Source: Conexibacter sp. SYSU D00693
GTDB taxonomy: Bacteria > Actinomycetota > Thermoleophilia > Solirubrobacterales > Solirubrobacteraceae
Direction: 5' to 3'
DNA length: 64,000 bases
Assembly: GCF_017084525.1 (NCBI RefSeq)
Contig: NZ_CP070950.1
Coordinates: 4,216,001-4,280,000 of the forward strand
Shown in pieces: positions 1 through 64,000 of the stretch. The notes beneath the pieces are model-generated. The model was not told where the DNA came from. It searched no databases and saw only the letters and a program-made list of their open reading frames with translations. Position 1 is the stretch's first letter; each line of letters begins with the position of its first letter. A program made the translations under genes and the position numbers.

Positions 1-1169
1 GTCGGCTACGCGCAGCCGACCGTCGATCGCGTCCGCGCCGGCGGCACGAGCCAGGCGCGCGGGCTCACGGCGGAGGAGGGGCGCCGGCGCTTCGACCAGG
101 TGCGCCGCAACCTGGCGACCCTCGACCGGCGCGTGCTCGCGCTGCGGGCCGAGGGCCGGGTCGACCAGCGCGACGCGGCCCGCGACCTCAACCGGCTGCT
201 CGTGCTCGCCGGCGTGGTCATCGTCCTCACCCTCGTGCTCGCCGGCTTCCTGCTGCAGCGCGTCGTGATCCGCCCGGTCAACCGGCTCGGCGAGAGCGTC
301 CGGCGGGTGTCCGAGGGCGGCTTCGGCCTGCCGGTGGAGCCGACCGGCCCGGCGGACGTGCGCCGGCTGGGCGCCGACGTGGAGGCGATGCGCCAGCGCA
401 TCGAGGACGCACGGGCGATGCTCGAGGCCCAGGCCACCGACCTCCAGCGCTCCAACGCCGAGCTCGAGCAGTTCGCCTACGTGGCCTCCCACGACCTCCA
501 GGAGCCGCTGCGCAAGGTCGCGAGCTTCTGCCAGATGCTCGAGCGCCGCTACGGCGACCAGCTCGACGAGCGCGGTCGCCAGTACATCGACTTCGCGGTC
601 GACGGCGCCAAGCGGATGCAGCAGCTCATCAACGACCTCCTCGCGTTCTCCCGCGTCGGGCGCGTCACGCGCCCGCACGAGGAGGTCTCGCTGGCGGCCG
701 TCGCCGAGCGCGCGCTGAGCTCGCTGGAGACGGTGGTCGAGGAGACGGGGGCCACGATCGAGCTCGCCGACGACCTGCCGACGGTGCACGGCGACGCCAC
801 GCTCCTGGCGCTCGTCCTGCAGAACCTCATCGGCAACGCGATCAAGTTCCGCCGGCCCGACGTCGCGCCGGTGGTCCGCGTCACGTGCGAGGGGCGCGAC
901 GACGGGCACTTCGAGCTCGCGGTGGCCGACAACGGCATCGGGATCGAGGAGCAGTACGCCGACCGGATCTTCGTGATCTTCCAGCGGCTGCACGCGCGCG
1001 AGGCCTACGAGGGCACGGGCATCGGGCTGGCAATGTGTCGCAAGGTGGTCGAGTACCACGGCGGCGAGCTGTGGCTGGACACCACGCGCGACCCCGCCGA
1101 CGGGCCGGGGTCGACGTTCCGCTTCACCCTGCCCGTCGAGACCCCAGACGACGGACAGGAGGGCCCCGC

Positions 1170-1173
<4 letters not shown>
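1..1173 (+). CDS. Sensor histidine kinase (5' end outside the window)
   Basis: The frame is open from the first base, so the N-terminus is missing. What remains is the end of an extracytoplasmic sensor region, one transmembrane helix (about residues 65-85 of the visible part), a HAMP linker, and a complete kinase core. The H-box reads [10 protein letters not shown], the N-box NLIGNAIKF, and the G-boxes DNGIGI and GTGIGLA. This H-box type is common in kinases that pair with small CheY-like regulators of the Rcp1 class, and the next gene is exactly that. The stop overlaps the start of the regulator gene (ATGA), so the two are translationally coupled. The signal sensed cannot be told from the fragment. 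Confidence 0.9.
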
Positions 1174-1631
<458 letters not shown>

Positions 1632-1639
1632 CCGCCGCG

Positions 1640-1645
1640 TAGGCT
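1640..1645 (+). promoter_or_regulatory. Candidate -10 element of cysS
   Basis: TAGGCT lies 7 nt before the GTG start of cysS, a spacing that would give a leaderless mRNA. No clear -35 is visible. The same arrangement recurs at many starts in the window. Confidence 0.5.
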
Positions 1646-1652
1646 GCCGGGC

Positions 1653-3011
1653 GTGCGCGACGTCCGCCTGCACGACACGAAGACCGGGGCGCTCAAGGCC
1701 CTCGAGCCGCGCGAGGGCCACGTCGGCATCTACGCCTGCGGCCCGACGGTCTACAACCGCATCCACGTCGGCAACGCGCGGCCGTTCGTCGTCTTCAGCC
1801 TGCTCAAGCGCTTCCTCGAGCGCGAGGGCCTGCGGGTCACGTTCGTCGCCAACGTCACCGACGTCAACGACAAGATCTACGACGCCGCGCGGGCGCGGGG
1901 GATCGGCTCCGAGGAGCTCGCGCGCGAGATGACGGCCCACTACGTGGCCGACACCGACGCCCTGGGGCTGGGCCGGCCCGACCACGAGCCCAAGGCGGCC
2001 GAGACGATCGACGGGATCGTCGCGCTCATCCAGGCGCTGCTGGACCGTGACGCGGCCTACGTGGACGCCGCGGGCGACGTCTGGTTCCGCGTGCGCGCCG
2101 ACGGCGCCTACGGGTCGCTCTCGCACCGCGACGTCGAGCAGATGGACCAGGGGGAGGGGCTCGAGGGCGCCGACCGCAAGCAGGACCCGCTCGACTTCGC
2201 GCTGTGGAAGGCCCAGAAGGCGGGCGAGGACACGGCGTGGGACGCGCCATGGGGCCGCGGCCGGCCCGGCTGGCACATCGAGTGCTCGGCGATGGCCGAG
2301 GAGCTGCTGGGCCTGGGCTTCGACATCCACGGCGGCGGCAACGACCTGACGTTCCCCCACCACGAGAACGAGGCCGCGCAGACGCGGATGGCGCGGGGCA
2401 CGGAGCTCGCGCGCATCTGGATGCACAACGGCATGCTCGAGGCGCGGGCGCGCGAGAAGATGGCCAAGTCGGTCGGCAACATCGCGCTGCTGCCCGACGT
2501 CATCGGGCGCTGGGGGCGCGACGCGCTCGTGCTGTTCTTCGCCGGCGGCCACTACCGCCAGCCGCTCGTCTTCGACGACGAGACGCTCGCCCAGGCCGCC
2601 GCCGGCGTGCGGCGGCTGCGCGAGGCGGGGCGCCGGCTGGTCGACGGCCCCTCGCCCGAGGACCTCGCGGGCCACAAGGACGCGTTCTTCACCGCGCTGG
2701 CCGACGACTTCAACACGCCGCGCGCGCTCGCCGAGGTGTGGGCGTGGGTGCGCGAGGCCAACAAGCGCGAGGACGTCGGCGCGGACGACCTGCGCGAGAT
2801 GCTCGACGTGCTCGGGCTCGCGAACCTCCTGGACGCCGAGGACGCGGCGGGCGCCGACGACGAGGCGCTCGCCCTGCTCGAGGCGCGCCAGGCCGCGCGC
2901 GCGGCCAGGGACTTCGCGGAGGCCGACCGGCTGCGCGACGAGCTGGCGGGCCGCGGCTGGGTGGTGCGCGACACGCCCCAGGGCGCGGAGCTCGTGCCCG
3001 CCGATGGCTGA
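1653..3011 (+). CDS. cysS: Cysteinyl-tRNA synthetase
   Basis: This class I synthetase charges tRNA-Cys. The 452-residue length is normal for CysS. The HIGH-type signature is HVGNAR near residue 38 and the KMSKS-type loop is KMAKS. Zinc ligands are visible as YACGPT, WHIECS and FPHHENE. A DALR-type helical region follows the catalytic core. The mycothiol ligase MshC is a close relative, but it is shorter and its C-terminus differs, so CysS is preferred. The GTG start sits 7 nt after a TAGGCT element. It overlaps rlmB by 8 nt. The cysS-rlmB-sigma order is common in actinobacteria. Confidence 0.96.
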   Translation: MRDVRLHDTKTGALKALEPREGHVGIYACGPTVYNRIHVGNARPFVVFSLLKRFLEREGLRVTFVANVTDVNDKIYDAARARGIGSEELAREMTAHYVADTDALGLGRPDHEPKAAETIDGIVALIQALLDRDAAYVDAAGDVWFRVRADGAYGSLSHRDVEQMDQGEGLEGADRKQDPLDFALWKAQKAGEDTAWDAPWGRGRPGWHIECSAMAEELLGLGFDIHGGGNDLTFPHHENEAAQTRMARGTELARIWMHNGMLEARAREKMAKSVGNIALLPDVIGRWGRDALVLFFAGGHYRQPLVFDDETLAQAAAGVRRLREAGRRLVDGPSPEDLAGHKDAFFTALADDFNTPRALAEVWAWVREANKREDVGADDLREMLDVLGLANLLDAEDAAGADDEALALLEARQAARAARDFAEADRLRDELAGRGWVVRDTPQGAELVPADG

Positions 3012-3795
3012 ACGCCGCCAGGGGCGGGGTCGGCCGGGCGGCGAGCGCCGCGGCGGCGAGCGCCCCGGACGGCGGGGCGACGCGCCGGCCGAGCGCGGGC
3101 TGCTGTACGGGCGCAACCCGGTGCACGAGGCGCTGCGGGCCGCGCGCCGGCCGGTGCGGCGGATCTGGGCCACGGCAGCCGCGGCGCGCGAGCCGTGGCT
3201 GGCAGGGGCCTCGGTGCCGGTGGAGGTGGTCGACGCCGAGGAGGTCGAGGCGAAGGCGGGCACCACGGCCCACCAGGGCGTCTGCGCCGACGTCGCGCCC
3301 TACCCGTACGCCGACGCGGCGCGGCTCCTCGCGGCGCCCGACCCGTTCCTCGTCGTCCTCGACGAGGTGCAGGACCCGCAGAACCTCGGGGCGATCGCCC
3401 GGACGGCGGAGTGCGCCGGGGTCACCGGCCTCCTCATCCCGGAGCGCCGCAGCGCCGAGGTGACGCCCGCCGCGTGCAAGGCCTCGGCCGGCGCGGTCGA
3501 GCACCTGGCGATCGCCCGGGTGCGCAACGTCGCCGACGCGCTCCTCGAGGCCAAGGAGGCGGGCTGCTGGGTGTACGGCGCCGCGGCCGACGGCGTCGAC
3601 CACACGACGCCGGACTACCGCGGCGGGTGCGTGCTCGTGCTCGGGGCCGAGGGCCGCGGGCTGCGCCCGCGGGTGCGTGACGCCTGCGACGAGGTCGTCG
3701 GCCTGCCGCTCCGGGGGCGGATCGACTCGCTCAACGTGAGCGCCGCGGCGGCGGTGCTGATCTACGGAGCCCTGCAAGCCCGATTGCGTGCTTGA
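3004..3795 (+). CDS. rlmB: 23S rRNA 2'-O-ribose methyltransferase, TrmH/RlmB family
   Basis: This SpoU/TrmH-family SPOUT methyltransferase uses AdoMet to methylate the 2'-O of a 23S rRNA guanosine (by family, Gm2251). It opens with a disordered Arg/Gly-rich stretch of about 35 residues, followed by the substrate-binding domain (LLYGRNPVHEAL). The knotted catalytic domain shows motif 1 (DPQNLGAIARTAE), motif 2 (LVLGAEGRGL) and motif 3 (SLNVSAAAAVL). The length of 263 fits the family. The start lies inside the end of cysS, so both are on one transcript. RlmB and the related TrmH-type enzymes are hard to separate by sequence alone, so the exact site is inferred. Confidence 0.93.
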   Translation: MAERRQGRGRPGGERRGGERPGRRGDAPAERGLLYGRNPVHEALRAARRPVRRIWATAAAAREPWLAGASVPVEVVDAEEVEAKAGTTAHQGVCADVAPYPYADAARLLAAPDPFLVVLDEVQDPQNLGAIARTAECAGVTGLLIPERRSAEVTPAACKASAGAVEHLAIARVRNVADALLEAKEAGCWVYGAAADGVDHTTPDYRGGCVLVLGAEGRGLRPRVRDACDEVVGLPLRGRIDSLNVSAAAAVLIYGALQARLRA

Positions 3796-3820
3796 CAGGC
3801 GTTCTGGACCCTGGCACAGT
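3792..3820 (+). promoter_or_regulatory. Candidate promoter of the SigH-like sigma gene
   Basis: A perfect TTGACA (3792-3797) overlaps the rlmB stop. After a 17-bp spacer comes CACAGT (3815-3820), a weak -10. Transcription from here would leave a leader of about 125 nt before the sigma gene. Confidence 0.5.
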
Positions 3821-3918
3821 CGCCCGCGACATAAGGCTCGACCCGAGGTCAAGACTTTCGGGGCCGAACCGACTCTCATGCAGTTGGCGCCAGGGGAGGA
3901 GTGCGTCACTGAGCCAAA

Positions 3919-3936
3919 CCGCCTGCAAACAGGCGG
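3919..3936 (+). promoter_or_regulatory. Hairpin overlapping the ribosome binding site of the sigma gene
   Basis: CCGCCTG and CAGGCGG form a perfect 7-bp stem with a CAAA loop. The right arm runs into the Shine-Dalgarno sequence GGAGGAAGG (3935-3943), so the stem may limit translation. Upstream, CCGACT and AGTTGG (about 3876-3895) can also pair, so the whole leader looks structured. No known riboswitch class was recognised. Confidence 0.5.
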
Positions 3937-3951
3937 AGGAAGGTTGCGCTC

Positions 3952-4599
3952 GTGGCACGTCTCTCCCTCAACTCTCAAGCTCAGGTCCAGGTCGACGACG
4001 GGTACCTGATCGCCCTCGCCAAGCAGGGGGATCCCACCGCGTACGACCGGATCGTCCGCCGCTACTACGGCTTCGTCCGCCTCAAGGCCTCGTCCTACTT
4101 CCTGACGGGCGGCGACAGCGACGACCTCATCCAGGAAGGGCTCGTCGGCCTGTACAAGGCCGTCCGCGACTTCCGCTCGGACCGCGAGTCGAGCTTCCGC
4201 AACTTCGCGGAGCTTTGCATCACGCGCCAGATCATCACCGCGGTCAAGACGGCCACGCGCAACAAGCACACGCCGCTGAACCAGTACGTCTCGTTCTCCC
4301 AGACGCCCGCCACCGCGACCGACGGCGAGCCGACGCTCGACGAGGTCATCGCCGGCCCGGCGGTCCACGACCCGGTCAACCAGGTCATCTCCAGCGAGGA
4401 GCTGCGCTCGCTGGTGGGCTGCCTGTCGACGGCGCTGAGCGACCTCGAGTCCCGCGTGCTCGCGCTCTACCTCGACGGCCGCAGCTACGAGGAGGTCGGC
4501 GAGCGCCTGGGCGTCGACACGAAGACGGTCGACAACGCCCTCCAGCGCGTCAAGCGCAAGGTCGGCGCCCACCTCACCCAGCGCAACGTCCTGAACTAG
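3952..4599 (+). CDS. SigH-like RNA polymerase sigma factor
   Basis: This 215-residue sigma-70 family protein has the size and layout of the Bacillus SigH group: region 2 (DLIQEGLVGLYKAVRDF), a variable linker, and region 4 with a helix-turn-helix (SYEEVGERLGVDTKT). The GTG start has a strong GGAGGAAGG ribosome site 8 nt upstream, which fixes the start. It follows rlmB after a 156-nt leader with its own promoter-like TTGACA and a hairpin at the ribosome site. No anti-sigma gene is adjacent. In other actinobacteria SigH-like genes at this locus are conserved next to cysS-rlmB. The regulon cannot be read from the window. Confidence 0.9.
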   Translation: MARLSLNSQAQVQVDDGYLIALAKQGDPTAYDRIVRRYYGFVRLKASSYFLTGGDSDDLIQEGLVGLYKAVRDFRSDRESSFRNFAELCITRQIITAVKTATRNKHTPLNQYVSFSQTPATATDGEPTLDEVIAGPAVHDPVNQVISSEELRSLVGCLSTALSDLESRVLALYLDGRSYEEVGERLGVDTKTVDNALQRVKRKVGAHLTQRNVLN

Positions 4600-4602
4600 C
4601 GC

Positions 4603-4629
4603 GGTGGCGGGTGCCAGGCACCCGCCACC
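4603..4629. repeat. 27-bp GGTGCCAGGCACC palindrome, copy 1
   Basis: GGTGGCGGGTGCC and GGCACCCGCCACC are perfect 13-bp arms around a single A. A second copy with a different outer arm lies at 23654-23680. It sits 3 nt after the sigma stop, so it may also end that transcript. No U-run follows. Confidence 0.75.
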
Positions 4630-4653
4630 GGCCCCGATCCAGACGGGGCCGGT
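4627..4653 (+). terminator. Hairpin after the sigma gene
   Basis: ACCGGCCCCG and CGGGGCCGGT form a perfect 10-bp stem with a 7-nt loop, directly after and 3 nt overlapping the palindrome before it. It lacks a U-tract, as is usual for terminators in this GC range. Confidence 0.5.
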
Positions 4654-4666
4654 ACGTGCAGTGGCT

Positions 4667-4672
4667 TAGAGT
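4667..4672 (+). promoter_or_regulatory. Candidate -10 element (leaderless start at 4681)
   Basis: TAGAGT lies 8 nt before the GTG at 4681, which fits the leaderless pattern seen elsewhere here. Confidence 0.45.
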
Positions 4673-4680
4673 CCGCGCCC

Positions 4681-5070
4681 GTGAGCGTCCTCGCCATCGT
4701 CCTGCTGGTCGTCGTCGCCGTGCTCGTGCTGCTGTTCGTCGGCGGCTACGCGGGCAACGCCCGGCGGCGCGCCGCCCGTGCGGCCGACCTGCGCCGGCGC
4801 GTCGCCGCCGCCAACGAGGCGCTCGCCGCCGCCCACGCCGAGGACAACGGCTGGGCGCCCTCGACCGTCGAGGCCGCCGCCCGCGAGGCGTTCGCCGCCC
4901 AGCACCCGGGCGCGCCGATCGACGAGCTGCACCTCGTCCAGGTCGTGGACCTCCCGGGCACCGACGCCGACGAGGCGGTCTTCCGCGTCGTCAGCCACGG
5001 CGCCGACCACGACATCCGCCTGGGTCGCCAGGGCGGTGCGTGGGTCCCCGCCGCGCCCAGCGGTCGCTAG
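4681..5070 (+). CDS. Small membrane-anchored protein of unknown function
   Basis: The product has 129 residues. A transmembrane helix (about residues 3-25) is followed by a basic stop-transfer patch (NARRRAARAADLRRR) and a soluble part of about 90 residues, probably cytoplasmic, with a helical segment and then a compact beta-rich end. I recognise no domain. The GTG start is 8 nt after a TAGAGT element, and hairpins separate it from the sigma gene, so it is probably its own transcript. It faces the beta-helix gene tail to tail. Confidence 0.7.
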   Translation: MSVLAIVLLVVVAVLVLLFVGGYAGNARRRAARAADLRRRVAAANEALAAAHAEDNGWAPSTVEAAAREAFAAQHPGAPIDELHLVQVVDLPGTDADEAVFRVVSHGADHDIRLGRQGGAWVPAAPSGR

Positions 5071-5184
5071 TGACCGCCCAGCGGCGCTCGCGGTCCGCCG
5101 CCTAACCGGTCCCACCCGAAGGGACAGGCCTTCGCCTACCTTGCGCACCGCATTGCGGCGCGTCTGTGGGGGGTGCTCCGCGCA

Positions 5185-5222
5185 GACCACGTGGGCCGTC
5201 TGAGGGGCCGGCCCACGTGGTC
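5185..5222. terminator. Bidirectional hairpin between convergent genes
   Basis: GACCACGTGGGCC and GGCCCACGTGGTC are perfect 13-bp arms with a 12-nt loop. The hairpin lies in the 243-bp gap between two genes that end towards each other. I see nothing else in this gap. Confidence 0.65.
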
Positions 5223-5313
5223 CAGCGACTTGAGGGGATCGTCTCGGGGGAGACGAGGAGGTGTGCGCCGGGGCGCGCCGGCGGGAAGGCCGCCGCGCCC
5301 CGGACGCTGCCGC

Positions 5314-7539
5314 CTAGCGCTTCGTGAGCGTCAGCGCGCGCTTGACCGAGCCCTTGAGCCCGCTCCCGTCGCTGGCGCTGGCGGTCACGCCCACCGTGCC
5401 CCCGCCCGCACGGGCCAGGGCCCGGCGTGCCGCGGTCGACAGGGTGGCGCTCAGCGGCGTCGAGCCGCCGCTGGTCAGCGACGTCGTGCGCTTCGTCGTG
5501 AACGTGCGCCCCGCGATCCGCACGCGCGCGGTCAGCTCCACCGAGCAGGTCGCCCCGGCCCGCACGCAGCGGAAGGAGCCGAGCGCGATCCGCGTGGACC
5601 GGGTCGAGGCAGCCACCCGACGCGAGAGCGTCACCAGCCCCGGACCGACCTGGACGACCAGGCTCTTCTCGGTGCTCTTGTCGGCGCGCTTGACGCTGAG
5701 CCCGTCGGACGTCGCCGCGGCTCCGGCGCCGCCGGCGTTCGCCGCGACCACGGCGCACGTCAGGGTGGACCCGAGGTCGCCCTGCGTCACCGCATAGCTG
5801 CTGGAGATGGCGCCCTTGATCGCGGCGCCGTCGCGCAGCCACTGGATCGCGTAGCTCGTCGGCGCGCCGCTCCAGCTGCCCGGCGTGCAGGTCACGCGCG
5901 AGCCGACCATCGCGCTGCCGCCCAGCGTCGGCGGGGTGAGCGCGGCGGGGACGGCGACCGGCGTCGGCGGCGTCACGGCAGGCGGCGGCGGCTCCTCCGC
6001 CGGCGGAGGCTCCTCGGTCTTGGGCGCCGGGACGACCACCGAGACCGTGGCCGTCGACGTCTGGCCGGCGGAGTCGGTCACCGTCGCGGTCAGCGGCACG
6101 GTCCTGCCCGCGTCGGCGGCCGTCGCGGTCCACGAGAACTCGTAGGGCGCGGTGGTCTTCGTCGTCGCCCCGAACATGACGGCCTTGACGCCGAAGTCGT
6201 CGGCGGCCTGCACGACCGGCTGGATCGTCGCGCCGACGGGCACCACCAGCCCGTCGACCGGGTCGGCGATGGTCGCCGCCGGCGCGGCGTCGGGCTGGGC
6301 CTTGGGCAGCTCGAGCGTGGCCGGGCGCTCGGTCAGGTACCCGGTCGTCGTGACGCTGGCCGCGCCGCCCGGGTCGTTGCCCGACACCGGCTGGCACGGG
6401 TCGCTCGAGGACGGCGTGGTGAGCGGGCCCGCCGGACAGCCGAACCAGTCACCGACCGACGGCAGCGGCGAGGCCGTGCGGACGGCGCTGTTGTCGGCGG
6501 TGGCGTTGAAGATCGCCGTGCCGTTGCGCTCGAACACGTTGCCCGTGCTGCGCACCGCCTGCACGCCCGGGTTGGACGGGTCGTCGCCCGTGCCCGCGTC
6601 GGTCAGCAGGAGGCCGACGTTCGCCCGCAGGCCCGCGGCGTTCGTGCTCTGGCGGTGGTCGAGGACCTCGCTGCCGCTCACCAGGCCGCGGTGGCCGGCG
6701 GCGTAGCGGATGCCCGTCTGCGGCCCGACGGCCGAGCCGCCGGCGCCCTGGATGCGGCTCCCGAGGACGTTGCCGTAGGCCACGATGCCGGAGCGCACGA
6801 GGTTCGCGGGATCGCCGTCCGGACCGCGGGCGTCGTCGAAGAGCACGCCCCCGGTCTGGTAGCCGGTCACGACGCTGTCCTGGACCGTCACGGTGCGACG
6901 CACGCCGGCCTCGGTGCCCTGCAGCGAGTTGGACTGCACGACGCCGTAGCCGTAGGGCGAGATGCCCGCCGGGTCGGCCCCGGAGGCGCGCCGGAACGGC
7001 CCGACGACGCTGTTGGAGATCCGGCCGCCGGTGTTGAAGAACGCCACACCGGCCTCGGCGAAGGCCGACGGCGACGTGATCGTCACGCCCGAGATGTCGA
7101 CGAAGTTCTCGTTGTCGTCCGACGAGCCGTTGGACTGCCGCGAGACCGTGACCACGTTGCCGCCGCCGTCGCGCAGGTACGGCACGGTGCCCGCGAGCGT
7201 CGCGCCGAGCGCGACGTCGGGCATGATCGTCACCTTGCCCGCGCCGGCGCCCTTGATGGTCAGGGGCTTGGTGATGGTCAGGCCGTTGCGCGAGCCGACG
7301 GCGGCCGGCGTCTGGGCCGAGTTGAACGGGACGGAGACCTCGCGGTAGGTGCCGTCGCACACGACGACGGTGTCCCACGGGGCGGCCTGGTCGACCGCGG
7401 CCTGGATCTTCGAGAACGCCGCGTTGGGGCACTGGGCCTTGTCGTCGTCGACCGTCCAGGTCGACGCCGACGCCGCCGCCGGCGTGGCGGCGAGCGCGGC
7501 CGCGACGGCGAGCGCCGCGGGGCGGAGATGGAACCTCAT
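5314..7539 (-). CDS. Secreted right-handed beta-helix protein with Ig-like domains
   Basis: The product has 741 residues. A signal peptide (MRFHLRP, then an Ala-rich core ending AAASAS) leads into a beta-helix region of about 400 residues (NosD/pectate-lyase-like, with repeated short strands such as TITKPLTIKGAGAG). An Ig-like module (about 440-530) follows, then a Pro/Glu-rich linker (EEPPPAEEPPPP), a second Ig-like module of the surface-repeat type (PPTLGGSAMVGSRVTCTPGS), and a basic beta-sandwich end. The ATG at 7539 has GAGG about 9 nt upstream; a longer frame starting 23 codons earlier has no such support. It is probably an extracellular polysaccharide-binding or polysaccharide-cleaving protein, but no catalytic residues could be assigned. 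It diverges from the secreted hydrolase gene. Confidence 0.85.
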   Translation of the reverse strand: MRFHLRPAALAVAAALAATPAAASASTWTVDDDKAQCPNAAFSKIQAAVDQAAPWDTVVVCDGTYREVSVPFNSAQTPAAVGSRNGLTITKPLTIKGAGAGKVTIMPDVALGATLAGTVPYLRDGGGNVVTVSRQSNGSSDDNENFVDISGVTITSPSAFAEAGVAFFNTGGRISNSVVGPFRRASGADPAGISPYGYGVVQSNSLQGTEAGVRRTVTVQDSVVTGYQTGGVLFDDARGPDGDPANLVRSGIVAYGNVLGSRIQGAGGSAVGPQTGIRYAAGHRGLVSGSEVLDHRQSTNAAGLRANVGLLLTDAGTGDDPSNPGVQAVRSTGNVFERNGTAIFNATADNSAVRTASPLPSVGDWFGCPAGPLTTPSSSDPCQPVSGNDPGGAASVTTTGYLTERPATLELPKAQPDAAPAATIADPVDGLVVPVGATIQPVVQAADDFGVKAVMFGATTKTTAPYEFSWTATAADAGRTVPLTATVTDSAGQTSTATVSVVVPAPKTEEPPPAEEPPPPAVTPPTPVAVPAALTPPTLGGSAMVGSRVTCTPGSWSGAPTSYAIQWLRDGAAIKGAISSSYAVTQGDLGSTLTCAVVAANAGGAGAAATSDGLSVKRADKSTEKSLVVQVGPGLVTLSRRVAASTRSTRIALGSFRCVRAGATCSVELTARVRIAGRTFTTKRTTSLTSGGSTPLSATLSTAARRALARAGGGTVGVTASASDGSGLKGSVKRALTLTKR

Positions 7540-7891
7540 CAGTGGTACCTCGTGGTCATGAAGCGGGGCGCGACTCGGGCGCACCGGGACATGCCCTCGA
7601 AGCGGCACCGACGAGGACGCCGACCACGGTAGACCGCGGACCGCCCGGTCCTCCTCGACCGGTGGTCGAAGCCGGGGGCCCGCGAGCTTGGCCCGGCGGT
7701 CGGCATGGAGCTCGCCGGTCCGGACCTACGATCCACGGCGTCCTCCCGGGCAGGGAAACGATCGGCCGCGAACTCGGCGCGGCCGGCCCACTGGAGGACC
7801 TCAGGGGGAAGGGGGTCTCACATGCTCCGCCGGCACGCGGGCGAGCGATCCGTCCCTCGCTCGTCCCATCTGACACCACGGAGACCCGGTG
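7540..7891. promoter_or_regulatory. Divergent promoter region with GGTCC-type palindromes
   Basis: This 352-bp gap holds no gene. It contains GGACCG-CC-CGGTCC (7638-7651), CGACC-GGT-GGTCG (7656-7668) and the perfect GGTCCGGACC (7717-7726). The last abuts TACGAT (7727-7732), a candidate -10 for the rightward gene. On the minus strand TACCGT (7631-7626) is a candidate -10 for the leftward gene. A shared regulator is possible but not shown. Confidence 0.4.
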
Positions 7892-10501
7892 ATGACCACC
7901 GCCACCACGTACGCCCGAGTGCTCGCGGCCGTGCTCGCCCTGGCAGCCGCCATGGCGATCGCCCCCGCGCTCGCGTCCGCCGCCGCCCCCGACCCGATGG
8001 CCCGCGGGCCCGAGCCGGTCACGACGCTCGACCCCTTCACCGCCGGCACGGTGGACCTGCAGGAGCCCAACGCCGCCGGTGGCGCGCCGGTCAACCAGGC
8101 CGCCGCCGCGACGGTGCAGCTGCGCGGCTCGCTCTACTTCCCGGCCGCGCGCTCGACGCCGTCGCCGATCATCGTCCTGGTCCACGGCAACCACGGGTCG
8201 TGCGACACGGGCTCCGCCCCGAACTGCACGGCGTTCAAGCGCAACGACCGCGGCTACGCCTACCTCGGCGAGAACCTCGCCTCCTGGGGCTACACCGTCC
8301 TGTCGCTCGACCAGGACCAGCTCATGTACTACCAGGACCAGTCCCAGGGCAAGGGCATGCACCAGCGGCGCACGCTCATCGCCGGGGCGCTGGACATGCT
8401 CTACGCGGCCAACCAGGCGCCGCTGGCCGACGAGGGCCCCAACGGCATCAACGGCCGGCTCGTCGGCAAGCTCGACTTCAGCCGCATCGGCCTCATGGGC
8501 CACTCGCGCGGCGGTGACGCCGTCACGAGCTTCATCGACTACAACCGCACGCGGCCGGAGCCGGGGCGGCGCTACGCGCTGCGCGGCGTGATCTCGCTCG
8601 CGCCGGTCGACTACGAGCGTCGCGCGCCCTACGGGGTGCCGTACCTGTCGATCCTCCCGCGCTGCGACGGCGACGTCTCCAACCTCCAGGGCGCGCGCTT
8701 CTTCGAGCGCTCGCAGTACGTCGTCCCGAACGACCCGTTCCCCAAGATCCAGATCTCCGTCCACGGCACGAACCACAACTGGTTCAACAGCGTCTGGGCG
8801 GCCGACGGCGAGGACAGCAACCCCAACGACGCCGCGTGCGCCGTCTCCCAGCCCGACAACCTCCGCTTGAGCGGCGGCAAGAGCGTCGTCGGTCCCGACG
8901 GCGCGGGCTCGCCCGAGCGGCCGAACACCGGCTCGAGCAACGGCGGCACGTACACCTTCGCCAACCGCGGCTCGGGCGACCCGGACCTCATGGGCGACCA
9001 GGAGCGCGTCGGCCTCGCGCTGATGTCGTCGTTCTTCCGGCGCTACGTCGGCGGTGAGGCGCCGTTCGACGAGTACCTCACGGGCGAGCGGTCGGCCAGC
9101 GACCCCAACGCCTACGAGCTGCCGGCCACCGCCTGCCCGAACCAGCAGGTCTCGGGCACCAACGGCACGCCGGGCGGCGTCGACGGCACGCGGATCGACT
9201 GCTCGGAGCGGATCCTCACGAACTACTTCGCCCCCGCGGCGGAGCGGCTCGACCTGATCCGGCCGGAGCCCGACACCCCGCTGACCGTCAGCGCCCTGGG
9301 CACCACGCTGAGCGGCGCCGGCTTCAGCAACCCGTACACGGCGGCCCCGGGCGTCATGCCGACCCCGGCGAAGACCGCCGGCGGCTACGACTGGTGCAAC
9401 CCGGAGCCCGACCACTTCCAGTACCCGCAGATGGGGCTGACGGGCTACCCGACCGCGGCCAAGCCGTGCCCGCTGCCCGCGGTCAACGACCTGGGGGGGC
9501 AGCAGGGCGTTCGCGAGAACGGGCCGGTCAACCAGTCCTACGGGCTCCAGCTGGCGCTGGCGTGGGACGGCCCGGCGGTCCTCGGCACCTCGGTGCCGGC
9601 GACCCAGGGCGACGCCTCGAGGTTCAAGGCGCTGACGCTGTCGGCCGCCGTGAACTTCTTCGACCCGCGCAACCCGGCCCGCACCGGCGCGGCGCTGTAC
9701 GACCCCTCGGTCACGACGCAGGACTTCGCGGTCGTGCTCACCGACGGGTCGGGCAAGGAGGTCGCCGTCAAGGCCGGCGACCAGCGCTACGGCAACGCCC
9801 TGCACCCGACCCCGGGGACGACCTCGTCGAAGGTGCACGTCGTCACGGAGCAGATCCGCATCCCCCTGAGCGACTTCGCCGCCCAGGGCCTGGACCTGCG
9901 CACGGTGCGCCGGGTGGACCTGCGCTTCGGCGAGCCGGGCTTCCCGGCCTCGGGGTCGATCCAGCTGTCCGACGTGCGCTTCTCGGAGGCTGCGGCGGGC
10001 GCGACGGTGTTCGCGGACACGACGGCGGCCGACGGCCCGGCCCAGCGGCACTCGGCCGCCGGCCCGGACCCGGAGGCGATCCTCGCCGGCACGCCGCGTG
10101 AGGCGCCCTCGGCGGCCAACCCGGGCCCGGTCCTGCTGACGGGTGCCGCGAAGGCCTGCGCCGGCACGCCGGCGCTGGCGGCCGTCAAGGTGGGGCTGGC
10201 CAAGGGCAGGCTCACCGCGCGGGGCAAGGCCAGGGCGTCGGCGTGCGCGAAGCTGCGCTCGGTCCAGGTGGCGGTCTCGAAGGCCGCCGGCAAGGGCACG
10301 TGCCGCTTCGTCACCGCGAGCGGGCGCCTGACCAAGGCGCTCACCTGCGCGACCCGCGCCGCGCTGGTGGCCAAGGGCACGACGTCCTGGAGGGCCGCGA
10401 CGACCGGCCGGCTCGCGAAGGGCCGCTACCGCGTGGTCGTCCGCGCCATCGACGCGGCGGGCGGCGTCACGCAGGTCACGAAGGTCCTGCGCGTGGCCTA
10501 G
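7892..10501 (+). CDS. Secreted alpha/beta hydrolase with accessory C-terminal domains
   Basis: The product has 869 residues. A signal peptide (Ala-rich, ending ALASAAA) precedes an alpha/beta-hydrolase fold. The oxyanion region is LVHGNHGSC and the nucleophile elbow GHSRGGD, with a large insert following. After about residue 420 comes a region of unknown fold with many Pro/Tyr, then a jelly-roll-like domain (about 560-710). The end is a small basic beta-sandwich (CAKLRSVQVAVSK, CRFVTASG, RYRVVVRAIDAAG) of a type common in exported proteins of this bacterial group. The substrate is unknown; esterase or lipase is the nearest call. The ATG at 7892 has GGAG 8 nt upstream; GTG at 7889 is the alternative. 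Confidence 0.85.
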   Translation: MTTATTYARVLAAVLALAAAMAIAPALASAAAPDPMARGPEPVTTLDPFTAGTVDLQEPNAAGGAPVNQAAAATVQLRGSLYFPAARSTPSPIIVLVHGNHGSCDTGSAPNCTAFKRNDRGYAYLGENLASWGYTVLSLDQDQLMYYQDQSQGKGMHQRRTLIAGALDMLYAANQAPLADEGPNGINGRLVGKLDFSRIGLMGHSRGGDAVTSFIDYNRTRPEPGRRYALRGVISLAPVDYERRAPYGVPYLSILPRCDGDVSNLQGARFFERSQYVVPNDPFPKIQISVHGTNHNWFNSVWAADGEDSNPNDAACAVSQPDNLRLSGGKSVVGPDGAGSPERPNTGSSNGGTYTFANRGSGDPDLMGDQERVGLALMSSFFRRYVGGEAPFDEYLTGERSASDPNAYELPATACPNQQVSGTNGTPGGVDGTRIDCSERILTNYFAPAAERLDLIRPEPDTPLTVSALGTTLSGAGFSNPYTAAPGVMPTPAKTAGGYDWCNPEPDHFQYPQMGLTGYPTAAKPCPLPAVNDLGGQQGVRENGPVNQSYGLQLALAWDGPAVLGTSVPATQGDASRFKALTLSAAVNFFDPRNPARTGAALYDPSVTTQDFAVVLTDGSGKEVAVKAGDQRYGNALHPTPGTTSSKVHVVTEQIRIPLSDFAAQGLDLRTVRRVDLRFGEPGFPASGSIQLSDVRFSEAAAGATVFADTTAADGPAQRHSAAGPDPEAILAGTPREAPSAANPGPVLLTGAAKACAGTPALAAVKVGLAKGRLTARGKARASACAKLRSVQVAVSKAAGKGTCRFVTASGRLTKALTCATRAALVAKGTTSWRAATTGRLAKGRYRVVVRAIDAAGGVTQVTKVLRVA

Positions 10502-10520
10502 CCCGCGCGCACCGCTCGAG

Positions 10521-10564
10521 CAGCACGCCTGCGCCCGGCCCCGTGCCGGGCGCAGCGCGTGCTG
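10521..10564. terminator. Strong bidirectional terminator hairpin
   Basis: An 8-bp outer stem (CAGCACGC/GCGTGCTG) and an 11-bp inner stem (CTGCGCCCGGC/GCCGGGCGCAG) stack with one bulged C and a CCCGT loop. It lies between the end of the hydrolase gene and the 3' end of the tRNA gene. Confidence 0.8.
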
Positions 10565-10582
10565 CGACCAGCGCGAGGCAGG

Positions 10583-10655
10583 AGCCGGAGGCGGGGCTCG
10601 AACCCGCGACCTTCGCTTTACAAGAGCGGTGCTCTACCAGCTGAGCTACTCCGGC
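10583..10655 (-). tRNA. tRNA-Thr (anticodon TGT)
   Basis: The minus strand folds as a full cloverleaf. The 7-bp acceptor stem is GCCGGAG/CTCCGGC, the D stem GCTC/GAGC, the anticodon loop CTTGTAA, and the T arm GCGGG-TTCGAGC-CCCGC, with discriminator T. The anticodon stem pairs four of five positions, with a C-A mismatch at 27-43. CCA is not encoded. It reads ACA codons, rare in such a GC-rich genome. Shifting the loop by one would give GTA (Tyr), but that breaks the stem. Confidence 0.93.
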
Positions 10656-10694
10656 GCGCGGCGCGAGTCTACGCGCGCGAGGCGGCGCCGGAGG

Positions 10695-11231
10695 CTAGGA
10701 CGGGGTGCCGGAGAGGGCGCGCTCGAGGTCGCCGTGGCCGTTGGTCGAGGCCACGTGCTCGTAGGAGGGGACCTCGTCGTCCTCCTCGGCGTTGAGGCGG
10801 CGCTCGAGCTCGCCGAGGACGAGGCCGAAGAGCAGGTGGCGCCAGGTCGCCTGCGCGAACGCCGCGGCGCTGCCGCCCAGGCGGGGCAGCTCGTCGCGGG
10901 CGGGGTGCAGGCGGTCGGTGACGAGGACCAGCGGCCAGGAGGCGAGGTGCTCGGCGAGGGCCGCGGCCGGCCCGCGCGCCCACGAGGGCAGCGGCATGCG
11001 CGGCGACAGCGCGCTGTAGGCGGCGCCGAACGCCGCGCCGTTGCCGAGGTGCATCGCGAGGCCCACGGCCGGCCACGCGCGCCCGCGCGTGACGAACTTG
11101 CCCAGCAGCTCGGTGTCGTCGTAGGGGACGCCGAAGACGCGGCGGTCCAGCGGCTGGGTGGCGGCCCAGGCGCCCGCGGCGACGGCGCCGGCCAGGGCGC
11201 CACGGGCGGTGCGGGCACGGTCGAGGGCCAT
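10695..11231 (-). CDS. Membrane-associated protein of unknown function
   Basis: The product has 178 residues. Hydrophobic stretches lie at about residues 8-25 (GALAGAVAAGAWAATQPLD), 55-75 and 90-120, suggesting two to three membrane segments. It ends in an acidic tail (LNAEEDDEVPSYEHV). I recognise no family. The ATG at 11231 lies 7 nt after TACAGT on the minus strand, so a leaderless message is likely. It is divergent from the acyltransferase/dehydrogenase fusion gene; the two starts are 45 nt apart. Confidence 0.7.
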   Translation of the reverse strand: MALDRARTARGALAGAVAAGAWAATQPLDRRVFGVPYDDTELLGKFVTRGRAWPAVGLAMHLGNGAAFGAAYSALSPRMPLPSWARGPAAALAEHLASWPLVLVTDRLHPARDELPRLGGSAAAFAQATWRHLLFGLVLGELERRLNAEEDDEVPSYEHVASTNGHGDLERALSGTPS

Positions 11232-11238
11232 GCGCGGC

Positions 11239-11244
11239 ACTGTA
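11239..11244 (-). promoter_or_regulatory. Candidate -10 element (start at 11231)
   Basis: On the minus strand TACAGT lies 7 nt before the ATG at 11231. Confidence 0.45.
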
Positions 11245-11276
11245 ACCACGGACACCGAGCGTGGGTATGCCTGGCG

Positions 11277-12932
11277 ATGGACCGCTCCGCGTACCTCGAC
11301 CGCGCCCGCCACAAGGGCGTCAACCCGCTGGTCTACTGGCTCGTGCGGGCGGTCCTCCAGCCGTTCTTCCACCTCTACTTCCGGATGAGCCGGATCGGCC
11401 GGGAGCACATCCCGGAGTCCGGCCCGGTGATCTTCGCCGCCAACCACCGCTCGTTCCTGGACCCGTTCGTCATCGGGACGATGGCCCGCCGGCCGCTGTA
11501 CTACGTGGCCAAGAAGGAGCTGTTCAGCCATCGCCTCGCCGCGTGGTTCCTCAACAGCCTCGGCGCGTTCCCGATCGACCGCGGCAACGCGGACGGCGAC
11601 GCGATGGCCACCGCCCGCGCGATCCTCGAGCGCGGCGACGCCGTGCTCATCTTCCCCGAGGGCACCCGCACCCGCCCGGGCGCGCTGGGCCGTCCCAAGC
11701 GCGGTGTGGGCCGCCTCGCGCTGGAGACCGGCGCGCCGGTCGTCCCGGTCGCGGTCATCGGCACCGAGCGCGTGCGCCGCGGCTGGCGCATCCGCCCGCA
11801 CAAGGTCCGCATCCGCGCCGGGGCGCCCCTCACCTTCCCGCACGTCGCCGAGCCCTCGCCCGAGCTGGCCGCCGCCGTCACGAGCCGCATCTGGCCGTGC
11901 GTCGAGCTGCAGTGGGAGTGGCTGGGCGGCCTGCCGTCCGTGCGGCGCGCCGCCGTCGTCGGCGCCGGCTCGTGGGGGACGTCGGTCGCGGTGGCGCTCG
12001 CCCGCGCCGGCGTCGCCGTCCAGCTCGGCTGCCGCACCGCCGGCCAGGCCGCCCTGCTGGCCGAGGGGCGCTGCAACGACCGCTACCTGCCCGGGCTCGA
12101 GCTGCCCGCGGGCGTCACGCCGGTCCCGGCCGAGGAGCTCGAGCTGGCCGGCACGGACCTCGTCGTCCTCGCCGTCCCGTCCCGCGCGCTGCCCGAGGCG
12201 CTGGCCGCCCACGGCGCCGAGATCCCCGAGCGCGCGGGCGTCGTCGTCCTCAGCAAGGGGCTCGTGGCGCCGATGGGCACGCTGCCCGGCGCGTACGTCG
12301 CCGAGCGCACCCGGGCCCGTGCCGTCGCCGCGTTCGGCGGTCCGGGGCACGCCAACGACGCCCTGGTCAACGGCGCGGCGCTCGTCGTCGCCTCGACCGA
12401 CGCGGCCTTCGCCCGGCAGCTCGCCGAGCTGCTGCAGCAGGCCGGCCTGAGCGCCGAGACGTCGACCGACGCGGTCGGCGTCGAGCTCGCGGGCGCCGCC
12501 AAGAACGCCGCCGTCCTGGCCGCCGCGACCGCCTCGGGCGCCGGCCCCAACGCCGCGGGCGCCGCCGCCGGGCGGGTCTTCGCCGAGGTCGACGCGTACG
12601 CGCGCGGGCGCGGTGCGCGCGCCGAGACCTTCGCCGGGCTCGCGGGCGCGGGGGACCTCGTGGCGACCGTCGTCGCCGAGGGCAGCCGCAACCGCCGCGC
12701 GGGCGAGCTGCTGGGCCAGGGCGTCCCCGCCGACGAGATCCAGCCCGCGCTGGGCCAGGCCGCGGAGGCGCTCGACGCGCTGCCGCTGCTGGCCCGCGCC
12801 CTGCGCGACGGCGGCGTGAGCGCGCCGTGCGTGAGCGGCCTCGCCGAGGTCGTCGAGGGCCAGCGCCAGGCCGGCGACTGGGTCGCCGAGGTCACCGCTC
12901 CGCAGCGCCGCGCGCTGGCGCGGGCGGCCTAG
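11277..12932 (+). CDS. Fusion: 1-acylglycerol-3-phosphate acyltransferase + glycerol-3-phosphate dehydrogenase
   Basis: One uninterrupted 551-residue frame carries two phospholipid enzymes. Residues 1 to about 215 are a PlsC-type acyltransferase with NHRSFLD (HX4D), FPIDRG, FPEGTRTRPG and VVPVAVIG. Residues from about 221 are a full GpsA: Rossmann motif VVGAGSWGTS, catalytic Lys in AGAAKNAAV, and the C-terminal motif GAGDLVATV plus SRNRRAGELLG. GpsA makes sn-glycerol-3-phosphate from dihydroxyacetone phosphate. PlsC acylates lysophosphatidate, two steps later in the same pathway. The join has no stop; an in-frame GTG at 11938 could allow a separate GpsA product, but nothing else supports that. 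The ATG at 11277 lacks a clear ribosome site. Confidence 0.92.
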   Translation: MDRSAYLDRARHKGVNPLVYWLVRAVLQPFFHLYFRMSRIGREHIPESGPVIFAANHRSFLDPFVIGTMARRPLYYVAKKELFSHRLAAWFLNSLGAFPIDRGNADGDAMATARAILERGDAVLIFPEGTRTRPGALGRPKRGVGRLALETGAPVVPVAVIGTERVRRGWRIRPHKVRIRAGAPLTFPHVAEPSPELAAAVTSRIWPCVELQWEWLGGLPSVRRAAVVGAGSWGTSVAVALARAGVAVQLGCRTAGQAALLAEGRCNDRYLPGLELPAGVTPVPAEELELAGTDLVVLAVPSRALPEALAAHGAEIPERAGVVVLSKGLVAPMGTLPGAYVAERTRARAVAAFGGPGHANDALVNGAALVVASTDAAFARQLAELLQQAGLSAETSTDAVGVELAGAAKNAAVLAAATASGAGPNAAGAAAGRVFAEVDAYARGRGARAETFAGLAGAGDLVATVVAEGSRNRRAGELLGQGVPADEIQPALGQAAEALDALPLLARALRDGGVSAPCVSGLAEVVEGQRQAGDWVAEVTAPQRRALARAA

Positions 12933-12954
12933 GGGGCGGTCCGCGGCGTGCGGC

Positions 12955-12960
12955 TAGGGT
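12955..12960 (+). promoter_or_regulatory. Candidate -10 element (start at 12968)
   Basis: TAGGGT lies 7 nt before the GTG at 12968. It overlaps an alternative GTG at 12959, which argues for the later start. Confidence 0.5.
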
Positions 12961-12967
12961 GCCCCTG

Positions 12968-13495
12968 GTGGACAAGGCGTCCCTCGACCGCGAGTTCTCC
13001 GAGCTCTACCGCGCGCACCTGAGGGACGTGTACTCCTACGCGTACTACCGGGTGGGCGACCACCACGACGCCGAGGACCTCACGGAGCAGACGTTCCTGC
13101 AGGCCTACCGGCACTTCGAGCGCGCGTTGGCCGAGTCCGACGGCCGGCCGCTGCGCCCGTGGCTCATCCGGATCGCGCACAACCTGGCGGCCAACCACTA
13201 CCGCGACCGGTCGCGCCGCCCGCAGACGCACCTCGACGACTCCGACACGCTGCGCACGACGCACACGACGGAGGACCTGGTGGAGGGCCGCGACGAGCTC
13301 GCCCGCGTCCTGGCCGGGGTCGCCGAGCTGCCCGACGACCGCCGCGAGGCGCTGATCATGCGCTTCGCGCTCGGGATGGACAACCGCGAGATCGCGCGGG
13401 CGATGGGCAAGACCGACGGCGCCACGAAGGTCCTCCTGCACCGCGCCATCAAGCAGCTGGAGGAGCGGCTGCGCAAGCAGGGGGCGCTCACGTGA
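12968..13495 (+). CDS. ECF-type RNA polymerase sigma factor
   Basis: The product has 175 residues with sigma-70 region 2 (YAYYRVGDHHDAEDLTEQTF) and region 4 (ELPDDRREALIMRFALG, then the helix-turn-helix NREIARAMGKTDGATKV). There is no region 3 or region 1, the hallmark of group 4 sigma factors. The GTG at 12968 is favoured because it follows TAGGGT by 7 nt. The next gene overlaps by 4 nt and encodes a one-helix membrane protein that may be its partner. Autoregulation is usual in such modules, but no promoter match could be shown. Confidence 0.92.
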   Translation: MDKASLDREFSELYRAHLRDVYSYAYYRVGDHHDAEDLTEQTFLQAYRHFERALAESDGRPLRPWLIRIAHNLAANHYRDRSRRPQTHLDDSDTLRTTHTTEDLVEGRDELARVLAGVAELPDDRREALIMRFALGMDNREIARAMGKTDGATKVLLHRAIKQLEERLRKQGALT

Positions 13496-13860
13496 GCGGC
13501 GGCGCGGACCAGGCCCGACCGCTCGGGGACCTCGAGGGGCTGCTGCGCCAGGCGCTGGCGCCGGTCGAGCCGCCGCCGGACCTCGCCGAGCGCCTCGAGG
13601 GCACGCTCACCGAGATCCACGGCCTCGCGACGGGAGAGCTCGAGGGCTGGGAGCTGTCGGCGATGCGCGACCCGAGCCGGTGGCCGCAGATCCCGCGCGC
13701 CGTCGCGGCCGCGGGCATCGCCACGGGCGCCGGCGCGGCGCTGGTCGTCCTGCGCGTCCGTGCCCAGCAGCGCAAGCGCACGGCGACCGACCCGCTCGAC
13801 CTGGTCGAGAGCACCATGCGCGCCGCCGTCGACGAGACCCGGCGCCTGCTCGATCGCTGA
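13492..13860 (+). CDS. Single-helix membrane protein, possible sigma-factor partner
   Basis: The product has 122 residues: an N-terminal soluble part (about 65 residues with a Pro-rich turn VEPPPDLAERLEG), one membrane helix (about 69-86, AVAAAGIATGAGAALVVL), a basic patch (RAQQRKR) and a short amphipathic tail. No zinc motif or known anti-sigma domain is visible. The GTGA overlap with the upstream ECF sigma gene suggests co-translation and a shared role; calling it an anti-sigma factor would be inference only. Confidence 0.75.
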   Translation: MSGGADQARPLGDLEGLLRQALAPVEPPPDLAERLEGTLTEIHGLATGELEGWELSAMRDPSRWPQIPRAVAAAGIATGAGAALVVLRVRAQQRKRTATDPLDLVESTMRAAVDETRRLLDR

Positions 13861-13897
13861 TCCGGGAAGCCTCCGGCTGCGAAGAAGGTCGCAGCCG

Positions 13898-14506
13898 ATG
13901 CCCCGCCGCCCGCCCGACGACCCCGCCGCCGACCTCCGCGCCCTCGCCGACGAAGAGCTCATGCAGCTCGTGCGCAAGGGGGAGCCGCGCGCGTTCGAGG
14001 TCGTCTACGAGCGCCACAGCGGTCCCGCCTTCTCCCTCGCCTACCGGATCACCGGCGCCCGCGGCCCCGCCGAGGACGTCGTCCAGGAGGCGTTCCTGGC
14101 CCTCTGGCGCTCCGGCGCCCGCTACGACCGCGGTCGCGGCTCCGTGCGCACCTGGGTGCTGGGCATCGTCCACAACCGGGCCATCGACAGCCTGCGCCGG
14201 GCGAGCGTCCACGACCGCCGTCGCGCCTGGGACGCCGAGGAGGACGCCGCCGAGCGCCTCGTCGCCCCCGAGCGCACCGACGCCGAGGCGGCGCGGCGCC
14301 ACGAGGCCGCCGAGGTGCACCGCGCGCTCACGACCCTCCCGCCCGAGCAGTCGCGGGTCCTCGAGCTCGCGTACTTCGGCGGCTTCACCCAGACGGAGAT
14401 CGCCGACATGCTCGACGCGCCGGTCGGCACCGTGAAGGGCCGGATGCGCCTGGGCCTGGAGAAGATGCGCGGCGCGTTGGACGGCGCGGTGGAGGCGCCG
14501 CGATGA
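13898..14506 (+). CDS. ECF-type sigma factor, SigK-like
   Basis: The product has 202 residues. Region 2 is visible as RAFEVVYERHSGPAFSLAYR and the following DVVQEAFLALWRSG. Region 4 shows LPPEQSRVLELAYFGGF, then TQTEIADMLDAPVGTVKGRM. The class is the one usually held by RskA/ChrR-type anti-sigma factors, and such a gene follows with a 4-nt overlap. The ATG has GAAGAAGG about 8 nt upstream. It lies 37 nt after the previous ECF module, so the two sigma units could share a transcript, but each has its own translation signals. Confidence 0.93.
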   Translation: MPRRPPDDPAADLRALADEELMQLVRKGEPRAFEVVYERHSGPAFSLAYRITGARGPAEDVVQEAFLALWRSGARYDRGRGSVRTWVLGIVHNRAIDSLRRASVHDRRRAWDAEEDAAERLVAPERTDAEAARRHEAAEVHRALTTLPPEQSRVLELAYFGGFTQTEIADMLDAPVGTVKGRMRLGLEKMRGALDGAVEAPR

Positions 14507-15246
14507 GCCGCCGCCACTGCCACCGCACCGAGGACGTCGCCGCGTTCCTGCTGCACGCCCTCGAGCCCGACGACGACCGCGCGTTCCGCGAGCACCTCAC
14601 GGGCTGTGAGGCCTGCCAGTCCGCGGTCGACGAGCTGCACCTCGCCGCCGACGTGCTGCCCATGGCCGCGCCGCAGATGGCGCCGCCGCCGGAGCTCAAG
14701 GACCGCATCATGCGCGTCGTCGAGGCCGAGGCCGAGCTGCTGCGCGCGGCCGGGCCGGAGGCCGACCGCGTCCCGGCCCGCGCGCGGCGGGGCGGCCTCC
14801 TGGGCCGGCTGGCCGGCGTGCTGGGTCCCCACCCGCGCGCCGTGCTCGGCGCCGCCTGCGCGGTCCTGCTCGCGCTCGTCGTGGGCACCGCGGTGCTCGG
14901 GGGCGGCGACGACGGACCCGACGGCCGCACCGTGGCCGCGTCCACGGCGCCCCCGGGCGCGCGTGTCGAGATCGAGACGGACGGCGAGCGCGGCTCGCTG
15001 GTCCTGCGCGACATGCCCCCGCCGCCCGGTGACCGCGTCTACCAGGTGTGGGTCATGCACGACGACGGCACGCCGCGCCCGACGCACACGCTCTTCACCG
15101 TCCCGGCCGACGGTCGCACCCGCGTGGCGGTCGACGCGCCGATGCGCGGGGTGCGCCAGGTGCTCGTCAGCGCCGAGCCGCAGGGCGGCTCGCGCGCGCC
15201 GACCAGCGAGCCGGTCGTCGCGGTGCGCATGCCCAGCCCGGCCTAG
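14503..15246 (+). CDS. Membrane anti-sigma factor, RskA-like
   Basis: The product has 247 residues. The N-terminal zinc-type anti-sigma domain has HLTGCEAC (HxxxCxxC) near residue 31. A membrane helix follows at about 122-142 (LGAACAVLLALVVGTAVLG). The extracytoplasmic part is an anti-sigma-K domain (GSLVLRDMP, VYQVWVM). By family it holds the upstream sigma factor at the membrane and releases it after stepwise proteolysis. The rhomboid protease encoded just downstream is not the usual site-2 protease for this, so the link is only positional. ATGA overlap with the sigma gene. Confidence 0.93.
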   Translation: MSRRHCHRTEDVAAFLLHALEPDDDRAFREHLTGCEACQSAVDELHLAADVLPMAAPQMAPPPELKDRIMRVVEAEAELLRAAGPEADRVPARARRGGLLGRLAGVLGPHPRAVLGAACAVLLALVVGTAVLGGGDDGPDGRTVAASTAPPGARVEIETDGERGSLVLRDMPPPPGDRVYQVWVMHDDGTPRPTHTLFTVPADGRTRVAVDAPMRGVRQVLVSAEPQGGSRAPTSEPVVAVRMPSPA

Positions 15247-15281
15247 CCGCCGTCCCGACAGGAAGCCGACGGCACCGCTGC

Positions 15282-15287
15282 TAGCGT
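15282..15287 (+). promoter_or_regulatory. Candidate -10 element of the rhomboid gene
   Basis: TAGCGT lies 10 nt before the ATG at 15298; leaderless or a very short leader. Confidence 0.35.
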
Positions 15288-15297
15288 GCCGCCGCGC

Positions 15298-16113
15298 ATG
15301 GCCACCTGCTACCGCCACCCGGGGCGCGAGACCGGCGTCTCGTGCTCGAACTGCGGGCGGCCGATCTGCCCCGACTGCATGACGCCGACGCCCGTCGGCA
15401 TGCGCTGCCCCGACTGCGCCAAGCAGCGCACGCAGGTCCGCTCGCTGGGCTCGGTGGCGTCCGAGCCACGCCTGACCTACGTCATCATCGGCATCTGCGT
15501 CGTCGCCTTCCTGGGCAGCGGCCAGTTCGGCGTCTCGGGCGGGGGCGGGAGCGAGCTCTACGCGCGCGGCGCCCTGTACGGCCCGCTCGTGGCCGACGGC
15601 GAGGTCTACCGGCTCGTCACCGGCGGCTTCCTCCACGCCGGCCTGCTGCACATCCTCTTCAACATGTACCTGCTGTACCTGCTCGGCACCCAGCTCGAGC
15701 AGCGGCTGGGCACCCCGCGCTACGCGGCGCTGTACGTCGCGGCGCTGCTCGCCGGCTCCTTCGGCGCGCTGGCCCAGACGACCGTCGCGGTCACCGTCGG
15801 CGCCTCGGGCGCGGTCTTCGGCCTTGCCGGCGCGATGCTCATCGAGTACCGCCGCCTCGGGATCGACCCGCTGCGCAGCGACATCGGCGGCCTGATCCTC
15901 TTCAACATGGCGCTGTCGCTCCTGCCGGGCTTCAACGTCTCGATCGGCGGCCACCTCGGCGGCCTCGTGGGCGGCATCGCCGCCATGTGGGCGATCGACC
16001 AGGGCATGCAGCGCCGCCAGCCGTGGATCGGCTACGCCGGGTGCCTCCTCGTCGCGGCCGCGGCGGTCGCGGGCTCGCTCGCGATCGCGGGCGACCCGCA
16101 CGACTACTTCTAG
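15298..16113 (+). CDS. Rhomboid intramembrane serine protease with N-terminal zinc finger
   Basis: The product has 271 residues. The first 45 form a B-box-like zinc-binding module (CYRHPGRETGVSCSNC, CPDCMTP, CPDCAKQ). The rest is a six-helix rhomboid core: catalytic Ser in GASGAVFGLAG, partner His in GGHLGGLVGG, and the HILFNMYLLYLLG helix. The fold cleaves membrane proteins within the bilayer. The zinc module ahead of the membrane part is frequent in actinobacterial rhomboids and may bind substrate or partner. GTG at 15286 is an alternative start, but it overlaps the -10 candidate. Confidence 0.93.
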   Translation: MATCYRHPGRETGVSCSNCGRPICPDCMTPTPVGMRCPDCAKQRTQVRSLGSVASEPRLTYVIIGICVVAFLGSGQFGVSGGGGSELYARGALYGPLVADGEVYRLVTGGFLHAGLLHILFNMYLLYLLGTQLEQRLGTPRYAALYVAALLAGSFGALAQTTVAVTVGASGAVFGLAGAMLIEYRRLGIDPLRSDIGGLILFNMALSLLPGFNVSIGGHLGGLVGGIAAMWAIDQGMQRRQPWIGYAGCLLVAAAAVAGSLAIAGDPHDYF

Positions 16114-16193
16114 CCCGCGGCGCCGCCGCTGATCGTCTGGGCGTCCCGTCCCGTCGGGCGCGGTGTTCGGAGCGGTCGCGGGGCGGTCGCGCG

Positions 16194-16240
16194 GTGAGTG
16201 GGGATCTCCGCTCGCATAGCGAGCGCAAGTCCCCACTCAC
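16194..16240. repeat. 47-bp palindromic repeat, copy 1
   Basis: Outer arms GTGAGTGGGGA and TCCCCACTCAC match perfectly. Inner arms (TCTCCGCTCG against CGAGCGCAAG) match in part, and CATAG is the loop. A second copy with the same outer arms and loop is at 36332-36378. Both lie in gaps between convergent genes and both are followed by GCTCGC. The rest of the 245-bp gap (16114-16358) holds no gene. Confidence 0.85.
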
Positions 16241-16358
16241 GCTCGCGGGACCGCGCGTCGGCCCGCGGAGAGGGCGAGCGCTTCGCGTCCCCCTCCCTCG
16301 GTGCCGGACAGCGAGCGCCCTCGTCGACCGCCGACGCCGCTGCGGACCCGACGCGCCC

Positions 16359-17498
16359 CTACCCCAGCAGCTCGTCGTACAGCGCCTGCACCTCGTCGAG
16401 CATCCGCTCGCGCCCGAAGCGCGCGCGCACGTCCGCCGCGGCCGCCGCGCCCAACGCCTCGCGGCGCGCGCCGTCGGCGGCCAGGTCCGCGAGCGCGGCG
16501 GCCAAGGACCCCGGGTCGCCGGGTGTCACCAGCGTCCCGGTCGAGCCGTCCCGCAGGATCTCCGGCAGCCCGCCATGGTCTGCGGCGACGACGCAGCACC
16601 CCGCGGCCGCCGCCTCGAGCGCCGCGTTGGGCAGCGGGTCGGGCTGCTTGGAGGGGACCGCGACGACGTCGGCCGCGCCGTAGACGTGCTCGACGTCGTC
16701 GCGGAAGCCCACGTGGTGCAGGCGGTCGGCGACGCCGAGGCGGCCGGCGAGCTCGTGGAGCTCGCGCAGGTGGCGCTCCTCGCCGCGCCACGGCTCGCCC
16801 GCGACGACGGCGACGACCTTGGGACGGTCGCGCAGCGGCGGCTCGGCCAGCGCGCGGACCAGGACGTCCTGGCCCTTCCACCCGCTGATCCGTCCCAGCA
16901 CCGCGACGGCCACGACGTCCTCGGGGAGGCCGAGGGCGGCGCGCGACGCGGCGCGGTCGGCGCGGCGCGGGTCGATCGCCAGGCCGTCGTGCAGGACGCG
17001 CGCCTGCGCGGCGCCGTCGAACTGGGCCGCGGTGGCCTGCGAGACGCACGGCAGCGCGTCGGCGCGCAGGAGCAGCCGGCGGTAGGCCGGGAACCAGCGC
17101 TCGAAGCCGGCGTAGACCTCGCGCACGTGCCAGACGTGGGGGACGCCGGCCACCCGCGCCGCGCCGGCACCGCCGAGCGTCACCGACGTGTTCGTGTGCA
17201 CGAGCGCCACGTCGCGCGAGCGCGCCAGACGCCCGAGCCCGCCGGCGTCGGCGGCGAAGGAGACGGCGACCGACGAGATCCCGCGCGGCGACATGAGCGC
17301 CCGGCGCAGAACGGCGAGGGGCCGGATGAGGACCTCGATCCCGGCGCGGCGCAGGTCGGCGGCGAGCTCGCCGTGGTCGGGGAGGACGACGAGCGCCCGG
17401 TAGCGCTCGGGGTCCAGGCCGGTGGCGAGGGCGTGCAGCTGGCGGTCGGCGCCGTAGCGCCCCGCCGAGGAGTGCAGGAAGAGGACGAGCCGGCTCAC
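16359..17498 (-). CDS. Glycosyltransferase family 4
   Basis: The product has 379 residues with a GT-B fold. The N-terminal acceptor domain starts LVLFLHSSAGRYGADRQL. The C-terminal nucleotide-sugar domain carries LGRISGWKGQD and the EX7E region (DPLPNAALEAAAAGCCVV). It transfers a sugar from an activated donor, probably to a cell-surface glycan or glycolipid; donor and acceptor are unknown. The GTG at 17498 overlaps the stop of the upstream binding-protein gene (GTGA), so the two are coupled although their functions seem unrelated. Confidence 0.9.
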   Translation of the reverse strand: MSRLVLFLHSSAGRYGADRQLHALATGLDPERYRALVVLPDHGELAADLRRAGIEVLIRPLAVLRRALMSPRGISSVAVSFAADAGGLGRLARSRDVALVHTNTSVTLGGAGAARVAGVPHVWHVREVYAGFERWFPAYRRLLLRADALPCVSQATAAQFDGAAQARVLHDGLAIDPRRADRAASRAALGLPEDVVAVAVLGRISGWKGQDVLVRALAEPPLRDRPKVVAVVAGEPWRGEERHLRELHELAGRLGVADRLHHVGFRDDVEHVYGAADVVAVPSKQPDPLPNAALEAAAAGCCVVAADHGGLPEILRDGSTGTLVTPGDPGSLAAALADLAADGARREALGAAAAADVRARFGRERMLDEVQALYDELLG

Positions 17499-18400
17499 CG
17501 GCGGGTGGCCGGCAGCGCGACCTCGAGCACCCGGCCGGGCGCCTCGGGCACGAGCTCCGGGTGCAGCGCGTGGGCGAGCGTCTCGAGGCCGTCCACGAGC
17601 CGCGGCCCGGGGCGCGAGAAGTACGTGCTGGCGTCGAAGGCGATGACGCGCTTGGCGCCCGTCGCCGCCAGCTGGTCGGCGAAGCGCGAGGCCTCCTGCG
17701 CCGAGCGCTCGAGGTCGTAGCCGCAGGGGATGGCCAGGACGACGTCGGGCTGCGCCGCCGCGACGGCGTCCCAGTCCAGCTGCTCGGAGTGCTCGCCCGC
17801 GAAGCCGAGGACGTCCACGCCGCCGGCGAGCTCGACGAGCTGCGGCGTCCAGTGACCGGCGATGAACACCGGGTCGAACCACTCGACCGCCGCCACGCGC
17901 GGGCGCGCGGCGTCCTTCACCGCGACCTTCACGCGGTCGATCCGCGCGGCCTGGCGCTGGACGAGGTCGACACCCGCGTCCTTGCTGTCGGTCGCCTGCG
18001 CGAGGGTGCGGATGTCGCCCAGCGTCTCGCCCAGCGTCTTGGGGTCCAGCGCGACGACCTTCGGGCAGCTCGGGATCCGCTCGGCGACCTGGACGACGTC
18101 GTCGTAGGAGACGGCGCAGACCGGGCACAGCTCCTGGGTGACGACGAGGTCGGGCTCGAGCGACGTGAGCAGCTCCTCGTCGAGCGCGTAGATCGCCTCG
18201 CCGGCCTGCGTGCGCTCGCGCACCGCGGCGTCGATCTGCCCCGCGTCGAGCCCCGGCGGCAGGACGTCGCGCGTGACGTGCGGCAGGGCCCTGGCCTCCT
18301 TGGGATGATCGCACTCGTGCGTCACGGCGACGACCTGGTCGCCGAGCCCGAGCTCGAACAGCAGCTCGGTCGCGTGGGGCACGAGGCTGACGATCCGCAC
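17495..18400 (-). CDS. BtuF-like periplasmic-binding-fold protein without signal peptide
   Basis: The product has 301 residues of the helical-backbone metal receptor family (cobalamin/haem/iron-chelate binders): VRIVSLVPHATELLFELGLG at the start, LEPDLVVTQELCPVCAVS in the middle, and DVVLAIPCGYDLERS later. There is no signal peptide and no ABC permease or ATPase nearby, so it is probably an intracellular corrinoid- or metal-binding protein, not a transporter subunit. Two Cys (QELCPVC) and EWFDPVFIAGHW are likely ligand contacts. The GTG at 18400 is 20 nt from the divergent phhB start; an ATG at 18421 would overlap it. Confidence 0.82.
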   Translation of the reverse strand: MRIVSLVPHATELLFELGLGDQVVAVTHECDHPKEARALPHVTRDVLPPGLDAGQIDAAVRERTQAGEAIYALDEELLTSLEPDLVVTQELCPVCAVSYDDVVQVAERIPSCPKVVALDPKTLGETLGDIRTLAQATDSKDAGVDLVQRQAARIDRVKVAVKDAARPRVAAVEWFDPVFIAGHWTPQLVELAGGVDVLGFAGEHSEQLDWDAVAAAQPDVVLAIPCGYDLERSAQEASRFADQLAATGAKRVIAFDASTYFSRPGPRLVDGLETLAHALHPELVPEAPGRVLEVALPATRR

Positions 18401-18419
18401 GAGGACGAAGGTACCGGAC

Positions 18420-18701
18420 ATGGCACTGCTCACCGACGAGGCCGTCGACGCCGGCCTGGAGCGTCTCGAGGGCTGGCGCCGCGAGGGCGACGAGCTGGTG
18501 AAGGACCTGCACCTGGGCGACTTCCGCGCGGTCATCGCGCTCGTCGACCGGGTCGCCGACGCCGCCGAGGACGCCGGCCACCACCCCGACCTGCTCGTGC
18601 ACGGCTACAACCGCCTGCGCCTCTCCCTGTCGACGCACAGCGAGGGCGGGATCACGCAGGCCGACCTGGATCTCGCCGCCACGATCGACGGGCTCGCGTG
18701 A
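18420..18701 (+). CDS. phhB: Pterin-4a-carbinolamine dehydratase
   Basis: The 93-residue product has the family signature: AEDAGHHPDLLVHGYN followed by LSLSTHSEGGIT, matching the usual (E/D)xxxHHP...Y...TH pattern. It dehydrates 4a-hydroxytetrahydropterin formed by aromatic amino-acid hydroxylases. No such hydroxylase is in the window, so here it may recycle or repair a pterin from elsewhere. The start has GAAGG about 9 nt upstream. It overlaps the next gene by 4 nt (GTGA) and is divergent from the BtuF-like gene with almost no spacer. Confidence 0.93.
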   Translation: MALLTDEAVDAGLERLEGWRREGDELVKDLHLGDFRAVIALVDRVADAAEDAGHHPDLLVHGYNRLRLSLSTHSEGGITQADLDLAATIDGLA

Positions 18702-21292
18702 GACGCGCGGGAGCGGCGCTCGCCGCGGCGCTGCTCCTCGTCCTGGCCACCGCGGCCGCCGCCGACGCGCGGACCGTCCGCGTCTTCGCCGGCGGACCGC
18801 GCTACGACGCGTCGTGGGTCCAGGACCGGGCCGCCTACCGCGCCAAGCTCCTCGCGCTGCTCGACGCCCGCGAGCGCGGCGCCGCCGGCGCGACGGCGGT
18901 GCGCCAGGGTGCCGGCGACGTCGCCGCGCGCCTGCTCGGCCCCTCCGACCGCGCCCGTCCCGCCGCCACCGCCCGCGACCTCGTCACGCTGCCGGAGGAC
19001 CTCGGCCTGCTCGCCGCCTTCACCGGCACGCGCGGCGCCCTCGCGCGCTCGGCGCCCGACCTCACGACGTCGATCCTCGGCCTGCTGGCGACCTACGCCC
19101 CGCAGATCGCGACGTACACCGCGACGTTCCCCGAGCTCGCCCAGCGCCCGTTCCCGCCGACCCGCGCCCTCGCCCTCGCCCTCACCGACACCTTCGGCCG
19201 CGTCGTCGTCGAGACCTTCGCCGAGCTCGCCGACCGCCTGGACGCGTACCTCGTGGCCGGCGTGGCGATGGCCCAGCACTGGCGTGTGGTGTGCACGAGC
19301 AAGGCGCAGATGCCCGAGCTCCCCGGCGGGGTCGGCTGCGACGTCGAGAGCCCGGCGCGCGTGGCGCTGCTGCGCACGATCGACGACGACCGGCCCTACG
19401 CCTACGAGGCGACGAGCGCCAAGCCCTCGACCCAGGCGCTGGTCTTCGACCCCGACGGCAAGCTCGTCGCCAAGCAGGTCAAGACGTACCTCACCCCGGT
19501 CGAGCTCCCGGGCCAGCTCGACCTCGTGCCGGGCGACGTGAGCCGCGGGCTCAGCGCCGTGCGCACGCCCGTCGGCGTCCTGGGGATCGTCACCTCGAAG
19601 GACGCCTGGATGCCCGACGTCACGCAGAAGCTCGACCAGGCGGGCGTCGAGGTCCTCGTCCAGCCCGAGTTCTTCGTCGGCGACACGGTGCGCCGCGAGG
19701 GCCAGTGGGCGCCCGACACGCTGCTGAGCTCGGGCTACGCCGCGCTCCTGCGCCACCCGTCGATCACCGCCTACGCGCTGCCCGAGCTCGTCGGCAACCT
19801 CTTCGACTTCTCGGCCGACGCGCAGCACGCGGTCGCCGTCGAGCCGCGGTCGGCCACCGCGAGGCCGCGCCAGGCCCTCGTCGGCCAGCCGCCCGCGCCC
19901 GGGATGGCGGCGGTCTCTCCCTGGGTGGTGCCGGACCCGGCGTGGCCCGACGAGCCGATGGCCGAGCGCCGCGCCCGGCTCGGCGTCGCGGGCGAGGCGC
20001 TGCTGCCCGGCGGTCCGCGGGCGGGCGCGATGGTGGAGGACGTCGTCGCCGTCGACGTCCGCGTGGGGGAGACGCCCGAGCGCCGGCGCGTGGTGCCCCG
20101 CCGTCGCGGCGTGGGGCCGTTCTCGGACAACCGGCTCCTCGCACCGAGCGCCCGCCCGCAGCGCAACGTCGCCCTCGCCGCCCGGGGTCGCCGGGCCTAC
20201 GCGGCGTTCGAGGAGCGTGGCCCCGGCGGGCGCTGGCGCGTGCGGGTCGCGCGCAGCGCCGACGAGGGCGCGCGCTGGCGGGCGCCGGTCGGCGTCGGCG
20301 ACCCCGCGCTGGGCGACCAGTGGTGGCCGGCGCTCGCGGCCGGTCCCGGCCGCGAGGTCTGGCTGGCCTGGCAGCAGCGCGACCGCGTGCTCGTCGCGCG
20401 GTCGGTCGACGGCGGCCGGCGCTTCGGCGCACCGGCGCCGATCGACGCGACGGTCCCGAGCGACGTGCACCAGTGGCACCCGTCGATCGCCGCCACCGGT
20501 CCGGGCTCGGCGGTCGTCGCGTGGGTCGACGAGCGCGGCCGCGTCGGCGGCGAGCTCGGCCTGCCCCGCGCGCAGGTCCACGTGGCGACGCTGCGCGACG
20601 GGCGCCCCGCCGGCGACGCGCGGGCGCTCAGCGGCGACGGGCCGGTGGCGGCGCTCGCCACCTCCATGGCCCACGCCTGGGCGCCGTCGGTCACCGCGCG
20701 CGGCGGCGACGTCCTCGTGGCGTGGCTGGACTTCGCGACCTACGACTGGCGGGTGCGCGCACGGCGCTCGAGCGACGGCGGGCGGACGTTCGGCGGCGCC
20801 GAGCCCACCGGCTCGGGCGCCCCGCAGCTCGAGCAGCTCGCCGACCACCCGCAGGCCGCGCTCACCGCGGCGGGCAAGCCGCTCGTCGCCTTCGCCGACT
20901 GGCGCAAGGACCCCACCACCGCCGATCGCCCGCACCGCCTGCAGGACGTCGTCGTCGCGCCCGTCGGCGGCTCGGCCGTCCAGGTCGACGGCGACGGCGA
21001 CGCGCAGCGGCCCGCCTTCGCGCCGGCGATCGCCGCGCTGCCCCGTGGCGGCGCCGTCGTCGCCTGGCAGGGCCACCGCCACGGGCCGGCCGACGTCCTG
21101 GCCGCGCGCGTCGACGACGAGGGCCGTGCCCTGCGCGTCCTGCGCGTCGACGACACCCGCCTGGCGGGCAGCGGCCAGTGGCGGCCCGCCGTCGCCGCCG
21201 GCCCCCGCCAGGTCGTCGTGGCGTGGGAGGACGACCGCGGAGGACCGCCGCAGGTGGTCGTCGCGCGTGCGCGGGCCTCGCGCCTCGGGTAG
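18698..21292 (+). CDS. Secreted nitrilase-like domain fused to a BNR beta-propeller
   Basis: The product has 864 residues. A signal peptide (ends about AAADA) leads to a carbon-nitrogen-hydrolase-like domain (about 25-390) with a Glu in TLPEDLG (E100), a Lys in KQVKTYLTP (K262) and VLVQPEFF. Where the family has its nucleophilic Cys (ICxD), this protein has IVTSKD, placing Ser300 at that site. From about 480 a propeller follows with Asp-box repeats (SADEGARW, SVDGGRRF, SSDGGRTF), as in sialidase-type BNR proteins. The amidase is therefore probably inactive or altered, perhaps a binding module. It overlaps phhB by 4 nt, but a functional link is not evident. Confidence 0.82.
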   Translation: MRRAGAALAAALLLVLATAAAADARTVRVFAGGPRYDASWVQDRAAYRAKLLALLDARERGAAGATAVRQGAGDVAARLLGPSDRARPAATARDLVTLPEDLGLLAAFTGTRGALARSAPDLTTSILGLLATYAPQIATYTATFPELAQRPFPPTRALALALTDTFGRVVVETFAELADRLDAYLVAGVAMAQHWRVVCTSKAQMPELPGGVGCDVESPARVALLRTIDDDRPYAYEATSAKPSTQALVFDPDGKLVAKQVKTYLTPVELPGQLDLVPGDVSRGLSAVRTPVGVLGIVTSKDAWMPDVTQKLDQAGVEVLVQPEFFVGDTVRREGQWAPDTLLSSGYAALLRHPSITAYALPELVGNLFDFSADAQHAVAVEPRSATARPRQALVGQPPAPGMAAVSPWVVPDPAWPDEPMAERRARLGVAGEALLPGGPRAGAMVEDVVAVDVRVGETPERRRVVPRRRGVGPFSDNRLLAPSARPQRNVALAARGRRAYAAFEERGPGGRWRVRVARSADEGARWRAPVGVGDPALGDQWWPALAAGPGREVWLAWQQRDRVLVARSVDGGRRFGAPAPIDATVPSDVHQWHPSIAATGPGSAVVAWVDERGRVGGELGLPRAQVHVATLRDGRPAGDARALSGDGPVAALATSMAHAWAPSVTARGGDVLVAWLDFATYDWRVRARRSSDGGRTFGGAEPTGSGAPQLEQLADHPQAALTAAGKPLVAFADWRKDPTTADRPHRLQDVVVAPVGGSAVQVDGDGDAQRPAFAPAIAALPRGGAVVAWQGHRHGPADVLAARVDDEGRALRVLRVDDTRLAGSGQWRPAVAAGPRQVVVAWEDDRGGPPQVVVARARASRLG

Positions 21293-21363
21293 CTGGCCGC
21301 TACAGTGGCCCGCGAGTCGCCTGTGCCAGACGACGATCTCCCCCGAAGTAGCGGCGCCGCCGC

Positions 21364-22695
21364 ATGACGGCGCTCCTCCTCCTCGCCGTCGCGTTCCTCG
21401 TGCTCGTGAACGGGTTCTTCGTGGCGGCCGAGTTCGCGCTCGTCCGCGCGCGACGTGGTGAGCTCGAGGCCATGGTCGCCGAGGGCCGCAAGGGCGCGCG
21501 CGCCGCGGTCGACCTCCTCGACGACCTCAACCGGTACCTGTCGTCGTGCCAGTTCGGCATCACGCTGGCGTCGCTGGGCATCGGCTTCCTCGGCGAGCCG
21601 GCGATCGCCGAGCTCGTAGAGCCCGCGTTCGGCGACCTCAGCCACGGCGTCGCCGTGGCGTTGTCCATCGCGGTCGCCTACATCATCGTCACGAGCGCCC
21701 ACATCACGGTCGGCGAGCAGGTCCCGAAGATCTTCTCGATCGTCCACGCCGAGTCGACGGCGATCCGCATCGCGCGGCCGCTCAAGCTCTTCACGACGGC
21801 CATGCGGCCGTTCATCAACCTGCTCAACGGCGCCTCGAACGCGCTGCTGCGCCTCGTCCGGATCGACCCCGACGCCGCCACCGAGGGCGGCGCCACGCCG
21901 CAGGAGCTGCGCGTCCTCATCGCCCAGGGCCGCGCGGGCGGGACGCTCGACCCCGGCGAGGCGGGGATGCTCACCGGCGTCTTCCACCTGCACGAGCAGG
22001 AGGCCCGGCAGGTCATGACGCCGTTCCCGGCGGTCGTGACCGTCGACCTCAGCGAGGACGTCGAGACGGGCATGCGCCGCTGCATCTCCTCGGGCCACAC
22101 CCGCCTGCTGGTCACCGAGGACGAGAACCCCGACCGCGTCGCCGGCATCGTCCACGCCAACGCGCTGGCGCGGGCCTTCATGGCCGACGGGCCGCAGGCG
22201 TCGCTGCAGCCGCTCGTGCGCGACGCGGTGATCGTCCCCGAGACCAAGCCGCTGGACGACCTGCTCGCCGACCTCCAGCGCCAGCGCTCGTCGATGGCGG
22301 TCGTCGTCGACGAGTACGGCCGTGTGGCCGGGATCGTCACGGTCGAGGACATCATCGAGGAGGTCGTCGGCGAGATCGACGACGAGACCGACCCCGCCGG
22401 CGGGCAGATCCGGCGGCTGGCCAACGGCGACTGGTTCGTCCGCGGCCACGTGGCGGTGACCGACCTCCTGGACTACGGCCTCGAGCTGCCGGTGGACACC
22501 GACGCCTACAACTCCGTCGGCGGGTTCGTCTTCGCCGAGCTCGGCCGGCTGCCCAAGCGCGGCGACACCGTCACCGCCGACAGCTACTCCATCCGCGTGG
22601 AGTCCGTCCGCGAGAACCGCATCGAGGCGGTGCGGATCCGTGAGCGGCGGGCGCCCGTGAGCTCGTCCTCCGGCGCGACGAACGGCCAGGGATGA
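21364..22695 (+). CDS. CNNM/CorC-type transporter-like protein (DUF21-CBS-CorC_HlyC)
   Basis: The product has 443 residues. An N-terminal DUF21 membrane domain (MTALLLLAVAFLVLVNGFFV; AAEFALVRARR) with three to four helices is followed by a CBS pair (VMTPFPAVVTVD; SSMAVVVDEYG, GIVTVEDIIEEVVGEI) and a C-terminal CorC/HlyC transporter-associated domain (YNSVGGFVFAELGRLPKRGD). Members have been tied to magnesium or cobalt efflux and ion homeostasis. The ATG lacks a good ribosome site; TACAGT at 21301 would give a 50-nt leader. A hairpin at 22886 probably ends the transcript. Confidence 0.93.
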   Translation: MTALLLLAVAFLVLVNGFFVAAEFALVRARRGELEAMVAEGRKGARAAVDLLDDLNRYLSSCQFGITLASLGIGFLGEPAIAELVEPAFGDLSHGVAVALSIAVAYIIVTSAHITVGEQVPKIFSIVHAESTAIRIARPLKLFTTAMRPFINLLNGASNALLRLVRIDPDAATEGGATPQELRVLIAQGRAGGTLDPGEAGMLTGVFHLHEQEARQVMTPFPAVVTVDLSEDVETGMRRCISSGHTRLLVTEDENPDRVAGIVHANALARAFMADGPQASLQPLVRDAVIVPETKPLDDLLADLQRQRSSMAVVVDEYGRVAGIVTVEDIIEEVVGEIDDETDPAGGQIRRLANGDWFVRGHVAVTDLLDYGLELPVDTDAYNSVGGFVFAELGRLPKRGDTVTADSYSIRVESVRENRIEAVRIRERRAPVSSSSGATNGQG

Positions 22696-22788
22696 GCGCC
22701 AGACGGTGGATGGTGTCCACCGTCCGCCGATCGGGGCTCAAGGACCGCAAGGACTGGCGCCGATGCTCGTTCCTGCACACGACACCTC

Positions 22789-22837
22789 GCCCGTGGGACG
22801 GCGGACGTGTCGTCCTCGACGGCCCGTGGGACGGCGG
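22789..22837. repeat. 16-bp direct repeat in an intergenic region
   Basis: GCCCGTGGGACGGCGG occurs at 22789-22804 and again at 22822-22837. No gene is seen here. Confidence 0.7.
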
Positions 22838-22885
22838 TCGAGGAGGAGAGAGACCGGTGGATCGGGGTGGATCCACCAGACGCAC

Positions 22886-22911
22886 ACCGGCCCGCCGACA
22901 GGCGGGCCGGT
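22886..22911. terminator. Hairpin 1 after the CNNM/CorC gene
   Basis: ACCGGCCCGCC and GGCGGGCCGGT form a perfect 11-bp stem with a GACA loop, followed by CGCGTTCC and, 15 nt later, TTTTT. It is very like hairpin 2 at 23008. Confidence 0.75.
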
Positions 22912-22952
22912 CGCGTTCCTCGGCGCTTTTTAGGTGCGGTTCAGCGCCCCGC

Positions 22953-22984
22953 CGGAGGATGGCCTCCGCGAAGCACTCCTTCGC
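22953..22984. other. Two small adjacent hairpins between the terminators
   Basis: CGGAGG-atgg-CCTCCG (22953-22968) and CGAAG-cactc-CTTCG (22969-22983) lie back to back. Together with the flanking terminator-like stems they make the 350-bp gap 22696-23045 unusually structured. No convincing coding frame was found in it. Confidence 0.45.
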
Positions 22985-23007
22985 AGCGCACCTCCTCCAG
23001 AAGCACG

Positions 23008-23033
23008 ACCGGCCGGCGCCACCGCCGGCCGGT
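23008..23033. terminator. Hairpin 2, before the end of the GST gene
   Basis: ACCGGCCGGCG and CGCCGGCCGGT form a perfect 11-bp stem with a CCAC loop, followed by TGCGTTCC. It probably ends the leftward glutathione S-transferase transcript. Confidence 0.7.
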
Positions 23034-23045
23034 TGCGTTCCGGGA

Positions 23046-23651
23046 CTAGGCGCGGGGCAGCGCGTCGACTCGCGCGACCCAGGCGGCGAGCCGCGGCAGC
23101 TCGCCCGGCAGGTGCTCGCACAGGACGCCGTGGAAGAGGTCGTCGTCCTCGGGCGCGGTCGTGAAGCGCAGGAACGGGTGGGCGGTGACGTCGGCGAGCG
23201 TCACCTCGTCGCCCAGGAGGAAGTCCCGGCCCGCGAGCAGGGCCTCGAACCACCGCTGCGCCGCCCGCAGCTGCTCGGCCCACGCCGCGACCCGCGCGTC
23301 GTCCGGGTGCCCGGCGCGGCGCTGGGCGTCGATGGCGTTGGGCGGCAGCTTCCAGACGTGGTTGAACCAGTCGCAGAACGCGAGGACCTCGCGGCGGCGT
23401 GCGGGGTCGGCGGGCAGCAGCGGGGGCTCGGGGTGGCGCTCCTCGAGCCAGAGGAGGATCTGCGGCGAGTCGGTCAGGACCTCGGCGCCGGTCTCGACGA
23501 CCGGCACCAGCTCCTGCCCGCTGAGCGCGCGGATCGCCGAGCGGTCGTCCGGGTCGTGGTCGACCCACTCGACCGCGACGCCCTTCAGGCCGGCGGCGAG
23601 GGCGATGCGGGCGACGTTCGTGGACAGCGGGATGCGGTGGACGCGGAGCAC
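23046..23651 (-). CDS. Glutathione S-transferase family protein
   Basis: The product has 201 residues. The thioredoxin-like N-domain shows the cis-Pro region (GQELVPVVETG) and the Glu/Ser motif (LTDSPQILLWLEE). The all-helical C-domain has FLLGDEVTLADVTAHPFL. Actinobacteria usually lack glutathione, so the true thiol or role is uncertain. The GTG at 23651 lies directly against the palindromic repeat; a GTG at 23672 would put the repeat inside the coding region and add seven residues. Neither start has a clear ribosome site. The LysR gene is divergent and may control it. Confidence 0.83.
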   Translation of the reverse strand: MLRVHRIPLSTNVARIALAAGLKGVAVEWVDHDPDDRSAIRALSGQELVPVVETGAEVLTDSPQILLWLEERHPEPPLLPADPARRREVLAFCDWFNHVWKLPPNAIDAQRRAGHPDDARVAAWAEQLRAAQRWFEALLAGRDFLLGDEVTLADVTAHPFLRFTTAPEDDDLFHGVLCEHLPGELPRLAAWVARVDALPRA

Positions 23652-23653
23652 GA

Positions 23654-23680
23654 GGTGGAAGGTGCCAGGCACCTTTCACC
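23654..23680. repeat. 27-bp GGTGCCAGGCACC palindrome, copy 2
   Basis: GGTGGAAGGTGCC and GGCACCTTTCACC pair around a single A, with one G-T step. The core and length equal those of 4603-4629, but the outer arms differ while still pairing. It lies between the divergent GST and LysR genes. Confidence 0.75.
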
Positions 23681-23709
23681 AGCGCGACTGGAGGTGCTGA
23701 GCCGTGCCG

Positions 23710-23715
23710 TAAGCT
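23710..23715 (+). promoter_or_regulatory. Candidate -10 element of the LysR gene
   Basis: TAAGCT lies 7 nt before the ATG at 23723, giving a leaderless message. Confidence 0.45.
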
Positions 23716-23722
23716 GCGCTTC

Positions 23723-24631
23723 ATGCTCGACGTCCGGCGGATGAGGGTGCTGCACGAGGTGGCCCGCACCGGCTCGTTCGCCGCGGCGGCGTCGGAGCTG
23801 TGGTGCACGCCGTCGGCCGTCTCGCAGCAGATCGCGGCGCTCGAGCGCGAGGCCGGCGTGGTGCTCGTGGAACGGGGGGCGCGCGGGGCGCGGCTCACCG
23901 CGGCCGGCGCGGTCCTCGACCGCCACGCGGCGGTGGTCCTCGGCCAGCTCGCGGCGGCGCGCGCGGAGCTCGACGACCTCGCGCAGCTGCGCACCGGCCG
24001 GCTGCGGATGACCGCCTTCGAGTCCGCCTGGGCGCTGCTGGTCCCGGCCGCCCTGGCGCGACTGCGCGCCGAGCACCCCGACCTCGAGCTCGACCTCGCC
24101 GAGGCCGACCCGGACGAGGGGTTGGCCGCGCTGCGCTCTGGGGAGCGCGACCTGGTGCTCGTCTTCGAGCCCAACGACCTGCCCGGCGACGCGCTGGCGG
24201 GAGCGCTGCGTACCGAGGTCTGCCGGGACGAGCTGCACGCCGTCGTCCCGGCCGGGCACCCGCTCGCCGGGGCGCCCCAGATCGCCCTCGACGACCTCGC
24301 CCAGGAGAGCTGGGTCGTGCCGACCGAGAGCTGCGAGCGCCTGGTCCGCGGTGCCTGCGCGGTGGCCGGCTTCGAGCCGCGCGTCGTCTTCTCGAGCGCC
24401 GACTACGGCGCGGTGCAGGGCTTCGTCGGCGCCGGCGCGGGCGTGGCGCTCGTCCCGCGCCTGGCGCTGTCGGAGAGCCCGCGCGTCGTCCCGCGCCCGC
24501 TCGCGCCGCGGCCCGACGGCTCGCGTCCCGGCCGCACGATCGCCGCGGTGACCGCGTCCGAGGACATCCGCCCGCCCGCGGCGTCGGCGATGCTCGACGC
24601 CCTGCGGACCGCCGCGGCGCAGCTCGCGTGA
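23723..24631 (+). CDS. LysR-family transcriptional regulator
   Basis: The product has 302 residues. The winged helix-turn-helix is at 1-60 (VARTGSFAAAASELWCTPSAVSQQ). A linker helix and a two-lobe effector domain follow (TGRLRMTAFESAWALLVPAAL; ELHAVVPAGHPL; GAGVALVPRLAL). It overlaps an MFS transporter gene by 4 nt and is divergent from the GST gene, so it probably controls one or both. The effector is unknown. Confidence 0.94.
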   Translation: MLDVRRMRVLHEVARTGSFAAAASELWCTPSAVSQQIAALEREAGVVLVERGARGARLTAAGAVLDRHAAVVLGQLAAARAELDDLAQLRTGRLRMTAFESAWALLVPAALARLRAEHPDLELDLAEADPDEGLAALRSGERDLVLVFEPNDLPGDALAGALRTEVCRDELHAVVPAGHPLAGAPQIALDDLAQESWVVPTESCERLVRGACAVAGFEPRVVFSSADYGAVQGFVGAGAGVALVPRLALSESPRVVPRPLAPRPDGSRPGRTIAAVTASEDIRPPAASAMLDALRTAAAQLA

Positions 24632-25875
24632 GCCTCCTGCGCCGCCTGGCGCCCGACCTGCGCCCGCTGCGCGCCTCGCGCGACCTGCGGCGCCTGGTCG
24701 TGGGCAACGTCGTCACCGGCCTGGGCACGCAGGCGACCCTCGTGGCGCTGCCCTACCAGGTGTACGTCGAGACGGAGTCGGCCTTCCTCACCGGCCTGCT
24801 CGGCGCCGCCGAGCTCGTGCCGCTGGCGGCGATGGCGCTGCTCGGAGGCGCGCTGGCCGACCGCCACGACCGCCGCCGCCTGCTCCTGCTCGACCAGATC
24901 GCCCTCGTGGCCGTCGCGGGCCTGCTCGCGGCGCTGGCCTTCGCCACCGACGAGGCGCCCCTGCCGCTGCTCTTCCTCCTGGCCGGCGCGCTGGCCGGCT
25001 TCGGCGCCGTCCAGAACGTCACGCGCTCGGCGATCATCCCCAACCTCGTGGCGCCCGAGCTCGTGCGTCCGGCGCTGGCCACGAGCTACGGCCTCTACCA
25101 GCTGACGCTCGTCGTCGGCCCGGCCCTGGGTGGCCTGCTCGTCGCCGCCGCGGGCGTCGGCTGGGCCTACGCGCTGGACGCGGTGACGTGCCTCGCGCTC
25201 GTCGCCGCGGTGGTCCAGATGGCGCCGCAGCCGCCCGCCGGGGCCGGGGAGCACCTGCCCGTGCGCCGGTCGGTGGGGGAGGGGCTGCGCTTCGTGCGCC
25301 GCAACGACGCGCTCATGGGCTCGTTCGCCATCGACCTCCTGGCCATGACGTTCGGGATGCCGCGCGCGCTGTTCCCGGTCCTCGCGCTGGCGGTGTACGA
25401 CGCGGGCGCGGCCGGGACGGGCCTGCTGCACGCGTCCGTCGCGGCGGGCGCGACCGTGGCCGCGCTGACGACGGGCTGGCTGACCCACGCCCGGTGGCTG
25501 GGGCGGATCGTCGCCTACTCCGTCGTGGTGTGGGGGCTGGCGATCGCCGCCGCCGGCCTCGTCGGCTCGATCTGGCTCGCGGCGGTGCTGCTGGCGCTCG
25601 CCGGCGTGGCCGACAGCGTCAGCGCCGTCTGCCGCCAGGCGATCAACCAGGCGGTGACCCCCGACAGGCTGCGCGGCCGGATGTCCTCGGTCTTCTCGCT
25701 CGTCGTGACGAGCGGCCCGCGGATGGGCGACGTGGAGGCCGGCGCCGCCGCCGCGCTGGGCGGCGTGCGCTTCTCCGTCGTCAGCGGCGGCGTGGCGTGC
25801 GCGGCCGGCGTCGCCGTCGTGCTCGCGCTCTTCCCGGCGCTCTGGCACTACGACGCGCACGCGCCGGCGGCCTGA
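24628..25875 (+). CDS. MFS exporter, EntS/MFS_3-like
   Basis: The product has 415 residues with about 12 membrane helices. The loop 2-3 motif is GGALADRHDRRRLL and the second-half equivalent includes PDRLRGRMSSVFSLV, typical of the MFS_3 group that includes the enterobactin exporter EntS. It is probably a drug or metabolite exporter. The GTGA overlap with the LysR gene makes the pair a regulator-transporter unit. It converges on the hydroxyacyl-CoA dehydrogenase gene with a 34-nt gap. Confidence 0.9.
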   Translation: MSLLRRLAPDLRPLRASRDLRRLVVGNVVTGLGTQATLVALPYQVYVETESAFLTGLLGAAELVPLAAMALLGGALADRHDRRRLLLLDQIALVAVAGLLAALAFATDEAPLPLLFLLAGALAGFGAVQNVTRSAIIPNLVAPELVRPALATSYGLYQLTLVVGPALGGLLVAAAGVGWAYALDAVTCLALVAAVVQMAPQPPAGAGEHLPVRRSVGEGLRFVRRNDALMGSFAIDLLAMTFGMPRALFPVLALAVYDAGAAGTGLLHASVAAGATVAALTTGWLTHARWLGRIVAYSVVVWGLAIAAAGLVGSIWLAAVLLALAGVADSVSAVCRQAINQAVTPDRLRGRMSSVFSLVVTSGPRMGDVEAGAAAALGGVRFSVVSGGVACAAGVAVVLALFPALWHYDAHAPAA

Positions 25876-25909
25876 GGCCGGGGGCCGTCCCCCAGCCTCG
25901 CCGCGACGG

Positions 25910-26698
25910 CTAGGCGGCGTAGAAGCCGGCGCCGGTCTTCTTGCCCAGCTGGCCGGCGGCCACCTTCTCCTCGATGGTCCGCGGGATCTGCTCGCCGATG
26001 GACTCGCCGATCGCCTTGGCGACGTCGAGGCCGACGTAGTCCAGGAGCGCCAGCGGGCCCATGGGGTGGCCGGCGCCGAGCTTCATGCAGGTGTCGATCG
26101 CCTCGGGCTCGAGGCCCGACTCCTCCAGGAAGCGCACCGCGCTGAAGAGGTACGGGAACAGGAGCTTGTTGACGACGAAGCCCGGCGTGTCGGGGACGTC
26201 GACGGCGGTCTTGCCGAGCGCCGCGCACAGCGCGTGCGCGCGCTCGCGGGTCTCCTGCGTGGCCTCGTCGGGGAACGCGAGCTCGACCAGGGCCATGCGG
26301 GGCACCGGGTTGAAGACGTGGAGGCCGACGAAGCGCTCCGGCGCACCGGCGGCTGACGCGAGCGCCGAGACCGAGAGCGACGAGGTCGTCGAGCCCAGCA
26401 GCGCGTCGTCCGGCGCGGCCTCGGCGATGCGCGGCAGCAGCGCCGACTTCGCGTCGAGGTCCTCGGCGATGGCCTCGATGACGGCGGTCACGCCGGAGAG
26501 GTCGCTCAGGTCGGTGGTGACCCGGACCTTCGACGGGTCGACCTCCTGGCGCCCGCAGATCTTGTCGAGGCTCTTGCGGGAGCGGTCCGCGGACTCCTCC
26601 GACCGCGCCCACAGCACCACGTCGCCGTCCTTCGCTGCCACGGCGGCCAGCCCACAGGCGATGGCCCCGCCGCCGACGATCCCAAGTCGCTCTTGCAC
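25910..26698 (-). CDS. 3-hydroxyacyl-CoA (3-hydroxybutyryl-CoA) dehydrogenase
   Basis: The product has 262 residues. The NAD domain begins LGIVGGGAIACGLA. The catalytic His is in GLHVFNPVPRMALVEL, with the Ser/Asn positions in TTSSLSVSALA and TPGFVVNKLL. The C-terminal helical domain has GAGHPMGPLALLDYVGLD and ends GKKTGAGFY. It oxidises 3-hydroxyacyl-CoA in beta-oxidation or reduces acetoacetyl-CoA. The GTG start is 8 nt after TAGGGT on the minus strand. It is about 10 kb from the acyl-CoA operon and carries no copy of its palindromic operator. Confidence 0.93.
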   Translation of the reverse strand: MQERLGIVGGGAIACGLAAVAAKDGDVVLWARSEESADRSRKSLDKICGRQEVDPSKVRVTTDLSDLSGVTAVIEAIAEDLDAKSALLPRIAEAAPDDALLGSTTSSLSVSALASAAGAPERFVGLHVFNPVPRMALVELAFPDEATQETRERAHALCAALGKTAVDVPDTPGFVVNKLLFPYLFSAVRFLEESGLEPEAIDTCMKLGAGHPMGPLALLDYVGLDVAKAIGESIGEQIPRTIEEKVAAGQLGKKTGAGFYAA

Positions 26699-26706
26699 GG
26701 CGCGGC

Positions 26707-26712
26707 ACCCTA
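26707..26712 (-). promoter_or_regulatory. Candidate -10 element of the dehydrogenase gene
   Basis: On the minus strand TAGGGT lies 8 nt before the GTG start at 26698. Confidence 0.5.
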
Positions 26713-26749
26713 GTGATCCGCACCGGCAGGCGGCGTGCGGTGGGAGGGC

Positions 26750-27802
26750 CTACGCGGGCGCACCCTCCCAGCGGAAGCCCGTGGCCGCCGGGCGCGGGGC
26801 GATCGGGCTCGTCGGCAGGCCGGGCGGCGGAGCGGGGTCGTTGAAGCCGCCAGGCGCCACGTCGTTGGGCCCGTCGGCGTGGAAGAGCGAGGCCAGGAGC
26901 TGGATCTGCCCGCGCCCGCAGCCCAGCTCGAACTGCCCGCCCCCGTACATCCTGATGCCATGCGCCTCGCAGTGCTCGTACGCGGCCAGCAGCGGGCGCA
27001 GGCCGCCCAGGCGGGAGGGCTTGACGTTGACGAGCCGGGGCTCGAACGGCCGGCCCTCGATGTCCTCGACGCTGTGGATCGGTGCGTCCCAGGAGACCCG
27101 CTCGGGCGGGCAGAGCTCCAGCAGCTCGTCGTGGGGGTCCTCGAGCCAGGCGTGGGGGAACGCGTCGAGCACGAGCCGGTAGAGCGCGGGGTCGGGCTCC
27201 ACGTCGACCACCGTGCCCTTGTACTGGCCCTTGAAGTCGACGGACTCGACCGCGCCGGTCCCGGCAAGCTCCGCGACGAGCTCGGGCGTCCACGAGTTGG
27301 TGGGGTCGAGCTTGAACTCGGTCCCGGGGTACGGGTCGAGCCGGGCGCGCAGCGGCGCGAGCGACGGCGGCTCGCCCAGGCGCAGCGAGACGACGTAGCG
27401 CAGCGGCCGGGGCTCGCGACCGAGGACCTCGTGCAGCGCCCTGCCGGCCTGGCGCAGCGCGAGGTCGAGCGCCGCGGACTCGTAGGCCCACACGCGGTAG
27501 AGGACCGACGCCTCGTGCACCGCCGGCGCGGGCCACAGGTCGAGCGTCGCGAGGTGGTCGCAGAAGGACTCCAGCGTCCACGAGCCCGCGAGTGGCTGCA
27601 CCGGCCCGGCCTCCTGCAGGCGGTCCTGGTCGCCGGCGTCGTAGGAGACGTCCTCGCCGATGCCGTCCGTCCCACCGCCGCGCAGCCGGATCGTCGTCGA
27701 GACGCGCGTGAAGTCCGACGAGACGTCGCGCTGCATCCGCTCGAGGACGTAGTCGTCGACCTCGAGCGGCAGCTCGCGCAGCCGGTCCCAGAGCTCGCCC
27801 AT
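26750..27802 (-). CDS. Enolase-superfamily enzyme (muconate-lactonising/OSBS-like)
   Basis: The product has 350 residues with an N-terminal capping domain and a C-terminal barrel. Candidate active-site residues are a Lys in EFKLDPTNSW (second strand), metal ligands in VDFKGQ, LEDPH and WDAPI, and a Lys in VNVKPSRLGGL (sixth strand), which fits the MLE/OSBS subgroup. The expected KxK on strand two is only partly present. The reaction cannot be named: o-succinylbenzoate synthase, muconate cycloisomerase and dipeptide epimerase all belong here. Its start overlaps the xseB stop, so it is last in the xseA-xseB transcript. Confidence 0.78.
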   Translation of the reverse strand: MGELWDRLRELPLEVDDYVLERMQRDVSSDFTRVSTTIRLRGGGTDGIGEDVSYDAGDQDRLQEAGPVQPLAGSWTLESFCDHLATLDLWPAPAVHEASVLYRVWAYESAALDLALRQAGRALHEVLGREPRPLRYVVSLRLGEPPSLAPLRARLDPYPGTEFKLDPTNSWTPELVAELAGTGAVESVDFKGQYKGTVVDVEPDPALYRLVLDAFPHAWLEDPHDELLELCPPERVSWDAPIHSVEDIEGRPFEPRLVNVKPSRLGGLRPLLAAYEHCEAHGIRMYGGGQFELGCGRGQIQLLASLFHADGPNDVAPGGFNDPAPPPGLPTSPIAPRPAATGFRWEGAPA

Positions 27803-28068
27803 CAGACGGGCGGCTGCACGGGGGCGGGCTGGGCGCCGGTCGGCGGGCGGGCCTCGAGCCGTGCGACGAGCTCGTCGAGGCGCAGCTCCTCGAGGCCCTT
27901 GCCGACCGCGTCGAGCTCGCCCGCGCAGAACTCGACGAGCCCGCGGCCCTCCTGGCAGAGCTCGAGCGTCTCGCGCAGACCGGCCTCACCGGAGTCCAGC
28001 CGCCGGATGATGTCCTCGAGCCGGCCGGTCGCCGCCTCGTAGGTCGGGGTCGTCGGGGTCGCGCTCAC
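27802..28068 (-). CDS. xseB: Exodeoxyribonuclease VII small subunit
   Basis: The product has 88 residues of the XseB family: TYEAATGRLEDIIRRLDSGEAGLRETLELCQEG is the typical helical hairpin (written here as the visible run from Tyr to the Gly near residue 42; key residues L17, I20, L24, G27 and L31). It associates with XseA to degrade single-stranded DNA. It overlaps xseA by 4 nt and the next gene by 1 nt. A Pro-rich tail is dispensable in appearance. Confidence 0.92.
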   Translation of the reverse strand: MSATPTTPTYEAATGRLEDIIRRLDSGEAGLRETLELCQEGRGLVEFCAGELDAVGKGLEELRLDELVARLEARPPTGAQPAPVQPPV

Positions 28069-29399
28069 GTCGAGCTCCTCTCGTCGTCGATGCGGGCGGC
28101 CGTCGAGCCGTCCGCGAAGGTCAGGCGCACGCGGCCGGCGGCCCGGGCCGCCTCGCGCGACGTGACGAGGGCGCCCTCGCCGTCGTCGACGATCGCGTAG
28201 CCCCGCGCCAGGGTGCGCTGCGGGTCGTGCGCGGCCAGGGCGGCCGCCAGGGAGTCGAGCGCCGCGCGCCGGCGGGCCGCGTCGCCCCCGGCGGCGGCCG
28301 TCGCCTTGCGGGTCAGCACGAGCGCCTTGCGCTCGGTCGCCGTGGCCGCGACGGCCACTCGCCGCCCCGCGCTGGCGCGCAGCTCGCGCAGCAGCTGGTG
28401 CAGGCGCAGCCGGTGGCGCTGCACGTGCTGGGCGGGGGCGCGGGCCAGCGCCTCGAGGTGGCGGGCGCGCTGGAGCACCGCGCGCCGGCCGTGGCCCTCG
28501 AGCCGGGCGGCGGCGCGCGCGAGCTGGGCGCGCGCCTCGCCCGGGTGGCAGGGCACGGCGGCCTCGGCGGCGTGCGTCGGCGTCGAGCACGACACCGCGG
28601 CGACGTCGTCGATCAGCGTGCGATCGGTGTGGTGGCCCACGGAGGCGATGACCGGGACCCGCAGCATCGCCACGGTCCGGCACAGCGTCTCGTCGCAGAA
28701 GGCGAAGAGGTCGGCCAGCGAGCCCCCGCCGCGCGCGACCACGACGACGTCGACCTCGTCGAGCGCTGCGAGGTCCTGCAGCGCGCGAGCGATCGCCGGC
28801 GCGGCGTGGCGGTCCTGCACCGGCGCGAACGCCCAGACGACGCGCCCGGCCCAGCCCCGCCGGCGCAGCCCGGCCAGGACGTCGTCGCGTGCCTTGCCGC
28901 CCTCGCCGGTGACCACGCCGATGCAGCGCGGCAGCGCCGGACGCACGAGGCGCTTCTGCGGCTCGAACAGGCCGGCGGCGCCGAGCCGGCGGCGCAGCGC
29001 CTCGAGCTGCGCGAGCAGGTCGCCCTCGCCGGCCACCCGCAGGCCGGTGACGTCGAAGGAGAACGCCGGCGAGGACGTGCGGCTGCCGGGGTAGTAGCCC
29101 GGCCCGCCGGCCACGACGACCGCGGCTCCGTCGCCCAGGACGCCGGGGGGCAGGCCGAGCGCCTCGAAGTCCGTCCGCCACATCGAGCACGGGACCGCCC
29201 CGTCGCCGTCGCGCAGCTCGAAGTAGACCTTCGCGCGCGAGGCGCGCAGCCCCCAGACCTCGCCGAAGAGCTGGACCCGCGCGATCTCCTCGAAGCGGCG
29301 CTTGAGCGTCGCGGCGTACGTGCCGACGGGGAACGGCCCGGCGTGGGCGCATCCGTCCAGCCCGGCGGGCCGGTCCTGCGGCTGCGGCGTGGCGGCCAT
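28065..29399 (-). CDS. xseA: Exodeoxyribonuclease VII large subunit
   Basis: The product has 444 residues. The N-terminal OB fold shows LFGEVWGLRASRAKVYFELRD (positions about 44-64). The catalytic domain has IGVVTGEGGKARDD, DVVVVARGGGSLADLF and SVGHHTDRTLIDDVA. The C-terminal helical region ends with LARGYAIVDD. Together with XseB it forms the exonuclease VII that trims single-stranded DNA in repair. The ATG at 29399 follows the glycosidase gene by 33 nt on the same strand, so read-through is possible. Confidence 0.95.
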   Translation of the reverse strand: MAATPQPQDRPAGLDGCAHAGPFPVGTYAATLKRRFEEIARVQLFGEVWGLRASRAKVYFELRDGDGAVPCSMWRTDFEALGLPPGVLGDGAAVVVAGGPGYYPGSRTSSPAFSFDVTGLRVAGEGDLLAQLEALRRRLGAAGLFEPQKRLVRPALPRCIGVVTGEGGKARDDVLAGLRRRGWAGRVVWAFAPVQDRHAAPAIARALQDLAALDEVDVVVVARGGGSLADLFAFCDETLCRTVAMLRVPVIASVGHHTDRTLIDDVAAVSCSTPTHAAEAAVPCHPGEARAQLARAAARLEGHGRRAVLQRARHLEALARAPAQHVQRHRLRLHQLLRELRASAGRRVAVAATATERKALVLTRKATAAAGGDAARRRAALDSLAAALAAHDPQRTLARGYAIVDDGEGALVTSREAARAAGRVRLTFADGSTAARIDDERSST

Positions 29400-29432
29400 G
29401 GACCCGCGCAGGGTGCCAGAGCGCCCGGACGC

Positions 29433-31016
29433 TCAGCGCACCCGGAAGGCGACGGTGCGCGAGTGCGCCGCGCGCTTCGTGGCGGGATCGGTCCAGGCGT
29501 AGCGCACCGCGCCCGAGCGCCGGACCGTCACCCCCGCGGCGAAGTAGCCGCGGCGGGCTTCCGTCTTCACCGTGCGCACCCGCTTCCAGGCGCCCTTGGA
29601 CCCGGCGCGCACCTCGATGCGCACGGTCTGGCGCTGGCCGTTCTTGCCGGGCCGCACGAGCCCCCACACGGGCAGCTTGCGGCCCTTGCGCACGCGGGTC
29701 CGGCGGACGTGGATCGGCAGGCGGTAGGCGGCGTAGCCCGGCTTCTTGCGGCCCTCGAGCGTGATGAGGCCCGACTGGAAGGTCGCGCCGAAGCGCTCGG
29801 TGGGCGAGGCGCCCTCGCCGGGCTTGTCGTCGACCATCAGGAACTGGGCCAGCGCCTTGACGCCGGTCATCTGCGACGTGAGCCACTCGGCCTGGTTGAG
29901 GTACGCCGCCTGCTCGGCGTTCGAGACGCCGAGCGGGTCGGGCGGGTCGGTCTGGTAGCCGTACTCGGTGAGGTAGAGCGGGAAGCCCGAGCTGCCGCCA
30001 CCCGCGGGGACCGGTGCGCCCATGCGCAGGAAGACGCGGCGCAGCAGCGAGGAGAGCTGCCGGAGGTTCGCCGTCGTGAACGACTCGGGCAGCGTGGGCT
30101 GGCGCGTCGGGGCGAACGACACCTCGTAGGGGTGGTGGGCCCAGCCGGTGAGGCCGAACAGCCCGGGGTGCTCGGCGCGCATCCGCGCCGCCTGGTCCTC
30201 GACCGGGCAGTCGAGCGCGGTGGCCGCCTCGGCCCGCAGGAACTGGCCGTTGTCGTCGAGGCAGTAGAGGCGCAGCAGGAAGCGGCGCGGCGAGAGCGGG
30301 CGCGAGGGGCCGCGGTCCGTCGAGCCCTTGGGCGCCGTCTCGCCGACGAGGATCGTGTCCTTGCCGTGGCCCGTGAGGCTGAGCGCCGCCCAGGCCGCGT
30401 CGACGAGCGGCCGGTAGACCTTCGGCGAGAGCTCGATGGCGCCCGTCCCCGTGCCCGACCACTGCGGGGCGAGCCACGCGCCCTGGTTGGGCTCGTTCCA
30501 GATCGACCAGTAGTCGACGCGCGGGATGCCGGGGACCTCGCCGCTGTAGCGCCGGCCGACGGCGACGACGAACTCGCCGAACTCCTTCGGGCTCGGGGTC
30601 CAGACGTCGGCCAGGTCGGGCCGGTCGCCCGGGTCGCCCATCGCCCACAGCGGGCCGGGGGCCGTGACGTTGAAGTTCACCGCGATGCCGCGCTGGCGGG
30701 CGGCGCGCAGGAGGCGGTCGTAGCGGTCCCAGGCGCCGGCGGGGTAGGCCTCGGGGTTCTTGGCGTCGAAGCCCGCGGGCTTGGTCCGGGACTCCGGGTC
30801 GGGCGCGACGATGTCCCAGAAGACCGAGACGCGCAGGCGGTCCACGCCGAGCTGGGCGGCGCGGTCGAGCGTCTTGAGCTGCTGCTCGGGGGAGCCGTAG
30901 ACCAGGAGCGGGTCGTCCTGGAACATCGACTCCTGCGTGGTCGACGCACCGGCGGGCGCCGCGGCCGCGAGCGCGGCCAGCAGGGTGGTCAGGGCAGGGA
31001 CGAGACGGCGACGCAT
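29433..31016 (-). CDS. Secreted glycoside hydrolase, GH39/GH5-like (clan A)
   Basis: The product has 527 residues. A signal peptide (MRRRLVPALTTLLAALAAAA) precedes a TIM barrel: acid/base Glu in YWSIWNEPNQ, putative nucleophile Glu in LYLTEYGYQT, and WAHHPYEV between them. The last 110 residues form a basic beta-sandwich (VWGLVRPGKNGQ; SGAVRYAWTDP). The arrangement is that of retaining clan A glycosidases; the substrate is unknown. The ATG at 31016 is the last start before the signal peptide. Divergent from the GT-C gene. Confidence 0.87.
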   Translation of the reverse strand: MRRRLVPALTTLLAALAAAAPAGASTTQESMFQDDPLLVYGSPEQQLKTLDRAAQLGVDRLRVSVFWDIVAPDPESRTKPAGFDAKNPEAYPAGAWDRYDRLLRAARQRGIAVNFNVTAPGPLWAMGDPGDRPDLADVWTPSPKEFGEFVVAVGRRYSGEVPGIPRVDYWSIWNEPNQGAWLAPQWSGTGTGAIELSPKVYRPLVDAAWAALSLTGHGKDTILVGETAPKGSTDRGPSRPLSPRRFLLRLYCLDDNGQFLRAEAATALDCPVEDQAARMRAEHPGLFGLTGWAHHPYEVSFAPTRQPTLPESFTTANLRQLSSLLRRVFLRMGAPVPAGGGSSGFPLYLTEYGYQTDPPDPLGVSNAEQAAYLNQAEWLTSQMTGVKALAQFLMVDDKPGEGASPTERFGATFQSGLITLEGRKKPGYAAYRLPIHVRRTRVRKGRKLPVWGLVRPGKNGQRQTVRIEVRAGSKGAWKRVRTVKTEARRGYFAAGVTVRRSGAVRYAWTDPATKRAAHSRTVAFRVR

Positions 31017-31099
31017 GCGTGTTGAGGTGCTAACCACCGGCGGCGCCGCACGATGCGGTGCCTGGCGGAGCGCGGACCGAGGGTAGCCTCCGGCCTCCC

Positions 31100-32545
31100 G
31101 TGCCTCGCCGCCTCCATGTGTGGGCGCTCGTGCTGCTCGCCGCGGTGCTGCGCCTGCCGACGCTCGGCCTGCAGTCGCTCTGGGTCGACGAGGCCGCGAC
31201 GGCCCGCGTCGTCGACGTCGCCGGCCTCGGCGACCTCCTGCGCATGGTCCGCGACCAGGAGTCCACGCCGCCGCTGACCTACCTCGTCGACTGGCCGCTC
31301 GTGCGGCTGCTCGGCGACGGCGAGTGGCCGCTGCGGCTGCCCGCGGCGCTCGCGGGCGTGGCGACGGTGGCCGTCGTCTTCGCGATCGGCGAGCGGCTCG
31401 GCGGCCGCCGAGCGGCGATCGCCTGCGGGCTGCTGGCGGCGACGAACCCGCTGCAGGTCTGGTTCTCGCAGGAGGCGCGCTCGTACGCGCTGCTCGTGCT
31501 GCTCGTCGCGGGCGCCGTGCTCCTGGCGCTGCGGGCGCTGGAGCGCCCGACGGCGGGACGGCTGGCCGGCTTCGGCGTCGTCGCCGGCCTGGCCCTCACG
31601 ACCCACTACTTCGCGCTGTTCGTGGTCGCGGGGCTCGTCGGCTGGCTGGCGTGGTCGCTGCGCGCGCGCGTGGGCCCGCGCGAGGCGGTCGCGGGCCTCG
31701 CGCCGCTGGTCCTGCTCGGCGCCGCGGTCCTGCCGCTCGCGCTGGACCAGCGCGCCGCCGACCGGGCCGCGTTCATCCGTGACCTCCCGCTCGACGAGCG
31801 GCTGCTCGCCGTGCCCAAGCAGTGGCTCGTGGGCTACGACGGGCCGCTCGAGACGCCGCTGGCGGTGGTCGCCTCGGCCCTGGCCCTCGCGGGGCTCGCC
31901 GGCCTGGCCCGGCGCTTCGGCCCGCGCGCGCCGGGGGTCCTCGCGCTGGCCGCCGTGCTCGCCGTCTCGCTGCTGGTGCCGCTCGCGAGCGCCCTCGTCG
32001 CCGACGACTTCGTCCTCACGCGCAACCTCCTGGCCTCGCAGGCCGTCGCACTGCCGCTGCTCGGCCTCGGCCTGGCCCGGCTGCCCGCGGTCGCGGGACG
32101 GATCGCCCTCGCGGCGCTGGCCGCCATCGGCCTCGCCTGCGTCGTGGGGGTCACGACGACGAGCTCGTGGCAGCGCGAGGACTGGCGCGCGGCGACCAGC
32201 GCGCTGCCCGCCGTGCCCGGCCGGGTCGTCGCCGTCGTCCCGGGCAGCGGCCGCCTGGCCGCCCAGCACTACCTCGACCTGCCCCAGGCGGGGACGGGCG
32301 TCGTCGAGTCGAGCACGATCGACGTCGTCTGGCTCGCGCGCGACGTCAACGGCGACCAGCGCGAGGAGCAGCCGCCCGCGGCGCTCGTGCCGACCGCCGA
32401 GGTCGGCCTCGTGCGCGTCGTGCGCGGCGAGGGCTGGACCGTCACGCGCTTCGCGACGGGCGACCGGCGGCTGGTGCCGACGGACCTCAAGGCGGTCCTG
32501 GCGCCGCTTCCGCCGGGCAGCGTCGTGCTCGGGCCGAGCCGCTAG
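31100..32545 (+). CDS. GT-C glycosyltransferase, ArnT/PMT-like membrane protein
   Basis: The product has 481 residues and about 10-12 membrane helices. The first loop carries SLWVDEAATARV, holding the acidic residues used by GT-C enzymes, followed by STPPLTYLVDWPLVRLLG. QVWFSQEARSYALLVLLVAG is typical of the PMT_2 group. Such enzymes move sugars from lipid carriers to proteins or lipids outside the membrane. The GTG at 31100 lies 10 nt after TAGCCT; a GTG at 31058 would add 14 residues without obvious support. Confidence 0.85.
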   Translation: MPRRLHVWALVLLAAVLRLPTLGLQSLWVDEAATARVVDVAGLGDLLRMVRDQESTPPLTYLVDWPLVRLLGDGEWPLRLPAALAGVATVAVVFAIGERLGGRRAAIACGLLAATNPLQVWFSQEARSYALLVLLVAGAVLLALRALERPTAGRLAGFGVVAGLALTTHYFALFVVAGLVGWLAWSLRARVGPREAVAGLAPLVLLGAAVLPLALDQRAADRAAFIRDLPLDERLLAVPKQWLVGYDGPLETPLAVVASALALAGLAGLARRFGPRAPGVLALAAVLAVSLLVPLASALVADDFVLTRNLLASQAVALPLLGLGLARLPAVAGRIALAALAAIGLACVVGVTTTSSWQREDWRAATSALPAVPGRVVAVVPGSGRLAAQHYLDLPQAGTGVVESSTIDVVWLARDVNGDQREEQPPAALVPTAEVGLVRVVRGEGWTVTRFATGDRRLVPTDLKAVLAPLPPGSVVLGPSR

Positions 32546-32551
32546 GGCGGC

Positions 32552-32839
32552 TCAGTCGCCGGTGGCCTCGAGGCCACCGCGGTTGGACGGCAGGGCGCCC
32601 ATCCCCTCCTCGCGCTCGTGGCCGCGGACCTCACCGGAGAAGCCGAGCGTCGTGAGGCGCCGGATCTCCTGCTCGCCGAGCTGGCGCGCCGGGTGGTCCT
32701 CCGGCAGGCCCTCGACGAGCCGGGCGATCCGGTTGCGGATCTGCAGCGCGAAGTGCGGGGTGGACGCGCCCATCAGCTGGCGGACGTCGTCGACCGTGGG
32801 CTCGCGCTCGAGGCGCTGGGGGTGCTCGGCCTGGCTCAT
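32552..32839 (-). CDS. Small conserved-looking protein of unknown function
   Basis: The product has 95 residues and is soluble and mainly helical. The middle (TVDDVRQLMGASTPHFALQI, then RNRIARLVEGLPEDHPARQLG) looks like a folded core. The end (REEGMGALPSNRGG) is probably flexible. I recognise no family. The start overlaps the stop of the cell-wall-binding lipoprotein gene (ATGA), so the two are co-translated. Confidence 0.72.
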   Translation of the reverse strand: MSQAEHPQRLEREPTVDDVRQLMGASTPHFALQIRNRIARLVEGLPEDHPARQLGEQEIRRLTTLGFSGEVRGHEREEGMGALPSNRGGLEATGD

Positions 32840-34020
32840 GCGGGCGGCTGGTCGCTTCCGGTGACGGGGACGATCTCGAGGAGGGCGTCGATCTGCGCCT
32901 GGACCGCGGTGGAGATCGCGCGGTCGTCGCCGATGAGCCAGCCGCGATTGTAGACCCCGCGCACGGGGTCGCGGGTGTAGCCGGGCTGGATGTCCAGGAG
33001 CTGCTGCTCGAGCGGCTTGGGCAGGTCGTCGCGGTCGTCGAGGAGCAGCAGCGGCCCGTAGGTGCCGCTGGCCGAGAGGGGCGCGGCGGCGGCCGCGTCG
33101 AGCGGCCGGTCGGTGCGGGCGAAGACGAGGCCGTGGCCGGCGTCCTGCACGCCCCAGCCGAACGCGCCGTCGCTGTAGCGGGCGAACTCGACGGCGTTCG
33201 TGACGGGGTCCTGGCCGCCGACGCGCTTCACGCTGCCCAGCCGGCGCAGCTGCGCGGTGACCTTCGGCGGGATGAGCTTCGAGGGGCCGAGGACGTAGAT
33301 CTTGGGCTGCTGGTGGCTCTTGAGCGCCGCGGCGGTGTCCGCGGGGACGCCGTCCTTGGTGACGAAGAGGACGGGGTCGCCGGACTTCGCCGCCCAGCCC
33401 GCGGCGGGCATCGCGAAGGCGGGGTCGTCGCCGCTGGCGATGACGACGCGGTCGCTCGTGCGCCCGCGCGCGGCGGAGGCGAAGGCGTCGATCGCGCGGG
33501 TGAGGGCGAAGGCGTTGGCGCCGCGCACGTCGGTCGTGCGGCGGCCCTCGGGACGCGGGACATCGCCCACGCGGATGACCTGCGCGTTGCCCGCCTTGGG
33601 CTCGCCGGCGGGCCGCAGCTGCTCGATCGCGGTCCTGGTGGCGGCCGGCAGCTCGCCGGGCTCGTCGGCCAGGAGGACGGGCGCGCGCAACGGCGGGCTC
33701 ATGAGGACCGAGGCGGCGATGGCCACGCGCCAGTCGCGGGCGTCGACGAGGGCGACGGCCTTCGCGGTGCCCTTCGAGCTGCCGCCGGGGAAGGTGGCGC
33801 GGGCGACGGCCGCGGCGTCGGCGATCGCGTCCGCGCCGCCCACGCGCGTGGTGTTCTTCGTCGCGAAGCCCGGGAAGCCGAGGTCCTCCGCGGCGGCCTC
33901 GGAGCGCCCGCCGGCGCCCTGGGTCGGGCCGTCGCCGCCGCCGTCCTTCCCGCACGCGGAGAGCGTGAGGGCGGCAGCGAGCACGGCGAGGACGGTGCGA
34001 GGGAGGGGAGCCCGGCGCAT
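32836..34020 (-). CDS. Lipoprotein with cell-wall-binding repeat 2 (CWB2) domains
   Basis: The product has 394 residues. The N-terminus MRRAPLPRTVLAVLAAALTL ends in the lipobox LSAC, so it is lipid-anchored. CWB2-like repeats are visible: TTRVGGADAIADAAAVARAT, APVLLADEPGELPAATRTAI, IRVGDVPRPEGRRTTDVRGA and IYVLGPSKLIPPKVTAQL. In other bacteria this module anchors proteins to wall polymers. The ATG at 34020 is 8 nt after TAGGGT on the minus strand. It diverges from the riboswitch-controlled NlpC/P60 gene, which makes a wall-related theme for this region. Confidence 0.88.
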   Translation of the reverse strand: MRRAPLPRTVLAVLAAALTLSACGKDGGGDGPTQGAGGRSEAAAEDLGFPGFATKNTTRVGGADAIADAAAVARATFPGGSSKGTAKAVALVDARDWRVAIAASVLMSPPLRAPVLLADEPGELPAATRTAIEQLRPAGEPKAGNAQVIRVGDVPRPEGRRTTDVRGANAFALTRAIDAFASAARGRTSDRVVIASGDDPAFAMPAAGWAAKSGDPVLFVTKDGVPADTAAALKSHQQPKIYVLGPSKLIPPKVTAQLRRLGSVKRVGGQDPVTNAVEFARYSDGAFGWGVQDAGHGLVFARTDRPLDAAAAAPLSASGTYGPLLLLDDRDDLPKPLEQQLLDIQPGYTRDPVRGVYNRGWLIGDDRAISTAVQAQIDALLEIVPVTGSDQPPA

Positions 34021-34028
34021 CGACGAGG

Positions 34029-34034
34029 ACCCTA
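34029..34034 (-). promoter_or_regulatory. Candidate -10 element of the CWB2 lipoprotein gene
   Basis: On the minus strand TAGGGT lies 8 nt before the ATG at 34020. Confidence 0.5.
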
Positions 34035-34106
34035 GCGACGCGCACGTCAGCGGCTCGTCGGTGCGGGTACCACCCGCCCGCCCGGCGGAAGACCACCCGT
34101 CCGGGG

Positions 34107-34126
34107 AGTGCAAGCCGTCTTGCACT
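34107..34126. promoter_or_regulatory. Perfect inverted repeat ahead of the riboswitch
   Basis: AGTGCAAG and CTTGCACT form an 8-bp palindrome with a CCGT spacer, about 10 nt before the riboswitch and between two divergent genes. It could be an operator. Confidence 0.55.
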
Positions 34127-34136
34127 GTTGTACGGT

Positions 34137-34272
34137 TCCGCAGCGAAGCCGAACCTCTGGCGCAGACAGGCCAGGGGACGGGGGACCCACGTTGTTGGGG
34201 CGAATCGGGTGGTGCTGCCACCTGAAGCGCTGGCTCGTTCCGCGCTAGCCCGTCAGCTAACCCCGCAGGCGC
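34137..34272 (+). ncRNA. Cyclic di-AMP riboswitch (ydaO-yuaA class)
   Basis: The conserved blocks of this class are visible in order: CCGCAGCGAAGCCGAACC (34138-34155), GGGGGACCCA (34180-34189), GGGGCGAATC (34197-34206), and the hallmark CCCGTCAGCTAACC (34249-34262) followed by CCGCAGGCG. The class usually turns genes off when c-di-AMP is bound and is often found ahead of wall-hydrolase genes in actinobacteria, as here. Ends are approximate. Confidence 0.92.
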
Positions 34273-34295
34273 ACGAACGAGAACCACTGCACCAC

Positions 34296-34886
34296 TTGCG
34301 GGCCCGCACCACTTCGCCGATCCTCGCCGCGCTCCTGACGAGCGCCGTCTGCGCCTCCGCCGCGCAGGCGCAGACGCCGGCTCCGGCCGCGCCCGCCCCG
34401 TCCACGGGCGGCGGCGCGATCTTCGGCCCGGACGACCCGTCGCTGACGGCCACCGTCCCCGGGACGAAGGCCCAGCTGCTGCCCAACGGGATGGCCGCCG
34501 CGCCGGACGCCGCTCCGCCGCAGGTCAAGTCGGCGATCTGGGCCGCGAACCGCATCATCGGCAAGCCGTACAAGTACGGCGGCGGGCACGGCAAGGTCGA
34601 GGACGCCGGCTACGACTGCTCGGGCACCGTCTCCTACGCGCTGCTGGGCGGCACGATCCTCCGCGGCACCCCGCTGGACTCGTCGTCCTTCATGAAGTGG
34701 GGCCGCTCGGGCAAGGGCCAGTGGGTCACCGTCTTCACGAACCCGGGCCACGCCTACGTGGTCATCGCGGGCCTGCGCCTGGACACGAGCGCGGCCGGCG
34801 ACCCCAGCGGCGCCAAGGGCCCGCGCTGGCGCCCGACGCTGCGCAGCTCCAAGGGCTTCAAGGCCCGCCGCGCGCCCGGCCTCTAG
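34296..34886 (+). CDS. Secreted NlpC/P60-like cell-wall hydrolase
   Basis: The product has 196 residues. A signal peptide (LAALLTSAVCASAAQAQ), a Pro/Ala spacer, and an NlpC/P60 papain-like domain follow: catalytic Cys in YDCSGTVSYAL and His in NPGHAYVVIAG, with the third polar residue near LDTS. It would cut peptide bonds in peptidoglycan stems. The TTG at 34296 directly precedes the signal peptide and starts after the riboswitch; no ATG or GTG fits, and the ribosome site is weak. Control by c-di-AMP is inferred from the riboswitch. Confidence 0.88.
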   Translation: MRARTTSPILAALLTSAVCASAAQAQTPAPAAPAPSTGGGAIFGPDDPSLTATVPGTKAQLLPNGMAAAPDAAPPQVKSAIWAANRIIGKPYKYGGGHGKVEDAGYDCSGTVSYALLGGTILRGTPLDSSSFMKWGRSGKGQWVTVFTNPGHAYVVIAGLRLDTSAAGDPSGAKGPRWRPTLRSSKGFKARRAPGL

Positions 34887-34955
34887 GGCCCTGGGTCCAC
34901 GGGCGCTGCCCGGGTAGGCTGCGGGCACCACCCCGCGATCGACCCAGGAGCACGC

Positions 34956-35726
34956 ATGGCCGGCATGGGCGGACGGTTCTCGACCGTCATCAAAGCCAAG
35001 ATCTCGAAGATGCTCGACAAGGCGGAGGATCCGTCTGAGACGCTCGACTACAGCTACCAGAAGCAGCTGGAGCAGCTGCAGGGCGTCAAGAAGGGCATCG
35101 CCGACGTCGTCACGGCGAAGAAGCGGCTGCAGCTGCAGAGCCAGAAGCTCGAGCAGTCGGTCGTCAAGCTCGACACGCAGGCCCGCCAGGCGCTGAGCGC
35201 CGGCCGCGAGGACCTCGCCCGCACCGCGCTCGAGCGCAAGCAGCTGGCCCAGACCGAGCTGCAGTCGCTGGACTCGCAGGTCGCCGAGCTCGAGGCCCAG
35301 CAGCAGCGCCTGACCGACTCCGAGGCCAAGCTGCGCACGAAGGTCGAGGCCTTCCGGACCAAGAAGGAGGTCATCAAGGCCCAGTACTCCGCCGCGGAGG
35401 CGCAGGTCAAGATCTCCGAGGCGGCCACCGGCGTGGGCGAGGAGATGGCCGACGTCGGCCTCGCCATGCAGCGCGCGATGGACAAGACCGAGCAGATGAA
35501 GGCGCGCGCCGACGCCGTCGCCGAGCTCGAGGAGGCGGGGACCTTCGAGGACCTCACCCAGCTCGGCTCGGGCCAGGACGACATCGACCGCGAGCTGTCG
35601 CAGCTCACGAGCGGCGCGGCCGTCGACGACGAGCTGGCCAAGATGCGCGCGGAGCTCGGGTCGGGTTCGGGCGGCGGCGAGGCCAAGCAGCTCGGCGAGG
35701 GCCAGCCCGGCGGGGGTGCTGCGTGA
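34956..35726 (+). CDS. pspA: PspA/IM30 family membrane-stress protein
   Basis: The product has 256 residues, almost entirely coiled coil (about 20-215), with MDKAEDPSETLDYSYQKQL-type N-terminal features of the family (PE-rich amphipathic start, then QLEQLQGVKKGIADV). PspA/IM30 proteins bind stressed membranes and stabilise them. The acidic Gly-rich tail is typical of actinobacteria. The ATG has AGGAG 5 nt upstream, and TAGGCT (34915-34920) is a candidate -10. It overlaps the PspAA gene by 4 nt and follows the NlpC/P60 gene by 69 nt. Confidence 0.93.
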   Translation: MAGMGGRFSTVIKAKISKMLDKAEDPSETLDYSYQKQLEQLQGVKKGIADVVTAKKRLQLQSQKLEQSVVKLDTQARQALSAGREDLARTALERKQLAQTELQSLDSQVAELEAQQQRLTDSEAKLRTKVEAFRTKKEVIKAQYSAAEAQVKISEAATGVGEEMADVGLAMQRAMDKTEQMKARADAVAELEEAGTFEDLTQLGSGQDDIDRELSQLTSGAAVDDELAKMRAELGSGSGGGEAKQLGEGQPGGGAA

Positions 35727-36022
35727 TCGTCCGCATCGCCGGCGAGGGCCAGTTCGACCTGGCCGATGAGCACCACGGCCGGCTCGACGAGCTCGACGAC
35801 GCCGTGGTCGCGGCGGTCGAGTCCGGCGACCGGGCCGGCTTCCAGGAGCGCTTCGACGCGCTCCTGCAGTTCGTGCGCTCGACGGCGACGCCGCACGACG
35901 CCGAGGACCTCCACCCGTCCGACGTGATCCTGCCCCCGGCCGACCTCACGTTCGACGAGGCCGGGGCGGACTTCAGCGGCGAGGGCCTCGTGCCCGACCC
36001 GCCCGAGGGCGCGGCCGCCTAG
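35723..36022 (+). CDS. PspA-associated protein PspAA
   Basis: The product has 99 residues of the PspAA family: MIVRIAGEGQFDL at the start, LDELDDAVVAAVESGD in the middle, and HPSDVILPPADLTFDE followed by GLVPDPPEG. Known members sit next to pspA in actinobacteria and bind or tune it. The GTG overlaps the pspA stop (GTGA). The companion protein PspAB is encoded 19 kb away with htpX. Confidence 0.93.
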   Translation: MIVRIAGEGQFDLADEHHGRLDELDDAVVAAVESGDRAGFQERFDALLQFVRSTATPHDAEDLHPSDVILPPADLTFDEAGADFSGEGLVPDPPEGAAA

Positions 36023-36230
36023 CGGCCGCGCCGGTCGGGCGGAGGGGAGCCGGCCGGTGCTCGTAGGCTCGGCTCCGCTTGGCGTGCGCGCGGCGGCCCC
36101 GTCGGGTGAGTGCCGTCGTGGGCCGTCGTGGGCGCTCCGTCCTTGCGGTGGCTGGGTGCGGCGCAGGCCCTGATCTGCGCTGAGGGAGGGAGTTCGGCCG
36201 GCCAGGGCGGGTGGTTCGGCGCCGACCGAC

Positions 36231-36279
36231 CGTGACCCTGGGGTTGAGGGCCTCCCAGGACCCGAAGTCCAGGGTCGCG
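36231..36279. repeat. Inverted repeat of the GACCCTGG type
   Basis: CGTGACCCTGG (36231-36241) pairs with CCAGGGTCGCG (36269-36279) with one wobble. The 11-mer CGCGACCCTGG recurs at 59608-59618 in another gap between convergent genes. Confidence 0.55.
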
Positions 36280-36291
36280 TTGCGTGGGGCC

Positions 36292-36319
36292 GTCAACTGC
36301 GAACCGGTCCGCAGTTGAC
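36292..36319. repeat. Near-perfect 28-bp palindrome
   Basis: GTCAACTGCG and CGCAGTTGAC are perfect 10-bp arms around AACCGGTC. It is one of three palindromes in the 385-bp gap 36023-36407, which holds no gene. Confidence 0.65.
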
Positions 36320-36331
36320 GAACCATCGTCG

Positions 36332-36378
36332 GTGAGTGGGGACTTGCGCTCGCATAGCGGGCGCAACTCCCCACTCAC
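36332..36378. repeat. 47-bp palindromic repeat, copy 2
   Basis: Outer arms GTGAGTGGGGA/TCCCCACTCAC and loop CATAG equal those of copy 1 at 16194-16240. Inner arms are CTTGCGCTCG and CGGGCGCAAC. As with copy 1 it lies just before the end of a leftward gene and after the end of a rightward gene. Confidence 0.85.
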
Positions 36379-36407
36379 GCTCGCCTAGCGGCCGCGCCTC
36401 ACCGGCG

Positions 36408-37958
36408 TCACACCAGCCGCGAGGACCGGTCGGCCCAGTACGCGTCGCGCAGCTTGCGCTTGAGCAGCTTGCCGTTGGGCTCTCGCGGCAGGTCGTCGCG
36501 GAAGTCCACCTGCCGCGGGCACTTCACGTCGGCCAGGCGCTCGCGCGTGTAGGCGACGAGCTCGGCCGCGAGCTCGTCGGAGGGCTCGACGCCGTCGGCG
36601 ACCTGCACGACGGCGCGGACCTCCTCGCCGAAGTCGTCGTTGGGCACCCCGATGACCGCCACGTCGGCCACCTTCGGGTGGACGGCGAGGACGTCCTCGG
36701 TCTCCTGCGGGTAGACGTTGACCCCGCCGGTGATGATGAGGTTGGAGCGCCGGTCGGTGAGGAAGAGGAAGCCGTCCTCGTCGACGCGGCCGATGTCGCC
36801 GACCGTCGCGACGCCGGGCGCGGTGTAGGCCTCCGCGGTCCCCTCGGCGTCGCCGTGGTACTCGAACGGCCGGCCCTCGGCGAAGCAGACGAGGCCCTCC
36901 TCGCCGGGACCGAGCAGCGTCCCGGTCTCCGGGTCGCGGATCTCGAGCTTGCCCATGATCGCCCGGCCGACCGTCCCCGGCCGCTCGAGCCACTGCTGCG
37001 ATGTGCAGTGGCACAGGCCGATGGCCTCCGACGACGCGTAGAACTCGTGGAGGACCGGCCCCCACCAGTCGATCATCGCGTGCTTGGCCTCGACCGGCAT
37101 CGGCGCCGCGGCGTGGATCGCCACGCGGTGCGACGAGAGGTCGTAGCGGGCCTTCACCTCGTCGGGCAGGCGCAGCATGCGCAGGAGCATCGTCGGCACC
37201 CACTGGCTGTGGGTGATGGCGTGGCGCTCGATCGCCGCCAGCGCCGCCTCGGCGTCGAAGCGCTCCATGAGCACGACCGTGGCGCCCATCCCCGTCGCGG
37301 TGAAGCAGTACTTGAACGGGGACGCGTGGTAGTACGGCGCCGGCGACAGGTAGACGCTGTCGGCGTCGAAGGCGAAGAAGCCCTGCAGGAGCGGCGCGAG
37401 GATGTTCGTCGTGCCCAGCGGCGTCCCGGGCAGCGCCGGGCGGATGCCCTTCGGTCGCCCGGTCGTGCCGCTGCTGTAGAGCATCTCGGAGCCGTCGACC
37501 GCGTCGGGCAGGGGCGCGCCGCCCTGGACGGCGAGCAGGTCGTCCAGCGCCCGCGCGCCCGGGCGCTCGCCGCCGACCGTCAGGACGGCGAGCCCGTCGA
37601 GGTCCGCGACGCCCTCGAGCGCGCGCTCGGCGGTCGCGTCGGAGACGACGAGGACCTTCGCGCCGCAGTCGCGCACGACGTAGCCGAGCTCCTCGGCGCC
37701 CAGGCGCGTGCTGATCGGCGTGTAGAACGTGCCCGCGTAGTGGGCGCCCCACTGGACGCCGACGACCTCGAGGCGGTTCTCCAGGCACAGCGCGACGTGG
37801 TCGCCGACGCCGACGCCGAGGTCGCGCAGCACCCGCGCGAAGCGGGTGGCGTAGCCGTCGAGGTCCGCGTACGTCCACGTCTCGCCGGTGCCCGCCATGA
37901 CCACCGCCGGCCGGTCACCGCGCTGCGCGACGTGCGCGCCGGGGAAGAGCCCGCTCAC
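36408..37958 (-). CDS. Acyl-CoA synthetase (AMP-forming)
   Basis: The product has 516 residues of the ANL family. The phosphate loop is YSSGTTGRPKG, motif A5 FYASSEAIGL, the hinge region DIGRVDEDGFLFLTDR, and the C-terminal Lys in REPNGKLLKRKLR. It makes acyl-CoA from a carboxylic acid, ATP and CoA; chain length or steroid nature is unknown. It is the last of four genes joined by 4-nt overlaps (SnoaL-like, two enoyl-CoA hydratases, ligase). The operon diverges from a TetR gene with a palindromic operator between. Confidence 0.93.
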   Translation of the reverse strand: MSGLFPGAHVAQRGDRPAVVMAGTGETWTYADLDGYATRFARVLRDLGVGVGDHVALCLENRLEVVGVQWGAHYAGTFYTPISTRLGAEELGYVVRDCGAKVLVVSDATAERALEGVADLDGLAVLTVGGERPGARALDDLLAVQGGAPLPDAVDGSEMLYSSGTTGRPKGIRPALPGTPLGTTNILAPLLQGFFAFDADSVYLSPAPYYHASPFKYCFTATGMGATVVLMERFDAEAALAAIERHAITHSQWVPTMLLRMLRLPDEVKARYDLSSHRVAIHAAAPMPVEAKHAMIDWWGPVLHEFYASSEAIGLCHCTSQQWLERPGTVGRAIMGKLEIRDPETGTLLGPGEEGLVCFAEGRPFEYHGDAEGTAEAYTAPGVATVGDIGRVDEDGFLFLTDRRSNLIITGGVNVYPQETEDVLAVHPKVADVAVIGVPNDDFGEEVRAVVQVADGVEPSDELAAELVAYTRERLADVKCPRQVDFRDDLPREPNGKLLKRKLRDAYWADRSSRLV

Positions 37959-38761
37959 GCCGAAGGCTCCCCGAGGGCGCGGCTCGTCGCGACGCGGTCG
38001 CGGCCCTCGCGCAGGCGCCGGTGGCCGTCGGGCGTGCGCTCGTGGAAGACCGCCCGCTGGGTCAGGTCGTGCGTGACGCGCAGCTCGTAGGCGATCCCGC
38101 CGATGTGGTCCATGTTCTGGGCCCGCAGCGCGACCTCCTTGAGCACGACGGCCATCTCCGCGCCCATCTCCGCGATCCGCCGCGCCTCCTCGAAGGCGCG
38201 CTCGCGCAGCTGTCCGACCGGCACGACCTCGTCCACGAGGCCGAGGCGGTGCGCCTCGCGGGCGTCGAAGAGGTCCCCCGTGAAGAACAGCCGGCGTGCG
38301 CGCATCGGCCCGACCTTGCGGGCCAGGCCGCCGTAGAAGCCGTTCATCCCGAGCTTGACCTGCGTGGAGGCGAACGCCGCGTTCTCCGAGGCGATCGTGA
38401 CGTCGCACATGTTCGCCACGTCCATCCCGTAGCCCGGCGCGACGCCCGCCACCGCCGCGACGGTCGGCTTGCGGAAGTCGTAGATCGCCGTCATGAGCCG
38501 CGTGGCGAGCTCGGTGAAGCGCCGCTGGTCCTCGCCGGCGATCCCGTCCAGGACGTCGAGCGCCCAGCCCGAGCAGAACCACTCCTCGTTGCCGATCAGC
38601 AGCACGCAGGCGACCTCGTCGTCGTCCTCCCAGGCCCGCAGCGCGTCGAGCAGCTCGCCGTGCAGCTCCCAGCCCAGCGCGTTGCGCCGCTCGGGGTCGT
38701 CGAGCTGCAGGACGCCGACGCCCTGCTCGACGGCCGTCTTCAGGAACCCCATCGCGCTCAC
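37955..38761 (-). CDS. Enoyl-CoA hydratase/isomerase family protein (1)
   Basis: The product has 268 residues with a crotonase fold. The CoA-binding region is LDDPERRNALGWEL, the oxyanion-hole segments FCSGWALDVLD and AGVAPGYGMDVANMCD, and the following helix LGMNGFYGGLARKVG. One of the two usual catalytic Glu positions is not obvious, so the reaction (hydration or isomerisation) is open. The GTG at 38761 overlaps the stop of the upstream paralogue, which favours it over the ATG at 38752. It is part of the acyl-CoA operon. Confidence 0.9.
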   Translation of the reverse strand: MSAMGFLKTAVEQGVGVLQLDDPERRNALGWELHGELLDALRAWEDDDEVACVLLIGNEEWFCSGWALDVLDGIAGEDQRRFTELATRLMTAIYDFRKPTVAAVAGVAPGYGMDVANMCDVTIASENAAFASTQVKLGMNGFYGGLARKVGPMRARRLFFTGDLFDAREAHRLGLVDEVVPVGQLRERAFEEARRIAEMGAEMAVVLKEVALRAQNMDHIGGIAYELRVTHDLTQRAVFHERTPDGHRRLREGRDRVATSRALGEPSA

Positions 38762-39531
38762 GCTCCCGCCCGCGACTTCGACACCGCGCTGAACGCGGCC
38801 TCGAGGCGCTCGGCGACGTCGGGGTGCCAGATGACCTCCCGGTACATGCTCGTCTCGAACGAGAGCGCGCTGATCGGGTCCATCGTGGGGGAGCGGAGCA
38901 TGAGCTCCTTGTTGAAGACGGCGGTCTTGAGCGTGGTCTCGGCGATCTGGCGCGCGACCTCGGTCGCGGCCGCCACGGCCTGGCCCTCGTCGACGAGGCG
39001 GTCGAGCAGGCCGATGCGCAGCGCCTCCTCGGCGTCGATGCGCTGGCCCGTCATCGTCAGGAGCTTGGCCTGGCTGAGGCCGACGAGCTTCCACAGCGGC
39101 GAGAAGTACGGCGTGAGGCCGAAGCGCACCTGCGGGAAGCCCAGGACGGCGCCCCGCGCGCCGATGCGCACGTCGCAGAAGACGGCGATGTCGAGCCCGC
39201 CGCCCAGGGTCGGGCCGGCGACCGCGGCGATCGTCGGCTTGGGGTGGTCGAGCAGCTGTCCGTAGGCCGCGAGGCAGAGGTCGCCGTAGCGGAAGCGGGT
39301 CTCCTCGGTGAAGCCGGACTGCAGCTGGAGGTCGAGCCCCGCGCTGAAGCAGTCGTCGCCGCCCGTGACGACGATCGCGGTGACCTCGTCGTCCTCGCGC
39401 CAGGCGGCCAGGCAGTCGGTGAGCTGCTCGAAGAGCTCCGGGCTCAGCGCGTTGCGGCGGTCGGGCCGGTCGAAGGTGATCGTGCCGACGCCGTCCTGCT
39501 TGGCGGCGTGGATCTCCGTGTAGGCGCTCAC
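38758..39531 (-). CDS. Enoyl-CoA hydratase/isomerase family protein (2)
   Basis: The product has 257 residues with a crotonase fold: FDRPDRRNALSPELF, oxyanion segments CFSAGLDLQL and AGPTLGGGLDIAVFCD, then GFPQVRFGLTPYFSPLW. It is a paralogue of the next gene but clearly different in its catalytic loop (LTPYFSPLW against MNGFYGGLA), so the two probably act on different intermediates. The GTG overlaps the upstream stop by 4 nt. Confidence 0.9.
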   Translation of the reverse strand: MSAYTEIHAAKQDGVGTITFDRPDRRNALSPELFEQLTDCLAAWREDDEVTAIVVTGGDDCFSAGLDLQLQSGFTEETRFRYGDLCLAAYGQLLDHPKPTIAAVAGPTLGGGLDIAVFCDVRIGARGAVLGFPQVRFGLTPYFSPLWKLVGLSQAKLLTMTGQRIDAEEALRIGLLDRLVDEGQAVAAATEVARQIAETTLKTAVFNKELMLRSPTMDPISALSFETSMYREVIWHPDVAERLEAAFSAVSKSRAGA

Positions 39532-40007
39532 GACGCCACCCCGCCCAGCAGCGAGAGGAAGTACGCCCCGCCGACCTTGCCCTCCCGCGGGGGCAGGAGC
39601 TCCATCTGGCGCATCATCTCGACCATGTCGTAGGCGGCCTGGTAGTGGGCGAGGCGGTCGCCGTCGAAGGCCAGGAAGATGTCGCAGCCGTGGCTGTCGA
39701 AGCCCGGGTGGTCGGCGAAGCGCGCCGGCGCGCTGCCCCACTGGCGGAAGAGGAAGATCGCCCGCTCGCCGTCGGGGTCGAAGAAGCGTCCGCGCTCCTC
39801 GAACTGCACGTCGGGCATGGCCTGCCAGATGCGCTCGACGTACTCGCGCACCGCGTCCTTGCCGTGGAGGACCTCCGGCCAGAACGTGCGGTCGTCCCAG
39901 ACGACGTCGTCGCTGAGCAGGTCCAGGACCCGCTCGGTCTCGTGGGAGTTCCACGCGTCGAGCCAGCGCGCGGCGAACGTCCCGAGGAACGCCTGTCTCT
40001 CGTCCAT
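39528..40007 (-). CDS. SnoaL-like (NTF2-fold) protein, first gene of the acyl-CoA operon
   Basis: The product has 159 residues with a SnoaL/ketosteroid-isomerase-like cone fold: RWLDAWNSHETERVLDLLSD, VVWDDRTFWPEVLHG, AIFLFRQWG and FDSHGCDIFLAFDGD. Members are isomerases, cyclases or lyases of hydrophobic substrates, including steroids. The ATG at 40007 is 7 nt after TATGGT on the minus strand (leaderless); an ATG at 40019 would add four residues. It heads the operon that faces the TetR gene. Confidence 0.85.
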   Translation of the reverse strand: MDERQAFLGTFAARWLDAWNSHETERVLDLLSDDVVWDDRTFWPEVLHGKDAVREYVERIWQAMPDVQFEERGRFFDPDGERAIFLFRQWGSAPARFADHPGFDSHGCDIFLAFDGDRLAHYQAAYDMVEMMRQMELLPPREGKVGGAYFLSLLGGVAS

Positions 40008-40014
40008 ACACGCG

Positions 40015-40020
40015 ACCATA
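40015..40020 (-). promoter_or_regulatory. Candidate -10 element of the acyl-CoA operon
   Basis: On the minus strand TATGGT lies 7 nt before the ATG at 40007. Confidence 0.5.
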
Positions 40021-40047
40021 CACGACGTCCGGCCAGCGTGGCCGACT

Positions 40048-40067
40048 ATCTAGACACGTGTCTGGAC
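40048..40067. promoter_or_regulatory. TetR-type operator, site 1
   Basis: AGACACGTGTCT (40052-40063) is a perfect 12-bp palindrome inside a 20-bp one (8 of 10 half-site positions match). It lies between the divergent acyl-CoA operon and TetR gene. The same core is at the mce promoter (51814-51833). Confidence 0.75.
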
Positions 40068-40082
40068 GCCCGCGCGATCCGG

Positions 40083-40088
40083 TAGGGT
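40083..40088 (+). promoter_or_regulatory. Candidate -10 element of the TetR gene
   Basis: TAGGGT lies 6 nt before the ATG at 40095. The matching -35 position falls on the right half of the operator, so binding would block this promoter. Confidence 0.5.
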
Positions 40089-40094
40089 CCCTGC

Positions 40095-40898
40095 ATGGCG
40101 ACGACGCCCTTCGAGCGGCTGGCGGAGGTCTCCGCGAAGGCCGCCAGCAGCCGGCGGCCCAACCGCGACCGGCGCAGCGACGTCGAGGCCAACATCCTCA
40201 ACGCGGCCGAGCGCCTGCTCGACACCGTCCCCCTCCAGGACCTCTACGTCTCGAACATCATCAGCGAGGCCGGGATCTCGCGGGCGACGTTCTACTTCTA
40301 CTTCTCGTCGAAGTTCGCGGTGCTCGGCGCGCTGCTCGCGCGCACCGCGGAGGACATCTTCAACGCGGTCCAGCCGTGGGTGGCCGAGGGCGACGGCGAC
40401 GTGCGCGAGCGCCTGCGCCAGAGCCTCGTGGCCGCCGCGGCCGTGTGGAAGGAGCACGAGGCGGTCACGCGCAGCGCCGCCGAGCACTGGACCACCGAGC
40501 CCGACATCGCCGACCTGTGGGCGACCGTCGTCGACTCCTTCACCGAGCTGTTCATCGAGCTGGTCGAACGCGACCGCGCGGCGGGTGCCGCGCCCGACGG
40601 GCCGGACCCCCGGCCGATCGTCGGCGGGCTCGTGTGGGCCACCGAGCGCCTCTTCTACATCGCCTCCACGGGGCGCGACCCGCGCATCCCCGACCACGAG
40701 GTCGCCGTCGACGTCCTCTTCCGGATGTGGTCCTCGGCGCTGTACGGCGCGGTCGCGCCGGAGCCCCCGGCGACCGCCCAGCCCGTCGCGGACGCCGCGC
40801 CGCCCGCTCCCGCGCCGCCGCGCACCGGCGCCAAGCGCCGCGTGCCGGTCTGGAAGGCCGCCGGCCTCGACGGCGACGGCGACGCCACCCAGGGCTAG
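40095..40898 (+). CDS. TetR-family regulator, probable controller of lipid genes
   Basis: The product has 267 residues. The N-terminal TetR domain has EANILNAAERLLDTVPLQDL and the recognition part ISRATFYFYFSSK. The C-terminal ligand domain recalls the EthR-like group (RSAAEHWTTEPDIADLW). A Pro/Ala-rich tail of about 55 residues is added. Its operator candidate sits in its own promoter region and recurs upstream of mce, so it probably represses itself, the acyl-CoA operon and mce until an acyl-CoA or similar ligand binds. The ligand is unknown. Its stop shares CTAG with the convergent last gene of the mce operon. Confidence 0.9.
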   Translation: MATTPFERLAEVSAKAASSRRPNRDRRSDVEANILNAAERLLDTVPLQDLYVSNIISEAGISRATFYFYFSSKFAVLGALLARTAEDIFNAVQPWVAEGDGDVRERLRQSLVAAAAVWKEHEAVTRSAAEHWTTEPDIADLWATVVDSFTELFIELVERDRAAGAAPDGPDPRPIVGGLVWATERLFYIASTGRDPRIPDHEVAVDVLFRMWSSALYGAVAPEPPATAQPVADAAPPAPAPPRTGAKRRVPVWKAAGLDGDGDATQG

Positions 40899-41242
40899 CC
40901 GACGAGGAGCGTCACCGCGACGCTCGCCGCCACCGCGGCGACGCCGACGGCCACCAGGCCCACCGGCCCGAGGCCGTGGCGGCCCGACGCCTGCGGGACC
41001 CAGGCCGCCGACCGGCGTGGTGCCGCGGCGGTCGCCGCCCGGCGGCGCCGGGGCCCGTCCTCGGCCAGGCGCGGGGCGAGGCCGCGGACCGCCAGGGCGA
41101 GCAGCGGGGTCGCGAGCATCGCCCACAGCCCCGTCAGCGGGACCGCGACGAGCACCGCCACCGCGCCGAAGCCCCGCAGGAGCGCCACGGACACCAGCAC
41201 GGCCGCGACGACCACCGCGAGCGCCGCCACCGCGCAGGCCAC
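40895..41242 (-). CDS. Small membrane protein at the end of the mce operon
   Basis: The product has 115 residues with three hydrophobic segments: two near the start (ACAVAALAVVVAAVLVSVAL; VAVLVAVPLTGLWAMLAT) and one at the end (LVAVGVAAVAASVAVTLLVG), separated by a basic loop (GPRRRRAATAAAPRRS). The GTG at 41242 is the only reasonable start; the frame is open further but without a better one. It lies 34 nt after the preceding gene on the same strand. I recognise no family. Confidence 0.55.
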   Translation of the reverse strand: MACAVAALAVVVAAVLVSVALLRGFGAVAVLVAVPLTGLWAMLATPLLALAVRGLAPRLAEDGPRRRRAATAAAPRRSAAWVPQASGRHGLGPVGLVAVGVAAVAASVAVTLLVG

Positions 41243-41276
41243 GCCCCCGAGGCGGCGCGCGGTGCGCCCGGCCGCG

Positions 41277-42020
41277 CTAGTCGCGCGCGGCACGGTCGGC
41301 CTCGAGCAGCTGCGCGCGATGCGCCCGGGCCGCGGCCAGCACGTGGCGGGCGATCGCCTCCACCTCGCCGGCGTCGAGCTCGGTGGTCGGCGGCGCGCGG
41401 CGCGCGTCGCCGAGCTCCTCGCGCAGGACCTCGACCGCCAGCCGCGCCCCGCCGCGCGCGGCGCGCAGGCGCCCGTGCTCGAGGTCGAGCAGCACGCGCA
41501 GGGCCAGCTCCTCGCCCTCGAGCGGCCCGACGACGCCGCGCAGCGCCCCGGCCACCTCCTGGCTGATGCGGACCTGCTCGGTGCGCTCGGCACCCCGGAT
41601 GCGCCGCGGGGGGCGCGCGGCGGGCGCCGCCTCGCCGAGCACGAGGCCGTCCCGGACCTCCTCGAACGCGGCCGTCCCGAAGCGCACCGAGCGCGCGTCG
41701 GCCGCGGTCACCTCCAGCGCGTAGGGGTCGCCGACGGCACAGCGCGCGGCGCGGATCGCGACGTTGAGGTGCGCCAGCGCGGCGGCCTGGAGCGCCGCCC
41801 GCTCGGCCTCGCCGGCCGCCCCGCCCGCAAGCACGTCGCCGTCGCGCAGCAGGGTCGCGGTCTGCAGCGGCACGGGGGCCGGATCGGGGCCGCGCCGGCG
41901 CCCCAGCCGGGCCGCCGGCGCGTCGACGACGTCGAGCAGCAGCACGTCGGCGTCCCCGGCGGGGTAGGTGCCCGCCGGCACGCCGAGGTGGTGCGTGAAC
42001 TCCAGCCGGCAGAACCTCAC
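41277..42020 (-). CDS. Unrecognised protein coupled to the mce operon
   Basis: The product has 247 residues and is soluble, with no signal peptide. The start, RFCRLEFTHHLGVPAGTYP, suggests a beta-rich beginning. The middle (QAAALAHLNVAIRAARCAVG) is helical, and the last 100 residues are helical and rich in Arg/Ala/Glu (SQEVAGALRGVVGPLEGEEL). No known mce-associated family (Mas, MceG, OmamA) fits by eye. The GTG overlaps the stop of the last Mce protein gene, so it is translated with the operon. Confidence 0.75.
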   Translation of the reverse strand: MRFCRLEFTHHLGVPAGTYPAGDADVLLLDVVDAPAARLGRRRGPDPAPVPLQTATLLRDGDVLAGGAAGEAERAALQAAALAHLNVAIRAARCAVGDPYALEVTAADARSVRFGTAAFEEVRDGLVLGEAAPAARPPRRIRGAERTEQVRISQEVAGALRGVVGPLEGEELALRVLLDLEHGRLRAARGGARLAVEVLREELGDARRAPPTTELDAGEVEAIARHVLAAARAHRAQLLEADRAARD

Positions 42021-43342
42021 CCGGAGGACGGTATCCGCGGGACCTTGCCGTCCCAGGGCCGCGGCGTGCCGATCGTCCCGGGCTCGGGGAACGGGTTGCG
42101 CTGCAGCTTGCGGATGCGCCCGACGCCGGTCACGTCGAGCACCCGGTCGAAGAGCTCGCGGCTCTTCGCGTCGAGCAGTCCCAGGTTCTCCGGGCCGACC
42201 AGCGGGTGGACGCGGATGATCGCGCCGAGCGCGTCGTACTCGTTGTTGGGAGCGCCGACGTTCGCGAAGAAGGAGCCGAACTCGCGCGAGTAGCGGCCCA
42301 GGTGCTGCAGCGCCGGGTTGAGCGTCGCGAGCAGCGGGCCCAGCTCGTCCATGAGCGGCGCCGTGGCCGACGACACGTCGCGCAGGCGGGCCAGCAGCGG
42401 GTCGGCCGCCTCCACCAGGCGCGGGACGCGGTCGAAGAGCCGCCGGGCCTGCCCGGCCGCGGGCTCGAGGTCGCGGACCGTCGGGCGCAGGGCGACCGCC
42501 GCGCGCGTCACCGCGTCGACGCGCCCGGCCGAGCGCCGGGCGAAGCCCCCGAGCTGGGCGGTCGTGGCCTCGGTCTGGCGCAGGAGGCCGGGCAGCGCGC
42601 GGACGGTCTCGGCGATCTGGCCGTCGCGGGCCGCGAGCGCGTCGGCGGCGCCCTTGCCGGCCCGGACCAGCTCGCCGAGCTGCCGGTCACGGTCGGCGAT
42701 CGCCGCCAGCAGCGTGCCCGTGCGGTCGACCACTGCGTGGACGTCGTCGCGCTGGGTGGCCAGGGTGCGGGCGACGACGCCGCCGTCGCGGACCGTCGGC
42801 GCCAGCGCGCCGAGCGCCCGGTTGAGGTCCTCGCCGCGCCCGTCGACCAGGCGCGCGCTGCCGCGCAGCGTGCGCTGCAGGCGCCGGCGCGTCGGCCGGT
42901 CGAGGACCGAGAGGACGTCGTCGAGCTGCACCGCGTCGTCGGACTGGCGCAGGGCGAAGCGGCCGCCGTCGGGCATCGTCCCCCCGGCCTTCGAGCCAGG
43001 CTCGACGCTGAGGTAGTTCTCGCCGAGCAGCGTCTTGGTCCGCACGAGGAAGCGGCTCTCGCGCGGCAGCGGCGCGTGCGCGTCGTCGACCTCGAAGGTG
43101 ATGCGCGCGGTGCCGCCGGGCAGGGGACGCACCTCCTTGACCGAGCCGATGGTCACGCCCGCGGCGCGCACGTTCGACGTCGGGCTCAGCGTCACCGCGG
43201 TCGGGACGTCCACCGAGACGGTGTAGGGCGCCTCGAGCCGGACCTTGCTGCCGGTCTTGCCGAAGAGGAAGAGGAAGATCGCGCCCGTGGCCGCCACGAA
43301 GGCCAGCAGCGCGAGGGCCATGCGCGGCATCGAGGGCGTCAC
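42017..43342 (-). CDS. Mce family protein 6 (MceF position)
   Basis: The product has 441 residues: an N-terminal membrane helix (ALALLAFVAATGAIFLFLFG), an MlaD/MCE domain (about 40-120; SPTSNVRAAGVTIGSVKEV, GENYLSVEPG) and a long helical region (about 150-380) thought to build the lipid channel. The end carries GRIRKLQRNPFPEPGTIG. In mycobacteria six such proteins form a hetero-hexameric tube across the periplasm. The GTG overlaps the previous gene by 4 nt. Confidence 0.9.
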   Translation of the reverse strand: MTPSMPRMALALLAFVAATGAIFLFLFGKTGSKVRLEAPYTVSVDVPTAVTLSPTSNVRAAGVTIGSVKEVRPLPGGTARITFEVDDAHAPLPRESRFLVRTKTLLGENYLSVEPGSKAGGTMPDGGRFALRQSDDAVQLDDVLSVLDRPTRRRLQRTLRGSARLVDGRGEDLNRALGALAPTVRDGGVVARTLATQRDDVHAVVDRTGTLLAAIADRDRQLGELVRAGKGAADALAARDGQIAETVRALPGLLRQTEATTAQLGGFARRSAGRVDAVTRAAVALRPTVRDLEPAAGQARRLFDRVPRLVEAADPLLARLRDVSSATAPLMDELGPLLATLNPALQHLGRYSREFGSFFANVGAPNNEYDALGAIIRVHPLVGPENLGLLDAKSRELFDRVLDVTGVGRIRKLQRNPFPEPGTIGTPRPWDGKVPRIPSSG

Positions 43343-44598
43343 GGCTTGACCTGGTCGTCGCAGTTCGGGGACTTGGTGAGGCCCGTGACGCCGGTCCCGT
43401 TGCCCTTGACGGAGTCGAGGCCCAGCGAGACCGAGCCGCGCGGGTACGAGCTGTAGCCGTCGCGGAACTTGATGACCGACAGCGTCCAGGACATGAAGCG
43501 CGCGAACGGCGTCTCGCACGCCGCGAGCTGGCGCGTGGCGAGGTCGACGTCGGCCACCTGCGGGCGCAGGGCCGAGGTGGCGCGGTCCAGCCGCTCGCCG
43601 GTGCGCGGCAGGACGGAGGACAGGCGGGCGAGCTCCTGCACGGCGGGCCGCAGGCGCTCGGCGGCGGGGCGCAGGTCGCCCGACAGCGACCGGACGCCGT
43701 CCAGCGCGTCGCCGAGCCTGCGCGCGGCCGGGCGCAGCGCGGTGAGCGCCGGCTCGAGGTCGTCCTGCGCCGTGCCCAGCCGCGCGAGCGCGGTGCGCAG
43801 CTCCGCGACGGTCCCGGGGAGCTGGCCGAGCGTGGCCGAGAGCTCGCGGTCGTGGGCGGCGAGCGCGCCGAGCGCCCGGTTGCCGTCGGTCACCAGGCGG
43901 CGCAGGCGGTCGTCGCGGGTGGCCAGCGCGCGCATCAGGTCGCCCGAGGAGGAGACGAGGCGCCTGAGGCGCGCCTTGCGGACCGCGAGCGCGTCGGCCA
44001 CGTCGGTCGCGGCCGTGAGGAACGGCCCGAGCTGGGTGAACCCGCGGCGCAGCGCGGCGCCGCCGTCGTCGGCCGCGGCGCCGAACTGCGTCAGCAGCGA
44101 GCGCAGCCGCGTGCGCGCGTCGGCGTCGAAGCTCTGCAGCACGCGGGACACGTCGACGGGCGTGACCGACTGGGCGGCGGGGACGACGCGGGAGGCGTCC
44201 AGGACGCCGGCGTCGGGCGTGCCGCGCGACATCTCGACGTACATGTCCTGCAGCGGCGTCTTGGGACGCAGCCGGAAGGTCGCGTTGCGGAAGACCGGCG
44301 CATAGCGCTCCTCGATGGCGAGGTCGAGGACCGCGCGACCGCCCTCGAGCTCCGCGGCCTTGACGAGCCCGACCTCGACGCCGGCGACCCGGACGGCCTG
44401 CTGGCCGGCGACCACGCCCTTGGCGTCGTCGAAGGCGACGCGCACCTGCGCGTAGTCGTCCCACGGCCGCTGGAAGGTCTGCTGGGACACGAGCGCCGCC
44501 GTCATGGCGACCGCGCAGACGGCCAGGACGGCGAGCACGGCGAACGGCCCGCGCGCCCGGCGCAGCTCGAGGGCCAGCCGACCACGTGCGCCGGCCAT
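43339..44598 (-). CDS. Mce family protein 5 (MceE position)
   Basis: The product has 419 residues: an N-terminal helix (FAVLAVLAVCAVAMTAAL), an MCE domain (VAGQQAVRVAGVEVGLVKAA; PLQDMYVEMSRG), a helical needle region, and a Cys-containing end (ACETPFARFMSW; SPNCDDQVKP). In mycobacteria the protein at this position is a lipoprotein, but here the LAVC stretch is a poor lipobox, so lipidation is doubtful. ATGA overlap with the gene before. Confidence 0.9.
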   Translation of the reverse strand: MAGARGRLALELRRARGPFAVLAVLAVCAVAMTAALVSQQTFQRPWDDYAQVRVAFDDAKGVVAGQQAVRVAGVEVGLVKAAELEGGRAVLDLAIEERYAPVFRNATFRLRPKTPLQDMYVEMSRGTPDAGVLDASRVVPAAQSVTPVDVSRVLQSFDADARTRLRSLLTQFGAAADDGGAALRRGFTQLGPFLTAATDVADALAVRKARLRRLVSSSGDLMRALATRDDRLRRLVTDGNRALGALAAHDRELSATLGQLPGTVAELRTALARLGTAQDDLEPALTALRPAARRLGDALDGVRSLSGDLRPAAERLRPAVQELARLSSVLPRTGERLDRATSALRPQVADVDLATRQLAACETPFARFMSWTLSVIKFRDGYSSYPRGSVSLGLDSVKGNGTGVTGLTKSPNCDDQVKP

Positions 44599-45971
44599 CA
44601 GCCGCCACCTCCCTGCTGCTCGGACGGGTTGTCGTCGCCGTTGGGGACCGGCGGCTTCTGCCCGAGCAGCTGCGCCGCGAGGACGTTGAGGTTCTCGCAG
44701 GTCAGCTGCTCCTTCGGGTCGGTCAGCAGGACCGTGCAGGGCAGGATGCCGCTGAGCGCCCGGCCGCTGACGCCGCCCTCGAAGCTGATGGCGTGGCCCT
44801 GGCCGTCGAAGATGGAGGTCGAGTCGGCGATCTCGGACGCCAGCGGTCCGATCAGCGTGTACAGCGGCCGCTTCGTGTCGGCCTCGGGCTTCTCGAGGTA
44901 CGGGATCGTGCGGTCGCGCAGGCGCTCGGCGACGGGCTGGAGGTCCTGGACGAGCGGCAGGCCCGCGCGCGTGCTGGCCCGCAGGTTGCGCAGCGCCGGG
45001 ACGAGGTCGCGCACGAGCGGCCGGGCCCGGTCCAGGAGGGGCGTCGTGGCGCGCAGCGCGCCGCGCAGGTCGACGACCGCCGGGCGCACGTCGCGGGCGT
45101 GGGGGCGGACGTCGGCCACGAGCGGGTCGAGCACGTCGAGCAGGCCGTCGAGGCGCGCGAGCTCGCGGCGCGCCGTGCCGAGGCTGCCCGGGGCGAGGCG
45201 CAGCGTCCGGCTGAGGTCGGCGGCGCGCGCGGCGGTGACCCCGAGGGTCGTGCCGGCGCCGTCGACCAGCCCGGCGAGGTCGCGCTCGCTGCGCGAGAGC
45301 TGCGCCGCCACGCGCCGCGTCTGGGCGATCGTCTCGCCGAGGTCGCCGGGACGCTCGCCGCGCAGGCCCGGCAGCCCGCGCTGGACGGCCCGCAGTGCCG
45401 GTGCGAGCGGCCGCGCCGCCCGGCCGACGGCCTCGGGGTCCGCGAACGCGTCGGCGACGCCCCGCAGCGACTGCCCGACGCCGCGGCGCGCCTGGGCGCT
45501 GAACGCGTCGAGGAGCTGGTCGAGCTCGACCTGGTGCATCGTGCGCCGCTCGCTGATGGGGCGGTCGCCCAGCGGCCCCGGCGCGGTGCCGGGGTCCAGC
45601 TCGACGTACATGTTGCGTCCCAGCAGGGTGCGCCACCAGACGATCGCCCGGGCGTCGGCGCGCAGCGCGTCGCGGTCGGCGGGCTCCAGCGCCATCGTCA
45701 CCACGGCGATGCGCCCGCCGGGCTCGCCGCGGACCTCCGTGACCTTGCCGACGTCGATGCCCTTCACGCGCACCGGCTGGCCGGAGCGCACGTTGGAGGC
45801 GTCGGTGAAGCGGGCCTGCACCTCGACCAGGCCACGGTCGCGCAGGAACGGCACGCCGCCCGAGAACGTGATGACCACGACGACGGCGCCCAGCAGCAGC
45901 GCCGCCACGCCGGCCCGGCGGCGGCGGGTGTGCTCGCGCCGGCGGCGGCGGGCGAGGACGTCGGCGCTCAC
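44598..45971 (-). CDS. Mce family protein 4 (MceD position)
   Basis: The product has 457 residues. A basic N-terminus (RRRRREHTRRRRAG) precedes one membrane helix, then an MCE domain (NVRSGQPVRVKGIDVGKVTEV; LLGRNMYVELDPG) and a long helical region. The C-terminal part contains LPCTVLLTDPKEQLTCENLN with two Cys that may pair, and a Gly/Gln-rich tail. Overlaps its neighbours by 4 nt and 1 nt. Confidence 0.9.
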   Translation of the reverse strand: MSADVLARRRRREHTRRRRAGVAALLLGAVVVVITFSGGVPFLRDRGLVEVQARFTDASNVRSGQPVRVKGIDVGKVTEVRGEPGGRIAVVTMALEPADRDALRADARAIVWWRTLLGRNMYVELDPGTAPGPLGDRPISERRTMHQVELDQLLDAFSAQARRGVGQSLRGVADAFADPEAVGRAARPLAPALRAVQRGLPGLRGERPGDLGETIAQTRRVAAQLSRSERDLAGLVDGAGTTLGVTAARAADLSRTLRLAPGSLGTARRELARLDGLLDVLDPLVADVRPHARDVRPAVVDLRGALRATTPLLDRARPLVRDLVPALRNLRASTRAGLPLVQDLQPVAERLRDRTIPYLEKPEADTKRPLYTLIGPLASEIADSTSIFDGQGHAISFEGGVSGRALSGILPCTVLLTDPKEQLTCENLNVLAAQLLGQKPPVPNGDDNPSEQQGGGG

Positions 45972-47248
45972 GGCAGCGCCACCGCGTCCTTCGGCGTCTG
46001 GCACGGCGCGGGATAGGGGTTGCGCGCGGTGCCCGGCAGCGTCGCCTTCGGGTCGACGAAGCCGCTGATGCTGTTGAAGCCAGCCGTCGTGACGGCGAGG
46101 CGCAGGACGTTCTGGCCGTTGGCGCCGTTGGACAGCATGGACGACCAGTTGTCGGTGAGCAGCAGCATGTCGCAGCGCCGCGGGGCGAGCTCGAGGACGA
46201 CCGGACGCAGGGCGGCGGTCGCGGTCGACACGCGGGGCAGCACGTCGCGCGTGGCGCGCAGCAGGCGCAGCGCCGGGTCGGTGGCCGCCCGGCCCAGGCG
46301 CAGGGTGCGCCGCAGGTCCTCGACGTGGCGGTTGGCCGAGCCGATCATCCGGTCGGTGCTGCGCAGCGCGCCGGGCGCGTCGCGCAGGACCGGCTGTGCG
46401 CGCCGGGCGAAGCGCTCGGCGGCCCGCAGCAGCGGGTCGGTCTGGGCCAGGCCGGTGCGGGCGGTGCGCAGGGCGCGCGGCGCCGCGTCGAGGGCCGCCT
46501 GCAGGGCCGCGCGCTGGTCCAGGGCGGCAAGCACGCGGCTGCCGGGGCCCCAGCCCTCGGCCGCGGCGAAGCGCTGGGGCTCGAGGGCGCGGACGACCTG
46601 GGCGCCGGCGGTGAGCAGGCGCGGCACGCTCTGCGGGTCGGCGGCGAGCGGCTGCATCGCGCGCCCGAGGTCCCGGACCATCGCCGGCGCCGGCGCGAGC
46701 GTCGCGTTGAGGTCCTCGCCCCGGCCGGCGGCCGAGGTGCCGAGCTCGCGCAGCAGGCGCTGGGCGCGGCCGCGCGTCGGGCGGTCGAGGGCGGAGAGGA
46801 CGGCGTCCACGGGCTCGGCGGCGCTCGTGCGCTGCGCGGGGATCACCTCGTTCTCGCCGAGCGGCTCCCGGGCGCTGCCGGGGAACAGCTCGACGTAGGG
46901 GGTGCCGACGGCGCTGCGGGGCCGCACGCGCAGCCGGGCGTCGGCCCGCAGCGGCTCGAGGTCGGCCTCGAGCTGCAGCTCCGCGGTCGCGCGGCCGTCC
47001 TCGATGCGCGGGTCGAGGACCTGGCCCACCAGGCGGCCGGCGACGCGCACCTGCGTGTGGGCCGTCAGGCCGGCGGCGTCCTGGAACTGCGCGGTGACCG
47101 TGTGGTACTCGCGGCCGGGCACGGAGTTGGGCGCGTTGAGCCCGGCCCACAGGAAGGCGGCCGCGACGACGAGCGTGCCCAGGCTCAGGACCAGGACGCG
47201 CCTGCGGGAGAGCCCCTGCGGGCCGTGGCTGCGGCGGCGGCGGATCAT
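45968..47248 (-). CDS. Mce family protein 3 (MceC position)
   Basis: The product has 426 residues: an N-terminal membrane helix (VLVLSLGTLVVAAAFLWAGL), an MCE domain (GLTAHTQVRVAGRLVGQVLD; VGTPYVELFPGS), helical needle (about 150-350), and an end with CDMLLLTDNWSSMLSNGANG. The two Cys in the last 70 residues could form a disulfide. ATGA overlap with the gene before and GTGA with the one after. Confidence 0.9.
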   Translation of the reverse strand: MIRRRRSHGPQGLSRRRVLVLSLGTLVVAAAFLWAGLNAPNSVPGREYHTVTAQFQDAAGLTAHTQVRVAGRLVGQVLDPRIEDGRATAELQLEADLEPLRADARLRVRPRSAVGTPYVELFPGSAREPLGENEVIPAQRTSAAEPVDAVLSALDRPTRGRAQRLLRELGTSAAGRGEDLNATLAPAPAMVRDLGRAMQPLAADPQSVPRLLTAGAQVVRALEPQRFAAAEGWGPGSRVLAALDQRAALQAALDAAPRALRTARTGLAQTDPLLRAAERFARRAQPVLRDAPGALRSTDRMIGSANRHVEDLRRTLRLGRAATDPALRLLRATRDVLPRVSTATAALRPVVLELAPRRCDMLLLTDNWSSMLSNGANGQNVLRLAVTTAGFNSISGFVDPKATLPGTARNPYPAPCQTPKDAVALP

Positions 47249-48654
47249 CCGAGCAGGAAGTCCAGGAGCCGGCGGACCTCGGGCAGCACCGGGCCGTCCT
47301 GCGCCCCGCGCTGGACCTGCTCGACGGTCTTGCGGACCTCCTCGGGCAGGCGCTTGACGGCGTCGGGCAGCTGCTTGACCGCCTCGGGCAGCCGCGCGGG
47401 CGCCTCGGGGAGGTCCCGCACCGCGTCGGGCAGCGACGGGCGCGCCGGGCGAGCGGGACGCCTCGCCGTCGTGCGGCGCTTGGTCGGCTGGGGCGTCAGC
47501 TGGGAGATGACGCCGCGCACCACCGTCGGGCTGGCGACGACGCGCAGGCGGAAGTAGTGGCCCAGCGAGTCGCTCTGGTTGATGGCCCGCGTCCAGTTCT
47601 GCATGACGTGCAGGACCCCGGAGAAGACCTTCCCGCGGCCGAGGCTCTCGACCGTCGGCCGCGCGTCCTCGCCGAACCGGGCGACGTCGCCGAGGGTCGA
47701 CGTGAGCCGCCGCACGTCCGGCCGCGCGTCACGGCCCAGGCGTCGCAGGTCGGGCGCGACCTCGCGCGCGGTGTCCAGCGTGCGGCCCGTCGTCCGGGCG
47801 AACGCGGGCAGGCCGCCGAGGACGTCGGTCAGCTCGGGCGCCGCGCGGCGCAGCTGGCGGGCCGCCGGCCCGAGGTCCTGCGCCGTGGCGGAGAGGCGCC
47901 GCAGGGACGAGCGCAGCTGCACCAGCGTGCCGGGCGCCTCGCGCACCGTCGCGGCCAGCTGGGCGCGCCGCGCGGCGGCGGTGCCGAGCAGCCGCTGGAG
48001 CGCGGTGACGAGCGCAGACACGTCGCGGGCCTTGCGCGCCGACGGCGTCACGACGCGCTCGCCGCGCTCGATGAGCTCGCCGAGCGCCGCGTTCTCGCCG
48101 GCCACCTGCCGCAGGACGCCGCGCGTCTCGCGCAGCGTGCCCGGGAGCTGCTCCAGCAGCTCGCCGAGGTCCTGGCCGCGCTGGGCGAGGCCGAGGCCGG
48201 CCTCGTTGACGAGGATGCGCAGCTGCATCCGCGTGGTGGCGTCCAGCGTGTTGAAGACGTCGTCGAGCTGGACCTCGGAGCTCGTGCGCGAGAGCGGGAT
48301 CCAGGAGCCCGACGGCTGGGGCCGGCGGCGGTCGCCCGGCTGGAGGTCGAGGTACTTCTCGCCGAGGAGGTTCGCGGCCCTGGCCGACAGGCGGGCGTCG
48401 GGTCCGATGCGCCCGGCCTCGTCGTCGAGCTCGACCTCGACCCAGGCGACGTCGTCGCGCGAGACGCCGACGTCGGCGACGCGCCCGGCCTCCACGCCGT
48501 CGACGCGCACGACGTAGTCCTTGCCGATGCCCTCCGCGTCGGCGATGCGGGCCTTCACGACGTAGGGGTCGTCGCCGCGGGCGCCGAGGGCCAGGACGCC
48601 CGCGAGGACGGCGACGCCGACGAGCAGCGCCCCGAGGACCGCCGGCGCCCTCAC
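47245..48654 (-). CDS. Mce family protein 2 (MceB position) with a tandem LP-repeat tail
   Basis: The product has 469 residues. After one membrane helix comes an MCE domain (YVVRVDGVEAGRVADVGVS; LLGEKYLDLQPG), then a helical needle region and FSGVLHVMQNWTRAINQSDS. The C-terminal part is unusual: five 7-residue repeats of the form LP[DE]xVxx (residues about 408-442) follow a basic Pro-rich stretch. GTGA overlap with the gene before. Confidence 0.9.
   Translation of the reverse strand: MRAPAVLGALLVGVAVLAGVLALGARGDDPYVVKARIADAEGIGKDYVVRVDGVEAGRVADVGVSRDDVAWVEVELDDEAGRIGPDARLSARAANLLGEKYLDLQPGDRRRPQPSGSWIPLSRTSSEVQLDDVFNTLDATTRMQLRILVNEAGLGLAQRGQDLGELLEQLPGTLRETRGVLRQVAGENAALGELIERGERVVTPSARKARDVSALVTALQRLLGTAAARRAQLAATVREAPGTLVQLRSSLRRLSATAQDLGPAARQLRRAAPELTDVLGGLPAFARTTGRTLDTAREVAPDLRRLGRDARPDVRRLTSTLGDVARFGEDARPTVESLGRGKVFSGVLHVMQNWTRAINQSDSLGHYFRLRVVASPTVVRGVISQLTPQPTKRRTTARRPARPARPSLPDAVRDLPEAPARLPEAVKQLPDAVKRLPEEVRKTVEQVQRGAQDGPVLPEVRRLLDFLLG
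47329..47433 (-). repeat. Five 7-residue LP-x-AV repeats in Mce protein 2
   Basis: The units are LPDAVRD, LPEAPAR, LPEAVKQ, LPDAVKR and LPEEVRK, one after another. They would form a kinked amphipathic rod at the end of the needle protein. Confidence 0.85.
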
Positions 48655-49961
48655 GGCCGCTCCCAGTCGTTCTTGGCGTCGGCCGCGGCCGCGTCCAACC
48701 CGCACTCGGGGAGGTACCGGGGCTGGTCGGACAGCGCGCCCGGCGCCGGGATGCCGTTGTAGGTGAGCCCGGAGAGCTTGTCGGTCAGGTCGCTGCCGAT
48801 CGGGTTCTCCTGGAAGACCGACGCGCCGAACATCAGGCGGGCGCGGACGTAGTGGTCCTCGCTGTCGTAGCCCTGCGTGTAGCCGGCCCAGTTCGTCGCG
48901 AGGCTCGCGAGGTCGGGCGCGAAGGGCGCGATGCACCGCGCGATCGGACGGCCGCGGCGGGCGACCGGCTCGAGCGTCCGGCTCAGCGGGACCAGGCGGC
49001 GCAGCAGCTCGGTCGTGGGCGGCGCGGCGTCCTGGGCGACGTCGGCGAGCTTCGCGCCGTCGCGGGCCACGCGGCGCAGGTCGCCCAGCGCCGGGTTGGT
49101 GACGCGGGCGAGGCTCGGCAGCTCGCGCACCCCCGGGTCGAGGTCGCGCAGCAGGGCCTCGAGCGGGTCGAGGCTGCGGTCGACGCGGCCCAGCGTGCGC
49201 GTCGCCTGGCGGAAGGCGCCCGGGACCTCGTCCAGCGTGCGGCGCGTCGCGTCGGTGTGGTCGGCGAAGACGGCGAAGGTCCTGGCCGCCACCTCGACGA
49301 GGTCGGCGACCTGCTCGCGCCGCTGGGCCAGGACGGTGGTGAGGCGCCGCCCGCTGCTGAGCAGCCCGCTGAGGCTCTCGCGGCTGTCGGCGAGGTCGCG
49401 CAGGACCGCGCCGGTGGGCCGGATCGCGTCGTCCAGCCGGCCCAGGCCGGCGTTGAGGTCGGCGCCGGCCGCCGCGTCCAGCGACCGGCCGGTGCCGTCG
49501 AGCATCCGCCGCAGGTCGCGCCGCTGCGGCGCGCGGAAGGTGTTGAGCAGCTCGTCGAGCTCGACGGGCTCGGAGGAGTCGGCGCGGCCGATGACGCTGC
49601 CGTCGCGCAGGGCCGGCGCGCCGTCGGGGCCGGGCTCGAGCTCGATGCGCCGGTTGCCGTTGCCGGCGGTGCTGCCCCAGCGGATCGCGGCCATGGTCCC
49701 GGCGCGCAGCGGCCAGACCGTGTCGTCGTCGATGCCGAGCTCGACGAGGGCGAGGCCGTCCTCGTAGCGGACGTCGGAGACCTTGCCGACGTCGACGCCC
49801 GCCGCCTGCACGTCCATGCCCGGCGCGAGGTTCACCGCGGCGTCGAAGGCGACGCGGACGTGGTGGTCCTGGGTGCGGGTCCCGACCGCCCACCAGGCGA
49901 CCGCGACCACCGCGACGGCGGCGACGACGGTCCACGGGCGGTCGAGCAGGAGCCGGCGCAC
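48651..49961 (-). CDS. Mce family protein 1 (MceA position)
   Basis: The product has 436 residues: an N-terminal helix (TVVAAVAVVAVAWWAVG), an MCE domain (APGMDVQAAGVDVGKVSDV), helical needle region, and a C-terminal part with CIAPFAPDLASLATNW and FGASVFQENPIGSDL, as often found in MceA-type proteins. The GTG start lies 2 nt after the stop of the second permease gene. It is probably the first subunit to meet the YrbE permease pair. Confidence 0.9.
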   Translation of the reverse strand: MRRLLLDRPWTVVAAVAVVAVAWWAVGTRTQDHHVRVAFDAAVNLAPGMDVQAAGVDVGKVSDVRYEDGLALVELGIDDDTVWPLRAGTMAAIRWGSTAGNGNRRIELEPGPDGAPALRDGSVIGRADSSEPVELDELLNTFRAPQRRDLRRMLDGTGRSLDAAAGADLNAGLGRLDDAIRPTGAVLRDLADSRESLSGLLSSGRRLTTVLAQRREQVADLVEVAARTFAVFADHTDATRRTLDEVPGAFRQATRTLGRVDRSLDPLEALLRDLDPGVRELPSLARVTNPALGDLRRVARDGAKLADVAQDAAPPTTELLRRLVPLSRTLEPVARRGRPIARCIAPFAPDLASLATNWAGYTQGYDSEDHYVRARLMFGASVFQENPIGSDLTDKLSGLTYNGIPAPGALSDQPRYLPECGLDAAAADAKNDWERP

Positions 49962-49963
49962 CG

Positions 49964-50833
49964 TCAGCCGCCCACCGGCGCGTTGGGGGTGAAGCCCCAG
50001 AAGAGCATCGCGAAGAGCGCGCCCAGGACGTGGACGAGCACGAGGTTGACCACCATCGAGCGCGCGGTCGCGGCGCCCACGCCGGCCGGTCCGCCGGTGG
50101 CCCGGTAGCCGTAGAAGAGGCCGACCAGGACGATGGTGAGCGCGAACACCATCGCGATGACGATCGAGCAGATCAGGTCGCGCGGGTTCTGGTACTGCCA
50201 GTGCACCGACGACCAGGCGCCGCTGGAGATCTCGCCGATCTGCACCACGATCGTCAGGTACTCCGCGAGGAACTGGAAGCCGATCCCGATCGCGTAGATG
50301 AAGGGGAAGGCCAGCAGCGCCGCGACGACCCGGGTCGCGATGAGGTAGCGCATCGGGTCGACGCCCATGGTCTTCATGCCGTCGATCTCGTCGTTGATGC
50401 GCATCGACCCGATCTCGGCGACCAGGCCGCACCCGACCTTCGCGGCGAGGATGTAGCCGAACATGAGCGGCGCGGTGACGCGGATCGTCGCCCAGGCCGT
50501 GAAGACGCCGGAGTAGGACTGCGCCCCGTAGCCGCGCAGGATGTAGGCCGCCTCCGTGCCGACGGTGCTGCCGATCACGAACTGCATGCCCCAGATCACG
50601 AGGGCGCTGCCGGTGATGTAGATGCCCGCCTGGCGCAGGACCTCCGCGCTGGAGCGCCATGTCCCGCGCGAGCCCTGGAGCACCGCCAGGACGAAGACGG
50701 CGAACTCCCCCGCGCCGTCCACCGTGCGCCGGACCGGCCCGAGCCAGCCCTCGGCCGCGCGGCCGGCGACCGACGGCTCGCCCTGGGTGAGCGCCGGCAC
50801 ACGGTCGCGCGACGGGATGCGTGCTGCTTCCAC
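49964..50833 (-). CDS. YrbE/MlaE-type permease B of the Mce transporter
   Basis: The product has 289 residues with five to six membrane helices (MlaE permease fold). GYILAAKVGCGLVAEIGSMR and DEIDGMKTMGVDPMRYLIATR contain the EExDA-like ATPase contact loop typical of the family. With permease A it forms the membrane core of the importer. The ATPase (MceG/MlaF) is not in the window, as is usual for actinobacteria. Confidence 0.93.
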   Translation of the reverse strand: MEAARIPSRDRVPALTQGEPSVAGRAAEGWLGPVRRTVDGAGEFAVFVLAVLQGSRGTWRSSAEVLRQAGIYITGSALVIWGMQFVIGSTVGTEAAYILRGYGAQSYSGVFTAWATIRVTAPLMFGYILAAKVGCGLVAEIGSMRINDEIDGMKTMGVDPMRYLIATRVVAALLAFPFIYAIGIGFQFLAEYLTIVVQIGEISSGAWSSVHWQYQNPRDLICSIVIAMVFALTIVLVGLFYGYRATGGPAGVGAATARSMVVNLVLVHVLGALFAMLFWGFTPNAPVGG

Positions 50834-50842
50834 CGCGGGCGC

Positions 50843-51715
50843 CTAGTGGAGGTTGCCGGTCTCGGGGAACGCGCCGAGCAGGAGGGCGGTGAACATGAAG
50901 TTGACCACCCAGATGCCGGCGAAGGCGATGACGACGGCCTGGTTGACCGCGCGCCCCACGCCCTCGGGGCCGCCCCGCACCGTCATGCCCTTGTAGCAGC
51001 AGACGACGGCGATGATGAACCCGAAGAGGCTGCACTTGATCGCGCTGCCCAGGAGGTCGGGGAGGCTGAAGTTCGACGTGAAGGTCGAGACGAAGCCGGC
51101 CGCCGGCTCCTGGAAGACGACGACCGTCGCGAAGAGGGCGCCGAGGATCCCGCTGAGGACCGCGACCATGTTCATCAGGGCGGTGACGACGCCCAGCGCC
51201 AGGAAGCGGGGGACGACCAGCGACCGCACCGCGTCGACGCCCATGACCGCCAGCGCGTCGAGCTCGTCGCGGGCCTTGCGGGCGCCGAGGTCGGCGCAGA
51301 TGGCGGTGCCGGCGACGCCCGCGAGCACCATCGCGTTGACCCACGGCGCGAACTCGCGGACCGACGCGGCGACGAGGAAGGCGCCCGACCGGTCGACCGA
51401 GCCGAAGATGTTCAGCAGGTTGTTGGGCTGGACGCCGGCGTTGCCGAAGCCGAAGGCGAGCGTCGAGATCGTCACGGGGATCAGGCAGCGCACGAGCGTG
51501 AGGTAGGCCTCGCGCAGGAACTCGCCCGTCCACGAGTACGGCGGGGTGACGGCGGTGCGCATCGCGCGCAGGCCGAGGTCGACCATCCCCGCCAGCTCCT
51601 CGAGCACGTGCCACAGGCGGCCCTCCCCGGGGGAGCGCAGCCGGCGCGGCGCCGGGGCGCGCGGCGCGGGCACCGCCACCTCGAACCCACGGGGCACCGT
51701 CGGCTCCGCGCTCAT
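50843..51715 (-). CDS. YrbE/MlaE-type permease A of the Mce transporter
   Basis: The product has 290 residues, a MlaE permease. The coupling loop is ADLGARKARDELDALAVMGV and helices flank it. It opens the operon: the ATG has GGAGGG 8 nt upstream. The promoter (TTGACG, 18 bp, TACGGT on the minus strand) lies 65-94 nt upstream, immediately next to a TetR-type operator. Eight mce genes and two extra genes follow with almost no spacers. Confidence 0.93.
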   Translation of the reverse strand: MSAEPTVPRGFEVAVPAPRAPAPRRLRSPGEGRLWHVLEELAGMVDLGLRAMRTAVTPPYSWTGEFLREAYLTLVRCLIPVTISTLAFGFGNAGVQPNNLLNIFGSVDRSGAFLVAASVREFAPWVNAMVLAGVAGTAICADLGARKARDELDALAVMGVDAVRSLVVPRFLALGVVTALMNMVAVLSGILGALFATVVVFQEPAAGFVSTFTSNFSLPDLLGSAIKCSLFGFIIAVVCCYKGMTVRGGPEGVGRAVNQAVVIAFAGIWVVNFMFTALLLGAFPETGNLH

Positions 51716-51779
51716 GCGCCCAGCCCTCCGTGTCCACCCCGCGGCGTCCGTGCGGTCCTCCCGAGACCCATCGCACGCG

Positions 51780-51809
51780 ACCGTACATAGAATCCGAACA
51801 CGGCGTCAA
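51780..51809 (-). promoter_or_regulatory. Promoter of the mce operon
   Basis: On the minus strand TTGACG (51809-51804) and TACGGT (51785-51780) are 18 bp apart. This is the best two-box promoter seen in the window. Confidence 0.65.
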
Positions 51810-51813
51810 GGAC

Positions 51814-51833
51814 GATCGGACACGTGTCTGATC
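51814..51833. promoter_or_regulatory. TetR-type operator, site 2 (mce promoter)
   Basis: GATCGGACAC and GTGTCTGATC match in 9 of 10 half-site positions. The core GACACGTGTC equals site 1 at 40048-40067. It starts 4 nt upstream of the mce -35 box. Confidence 0.75.
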
Positions 51834-51858
51834 AGCGTGTCTGCACATGGTGGCACCA

Positions 51859-51880
51859 GAATCTAATCGGAGTTAGGTTC
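51859..51880. promoter_or_regulatory. Imperfect palindrome ahead of the SnoaL-like gene
   Basis: GAATCTAATCG and GAGTTAGGTTC share GAAxCTAA half-sites. It overlaps the candidate -10 TAGGTT (51874-51879, 6 nt before the ATG at 51886) and may be the operator for the TetR gene at 52316. Confidence 0.45.
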
Positions 51881-51885
51881 TCGGC

Positions 51886-52353
51886 ATGGCCACCACCGCC
51901 GCTCCCGTCGACCTCGACCGCGTCAGCCGCTGGTACCAGGGCTGGCTCGACGCGTGGAACGCCCACGACCCCGACCGCATCCGGCCGCTGGTCACCGACG
52001 ACTTCCTGCTGACGACGCCGACGTCGGCGGTCAACGGCTGGGAGGTGCGCGGGGTGGAGGAGGCCTGCCGCTACGTGGCGTTCGTCGTCGGCGCCTACCC
52101 CGACCTGGTGTGGGAGCAGACCGGCCCGGCGCTGCTCGCGCCCGACGTGCCGCGAGCGGCCTTCACCTGGCGGGGCACCGGCACGTTCAGCGGCCGGATG
52201 GACCCGCCCGGCATCGAGGGGACCGGCAAGCCGTTCGCCTTCACGGGCGTGGAGGTCTTCGACTTCCGCGACGACCGCGCCTGCGCGCTCGACGTCGCCT
52301 ACGACCTCCAGGGGCTCATGCGCCAGGTGCTGCCGCGCCGTCGGTCGGCCTGA
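51886..52353 (+). CDS. SnoaL-like polyketide-cyclase/isomerase-fold protein
   Basis: The product has 155 residues with an NTF2-like cone: WYQGWLDAWNAHDPDRIRPL, VTDDFLLTTPTSAVNGWEV and FTFxGVEVFDFRDDR-type strands near the end (FAFTGVEVFDFRDDRACALD). It is related to the SnoaL-like gene of the acyl-CoA operon. It faces away from the mce operon and its end overlaps the end of a TetR gene by 38 nt. Confidence 0.83.
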   Translation: MATTAAPVDLDRVSRWYQGWLDAWNAHDPDRIRPLVTDDFLLTTPTSAVNGWEVRGVEEACRYVAFVVGAYPDLVWEQTGPALLAPDVPRAAFTWRGTGTFSGRMDPPGIEGTGKPFAFTGVEVFDFRDDRACALDVAYDLQGLMRQVLPRRRSA

Positions 52354-52912
52354 GGCCCACGAGCGCCAGGAGCGCGTCCGCGGTGGCCTGCGGCTCGTGC
52401 GGCCACCGCGGGTGGGCGCTGGCGTTGAGCGCGCCCCACAGCAGGCCCACGAGCAGCGGGGCGGCCGGGTCGCGCGGCAGGTGGCCCGCCCGCTGCGCCT
52501 CGGCGACGAGGCCCGCCCACAGCTCGGCGTAGGGGCGCAGCCGCTCGGCGTGTCGGCGGCGCACCTCGGGGGGGACCTCGGCCACGAGGTCCAGGACCGC
52601 GGCCGCGTAGGCCCGCAGGTCGCGCAACGCGTCCAGGTGGGCGCGGACCGCGGCGTCGAGGCGGGCGGCCGGCCCCGCGTCGGCGGTCGCGTCGACCGCC
52701 GCGCGCACGCGCTCGAGCGAGCGCTCCAGGGCCTCGGCGAGGACCTCCTCCACGAGCGCGTCCTTCGCGGCGAAGTGGAAGTACAGGCTGCCGGCCTGCA
52801 TGCCCGCGGCCCCGGCGACGTCGGCGAGGCTCGTCGCGGCGTACCCCCGCTCGGCGAAGGCCTCGGCGGCCGCGTCGAGGATCCGCCGGCGGGTCCGCGC
52901 GCCCTTGGCCAT
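52316..52912 (-). CDS. TetR-family regulator near the mce promoter
   Basis: The product has 198 residues. The N-terminal domain ([20 protein letters not shown], then [20 protein letters not shown]) is typical TetR, and the C-terminal domain has [20 protein letters not shown], reminiscent of the KstR2-like group. The ATG at 52912 is 8 nt after TAGGGT on the minus strand. It converges on the SnoaL-like gene with 38 nt overlap, so transcription of one may affect the other. Confidence 0.9.
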
Positions 52913-52920
52913 GGGCGCGG

Positions 52921-52926
52921 ACCCTA
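52921..52926 (-). promoter_or_regulatory. Candidate -10 element of the second TetR gene
   Basis: On the minus strand TAGGGT lies 8 nt before the ATG at 52912. Confidence 0.5.
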
Positions 52927-53090
52927 TCCCCGTGCCCCAGGTGCGCCACGGCGGCGCCGTGGAGAGTGGATCTGCGCCAGGTCCAGCGGTTCGTCGGTCA
53001 GGAGGCGCCGTTCATCGACGGCGACGTCAACCGCGCGGGGACGGTGACCGACCGGTCCGACCACCACCCCCGAGAACCCGGGAAGGACCG

Positions 53091-54296
53091 ATGAAGCGCA
53101 TCACCCCGACGTTCGCTGGACCCGCCCCGTCCACCGCCGACTCGCTCGCGGAGGCCAAGCTGCGCGAGGTCGTGGACCAGCTGACGAGCCTCGACCAGCA
53201 CTGCCTCACCGACCTCGCCGGCGGCCTGCGGGCCATGGAGGCCGGCGACCTGACGCGCGCCACCACGCCGGTGACCACGCCGGTCGACGCCGGCGACTGC
53301 ACCGGCCCGGTCGCCGAGCTCGTCGCCGTGTTCAACTCGATGCTCGCCAAGGCCCAGGAGGCGATCAGCGCCTACAACGCCTCGCGCGAGGAGCTGCGTG
53401 CGGCGCTGGGCGACCGCTCGACGCTGACCGACCTGAGCGCCCGCATGACGAGCTTGAGCGACCACTGCCTGGTCGCGCTCGGCACCGGCCTCGAGGCCAT
53501 GAGCCGCGGCGACCTCACCGTGCCGGCCGACCCGGTGACGACGCCCGTCGAGACGGATGCCGGCCTGCGGCTCGGCACGCTCGGCGAGACCTTCAACACC
53601 ATGCTGTCCCGCGCGCAGGCCGGCCTCACCGGCTACAACGCCACCCGCGGTGCGCTCGCCGACATGATCGGCGAGATCGGCCGCACCTCGACGGCGGTCA
53701 GCGACGCGGCCCGCGAGATGGCGGCCACCGCGGAGCAGACCGGTGTGGCCATCGACGAGATCGCCCGTGCGTCCACCGACGTGGCCGGCGGCGCCGAGCG
53801 CCAGGTCGCGACGGTCGTCCAGGTCCAGCAGATCACCGCGGAGGCCGTCGGGCGCTCCGGCGACGCCCAGCGCACCGCGGGCGAGGGCGTCGAGCTCGCC
53901 GCCCGCATCTCGGCCATCGCCGACCAGACGAACCTCCTCGCGCTCAACGCCGCGATCGAGGCGGCGCGCGCCGGCGAGCACGGCCGCGGCTTCGCGGTCG
54001 TCGCCGAGGAGGTCCGCAGCCTCGCCGAGTCCGCGTCCTCCACGGTCAAGGAGGTCCAGCAGGGCTTCACCGACCTGGCCGGGAGCATCGGGGACGTGGC
54101 GAGCTGCATCGAGCGCATCGAGCACTCCGCGCGCGAGGTCCACGCCGTCGCCGAGGAGGCCAGCGCCGCCACCGAGGAGGTCTCGGCCTCCGCGGAGGAG
54201 TCCAGCGCCTCGACCCAGCAGGTCGTGGCCAGCACCCACGACCTGGCCGCCCAGGCGCGCCAGCTCGACGAGCTGGTCGCCCGCTTCACCGTCTAG
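53091..54296 (+). CDS. Soluble methyl-accepting-chemotaxis-like protein with two tandem modules
   Basis: The product has 401 residues and no membrane helix. Residues about 31-108 and 119-197 are two copies of one module (LTSLDQHCL and MTSLSDHCL, then GDLT and PVTTPV, then FNxML), HAMP-like in layout, with a conserved His-Cys pair. The rest is a chemoreceptor signalling hairpin: [35 protein letters not shown]. It would control a CheA-type kinase from the cytoplasm, but no che genes are in the window. The ATG has GGAAGGA upstream. Its stop shares CTAG with the convergent gene. Confidence 0.9.
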
Positions 54297-55009
54297 CGCC
54301 GCAGCACGAACCGCAGCTCGACGAGCTCGGCGGACGCGAGGGCGTCCGCCAGCTCGTCGGCGTCCGCGGCGGGGCCGGCGAGCCGCCGGCCCTCGCAGCT
54401 CACCACGAGCTCGTCCTCGGCGAACGGCCAAGGACGCACCGACGCCACGCCGAGGTCGTCGCGCACGAGCGCCGGCACCACGGTGACGCCGCCGGGACCG
54501 GGGACCGGGTGGTCGTCGAGCGCCCAGCCGACGAGCAGGCAGAGCGAGAGGTCGTCCCAGAGGCCGATGAGCGCGCGCAGCCGCTCGCGCTCGGCCGCGT
54601 CGGCGCCACAGCGGCCGCCGAGCTGCGCCGCCAGGGCCTCGAGCCCGCGCGCCACCTCGCGCGCGTGCTCGTCCTTGCGCCGCGCGAGCAGCCGCGCCCC
54701 GTGCAGCGCCAGGCCCATCGCGGCGTAGGTCGACTGCGACAGGACCTTCGCCGGCGCCTGCTCCCACAGCCCCACGTGGACGTCGACCGGCATCGCGGTG
54801 AACGCGACGGGCAGGCCCGTCTCGTCGTCGCGCAACGGGCGCAGGTCCCACTCGGCCATGCCCGCGTCGTGCTGCTGGGCCGCGAGGGCGGCGGGCTCGG
54901 GCCGGTCCAGCGGCCACGCCCAGGCCCGGGCCATCTGGCCGCAGGTCCACGCGTGGGCGGCCTGCCCGACGCAGACCGCGCCGCCGCCGGCCTCGGGCAG
55001 GACGAGCAC
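54293..55009 (-). CDS. DUF3891 family protein
   Basis: The product has 238 residues and is soluble. The first part ([46 protein letters not shown]) matches the DUF3891 pattern with conserved His/Asp residues that suggest a metal- or ligand-binding pocket related to HD-type folds; this is a guess. It lies 3 nt after the PspAB gene and is the last of the htpX-pspAB-DUF3891 unit. The GTG at 55009 is the only start near that junction. Confidence 0.78.
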
Positions 55010-55012
55010 GGC

Positions 55013-55588
55013 CTAGATCGGGATGCCCCAGAGGGGGAACCAGCGCTCGAGCTGCTCCTCGAAGGGCAGCTCGGTCCCGAGCACGGCCTTGAGCTGCAGC
55101 TCGCGCTCGTTGTCGCGCTGCTGCGCACCGCCGGCGGGCACGAACGGGTACCAGGACCCGCGCTTGAAGTTGTAGATGAAGTAGACGGCCTTGCCGGCGT
55201 CGTCCTGGAAGGCGAAGACCGCGCACAGGACGCGGTCGCCGTAGCCGCTGGTCTCGAGCGAGCCCGCCACCGCGTTGAGGCCGACGACGAGGTCCTCGAG
55301 GTCGGGGTCCTCGACGACCATCCACCGGTAGCCGAAGTCGTCGTCGGTGGTGGTGATCGTGGACCCGGTCTCCTCGCCGGTCCCGCGCAGGACCGACTCG
55401 ACGTCGGCCACGATCGCCCTGAAGTCCCCCGTGGCCAGCGGCTGGAAGACGATGGCCGCCTTCCCGCGCGTGGTGATGGCGTGCGCGGTCTCGAGGGTGA
55501 TGCCGCACGTCGTCATCGCGAACAGCCGGTCGGCCGTCGCGACCTTCGGCTGCTTGCCGCGGCCCAGCAGCGCGTCGAGGAACCCCAC
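55013..55588 (-). CDS. PspA-associated protein PspAB
   Basis: The product has 191 residues: GFLDALLGRGKQP at the start, TADRLFAMTTCGITLETA, DDDFGYRWMVVEDPDLEDLV, then YFIYNFKRGSWYPFVPAGG, and ERWFPLWGIPI at the end. These are the blocks of the PspAB family, which accompanies PspA systems in actinobacteria and often lies beside htpX, as it does here. The GTG overlaps the htpX stop by 1 nt. pspA itself is 20 kb away with pspAA. Confidence 0.9.
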   Translation of the reverse strand: MGFLDALLGRGKQPKVATADRLFAMTTCGITLETAHAITTRGKAAIVFQPLATGDFRAIVADVESVLRGTGEETGSTITTTDDDFGYRWMVVEDPDLEDLVVGLNAVAGSLETSGYGDRVLCAVFAFQDDAGKAVYFIYNFKRGSWYPFVPAGGAQQRDNERELQLKAVLGTELPFEEQLERWFPLWGIPI

Positions 55589-56490
55589 TACGCGGCCCCG
55601 TGCATCTGCGCCTCGAGCCGCGACAGCGCCTCGATGCGCTTCTCCATCGGCGGGTGCGTGGCGAAGAGGCCCGAGATGGAGCCCTTGCGCAGCGCCGGGA
55701 AGATGAAGAACGCCTGCAGCTCGCCGGCGGCGCGCAGGTCCTGCTGGGGGATGCGGTCCATGCCGCTCGAGATCCGCCGCAGCGCGCTGGCCAGCGCCAT
55801 CGGCCGGCCGGTGATCTGCGCGGCGCCGCGGTCGGCCGCGAACTCGCGGTAGCGCGACAGCGCCTGCATGAGGACGAAGCTCACGGCGTAGACCGCGATC
55901 GACACGAGCAGGATGACGAGGAAGCTCGGGCTGTCGTCGTCGTCGCTGTGGCCGCCGAAGCCGCCGAACAGGAAGCCGTTCTGGGCGATCATCGCGGCGA
56001 CCGAGGCGAAGAACGACGCGAAGGTCATGATCGCCACGTCGCGGTTGACGATGTGGGTCAGCTCGTGGGCGATGACGCCCTCGAGCTCGGCGGCCGGCAG
56101 CAGCTCCATGATCCCGGTCGTCACGCACACCGTCGCGTGCTTCTGGGAGCGGCCCATCGCGAAGGCGTTGGGCATCGAGGTGTGGGCGACGGCGACCTTC
56201 GGCTTGGGGATGTCGGCCTGGATGCAGAGGCGCTCGATCATCGCGTGCAGCTCCGGGGCCTCCTGGGGGGAGACCTCGTGGGCGCCCATCGCCCGCAGGC
56301 CGATCTTGTCCGCGAAGAAGAGCTGGACCAGCGCGAAGGCGCCGAAGATGACGAGCATCGTCACGGCGCCCGCACCAGCCGCCACGAAGATCCCGACGAA
56401 GACGACGTAGACCAGGCCGAGCAGGAACATCGTCAGCAGCATCCGGGCCTGGAGACCGGAGTCGCGACGGAACGACGTGGGACGCGCCAT
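55588..56490 (-). CDS. htpX: Membrane zinc metalloprotease HtpX
   Basis: The product has 300 residues of the M48B family. Two N-terminal helices, the zinc site VIAHELTHIVNRDV (HEXXH), the third ligand Glu in SRYREFAADRGAA, and two more helices around residues 140-200. It degrades damaged membrane proteins. It is the first gene of the unit with pspAB, so both probably respond to envelope stress. CAGAAT lies 6 nt before the ATG on the minus strand as a possible -10. Confidence 0.94.
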   Translation of the reverse strand: MARPTSFRRDSGLQARMLLTMFLLGLVYVVFVGIFVAAGAGAVTMLVIFGAFALVQLFFADKIGLRAMGAHEVSPQEAPELHAMIERLCIQADIPKPKVAVAHTSMPNAFAMGRSQKHATVCVTTGIMELLPAAELEGVIAHELTHIVNRDVAIMTFASFFASVAAMIAQNGFLFGGFGGHSDDDDSPSFLVILLVSIAVYAVSFVLMQALSRYREFAADRGAAQITGRPMALASALRRISSGMDRIPQQDLRAAGELQAFFIFPALRKGSISGLFATHPPMEKRIEALSRLEAQMHGAA

Positions 56491-56580
56491 GCACCCATTC
56501 TGCCGCGCCGCGCGTCGTGCCCGCGTCTGCAACCTCCCTTGCGATGTTCGGCTCCGAAGGGACCTACAGTGCCGCGCCGG

Positions 56581-57786
56581 ATGCGCCTGCGCCTGCTCGT
56601 GGCGGCGGTGGTGCTGCCGCTCCTGCTGTGGGCCGCCCTCCCGGTCCTGTCGTCGGGGCAGCAGGCCCGCCTGTCGTCGCTCCAGAAGAAGATCGAGACC
56701 AAGCGCGGCCAGATCGGCCGCAAGAAGGGCACGGAGAAGGTCCTCAGCTCGGAGATCGCCGGCTACTCGGCCCGCATCGGCCGCCTCGAGCGCCGCATCG
56801 GCGGGCTGCGCGAGCGCGAGTCGCGCATCCAGTCCGACCTCGACCGCAAGCGCGCCCAGCTCGAGGCCACCCAGGCCGACCTGCGCGCCGAGCGCCGCCG
56901 GCTCACCCGCCTGCGCGAGAAGCTCGCCCACGCGCGTGTGGTCCTCGCCGACCGCCTGCTCGAGCTCTACCAGTCCGACCGCCCGGACCTGGTGACCGTC
57001 GTCCTCAACGCCAAGGGCTTCGCCGACCTCCTCGAGCGCACCGAGTTCCTCGAGCGCATCCGCGAGCAGGACCAGAAGGTCATCGACGCGGTGAGGCTCG
57101 CGAAGGCCGACGCCACCGCGACGGCCGCGAAGCTCGACCGCCTCGAGCGCCGCCAGCAGCGCCTCGCCGCGATCGTGCTCGCGCGCCGCAACGAGGTCAA
57201 CGCCGTCAAGCAGGACCTCATCGACACGCGCGTGGGCTACGCGAGCACCCGCAGCGACAAGCGCCAGGCGCTGACGAAGGTCCGCGGCGACCGCCACGAG
57301 CTCGAGGAGGACCTCGAGAGCCTCGAGAAGGCGTCGGCCGCCGCGGCCGCGAAGCTGCGCGCCGTGCAGGGCGGCGCCGGCCTGCCGGCGGGCCCGGTGC
57401 GCCGGGGCAGCGGCTCGATGGTCTGGCCGGTCAACGGCTCGATCACCGGCGTGTTCGGCGAGGCGCGCCCGGGCCACATGCACGCCGGCCTGGACATCGC
57501 CGCGCCGGAGGGCACGCCGATCCGCGCGGCGGACTCCGGGAAGGTCGTGCTCATGCAGGGCATCGGCGCCTCGGGCGGCTACGGCCTCTTCACCTGCGTG
57601 GCGCACTCCGCCTCGCTGGCCACCTGCTACGCGCACCAGTCGCGCTTCGGGACCTCGCAGGGCGCGAACGTCTCGAAGGGGCAGGTCATCGGCTACGTCG
57701 GGAACACCGGCCACTCCTTCGGCGCGCACCTGCACTTCGAGGTGCGCGTGAACGGGTCGCCCGTGAACCCGATGGGGTACCTCTAG
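56581..57786 (+). CDS. Coiled-coil M23 family peptidase (EnvC/NlpD-like)
   Basis: The product has 401 residues: a signal/anchor helix (LVAAVVLPLLLWAALPVL), a long coiled coil (about 30-270) and a C-terminal LytM domain with HAGLDIAAPEG and HSFGAHLHFEVR (HxxxD and HxH zinc ligands). The zinc ligands look complete, so it may cut peptidoglycan cross-links or activate amidases at division. ATG at 56581 is 10 nt after TACAGT (56565-56570); GTG at 56569 has a better ribosome site (GAAGGGA) but overlaps that element. Confidence 0.9.
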   Translation: MRLRLLVAAVVLPLLLWAALPVLSSGQQARLSSLQKKIETKRGQIGRKKGTEKVLSSEIAGYSARIGRLERRIGGLRERESRIQSDLDRKRAQLEATQADLRAERRRLTRLREKLAHARVVLADRLLELYQSDRPDLVTVVLNAKGFADLLERTEFLERIREQDQKVIDAVRLAKADATATAAKLDRLERRQQRLAAIVLARRNEVNAVKQDLIDTRVGYASTRSDKRQALTKVRGDRHELEEDLESLEKASAAAAAKLRAVQGGAGLPAGPVRRGSGSMVWPVNGSITGVFGEARPGHMHAGLDIAAPEGTPIRAADSGKVVLMQGIGASGGYGLFTCVAHSASLATCYAHQSRFGTSQGANVSKGQVIGYVGNTGHSFGAHLHFEVRVNGSPVNPMGYL

Positions 57787-57830
57787 GCCGCGCGCCACCT
57801 CGGGCGCGACCACCCCATGACGCAGACCTC

Positions 57831-57836
57831 TAGGGT
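57831..57836 (+). promoter_or_regulatory. Candidate -10 element of lgt
   Basis: TAGGGT lies 8 nt before the GTG at 57845. Confidence 0.5.
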
Positions 57837-57844
57837 CCGGCGGC

Positions 57845-58633
57845 GTGCAGCCGGAGATCGAGCTCGGCCCGCTGACCCTGCAGACCTTCGGGATCTGCTT
57901 CGCGGTGGGGTTCCTGGCCGCCGGGATGATCCTGTCGCGGCGCTTCAAGGAGCTCGGCGCGCGGGCGGACCTCGCCTACGAGATGGTCTTCGCCGCCCTC
58001 GTCGGCGGCCTCGTCGGCTCGCGCCTGTACTACGTCGCCCAGCACTGGGACGAGACGAAGGACGACCTGCTCGGGTCGCTCTTCAGCGGCTCGGGCCTGG
58101 TCTGGTACGGCGGGGCGATCGGCGGCGCGCTCGGCGTCCTGGTCTGGGCCTGGCGGCGCTTCCGGGCCGACCTCGTGCTGCTCGACATCGCCGCGGTGCC
58201 GCTGGCGCTGGGCTACGCGATCGGCCGCGTCGGCTGCCAGGTCTCCGGCGACGGCGACTACGGCAAGCCGTGGGACGGGCCGTGGGCGATGGCCTACCCG
58301 AACGGCACGGTGGCGACGGACGTCCCGGTCCACCCGACGCCGATCTACGAGACGCTCGCGATGGGCCTCGCCGCCTGGGCGCTGTGGCGGGGGCGCGACG
58401 CGCTCAAGCCCGGGCTGCTCTTCGCCTGCTACCTCGTGCTGGCCGGCACGGAGCGCTTCCTCGTCGAGTTCCTGCGCCGCAACGACGAGGACGTCCTCGG
58501 GCTCACCGTCGCCCAGGTCGAGAGCCTCGTGCTGCTGCTGGTCGGCCTCGCGTGGCTGGCGGTGGCCCAGCGGCGCGGCGGGATCCGCCGCGACGCGGCG
58601 CTTCCGGCACGCGGACGCCCTGCACCTGCCTGA
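57845..58633 (+). CDS. lgt: Prolipoprotein diacylglyceryl transferase
   Basis: The product has 262 residues with seven membrane helices. The signature is seen as GRVGCQVSGDGDYGKP with the following Asn-Gly (AYPNGT), plus VWYGGAIGGALG and HPTPIYETL. It moves diacylglycerol from phosphatidylglycerol to the lipobox Cys of lipoproteins, the first step of their maturation. One substrate candidate in this window is the CWB2 lipoprotein. The GTG is 8 nt after TAGGGT. Confidence 0.94.
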   Translation: MQPEIELGPLTLQTFGICFAVGFLAAGMILSRRFKELGARADLAYEMVFAALVGGLVGSRLYYVAQHWDETKDDLLGSLFSGSGLVWYGGAIGGALGVLVWAWRRFRADLVLLDIAAVPLALGYAIGRVGCQVSGDGDYGKPWDGPWAMAYPNGTVATDVPVHPTPIYETLAMGLAAWALWRGRDALKPGLLFACYLVLAGTERFLVEFLRRNDEDVLGLTVAQVESLVLLLVGLAWLAVAQRRGGIRRDAALPARGRPAPA

Positions 58634-58691
58634 GATCTGAGGTGCGACAAACCGGGCGTGACCTGGTACACACCTCCGTGCGGACGCACGC

Positions 58692-59471
58692 GTGGGGATG
58701 GCGTGCTCGGCACGGGGGATGCGCGTACGACGGACACCACGGAGGAGGGACGCGGGCGGGCTGCGCTCGGCGGTGGTCGCCAGCCTGGGCTCGACCGGGT
58801 CGCTCGTCGCCGCCGTGGCCGTCGCGGGCGCGACGGTCGCGGGCTCCGTCGCCTTCAGCGCCTGGCCCGGCGACCCCGGCCATGACGACGACGGTCACGC
58901 CGAGGTCCGCCTCGCCGAGGTGCCGGGGCGCACGACCGGCCTGGGCTCCGAGGTCGTCCTGAGCGTCTCGGGCGCCCTGGCCCCGGACGACCGCAGCCCC
59001 ACGGGCGCGACGACCCTCGCCGGCGGCGCCGCCGCCCCACCCGCCACCGCGCGGACCGGCGCCGGCACCGCGACACCGCCCCGCGGCGGCCCCGGCGCCC
59101 GCACGCCGGAGCCCGGCGCAGGGGCCGCGTCCCCGCGCACCCCCGAGAGCTCCCAGCAGGCCGCCACCGACCAGGCCTCGACCGACGCGGCGTCCCGGCG
59201 CCCGTCGCTCGACGACGTCGCCTCCGCGACCCAGGACGCCGGCAAGGCCCTGGGCAGCGGCCTCGACCTGGGCGCCGAGGACCTCGCGGCCGACATCCAG
59301 GACAAGGCGCCGAACACCTCGAAGCTCGTGGAGCGCACGGGCGACGTGACCGGCGCCGCGGTCCAGGAGGCCGCGAAGGCCGTGGCGGAGGTGCTCCGGG
59401 TGCTGCCGCTGGGTGGGGACGAGCCGAAGGGGGCGGGTCCGGCCGCTCCGGCGGCGCCCGCCGCGCCGTAG
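58692..59471 (+). CDS. Exported or anchored Ala/Thr-rich protein of unknown function
   Basis: The product has 259 residues. A basic start (RVRRTPRRRD) and one hydrophobic helix (about residues 36-57, TGSLVAAVAVAGATVAGSVAF) are followed by a low-complexity region rich in Ala, Thr, Pro and Gly (about 95-160). A short amphipathic helical part follows (LDDVASATQDAGKALG; TGAAVQEAAKAVAEVLRV) and an Ala/Pro tail. No domain is recognised. Start choice is open: GTG 58692, ATG 58698 or ATG 58719. Confidence 0.62.
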   Translation: MGMACSARGMRVRRTPRRRDAGGLRSAVVASLGSTGSLVAAVAVAGATVAGSVAFSAWPGDPGHDDDGHAEVRLAEVPGRTTGLGSEVVLSVSGALAPDDRSPTGATTLAGGAAAPPATARTGAGTATPPRGGPGARTPEPGAGAASPRTPESSQQAATDQASTDAASRRPSLDDVASATQDAGKALGSGLDLGAEDLAADIQDKAPNTSKLVERTGDVTGAAVQEAAKAVAEVLRVLPLGGDEPKGAGPAAPAAPAAP

Positions 59472-59607
59472 GGCGTCGGTCGTTCCTGGCGTGCCGCTCG
59501 GGCGGCGCCGGGGGCGCGGTTCGCGCGCTGGTCGACGGTGAGGGAGGGGGAGCGAAGGCCGGCGGGCGCTGGAGGAGGTCCGGCCACCCCGCGACGGCGT
59601 CGTCGCC

Positions 59608-59650
59608 CGCGACCCTGGAGTTGACCGCGTATGGCGCGGCCAACTTCAGG
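59608..59650. repeat. Hairpin with CGCGACCCTGG element
   Basis: Arms 59614-59629 and 59635-59650 pair over 16 positions with one wobble and one mismatch around TATGG. Its first 11 bases (CGCGACCCTGG) also occur, inverted, at 36269-36279. Confidence 0.6.
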
Positions 59651-59684
59651 CTGACGGACGGTCAGCCTCCAGCCGGCCCGTGGC

Positions 59685-59703
59685 GGTGTGGTCGGACCAC
59701 ACC
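59685..59703. terminator. Bidirectional hairpin before the hydrolase gene end
   Basis: GGTGTGGTC and GACCACACC are perfect 9-bp arms around one G, in the 266-bp gap between two convergent genes. Confidence 0.5.
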
Positions 59704-59737
59704 TCGAGCGGGACGCTGCCCGGTCGCGCGCCCAGCC

Positions 59738-60469
59738 CTAGCGGCCGCCCAGCTCCCGCTTGAGCCACCGCACCGTCAGCGCCTGCAGCTCCGGGTCGTG
59801 CTGCGCCGTGCGGTGCGTCCCGCCGGGGACCACGACGAGCCGCGAGCGCACGCCGGCCTCGACCGCGACCGCGTGCACCTCGCGGGAGTGCTCGACCGGG
59901 ACGACCTCGTCGCCCTCGGCGTGCAGGAGCAGGAGCGGGACGTCGTCGGCCGCCAGCCCGGCCGCGGCGTCGAGCTCGGACACCCCGCCCAGCAGCGCCT
60001 CGAGCGCCGGGACGTCGGCGGCGAAGGTGAAGCGGCGCTCGGCGACCCCCCGGCGCAGGCCCTCGCTGGAGGCGGGGCAGATGGCGACGACCGCCGCGGC
60101 GCCGGCCGGGCGCGCCGCGCAGAGCGCCATCCAGCCGCCCATCGACGAGCCCCGCAGCGCCAGCGGCGCGCCGCCGGCCCGCTCTCGCGCGAGCGCGCCG
60201 AGCGCCGCGACGTCCTCGAGCGCGCGGCCGTCGAGCGCGCCCGGTGAGGCGCCGTGGCCGCGCTGGTCGGGCACGAGGGCGGCGAAGCCGTGGGACTGCA
60301 GGACCCGCGCGGTGTCGAGGTGGTTCTCCTTCTGCGAGCCCGCGCCGTGGAGCACCACGACGGCGCCGTGCGGCGTCCCGGCCGGGAGGAAGAGGGCGTA
60401 GGCGAGGCCCTCGTGCGTGCCGACCTCGTCGGGCAGCGCGTCGGTCACGGTCCGGCGGCGGGCGCGCAT
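59738..60469 (-). CDS. Alpha/beta hydrolase (dienelactone hydrolase/BAAT-like)
   Basis: The product has 243 residues, cytoplasmic. Oxyanion region VVLHGAGSQKENH, nucleophile in RGSSMGGWMAL, acid in LHAEGDEVVPVEHS, and His in GGTHRTAQHDPE. It is an esterase or peptidase of unknown substrate. It diverges from lysA with only 11 bp between the starts. CATGAT on the minus strand, 8 nt before the ATG, is a possible -10. Confidence 0.88.
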   Translation of the reverse strand: MRARRRTVTDALPDEVGTHEGLAYALFLPAGTPHGAVVVLHGAGSQKENHLDTARVLQSHGFAALVPDQRGHGASPGALDGRALEDVAALGALARERAGGAPLALRGSSMGGWMALCAARPAGAAAVVAICPASSEGLRRGVAERRFTFAADVPALEALLGGVSELDAAAGLAADDVPLLLLHAEGDEVVPVEHSREVHAVAVEAGVRSRLVVVPGGTHRTAQHDPELQALTVRWLKRELGGR

Positions 60470-60480
60470 GGGCTGCCATC

Positions 60481-61773
60481 ATGCGCCCTCGCATGGCGGC
60501 CCCGCAACACGCTCCGGCGGCGCTCGAGCACGTCTGGCCGCGGGGCACGACGTACGACGAGCGCGGCGTCCTCCAGCTCGGCGGCTGCGACGCGCTCGAG
60601 CTCGCCCGCGAGTTCGGCACCCCGGTCCAGGTCGTCGTCGAGGACGACCTGCGCGCCCGCGCCCGCGAGGTGCTCGACGCCTTCGAGCGCCACGCCGGCG
60701 GGAACTACGAGGTGCACTTCGCCTCCAAGGCGTTCCCGTGCAGCGCGGTGCTGCGGCTCTTCGCCGAGGAGGGCCTCGCGTGCGACGTCGCGGGCGGCGG
60801 CGAGCTCGCGCTCGCCCTGCGCGCCGGCTTCGCCCCCGAGCGCATCCACCTCCACGGCAACGCGAAGACCGACCGCGAGCTCGAGGAGGCCGTCGCGGCC
60901 GGCATCGGCGATGTCGTCCTGGACAACCACGACGACATCGACCGCCTCGAGCGGCTGCTGCCCGCCGACGCCCACCAGCGCGTGCTGCTGCGCATCGCCC
61001 CCGGCGTCGCGCCCGACACGCACCCCGGCATCTCCACCGGCGGGCCCAACACGAAGTTCGGCTTCAACCCGCAGGACGCCGAGCGGGCCATCGAGCGCCT
61101 GCAGGCCGCGCCCGAGCGCTTCGAGCTCGACGGCCTGCACATGCACATCGGCTCGCAGATCATGGACCTCGCGCCGTTCCGCCCCGCGCTCGAGGCCATG
61201 GCGAAGCTCGGCGCCTTCCGGACCTGGAACCTCGGCGGCGGCCTCGGCGTCGCCTACCTCGCCGGCGACCGCCCGCCGAGCTTCGACGAGTACGTGCGCA
61301 CGAAGGTCGGCCTGGTCCGCGAGCTCGTCGGCCCCGACGCGCGGATCGCCGACGAGCCCGGCCGGGCGCTCGTGGCCAACTGCGCCGTGAACCTCTACAC
61401 CGTGCAGTCGACCAAGACGAACGTCCTGCGCTGGGTCGGCGTCGACGGGGGGATGAGCGACAACATGCGGCCGATGCTCTACGGCGCGCGCTACGAGGTG
61501 GAGGTCGTCGGGCGTCCCGGCGGCGCCACCCAGTGCCACGTCGCGGGCAAGCACTGCGAGTCCACGGACGTCCTCGTCCGCGACGCGCTGCTCGACGACC
61601 CGCGCCCCGGCGACGTGCTCGCCATGCCCGCCGCCGGCGCCTACGGCTACGCGATGGCCAACAACTACAACGGCTCGCTGCGCCCGCCGATCGTCTTCGT
61701 CAAGGACGGCGACGCCCGCGTGGTCGTGCGCCGCGAGACCTACGACGACCTGCTCGACCGTGACATCGCCTGA
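60481..61773 (+). CDS. lysA: Diaminopimelate decarboxylase
   Basis: The product has 430 residues, a fold III PLP enzyme. The PLP Lys is in FASKAFPCSAVL, the phosphate-binding Gly region in FRTWNLGGGLGVAY, and the catalytic Cys and substrate residues in GKHCESTDVL. It makes L-lysine from meso-diaminopimelate. It is first of the lysA-hom-thrC unit. ATG 60481 and ATG 60493 are both possible starts. Confidence 0.95.
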   Translation: MRPRMAAPQHAPAALEHVWPRGTTYDERGVLQLGGCDALELAREFGTPVQVVVEDDLRARAREVLDAFERHAGGNYEVHFASKAFPCSAVLRLFAEEGLACDVAGGGELALALRAGFAPERIHLHGNAKTDRELEEAVAAGIGDVVLDNHDDIDRLERLLPADAHQRVLLRIAPGVAPDTHPGISTGGPNTKFGFNPQDAERAIERLQAAPERFELDGLHMHIGSQIMDLAPFRPALEAMAKLGAFRTWNLGGGLGVAYLAGDRPPSFDEYVRTKVGLVRELVGPDARIADEPGRALVANCAVNLYTVQSTKTNVLRWVGVDGGMSDNMRPMLYGARYEVEVVGRPGGATQCHVAGKHCESTDVLVRDALLDDPRPGDVLAMPAAGAYGYAMANNYNGSLRPPIVFVKDGDARVVVRRETYDDLLDRDIA

Positions 61774-62995
61774 CCAGCCGACCTTCCGCATCGGCCTCCT
61801 CGGCCACGGCACCGTCGGCAGCGCCTTCGCGGAGCTGCTCGAGGAACGCGCGGGGCGCATCGCCGCCCTCACCGGCCGCCGGCCCGAGCTGACCGGCGTG
61901 CTCACCCGCTCGCGGGGGACCTTCGCCGAGGTCCTCGACGGCGCCGACCTCGTCGTCGAGGTCATGGGCGGCATCGACCCGGCCCGCGAGCACGTCCTCG
62001 CGGCGCTGCGCGCCGGCAAGCACGTCGTCACCGCCAACAAGCAGCTGCTCAGCCAGCACGGCGAGGAGCTGTGGGACTGCGCCCGCGAGCACGGGGTCCA
62101 GCTGCGCTTCGAGGGCGCGGTCGCCGGCGTGGTCCCCGCGATCCGCGTCCTGCAGGAGTCGCTGGCCGGCGCCCACGTCGAGCGGGTGCACGGCATCGTC
62201 AACGGCACGACGAACTTCATCCTCACGCGGATGGCGGAGACCGGCGCGTCCTACGCCGACGCGCTGGCCGAGGCCCAGCGCCTGGGCTACGCGGAGGCCG
62301 ACCCGACCGACGACGTCGGCGGTGCCGACGCCGCCGCGAAGATGGCGATCCTCGCGCGGCTCGCGTTCGACACGCCGGTCCACCTCGACGACGTGCGCTT
62401 CGAGGGCATCGAGCACCTCACGGCTGACGACCTCGACCACGCGCGCGAGTTCGGCCTCGGCCTCAAGCTCATCGGCACGGCCGAGCGCGTCGACGGCGGC
62501 ATCAGCGTCCGCGTGCACCCGGCGTTCCTCTACGCGGCGCACCCGCTCGCGTCGGTCAACGGCCCGTTCAACGCGGTCACGATCGAGTCCGAGGCGATCA
62601 CCGAGATCACGCTCTCGGGCCCGGGCGCCGGCGGCCCGCAGACGGCCAGCGCCGTCCTGGGCGACGTCGTCAGCGCCATGCGCCCGCCGGCCGAGACGCC
62701 GCCGCCCGCCGAGCGCCTGGCGGTGGTCACCGACGTGACCTCGGCGTTCTACCTGCACTTCGAGGTGGCCGACGAGCCGGGCGTGCTGGCGCAGATCGCC
62801 CAGGTGCTCGGGCTGCAGGGCATCTCGGTCAAGTCGGTCGTGCAGCGCGGCCTCGGGTCCGACGCGCGGCTCGTGATGGTGACCCACCCGATCCTCGAGT
62901 CGAGCCTCTCGGCGGCGCTGGAGATGATCGCCGGGATGGACTTCATGCGGGCGCGGCCGCGCGCGATCCGCGTGCTCGAGGAGCAGTTCGCGTGA
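61760..62995 (+). CDS. hom: Homoserine dehydrogenase
   Basis: The product has 411 residues: NAD(P) domain ([13 protein letters not shown]), catalytic domain with [34 protein letters not shown] and the active-site Lys in the latter, and a C-terminal ACT domain ([19 protein letters not shown]) for feedback control, usually by threonine. It reduces aspartate semialdehyde to homoserine. It overlaps lysA by 14 nt and thrC by 4 nt. Confidence 0.96.
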
Positions 62996-64000
62996 CGGGC
63001 CTCATCGAGCGCTACCGCGACCGCCTGCCCTTCGCCGACGACGACCCCGTCGTCTCGCTGCAGGAGGGCTCGACGCCGCTGGTCCACGCGCCGCGCCTCA
63101 GCGAGCGCGTCGGCGCGGAGGTCTGGCTGAAGATCGAGGGCGCCAACCCGACCGGCTCGTTCAAGGACCGCGGCATGACCTGCGCGGTCTCCGACGCGGT
63201 GCGCAACGGCGCCGAGGTCGTCGTCTGCGCCTCGACCGGCAACACCGCCGCCTCGCTGGCCGCCTACGCCGCGCGGGCCGGCATCGGCGGCGCCGTGCTC
63301 GTCCCCGAGGGCAAGATCGCCACGGGCAAGCTCGCGCAGTCGCTCATGCACGGCGCGCGCGTCATCTCGCTGCGCGGCAACTTCGACGAGGCGCTCGCCC
63401 TCGTGCGCCAGGTCTGCGACCGCCAACCCGTCGCGCTGGTCAACAGCGTCAACCCGTTCCGCCTCGAGGGCCAGAAGACCGCGGCGTTCGAGCTGGTCGA
63501 GGAGCTCGGGGAGCTCGACGCGCTCTGCATCCCCGTCGGCAACGCGGGCAACGTCACGGCGTACTGGAAGGGCTTCCAGGAGCTCGGCCACGCGCCGGCG
63601 TGCTTCGGCTTCCAGGCCGCCGGCGCCGCGCCGCTGGTCGCCGGCCACCCGATCGAGAAGCCCGAGACGGTCGCCAGCGCGATCCGCATCGGCAACCCGG
63701 CGCGCTGGGAGGAGGCGATGAACGCCTTCACCGCCTCGCGCGGCCAGGTGCGCGCCGTGACCGACGCGCAGATCCTCGACGCCTACCGCTGGCTGGCCCG
63801 CAACGAGGGCGTCTTCTGCGAGCCGGCGAGCGCCGCGTCGGTCGCCGGGCTGCTCGTCCACGGCGCGGGCGAGGCCCGGCGCATCGCCTGCGTCCTGACC
63901 GGCAACGGCATCAAGGACCCGCAGACGGCGCTCGAGCAGGCCGGCGCGGTCGTCCCGTGCGAGCCGGTGCTCGGCGCCGTCGAGGACGCGATCCTCGGCG
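62992..64000 (+). CDS. thrC: Threonine synthase (3' end outside the window)
   Basis: 336 residues are visible; the frame is still open at the window end, so only a few residues should be missing. The PLP Lys is in [11 protein letters not shown], the phosphate loop in ASTGNTAAS and the PLP-ring contact in [10 protein letters not shown]. It converts O-phosphohomoserine to threonine. The GTG overlaps the hom stop (GTGA). thrB is expected next but is out of view. Confidence 0.96.

What the first reader, a model, noticed from the sequence alone, without database searches (positions are those of the whole stretch)
40048..51833. One palindromic operator shared by the acyl-CoA/TetR region and the mce operon
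AGACACGTGTCT sits between the divergent acyl-CoA operon and the TetR gene (40052-40063), and GGACACGTGTCT sits next to the mce -35 box (51818-51829). Aligned over 10 bp, the four half-sites read ATCTAGACAC, GTCCAGACAC, GATCGGACAC and GATCAGACAC, close to a GWYCRGACAC consensus. A TetR regulator controlling both lipid import and acyl-CoA breakdown would resemble the KstR/mce4 logic of mycobacteria, but with a different operator.
Basis: partly seen in the sequence, partly recalled or inferred. Interest (0 to 1): 0.75.

Follow-up and report, generated by a model that had tools for sequence, protein, structure and literature searches.

The report
Shared EthR-type operator for lipid island
Two copies of one DNA palindrome, found nowhere else in this actinobacterial genome, sit at the two promoter regions of a roughly 16-kb inserted gene block for lipid import and acyl-CoA metabolism, and are most likely the switch used by the block's own EthR-like regulator.

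Summary
The core GACACGTGTC occurs exactly twice in the 4.43-Mb genome, both times here. Each copy lies in a divergent promoter region: SnoaL-ECH-ECH-FadD operon | TetR, and mce operon | second SnoaL gene. Every transcription unit of the 36.4-52.35 kb locus therefore starts at one copy.

The TetR (40095-40898) is EthR-like. Inward RACAC-N1-GTGTY dyads lie upstream of 31 of 78 EthR-family homologues (about 0.1 expected), so the GACAC/GTGTC half-site is the family's own. This site has zero spacer instead of one base; one independent zero-spacer case was found upstream of another EthR homologue in the same bacterial family.

In four relatives the locus is absent from this place: PspAA and PspAB lie 2-5 kb apart. 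The block looks like a self-contained insert carrying its own regulator and operators. A paralogous SnoaL/EthR/mce arrangement exists elsewhere in the genome.

Best reading: an EthR-type autoregulator controlling lipid import plus acyl-CoA genes, working like KstR/mce4 or Mce3R/mce3 but belonging to neither. Binding, direction of control and ligand are untested.

The parts
40052..40063 (.). Operator copy 1, AGACACGTGTCT (palindrome extends over 40048-40067), between the acyl-CoA operon and the TetR gene; centre 37 bp before the TetR ATG and 50 bp before the SnoaL_A ATG
51818..51829 (.). Operator copy 2, GGACACGTGTCT (20-bp palindrome GATCGGACACGTGTCTGATC, 51814-51833), between the mce operon and SnoaL_B
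51836..51843 (-). Extra half-site CAGACACG, 13 bp from the same 8-mer in operator copy 2; pairs of sites 13 bp apart also occur upstream of clade relatives
40095..40898 (+). EthR-like TetR-family regulator (267 aa), the proposed binder
   Evidence: Pfam EthR_C 1.2e-18 and TetR_N 1.9e-9; Mtb EthR E 5e-26
39528..40007 (-). SnoaL_A, SnoaL/ketosteroid-isomerase-like, first gene of the acyl-CoA operon
   Evidence: 34% identical to SnoaL_B
38758..39531 (-). ECH2, enoyl-CoA hydratase/isomerase (crotonase) family
   Evidence: Pfam ECH_1 2.5e-45
37955..38752 (-). ECH1, enoyl-CoA hydratase/isomerase (crotonase) family
   Evidence: Pfam ECH_1 1.5e-46
36408..37958 (-). FadD-like AMP-binding acyl-CoA synthetase
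   Evidence: Pfam AMP-binding 7.3e-66
50843..51715 (-). YrbE1/MlaE permease, first gene of the mce operon
   Evidence: Pfam MlaE 3.6e-54
49964..50800 (-). YrbE2/MlaE permease
   Evidence: Pfam MlaE 6.8e-52
42017..49961 (-). Six MlaD/Mce-domain proteins (48651-49961, 47245-48654, 45968-47248, 44598-45971, 43339-44598, 42017-43330)
   Evidence: Pfam MlaD in each
41277..42020 (-). Protein without a Pfam hit after the last Mce gene; homologues lie near three other mce operons
51886..52353 (+). SnoaL_B, divergent from the mce operon at operator copy 2
   Evidence: Pfam SnoaL_2 2.2e-15
36050..54290 (.). Approximate block missing between PspAA and PspAB in relatives (proposed insert)

Best explanation
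The two palindromes are operators of the EthR-like TetR regulator at 40095-40898. A dimer binds the inward half-sites AGACAC|GTGTCT. At copy 1 it governs its own gene and the divergent SnoaL-crotonase-crotonase-acyl-CoA-synthetase operon. At copy 2 it governs the mce lipid-import operon and the divergent SnoaL_B gene. The most likely mode is repression relieved by a lipid or acyl-CoA ligand derived from what the Mce transporter takes up. The whole set, with regulator and operators, is a self-contained block inserted between the pspAA and pspAB genes. Shown here: site identity and genome-wide confinement, family-wide association of the half-site with EthR-type genes, locus layout, and absence from the same place in relatives. 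Inferred: binding, autoregulation, repression, and ligand.
For: The core is present twice in the genome, both here, and the 20-bp consensus with up to 3 mismatches gives only these two sites. The TetR is an EthR-family member. Upstream of 78 EthR-family homologues the inward dyad RACAC-N1-GTGTY occurs in 31, against about 0.1 in shuffles. In the same bacterial family many EthR homologues carry GACAC-N1-GTGTC, and 6 of the 13 exact TTGACACNGTGTCAA sites in 61 genomes lie next to an EthR homologue. An independent zero-spacer dyad, GGACACGTGTTC, lies upstream of an EthR homologue in G147, one of only two RACACGTGTY sites in that genome. The regulator's clade (support 99/87) includes an own-genome paralogue with the same SnoaL/EthR/mce layout and mycobacterial double-EthR proteins beside yrbE genes. 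Clade relatives carry paired sites 13 bp apart, as does the mce promoter here. The other TetR gene beside the locus (52316-52912) has no such palindrome at its own start. The locus is absent between PspAA and PspAB in four relatives.
Against: The family norm is a one-base spacer; none of the 78 upstream regions has the zero-spacer form, so the half-sites here are one base closer than usual. The nearest relative from another species (L056, 43%) has a palindrome with the same CACGTG core but other flanks. The own-genome paralogue's promoter has no clear dyad. GGACACGTGTCC also lies between a non-EthR TetR gene and a divergent gene in G073, so the palindrome is not exclusive to EthR-type proteins. 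The operator centre is about -50 from the start inferred by eye for the mce and acyl-CoA promoters, which would also suit an activator. No binding data exist.
Confidence: 0.75

Rival explanations
1. Both sites belong to one regulon, but the binder is a different regulator, such as the TetR at 52316-52912 beside the mce promoter or the second EthR-like protein at 1.706 Mb.
For: TetR at 52316-52912 is the other TetR-family gene found beside the locus. The 1.706-Mb EthR has the related GACAC-N1-GTGTC dyad at its own promoter, and similar dyads lie at other promoters of the genome, one of them before another mce operon. A non-EthR TetR elsewhere neighbours GGACACGTGTCC.
Against: TetR-family genes usually carry their site in their own promoter; 52316-52912 has no such palindrome there. 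The 1.706-Mb protein's apparent sites have a one-base spacer, and the zero-spacer form is confined to this locus.
Confidence: 0.14
2. The regulator binds both sites but works as an activator, or as a dual regulator, instead of a plain repressor.
For: The operator lies just upstream of the presumed -35 box of the mce promoter and about 50 bp before the SnoaL_A start, while it overlaps the presumed TetR -35 (by eye). A mycobacterial TetR, Ms4022, activates from sites that include AATAAGCACAGTGTCGAAA, mostly outside the -35 region (PMC4895335).
Against: Mtb EthR, KstR and Mce3R are repressors; transcription starts are not mapped here.
Confidence: 0.25
3. Only one copy is a working operator and the other is a chance match.
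For: About 8 matches per genome would be expected from base composition; copy 1 departs from the extended consensus at two positions.
Against: Only two matches exist in the genome, and both are in the two divergent promoter regions of one locus.
Confidence: 0.05

Closest known systems
EthR / ethA (Mycobacterium tuberculosis)
   Same: Pfam EthR_C domain, near-identical recognition-helix stretch (AGISRATFYFYFSSK against AGISRPTFYFYFPSK), RACAC-type half-sites, divergent and probably autoregulated
   Different: No ethA-like monooxygenase was found next to it; targets are mce and acyl-CoA genes; half-sites abut without a spacer; it falls in a separate clade from the SRPTFYFYF group of homologues
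KstR regulon with mce4
   Same: One TetR-family protein controlling an mce importer and acyl-CoA/lipid genes through a short palindrome in divergent promoters
   Different: KstR operator TAGAAC-N2-GTTCTA (PMC1995591) is absent from the window; the regulator is not KstR-like; local set of about 14 genes instead of 74-83
Mce3R with mce3
   Same: TetR-family autoregulator controlling an mce operon plus lipid-metabolism genes
   Different: Mce3R is a double-TFR protein on 25-bp non-palindromic sites (PMC11667970); this is a single-domain protein with a palindromic site

Membership tests
EthR family (TetR superfamily) | TetR_N plus EthR_C domains above Pfam cut-offs | tested here: met
   EthR_C 67.9 bits (cut-off 27) and TetR_N 37.6 bits (cut-off 24)
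EthR family (TetR superfamily) | Inward RACAC/GTGTY dyad upstream of its own gene | tested here: met
   AGACACGTGTCT ends about 32 bp before the ATG; 31 of 78 homologues have the N1 form
EthR family (TetR superfamily) | One-base spacer between half-sites | tested here: not met
   Spacer is zero here; one independent zero-spacer case in G147
EthR proper | Divergent ethA-type Baeyer-Villiger monooxygenase | tested here: not met
   The divergent gene is SnoaL-like
KstR regulon | Operator TnnAACnnGTTnnA | tested here: not met
   0 matches in the window
KstR regulon | KstR equivalog score (NF033703, cut-off 280 bits) | tested here: not met
   40095 TetR not listed; 52316 TetR scores 27 bits
Mce3R | Two TFR units in one polypeptide | tested here: not met
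   267 aa, one TetR_N and one EthR_C match
Mce3R | Non-palindromic 25-bp operator | tested here: not met
   Site is a near-perfect palindrome
Mce3R | Represses an mce operon and lipid genes | not testable with these tools
   Needs expression data

The most novel reading that the evidence does not exclude
This genome holds about ten mce operons, and some of their regulons are kept apart by paralogous EthR-type repressors reading the same half-site at different spacings: zero spacer for this island, one base for the EthR at 1.706 Mb and an mce operon at 3.298 Mb. The island is a portable lipid-uptake cassette that brings its own insulated switch.
Probability: 0.2. Interest if true: 0.65.

Novelty: new variant of a known kind. 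Interest (0 to 1): 0.45.

Why it matters
The mce regulators cited here (KstR, Mce3R, Mce1R) come from mycobacteria, and a library search for mce together with Thermoleophilia found only one paper, on another subject. This gives a compact, testable regulon outside them. It links EthR-type proteins, whose physiological role in M. tuberculosis is described as unknown (PMC4482099), to lipid import. It also supplies a family-wide operator rule (RACAC-N0/1-GTGTY) that could be used to predict targets of EthR-like regulators.

Tried and rejected
2) Direct search for the exact palindrome at the EthR-homologue loci: none besides the window's own; only the relaxed half-site/dyad search was informative. 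3) A general mce-promoter motif: rejected, 0 of 29 relatives' YrbE1 upstream regions have an inward dyad within 500 bp, with the caveat that the first gene of the operon may lie further upstream, as at 3.298 Mb. 4) KstR operator: absent. 5) Identifying the mycobacterial double-EthR proteins (L068, L116) as Mce3R: not supported, no Mce3R chain among the listed PDB hits. 6) Own-genome paralogue (1.323 Mb) sharing an operator with its own mce promoter: suggestive GTCCGGACA words only, not pursued. 7) Eight one-mismatch sites in the genome: five lie inside genes and three near gene ends or starts; no clear further regulon member. 8) First orientation check of the own mce upstream regions was wrong and was redone. 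9) A base-composition difference for the insert: none seen.

Full report
Observation. The core GACACGTGTC occurs exactly twice in the 4,429,419-bp genome, both inside this window. The extended consensus GWYCRGACACGTGTCYGRWC, allowing three mismatches, also finds only these two places: the mce copy with no mismatch and the TetR copy with two. A first-order Markov model predicts about eight core matches per genome and about 0.0005 in the two intergenic spans. In 145 other genomes of the family RGACACGTGTCY occurs 38 times.

Anatomy. Copy 1 lies between SnoaL_A (39528-40007, -), first gene of an operon with two crotonases and a FadD-like acyl-CoA synthetase (36408-39531), and the TetR gene (40095-40898, +). 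Copy 2 lies between YrbE1 (50843-51715, -), first gene of an mce operon with two MlaE permeases and six MlaD-type proteins (42017-51715), and SnoaL_B (51886-52353, +). SnoaL_A and SnoaL_B are 34% identical. All four transcription units of the locus thus begin at one of two operator copies. The mce copy has a further half-site 13 bp away: CAGACACG recurs at that distance. Promoter hexamers were read by eye; the consensus scans found nothing. By that reading the operator overlaps the TetR -35 and lies just upstream of the -35 of the mce promoter.

The regulator. The TetR carries TetR_N and EthR_C domains and matches M. tuberculosis EthR at E about 5e-26 over residues 4-218. A scan of GTDB genomes gave 80 homologous loci. 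In 260 bp upstream of 78 of these, the inward dyad RACAC-one base-GTGTY occurs in 31, against 0.08 in shuffled sequence; no other spacing shows an inward dyad at that level. In the window's own bacterial family, EthR homologues carry GACAC-N-GTGTC, often as TTGACACNGTGTCAA. Six of the thirteen exact TTGACACNGTGTCAA sites in 61 genomes lie beside an EthR homologue. So the GACAC/GTGTC half-site belongs to this protein family. Experimental support from the literature is indirect: a mycobacterial TetR protein, Ms4022, footprints on AATAAGCACAGTGTCGAAA (PMC4895335); I did not test whether Ms4022 is EthR-like. The window's site differs from the norm in having no spacer base. One independent zero-spacer dyad, TTGGACACGTGTTCAA, lies upstream of an EthR homologue in G147, and RACACGTGTY occurs only twice in that whole genome.

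Relatives of the regulator. A tree of 113 homologous segments places the window TetR in a clade of 19 rows (support 99/87) with its own-genome paralogue at 1.323 Mb, Solirubrobacterales proteins L056 and L065, a group of mycobacterial proteins, and both halves of double-EthR proteins. The tool warns that the sister relation to the paralogue joins two long branches. Several members lie near mce genes: the paralogue (SnoaL on one side, convergent mce operon on the other, the same layout as here), the Mycolicibacterium double proteins L068 and L116 (about 1.1 kb from yrbE), and L061. In most mycobacterial members the upstream sites come as two dyads 13 bp apart, the same distance as the two half-sites of the mce promoter here; L065 has GACCAGACACGATGACCGGACACG, also 13 bp.

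The locus as an insert. In G001, G002 and G006 (same genus) and G017 (same family) the flanking genes are collinear with the window, but PspAA and PspAB are 2.2-5.2 kb apart and none of the acyl-CoA, EthR or mce genes lies between them. In the window PspAA ends at 36022 and PspAB begins at 55013. No close orthologue of the TetR was found in the genus (best hits 30-37%). The simplest reading is that a self-contained block with its own regulator and operators was gained here. Loss in the others is less likely, but only four were examined in depth. Base composition does not differ.

Other EthR-type switches in the genome. The genome has twenty MlaE permease genes, that is, about ten mce operons. 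RACACNGTGTY occurs eleven times (control one). Most sites lie at gene starts: the EthR homologue at 1.706 Mb, genes that look from their first residues like a P450, a thiolase/CoA-transferase pair and a GMC-type oxidoreductase (read by eye, not scanned), and about 100 bp before the first gene of the mce operon at 3.298 Mb, whose YrbE1 is 63% identical to the one here. This suggests, without proving it, that EthR-type proteins with differing dyad spacing serve different mce operons.

Mechanism and known systems. I take the TetR to be a dimeric autoregulator, most likely a repressor released by a lipid or acyl-CoA ligand, binding both sites. The logic resembles KstR/mce4 and Mce3R/mce3, but the KstR operator is absent (motif from PMC1995591), and Mce3R is a double-domain protein on non-palindromic sites (PMC11667970). 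It is an EthR-family member with a variant operator and different target genes. The main uncertainties are which protein binds (another TetR could read the same palindrome), the one-base difference in spacing, and repression against activation.

Noticed in passing
window 34956-36022 and 55013-56442: PspA-PspAA and PspAB-M48 peptidase genes flank the lipid locus on either side; in four relatives they are 2-5 kb apart, so the lipid block looks like an insert within a psp region.
   Followed up: partly
own genome G000, e.g. 1.29, 1.33, 1.34, 1.78, 2.19, 2.27, 2.64, 3.30, 4.11 and 4.27 Mb: Twenty MlaE/YrbE permease genes, about ten mce operons, in a 4.43-Mb genome; two relatives have 14-15 permease hits.
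   Followed up: no
L165 (G000:C1:1312000-1331000), 10570-19001, continued in L232: Paralogous SnoaL(-)/EthR(+)/mce(-) locus with 46%-identical EthR; no clear zero- or one-spacer dyad before EthR, but GTCCGGACA words at both its promoters.
   Followed up: partly
L238 12475 (G000:C1:3296474): AACACCGTGTC dyad about 100 bp before the first gene (then an ATPase, then YrbE1) of another mce operon, possibly read by the EthR homologue at 1.706 Mb.
   Followed up: partly
L065 3303-4506 and L256; L264: Two adjacent EthR-type genes in Solirubrobacterales, matching the two halves of the fused double-EthR protein of Mycolicibacterium (L116, 438 aa) that lies near yrbE genes.
   Followed up: partly
L137 1501 (G073): GGACACGTGTCC between a non-EthR TetR-like gene and a divergent short-chain dehydrogenase-like gene.
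   Followed up: no
window 41277-42020: 247-aa protein without a Pfam hit at the end of the mce operon; homologues near mce operons in G034, G024 and at 3.31 Mb of the same genome, perhaps an unnamed mce accessory protein.
   Followed up: no
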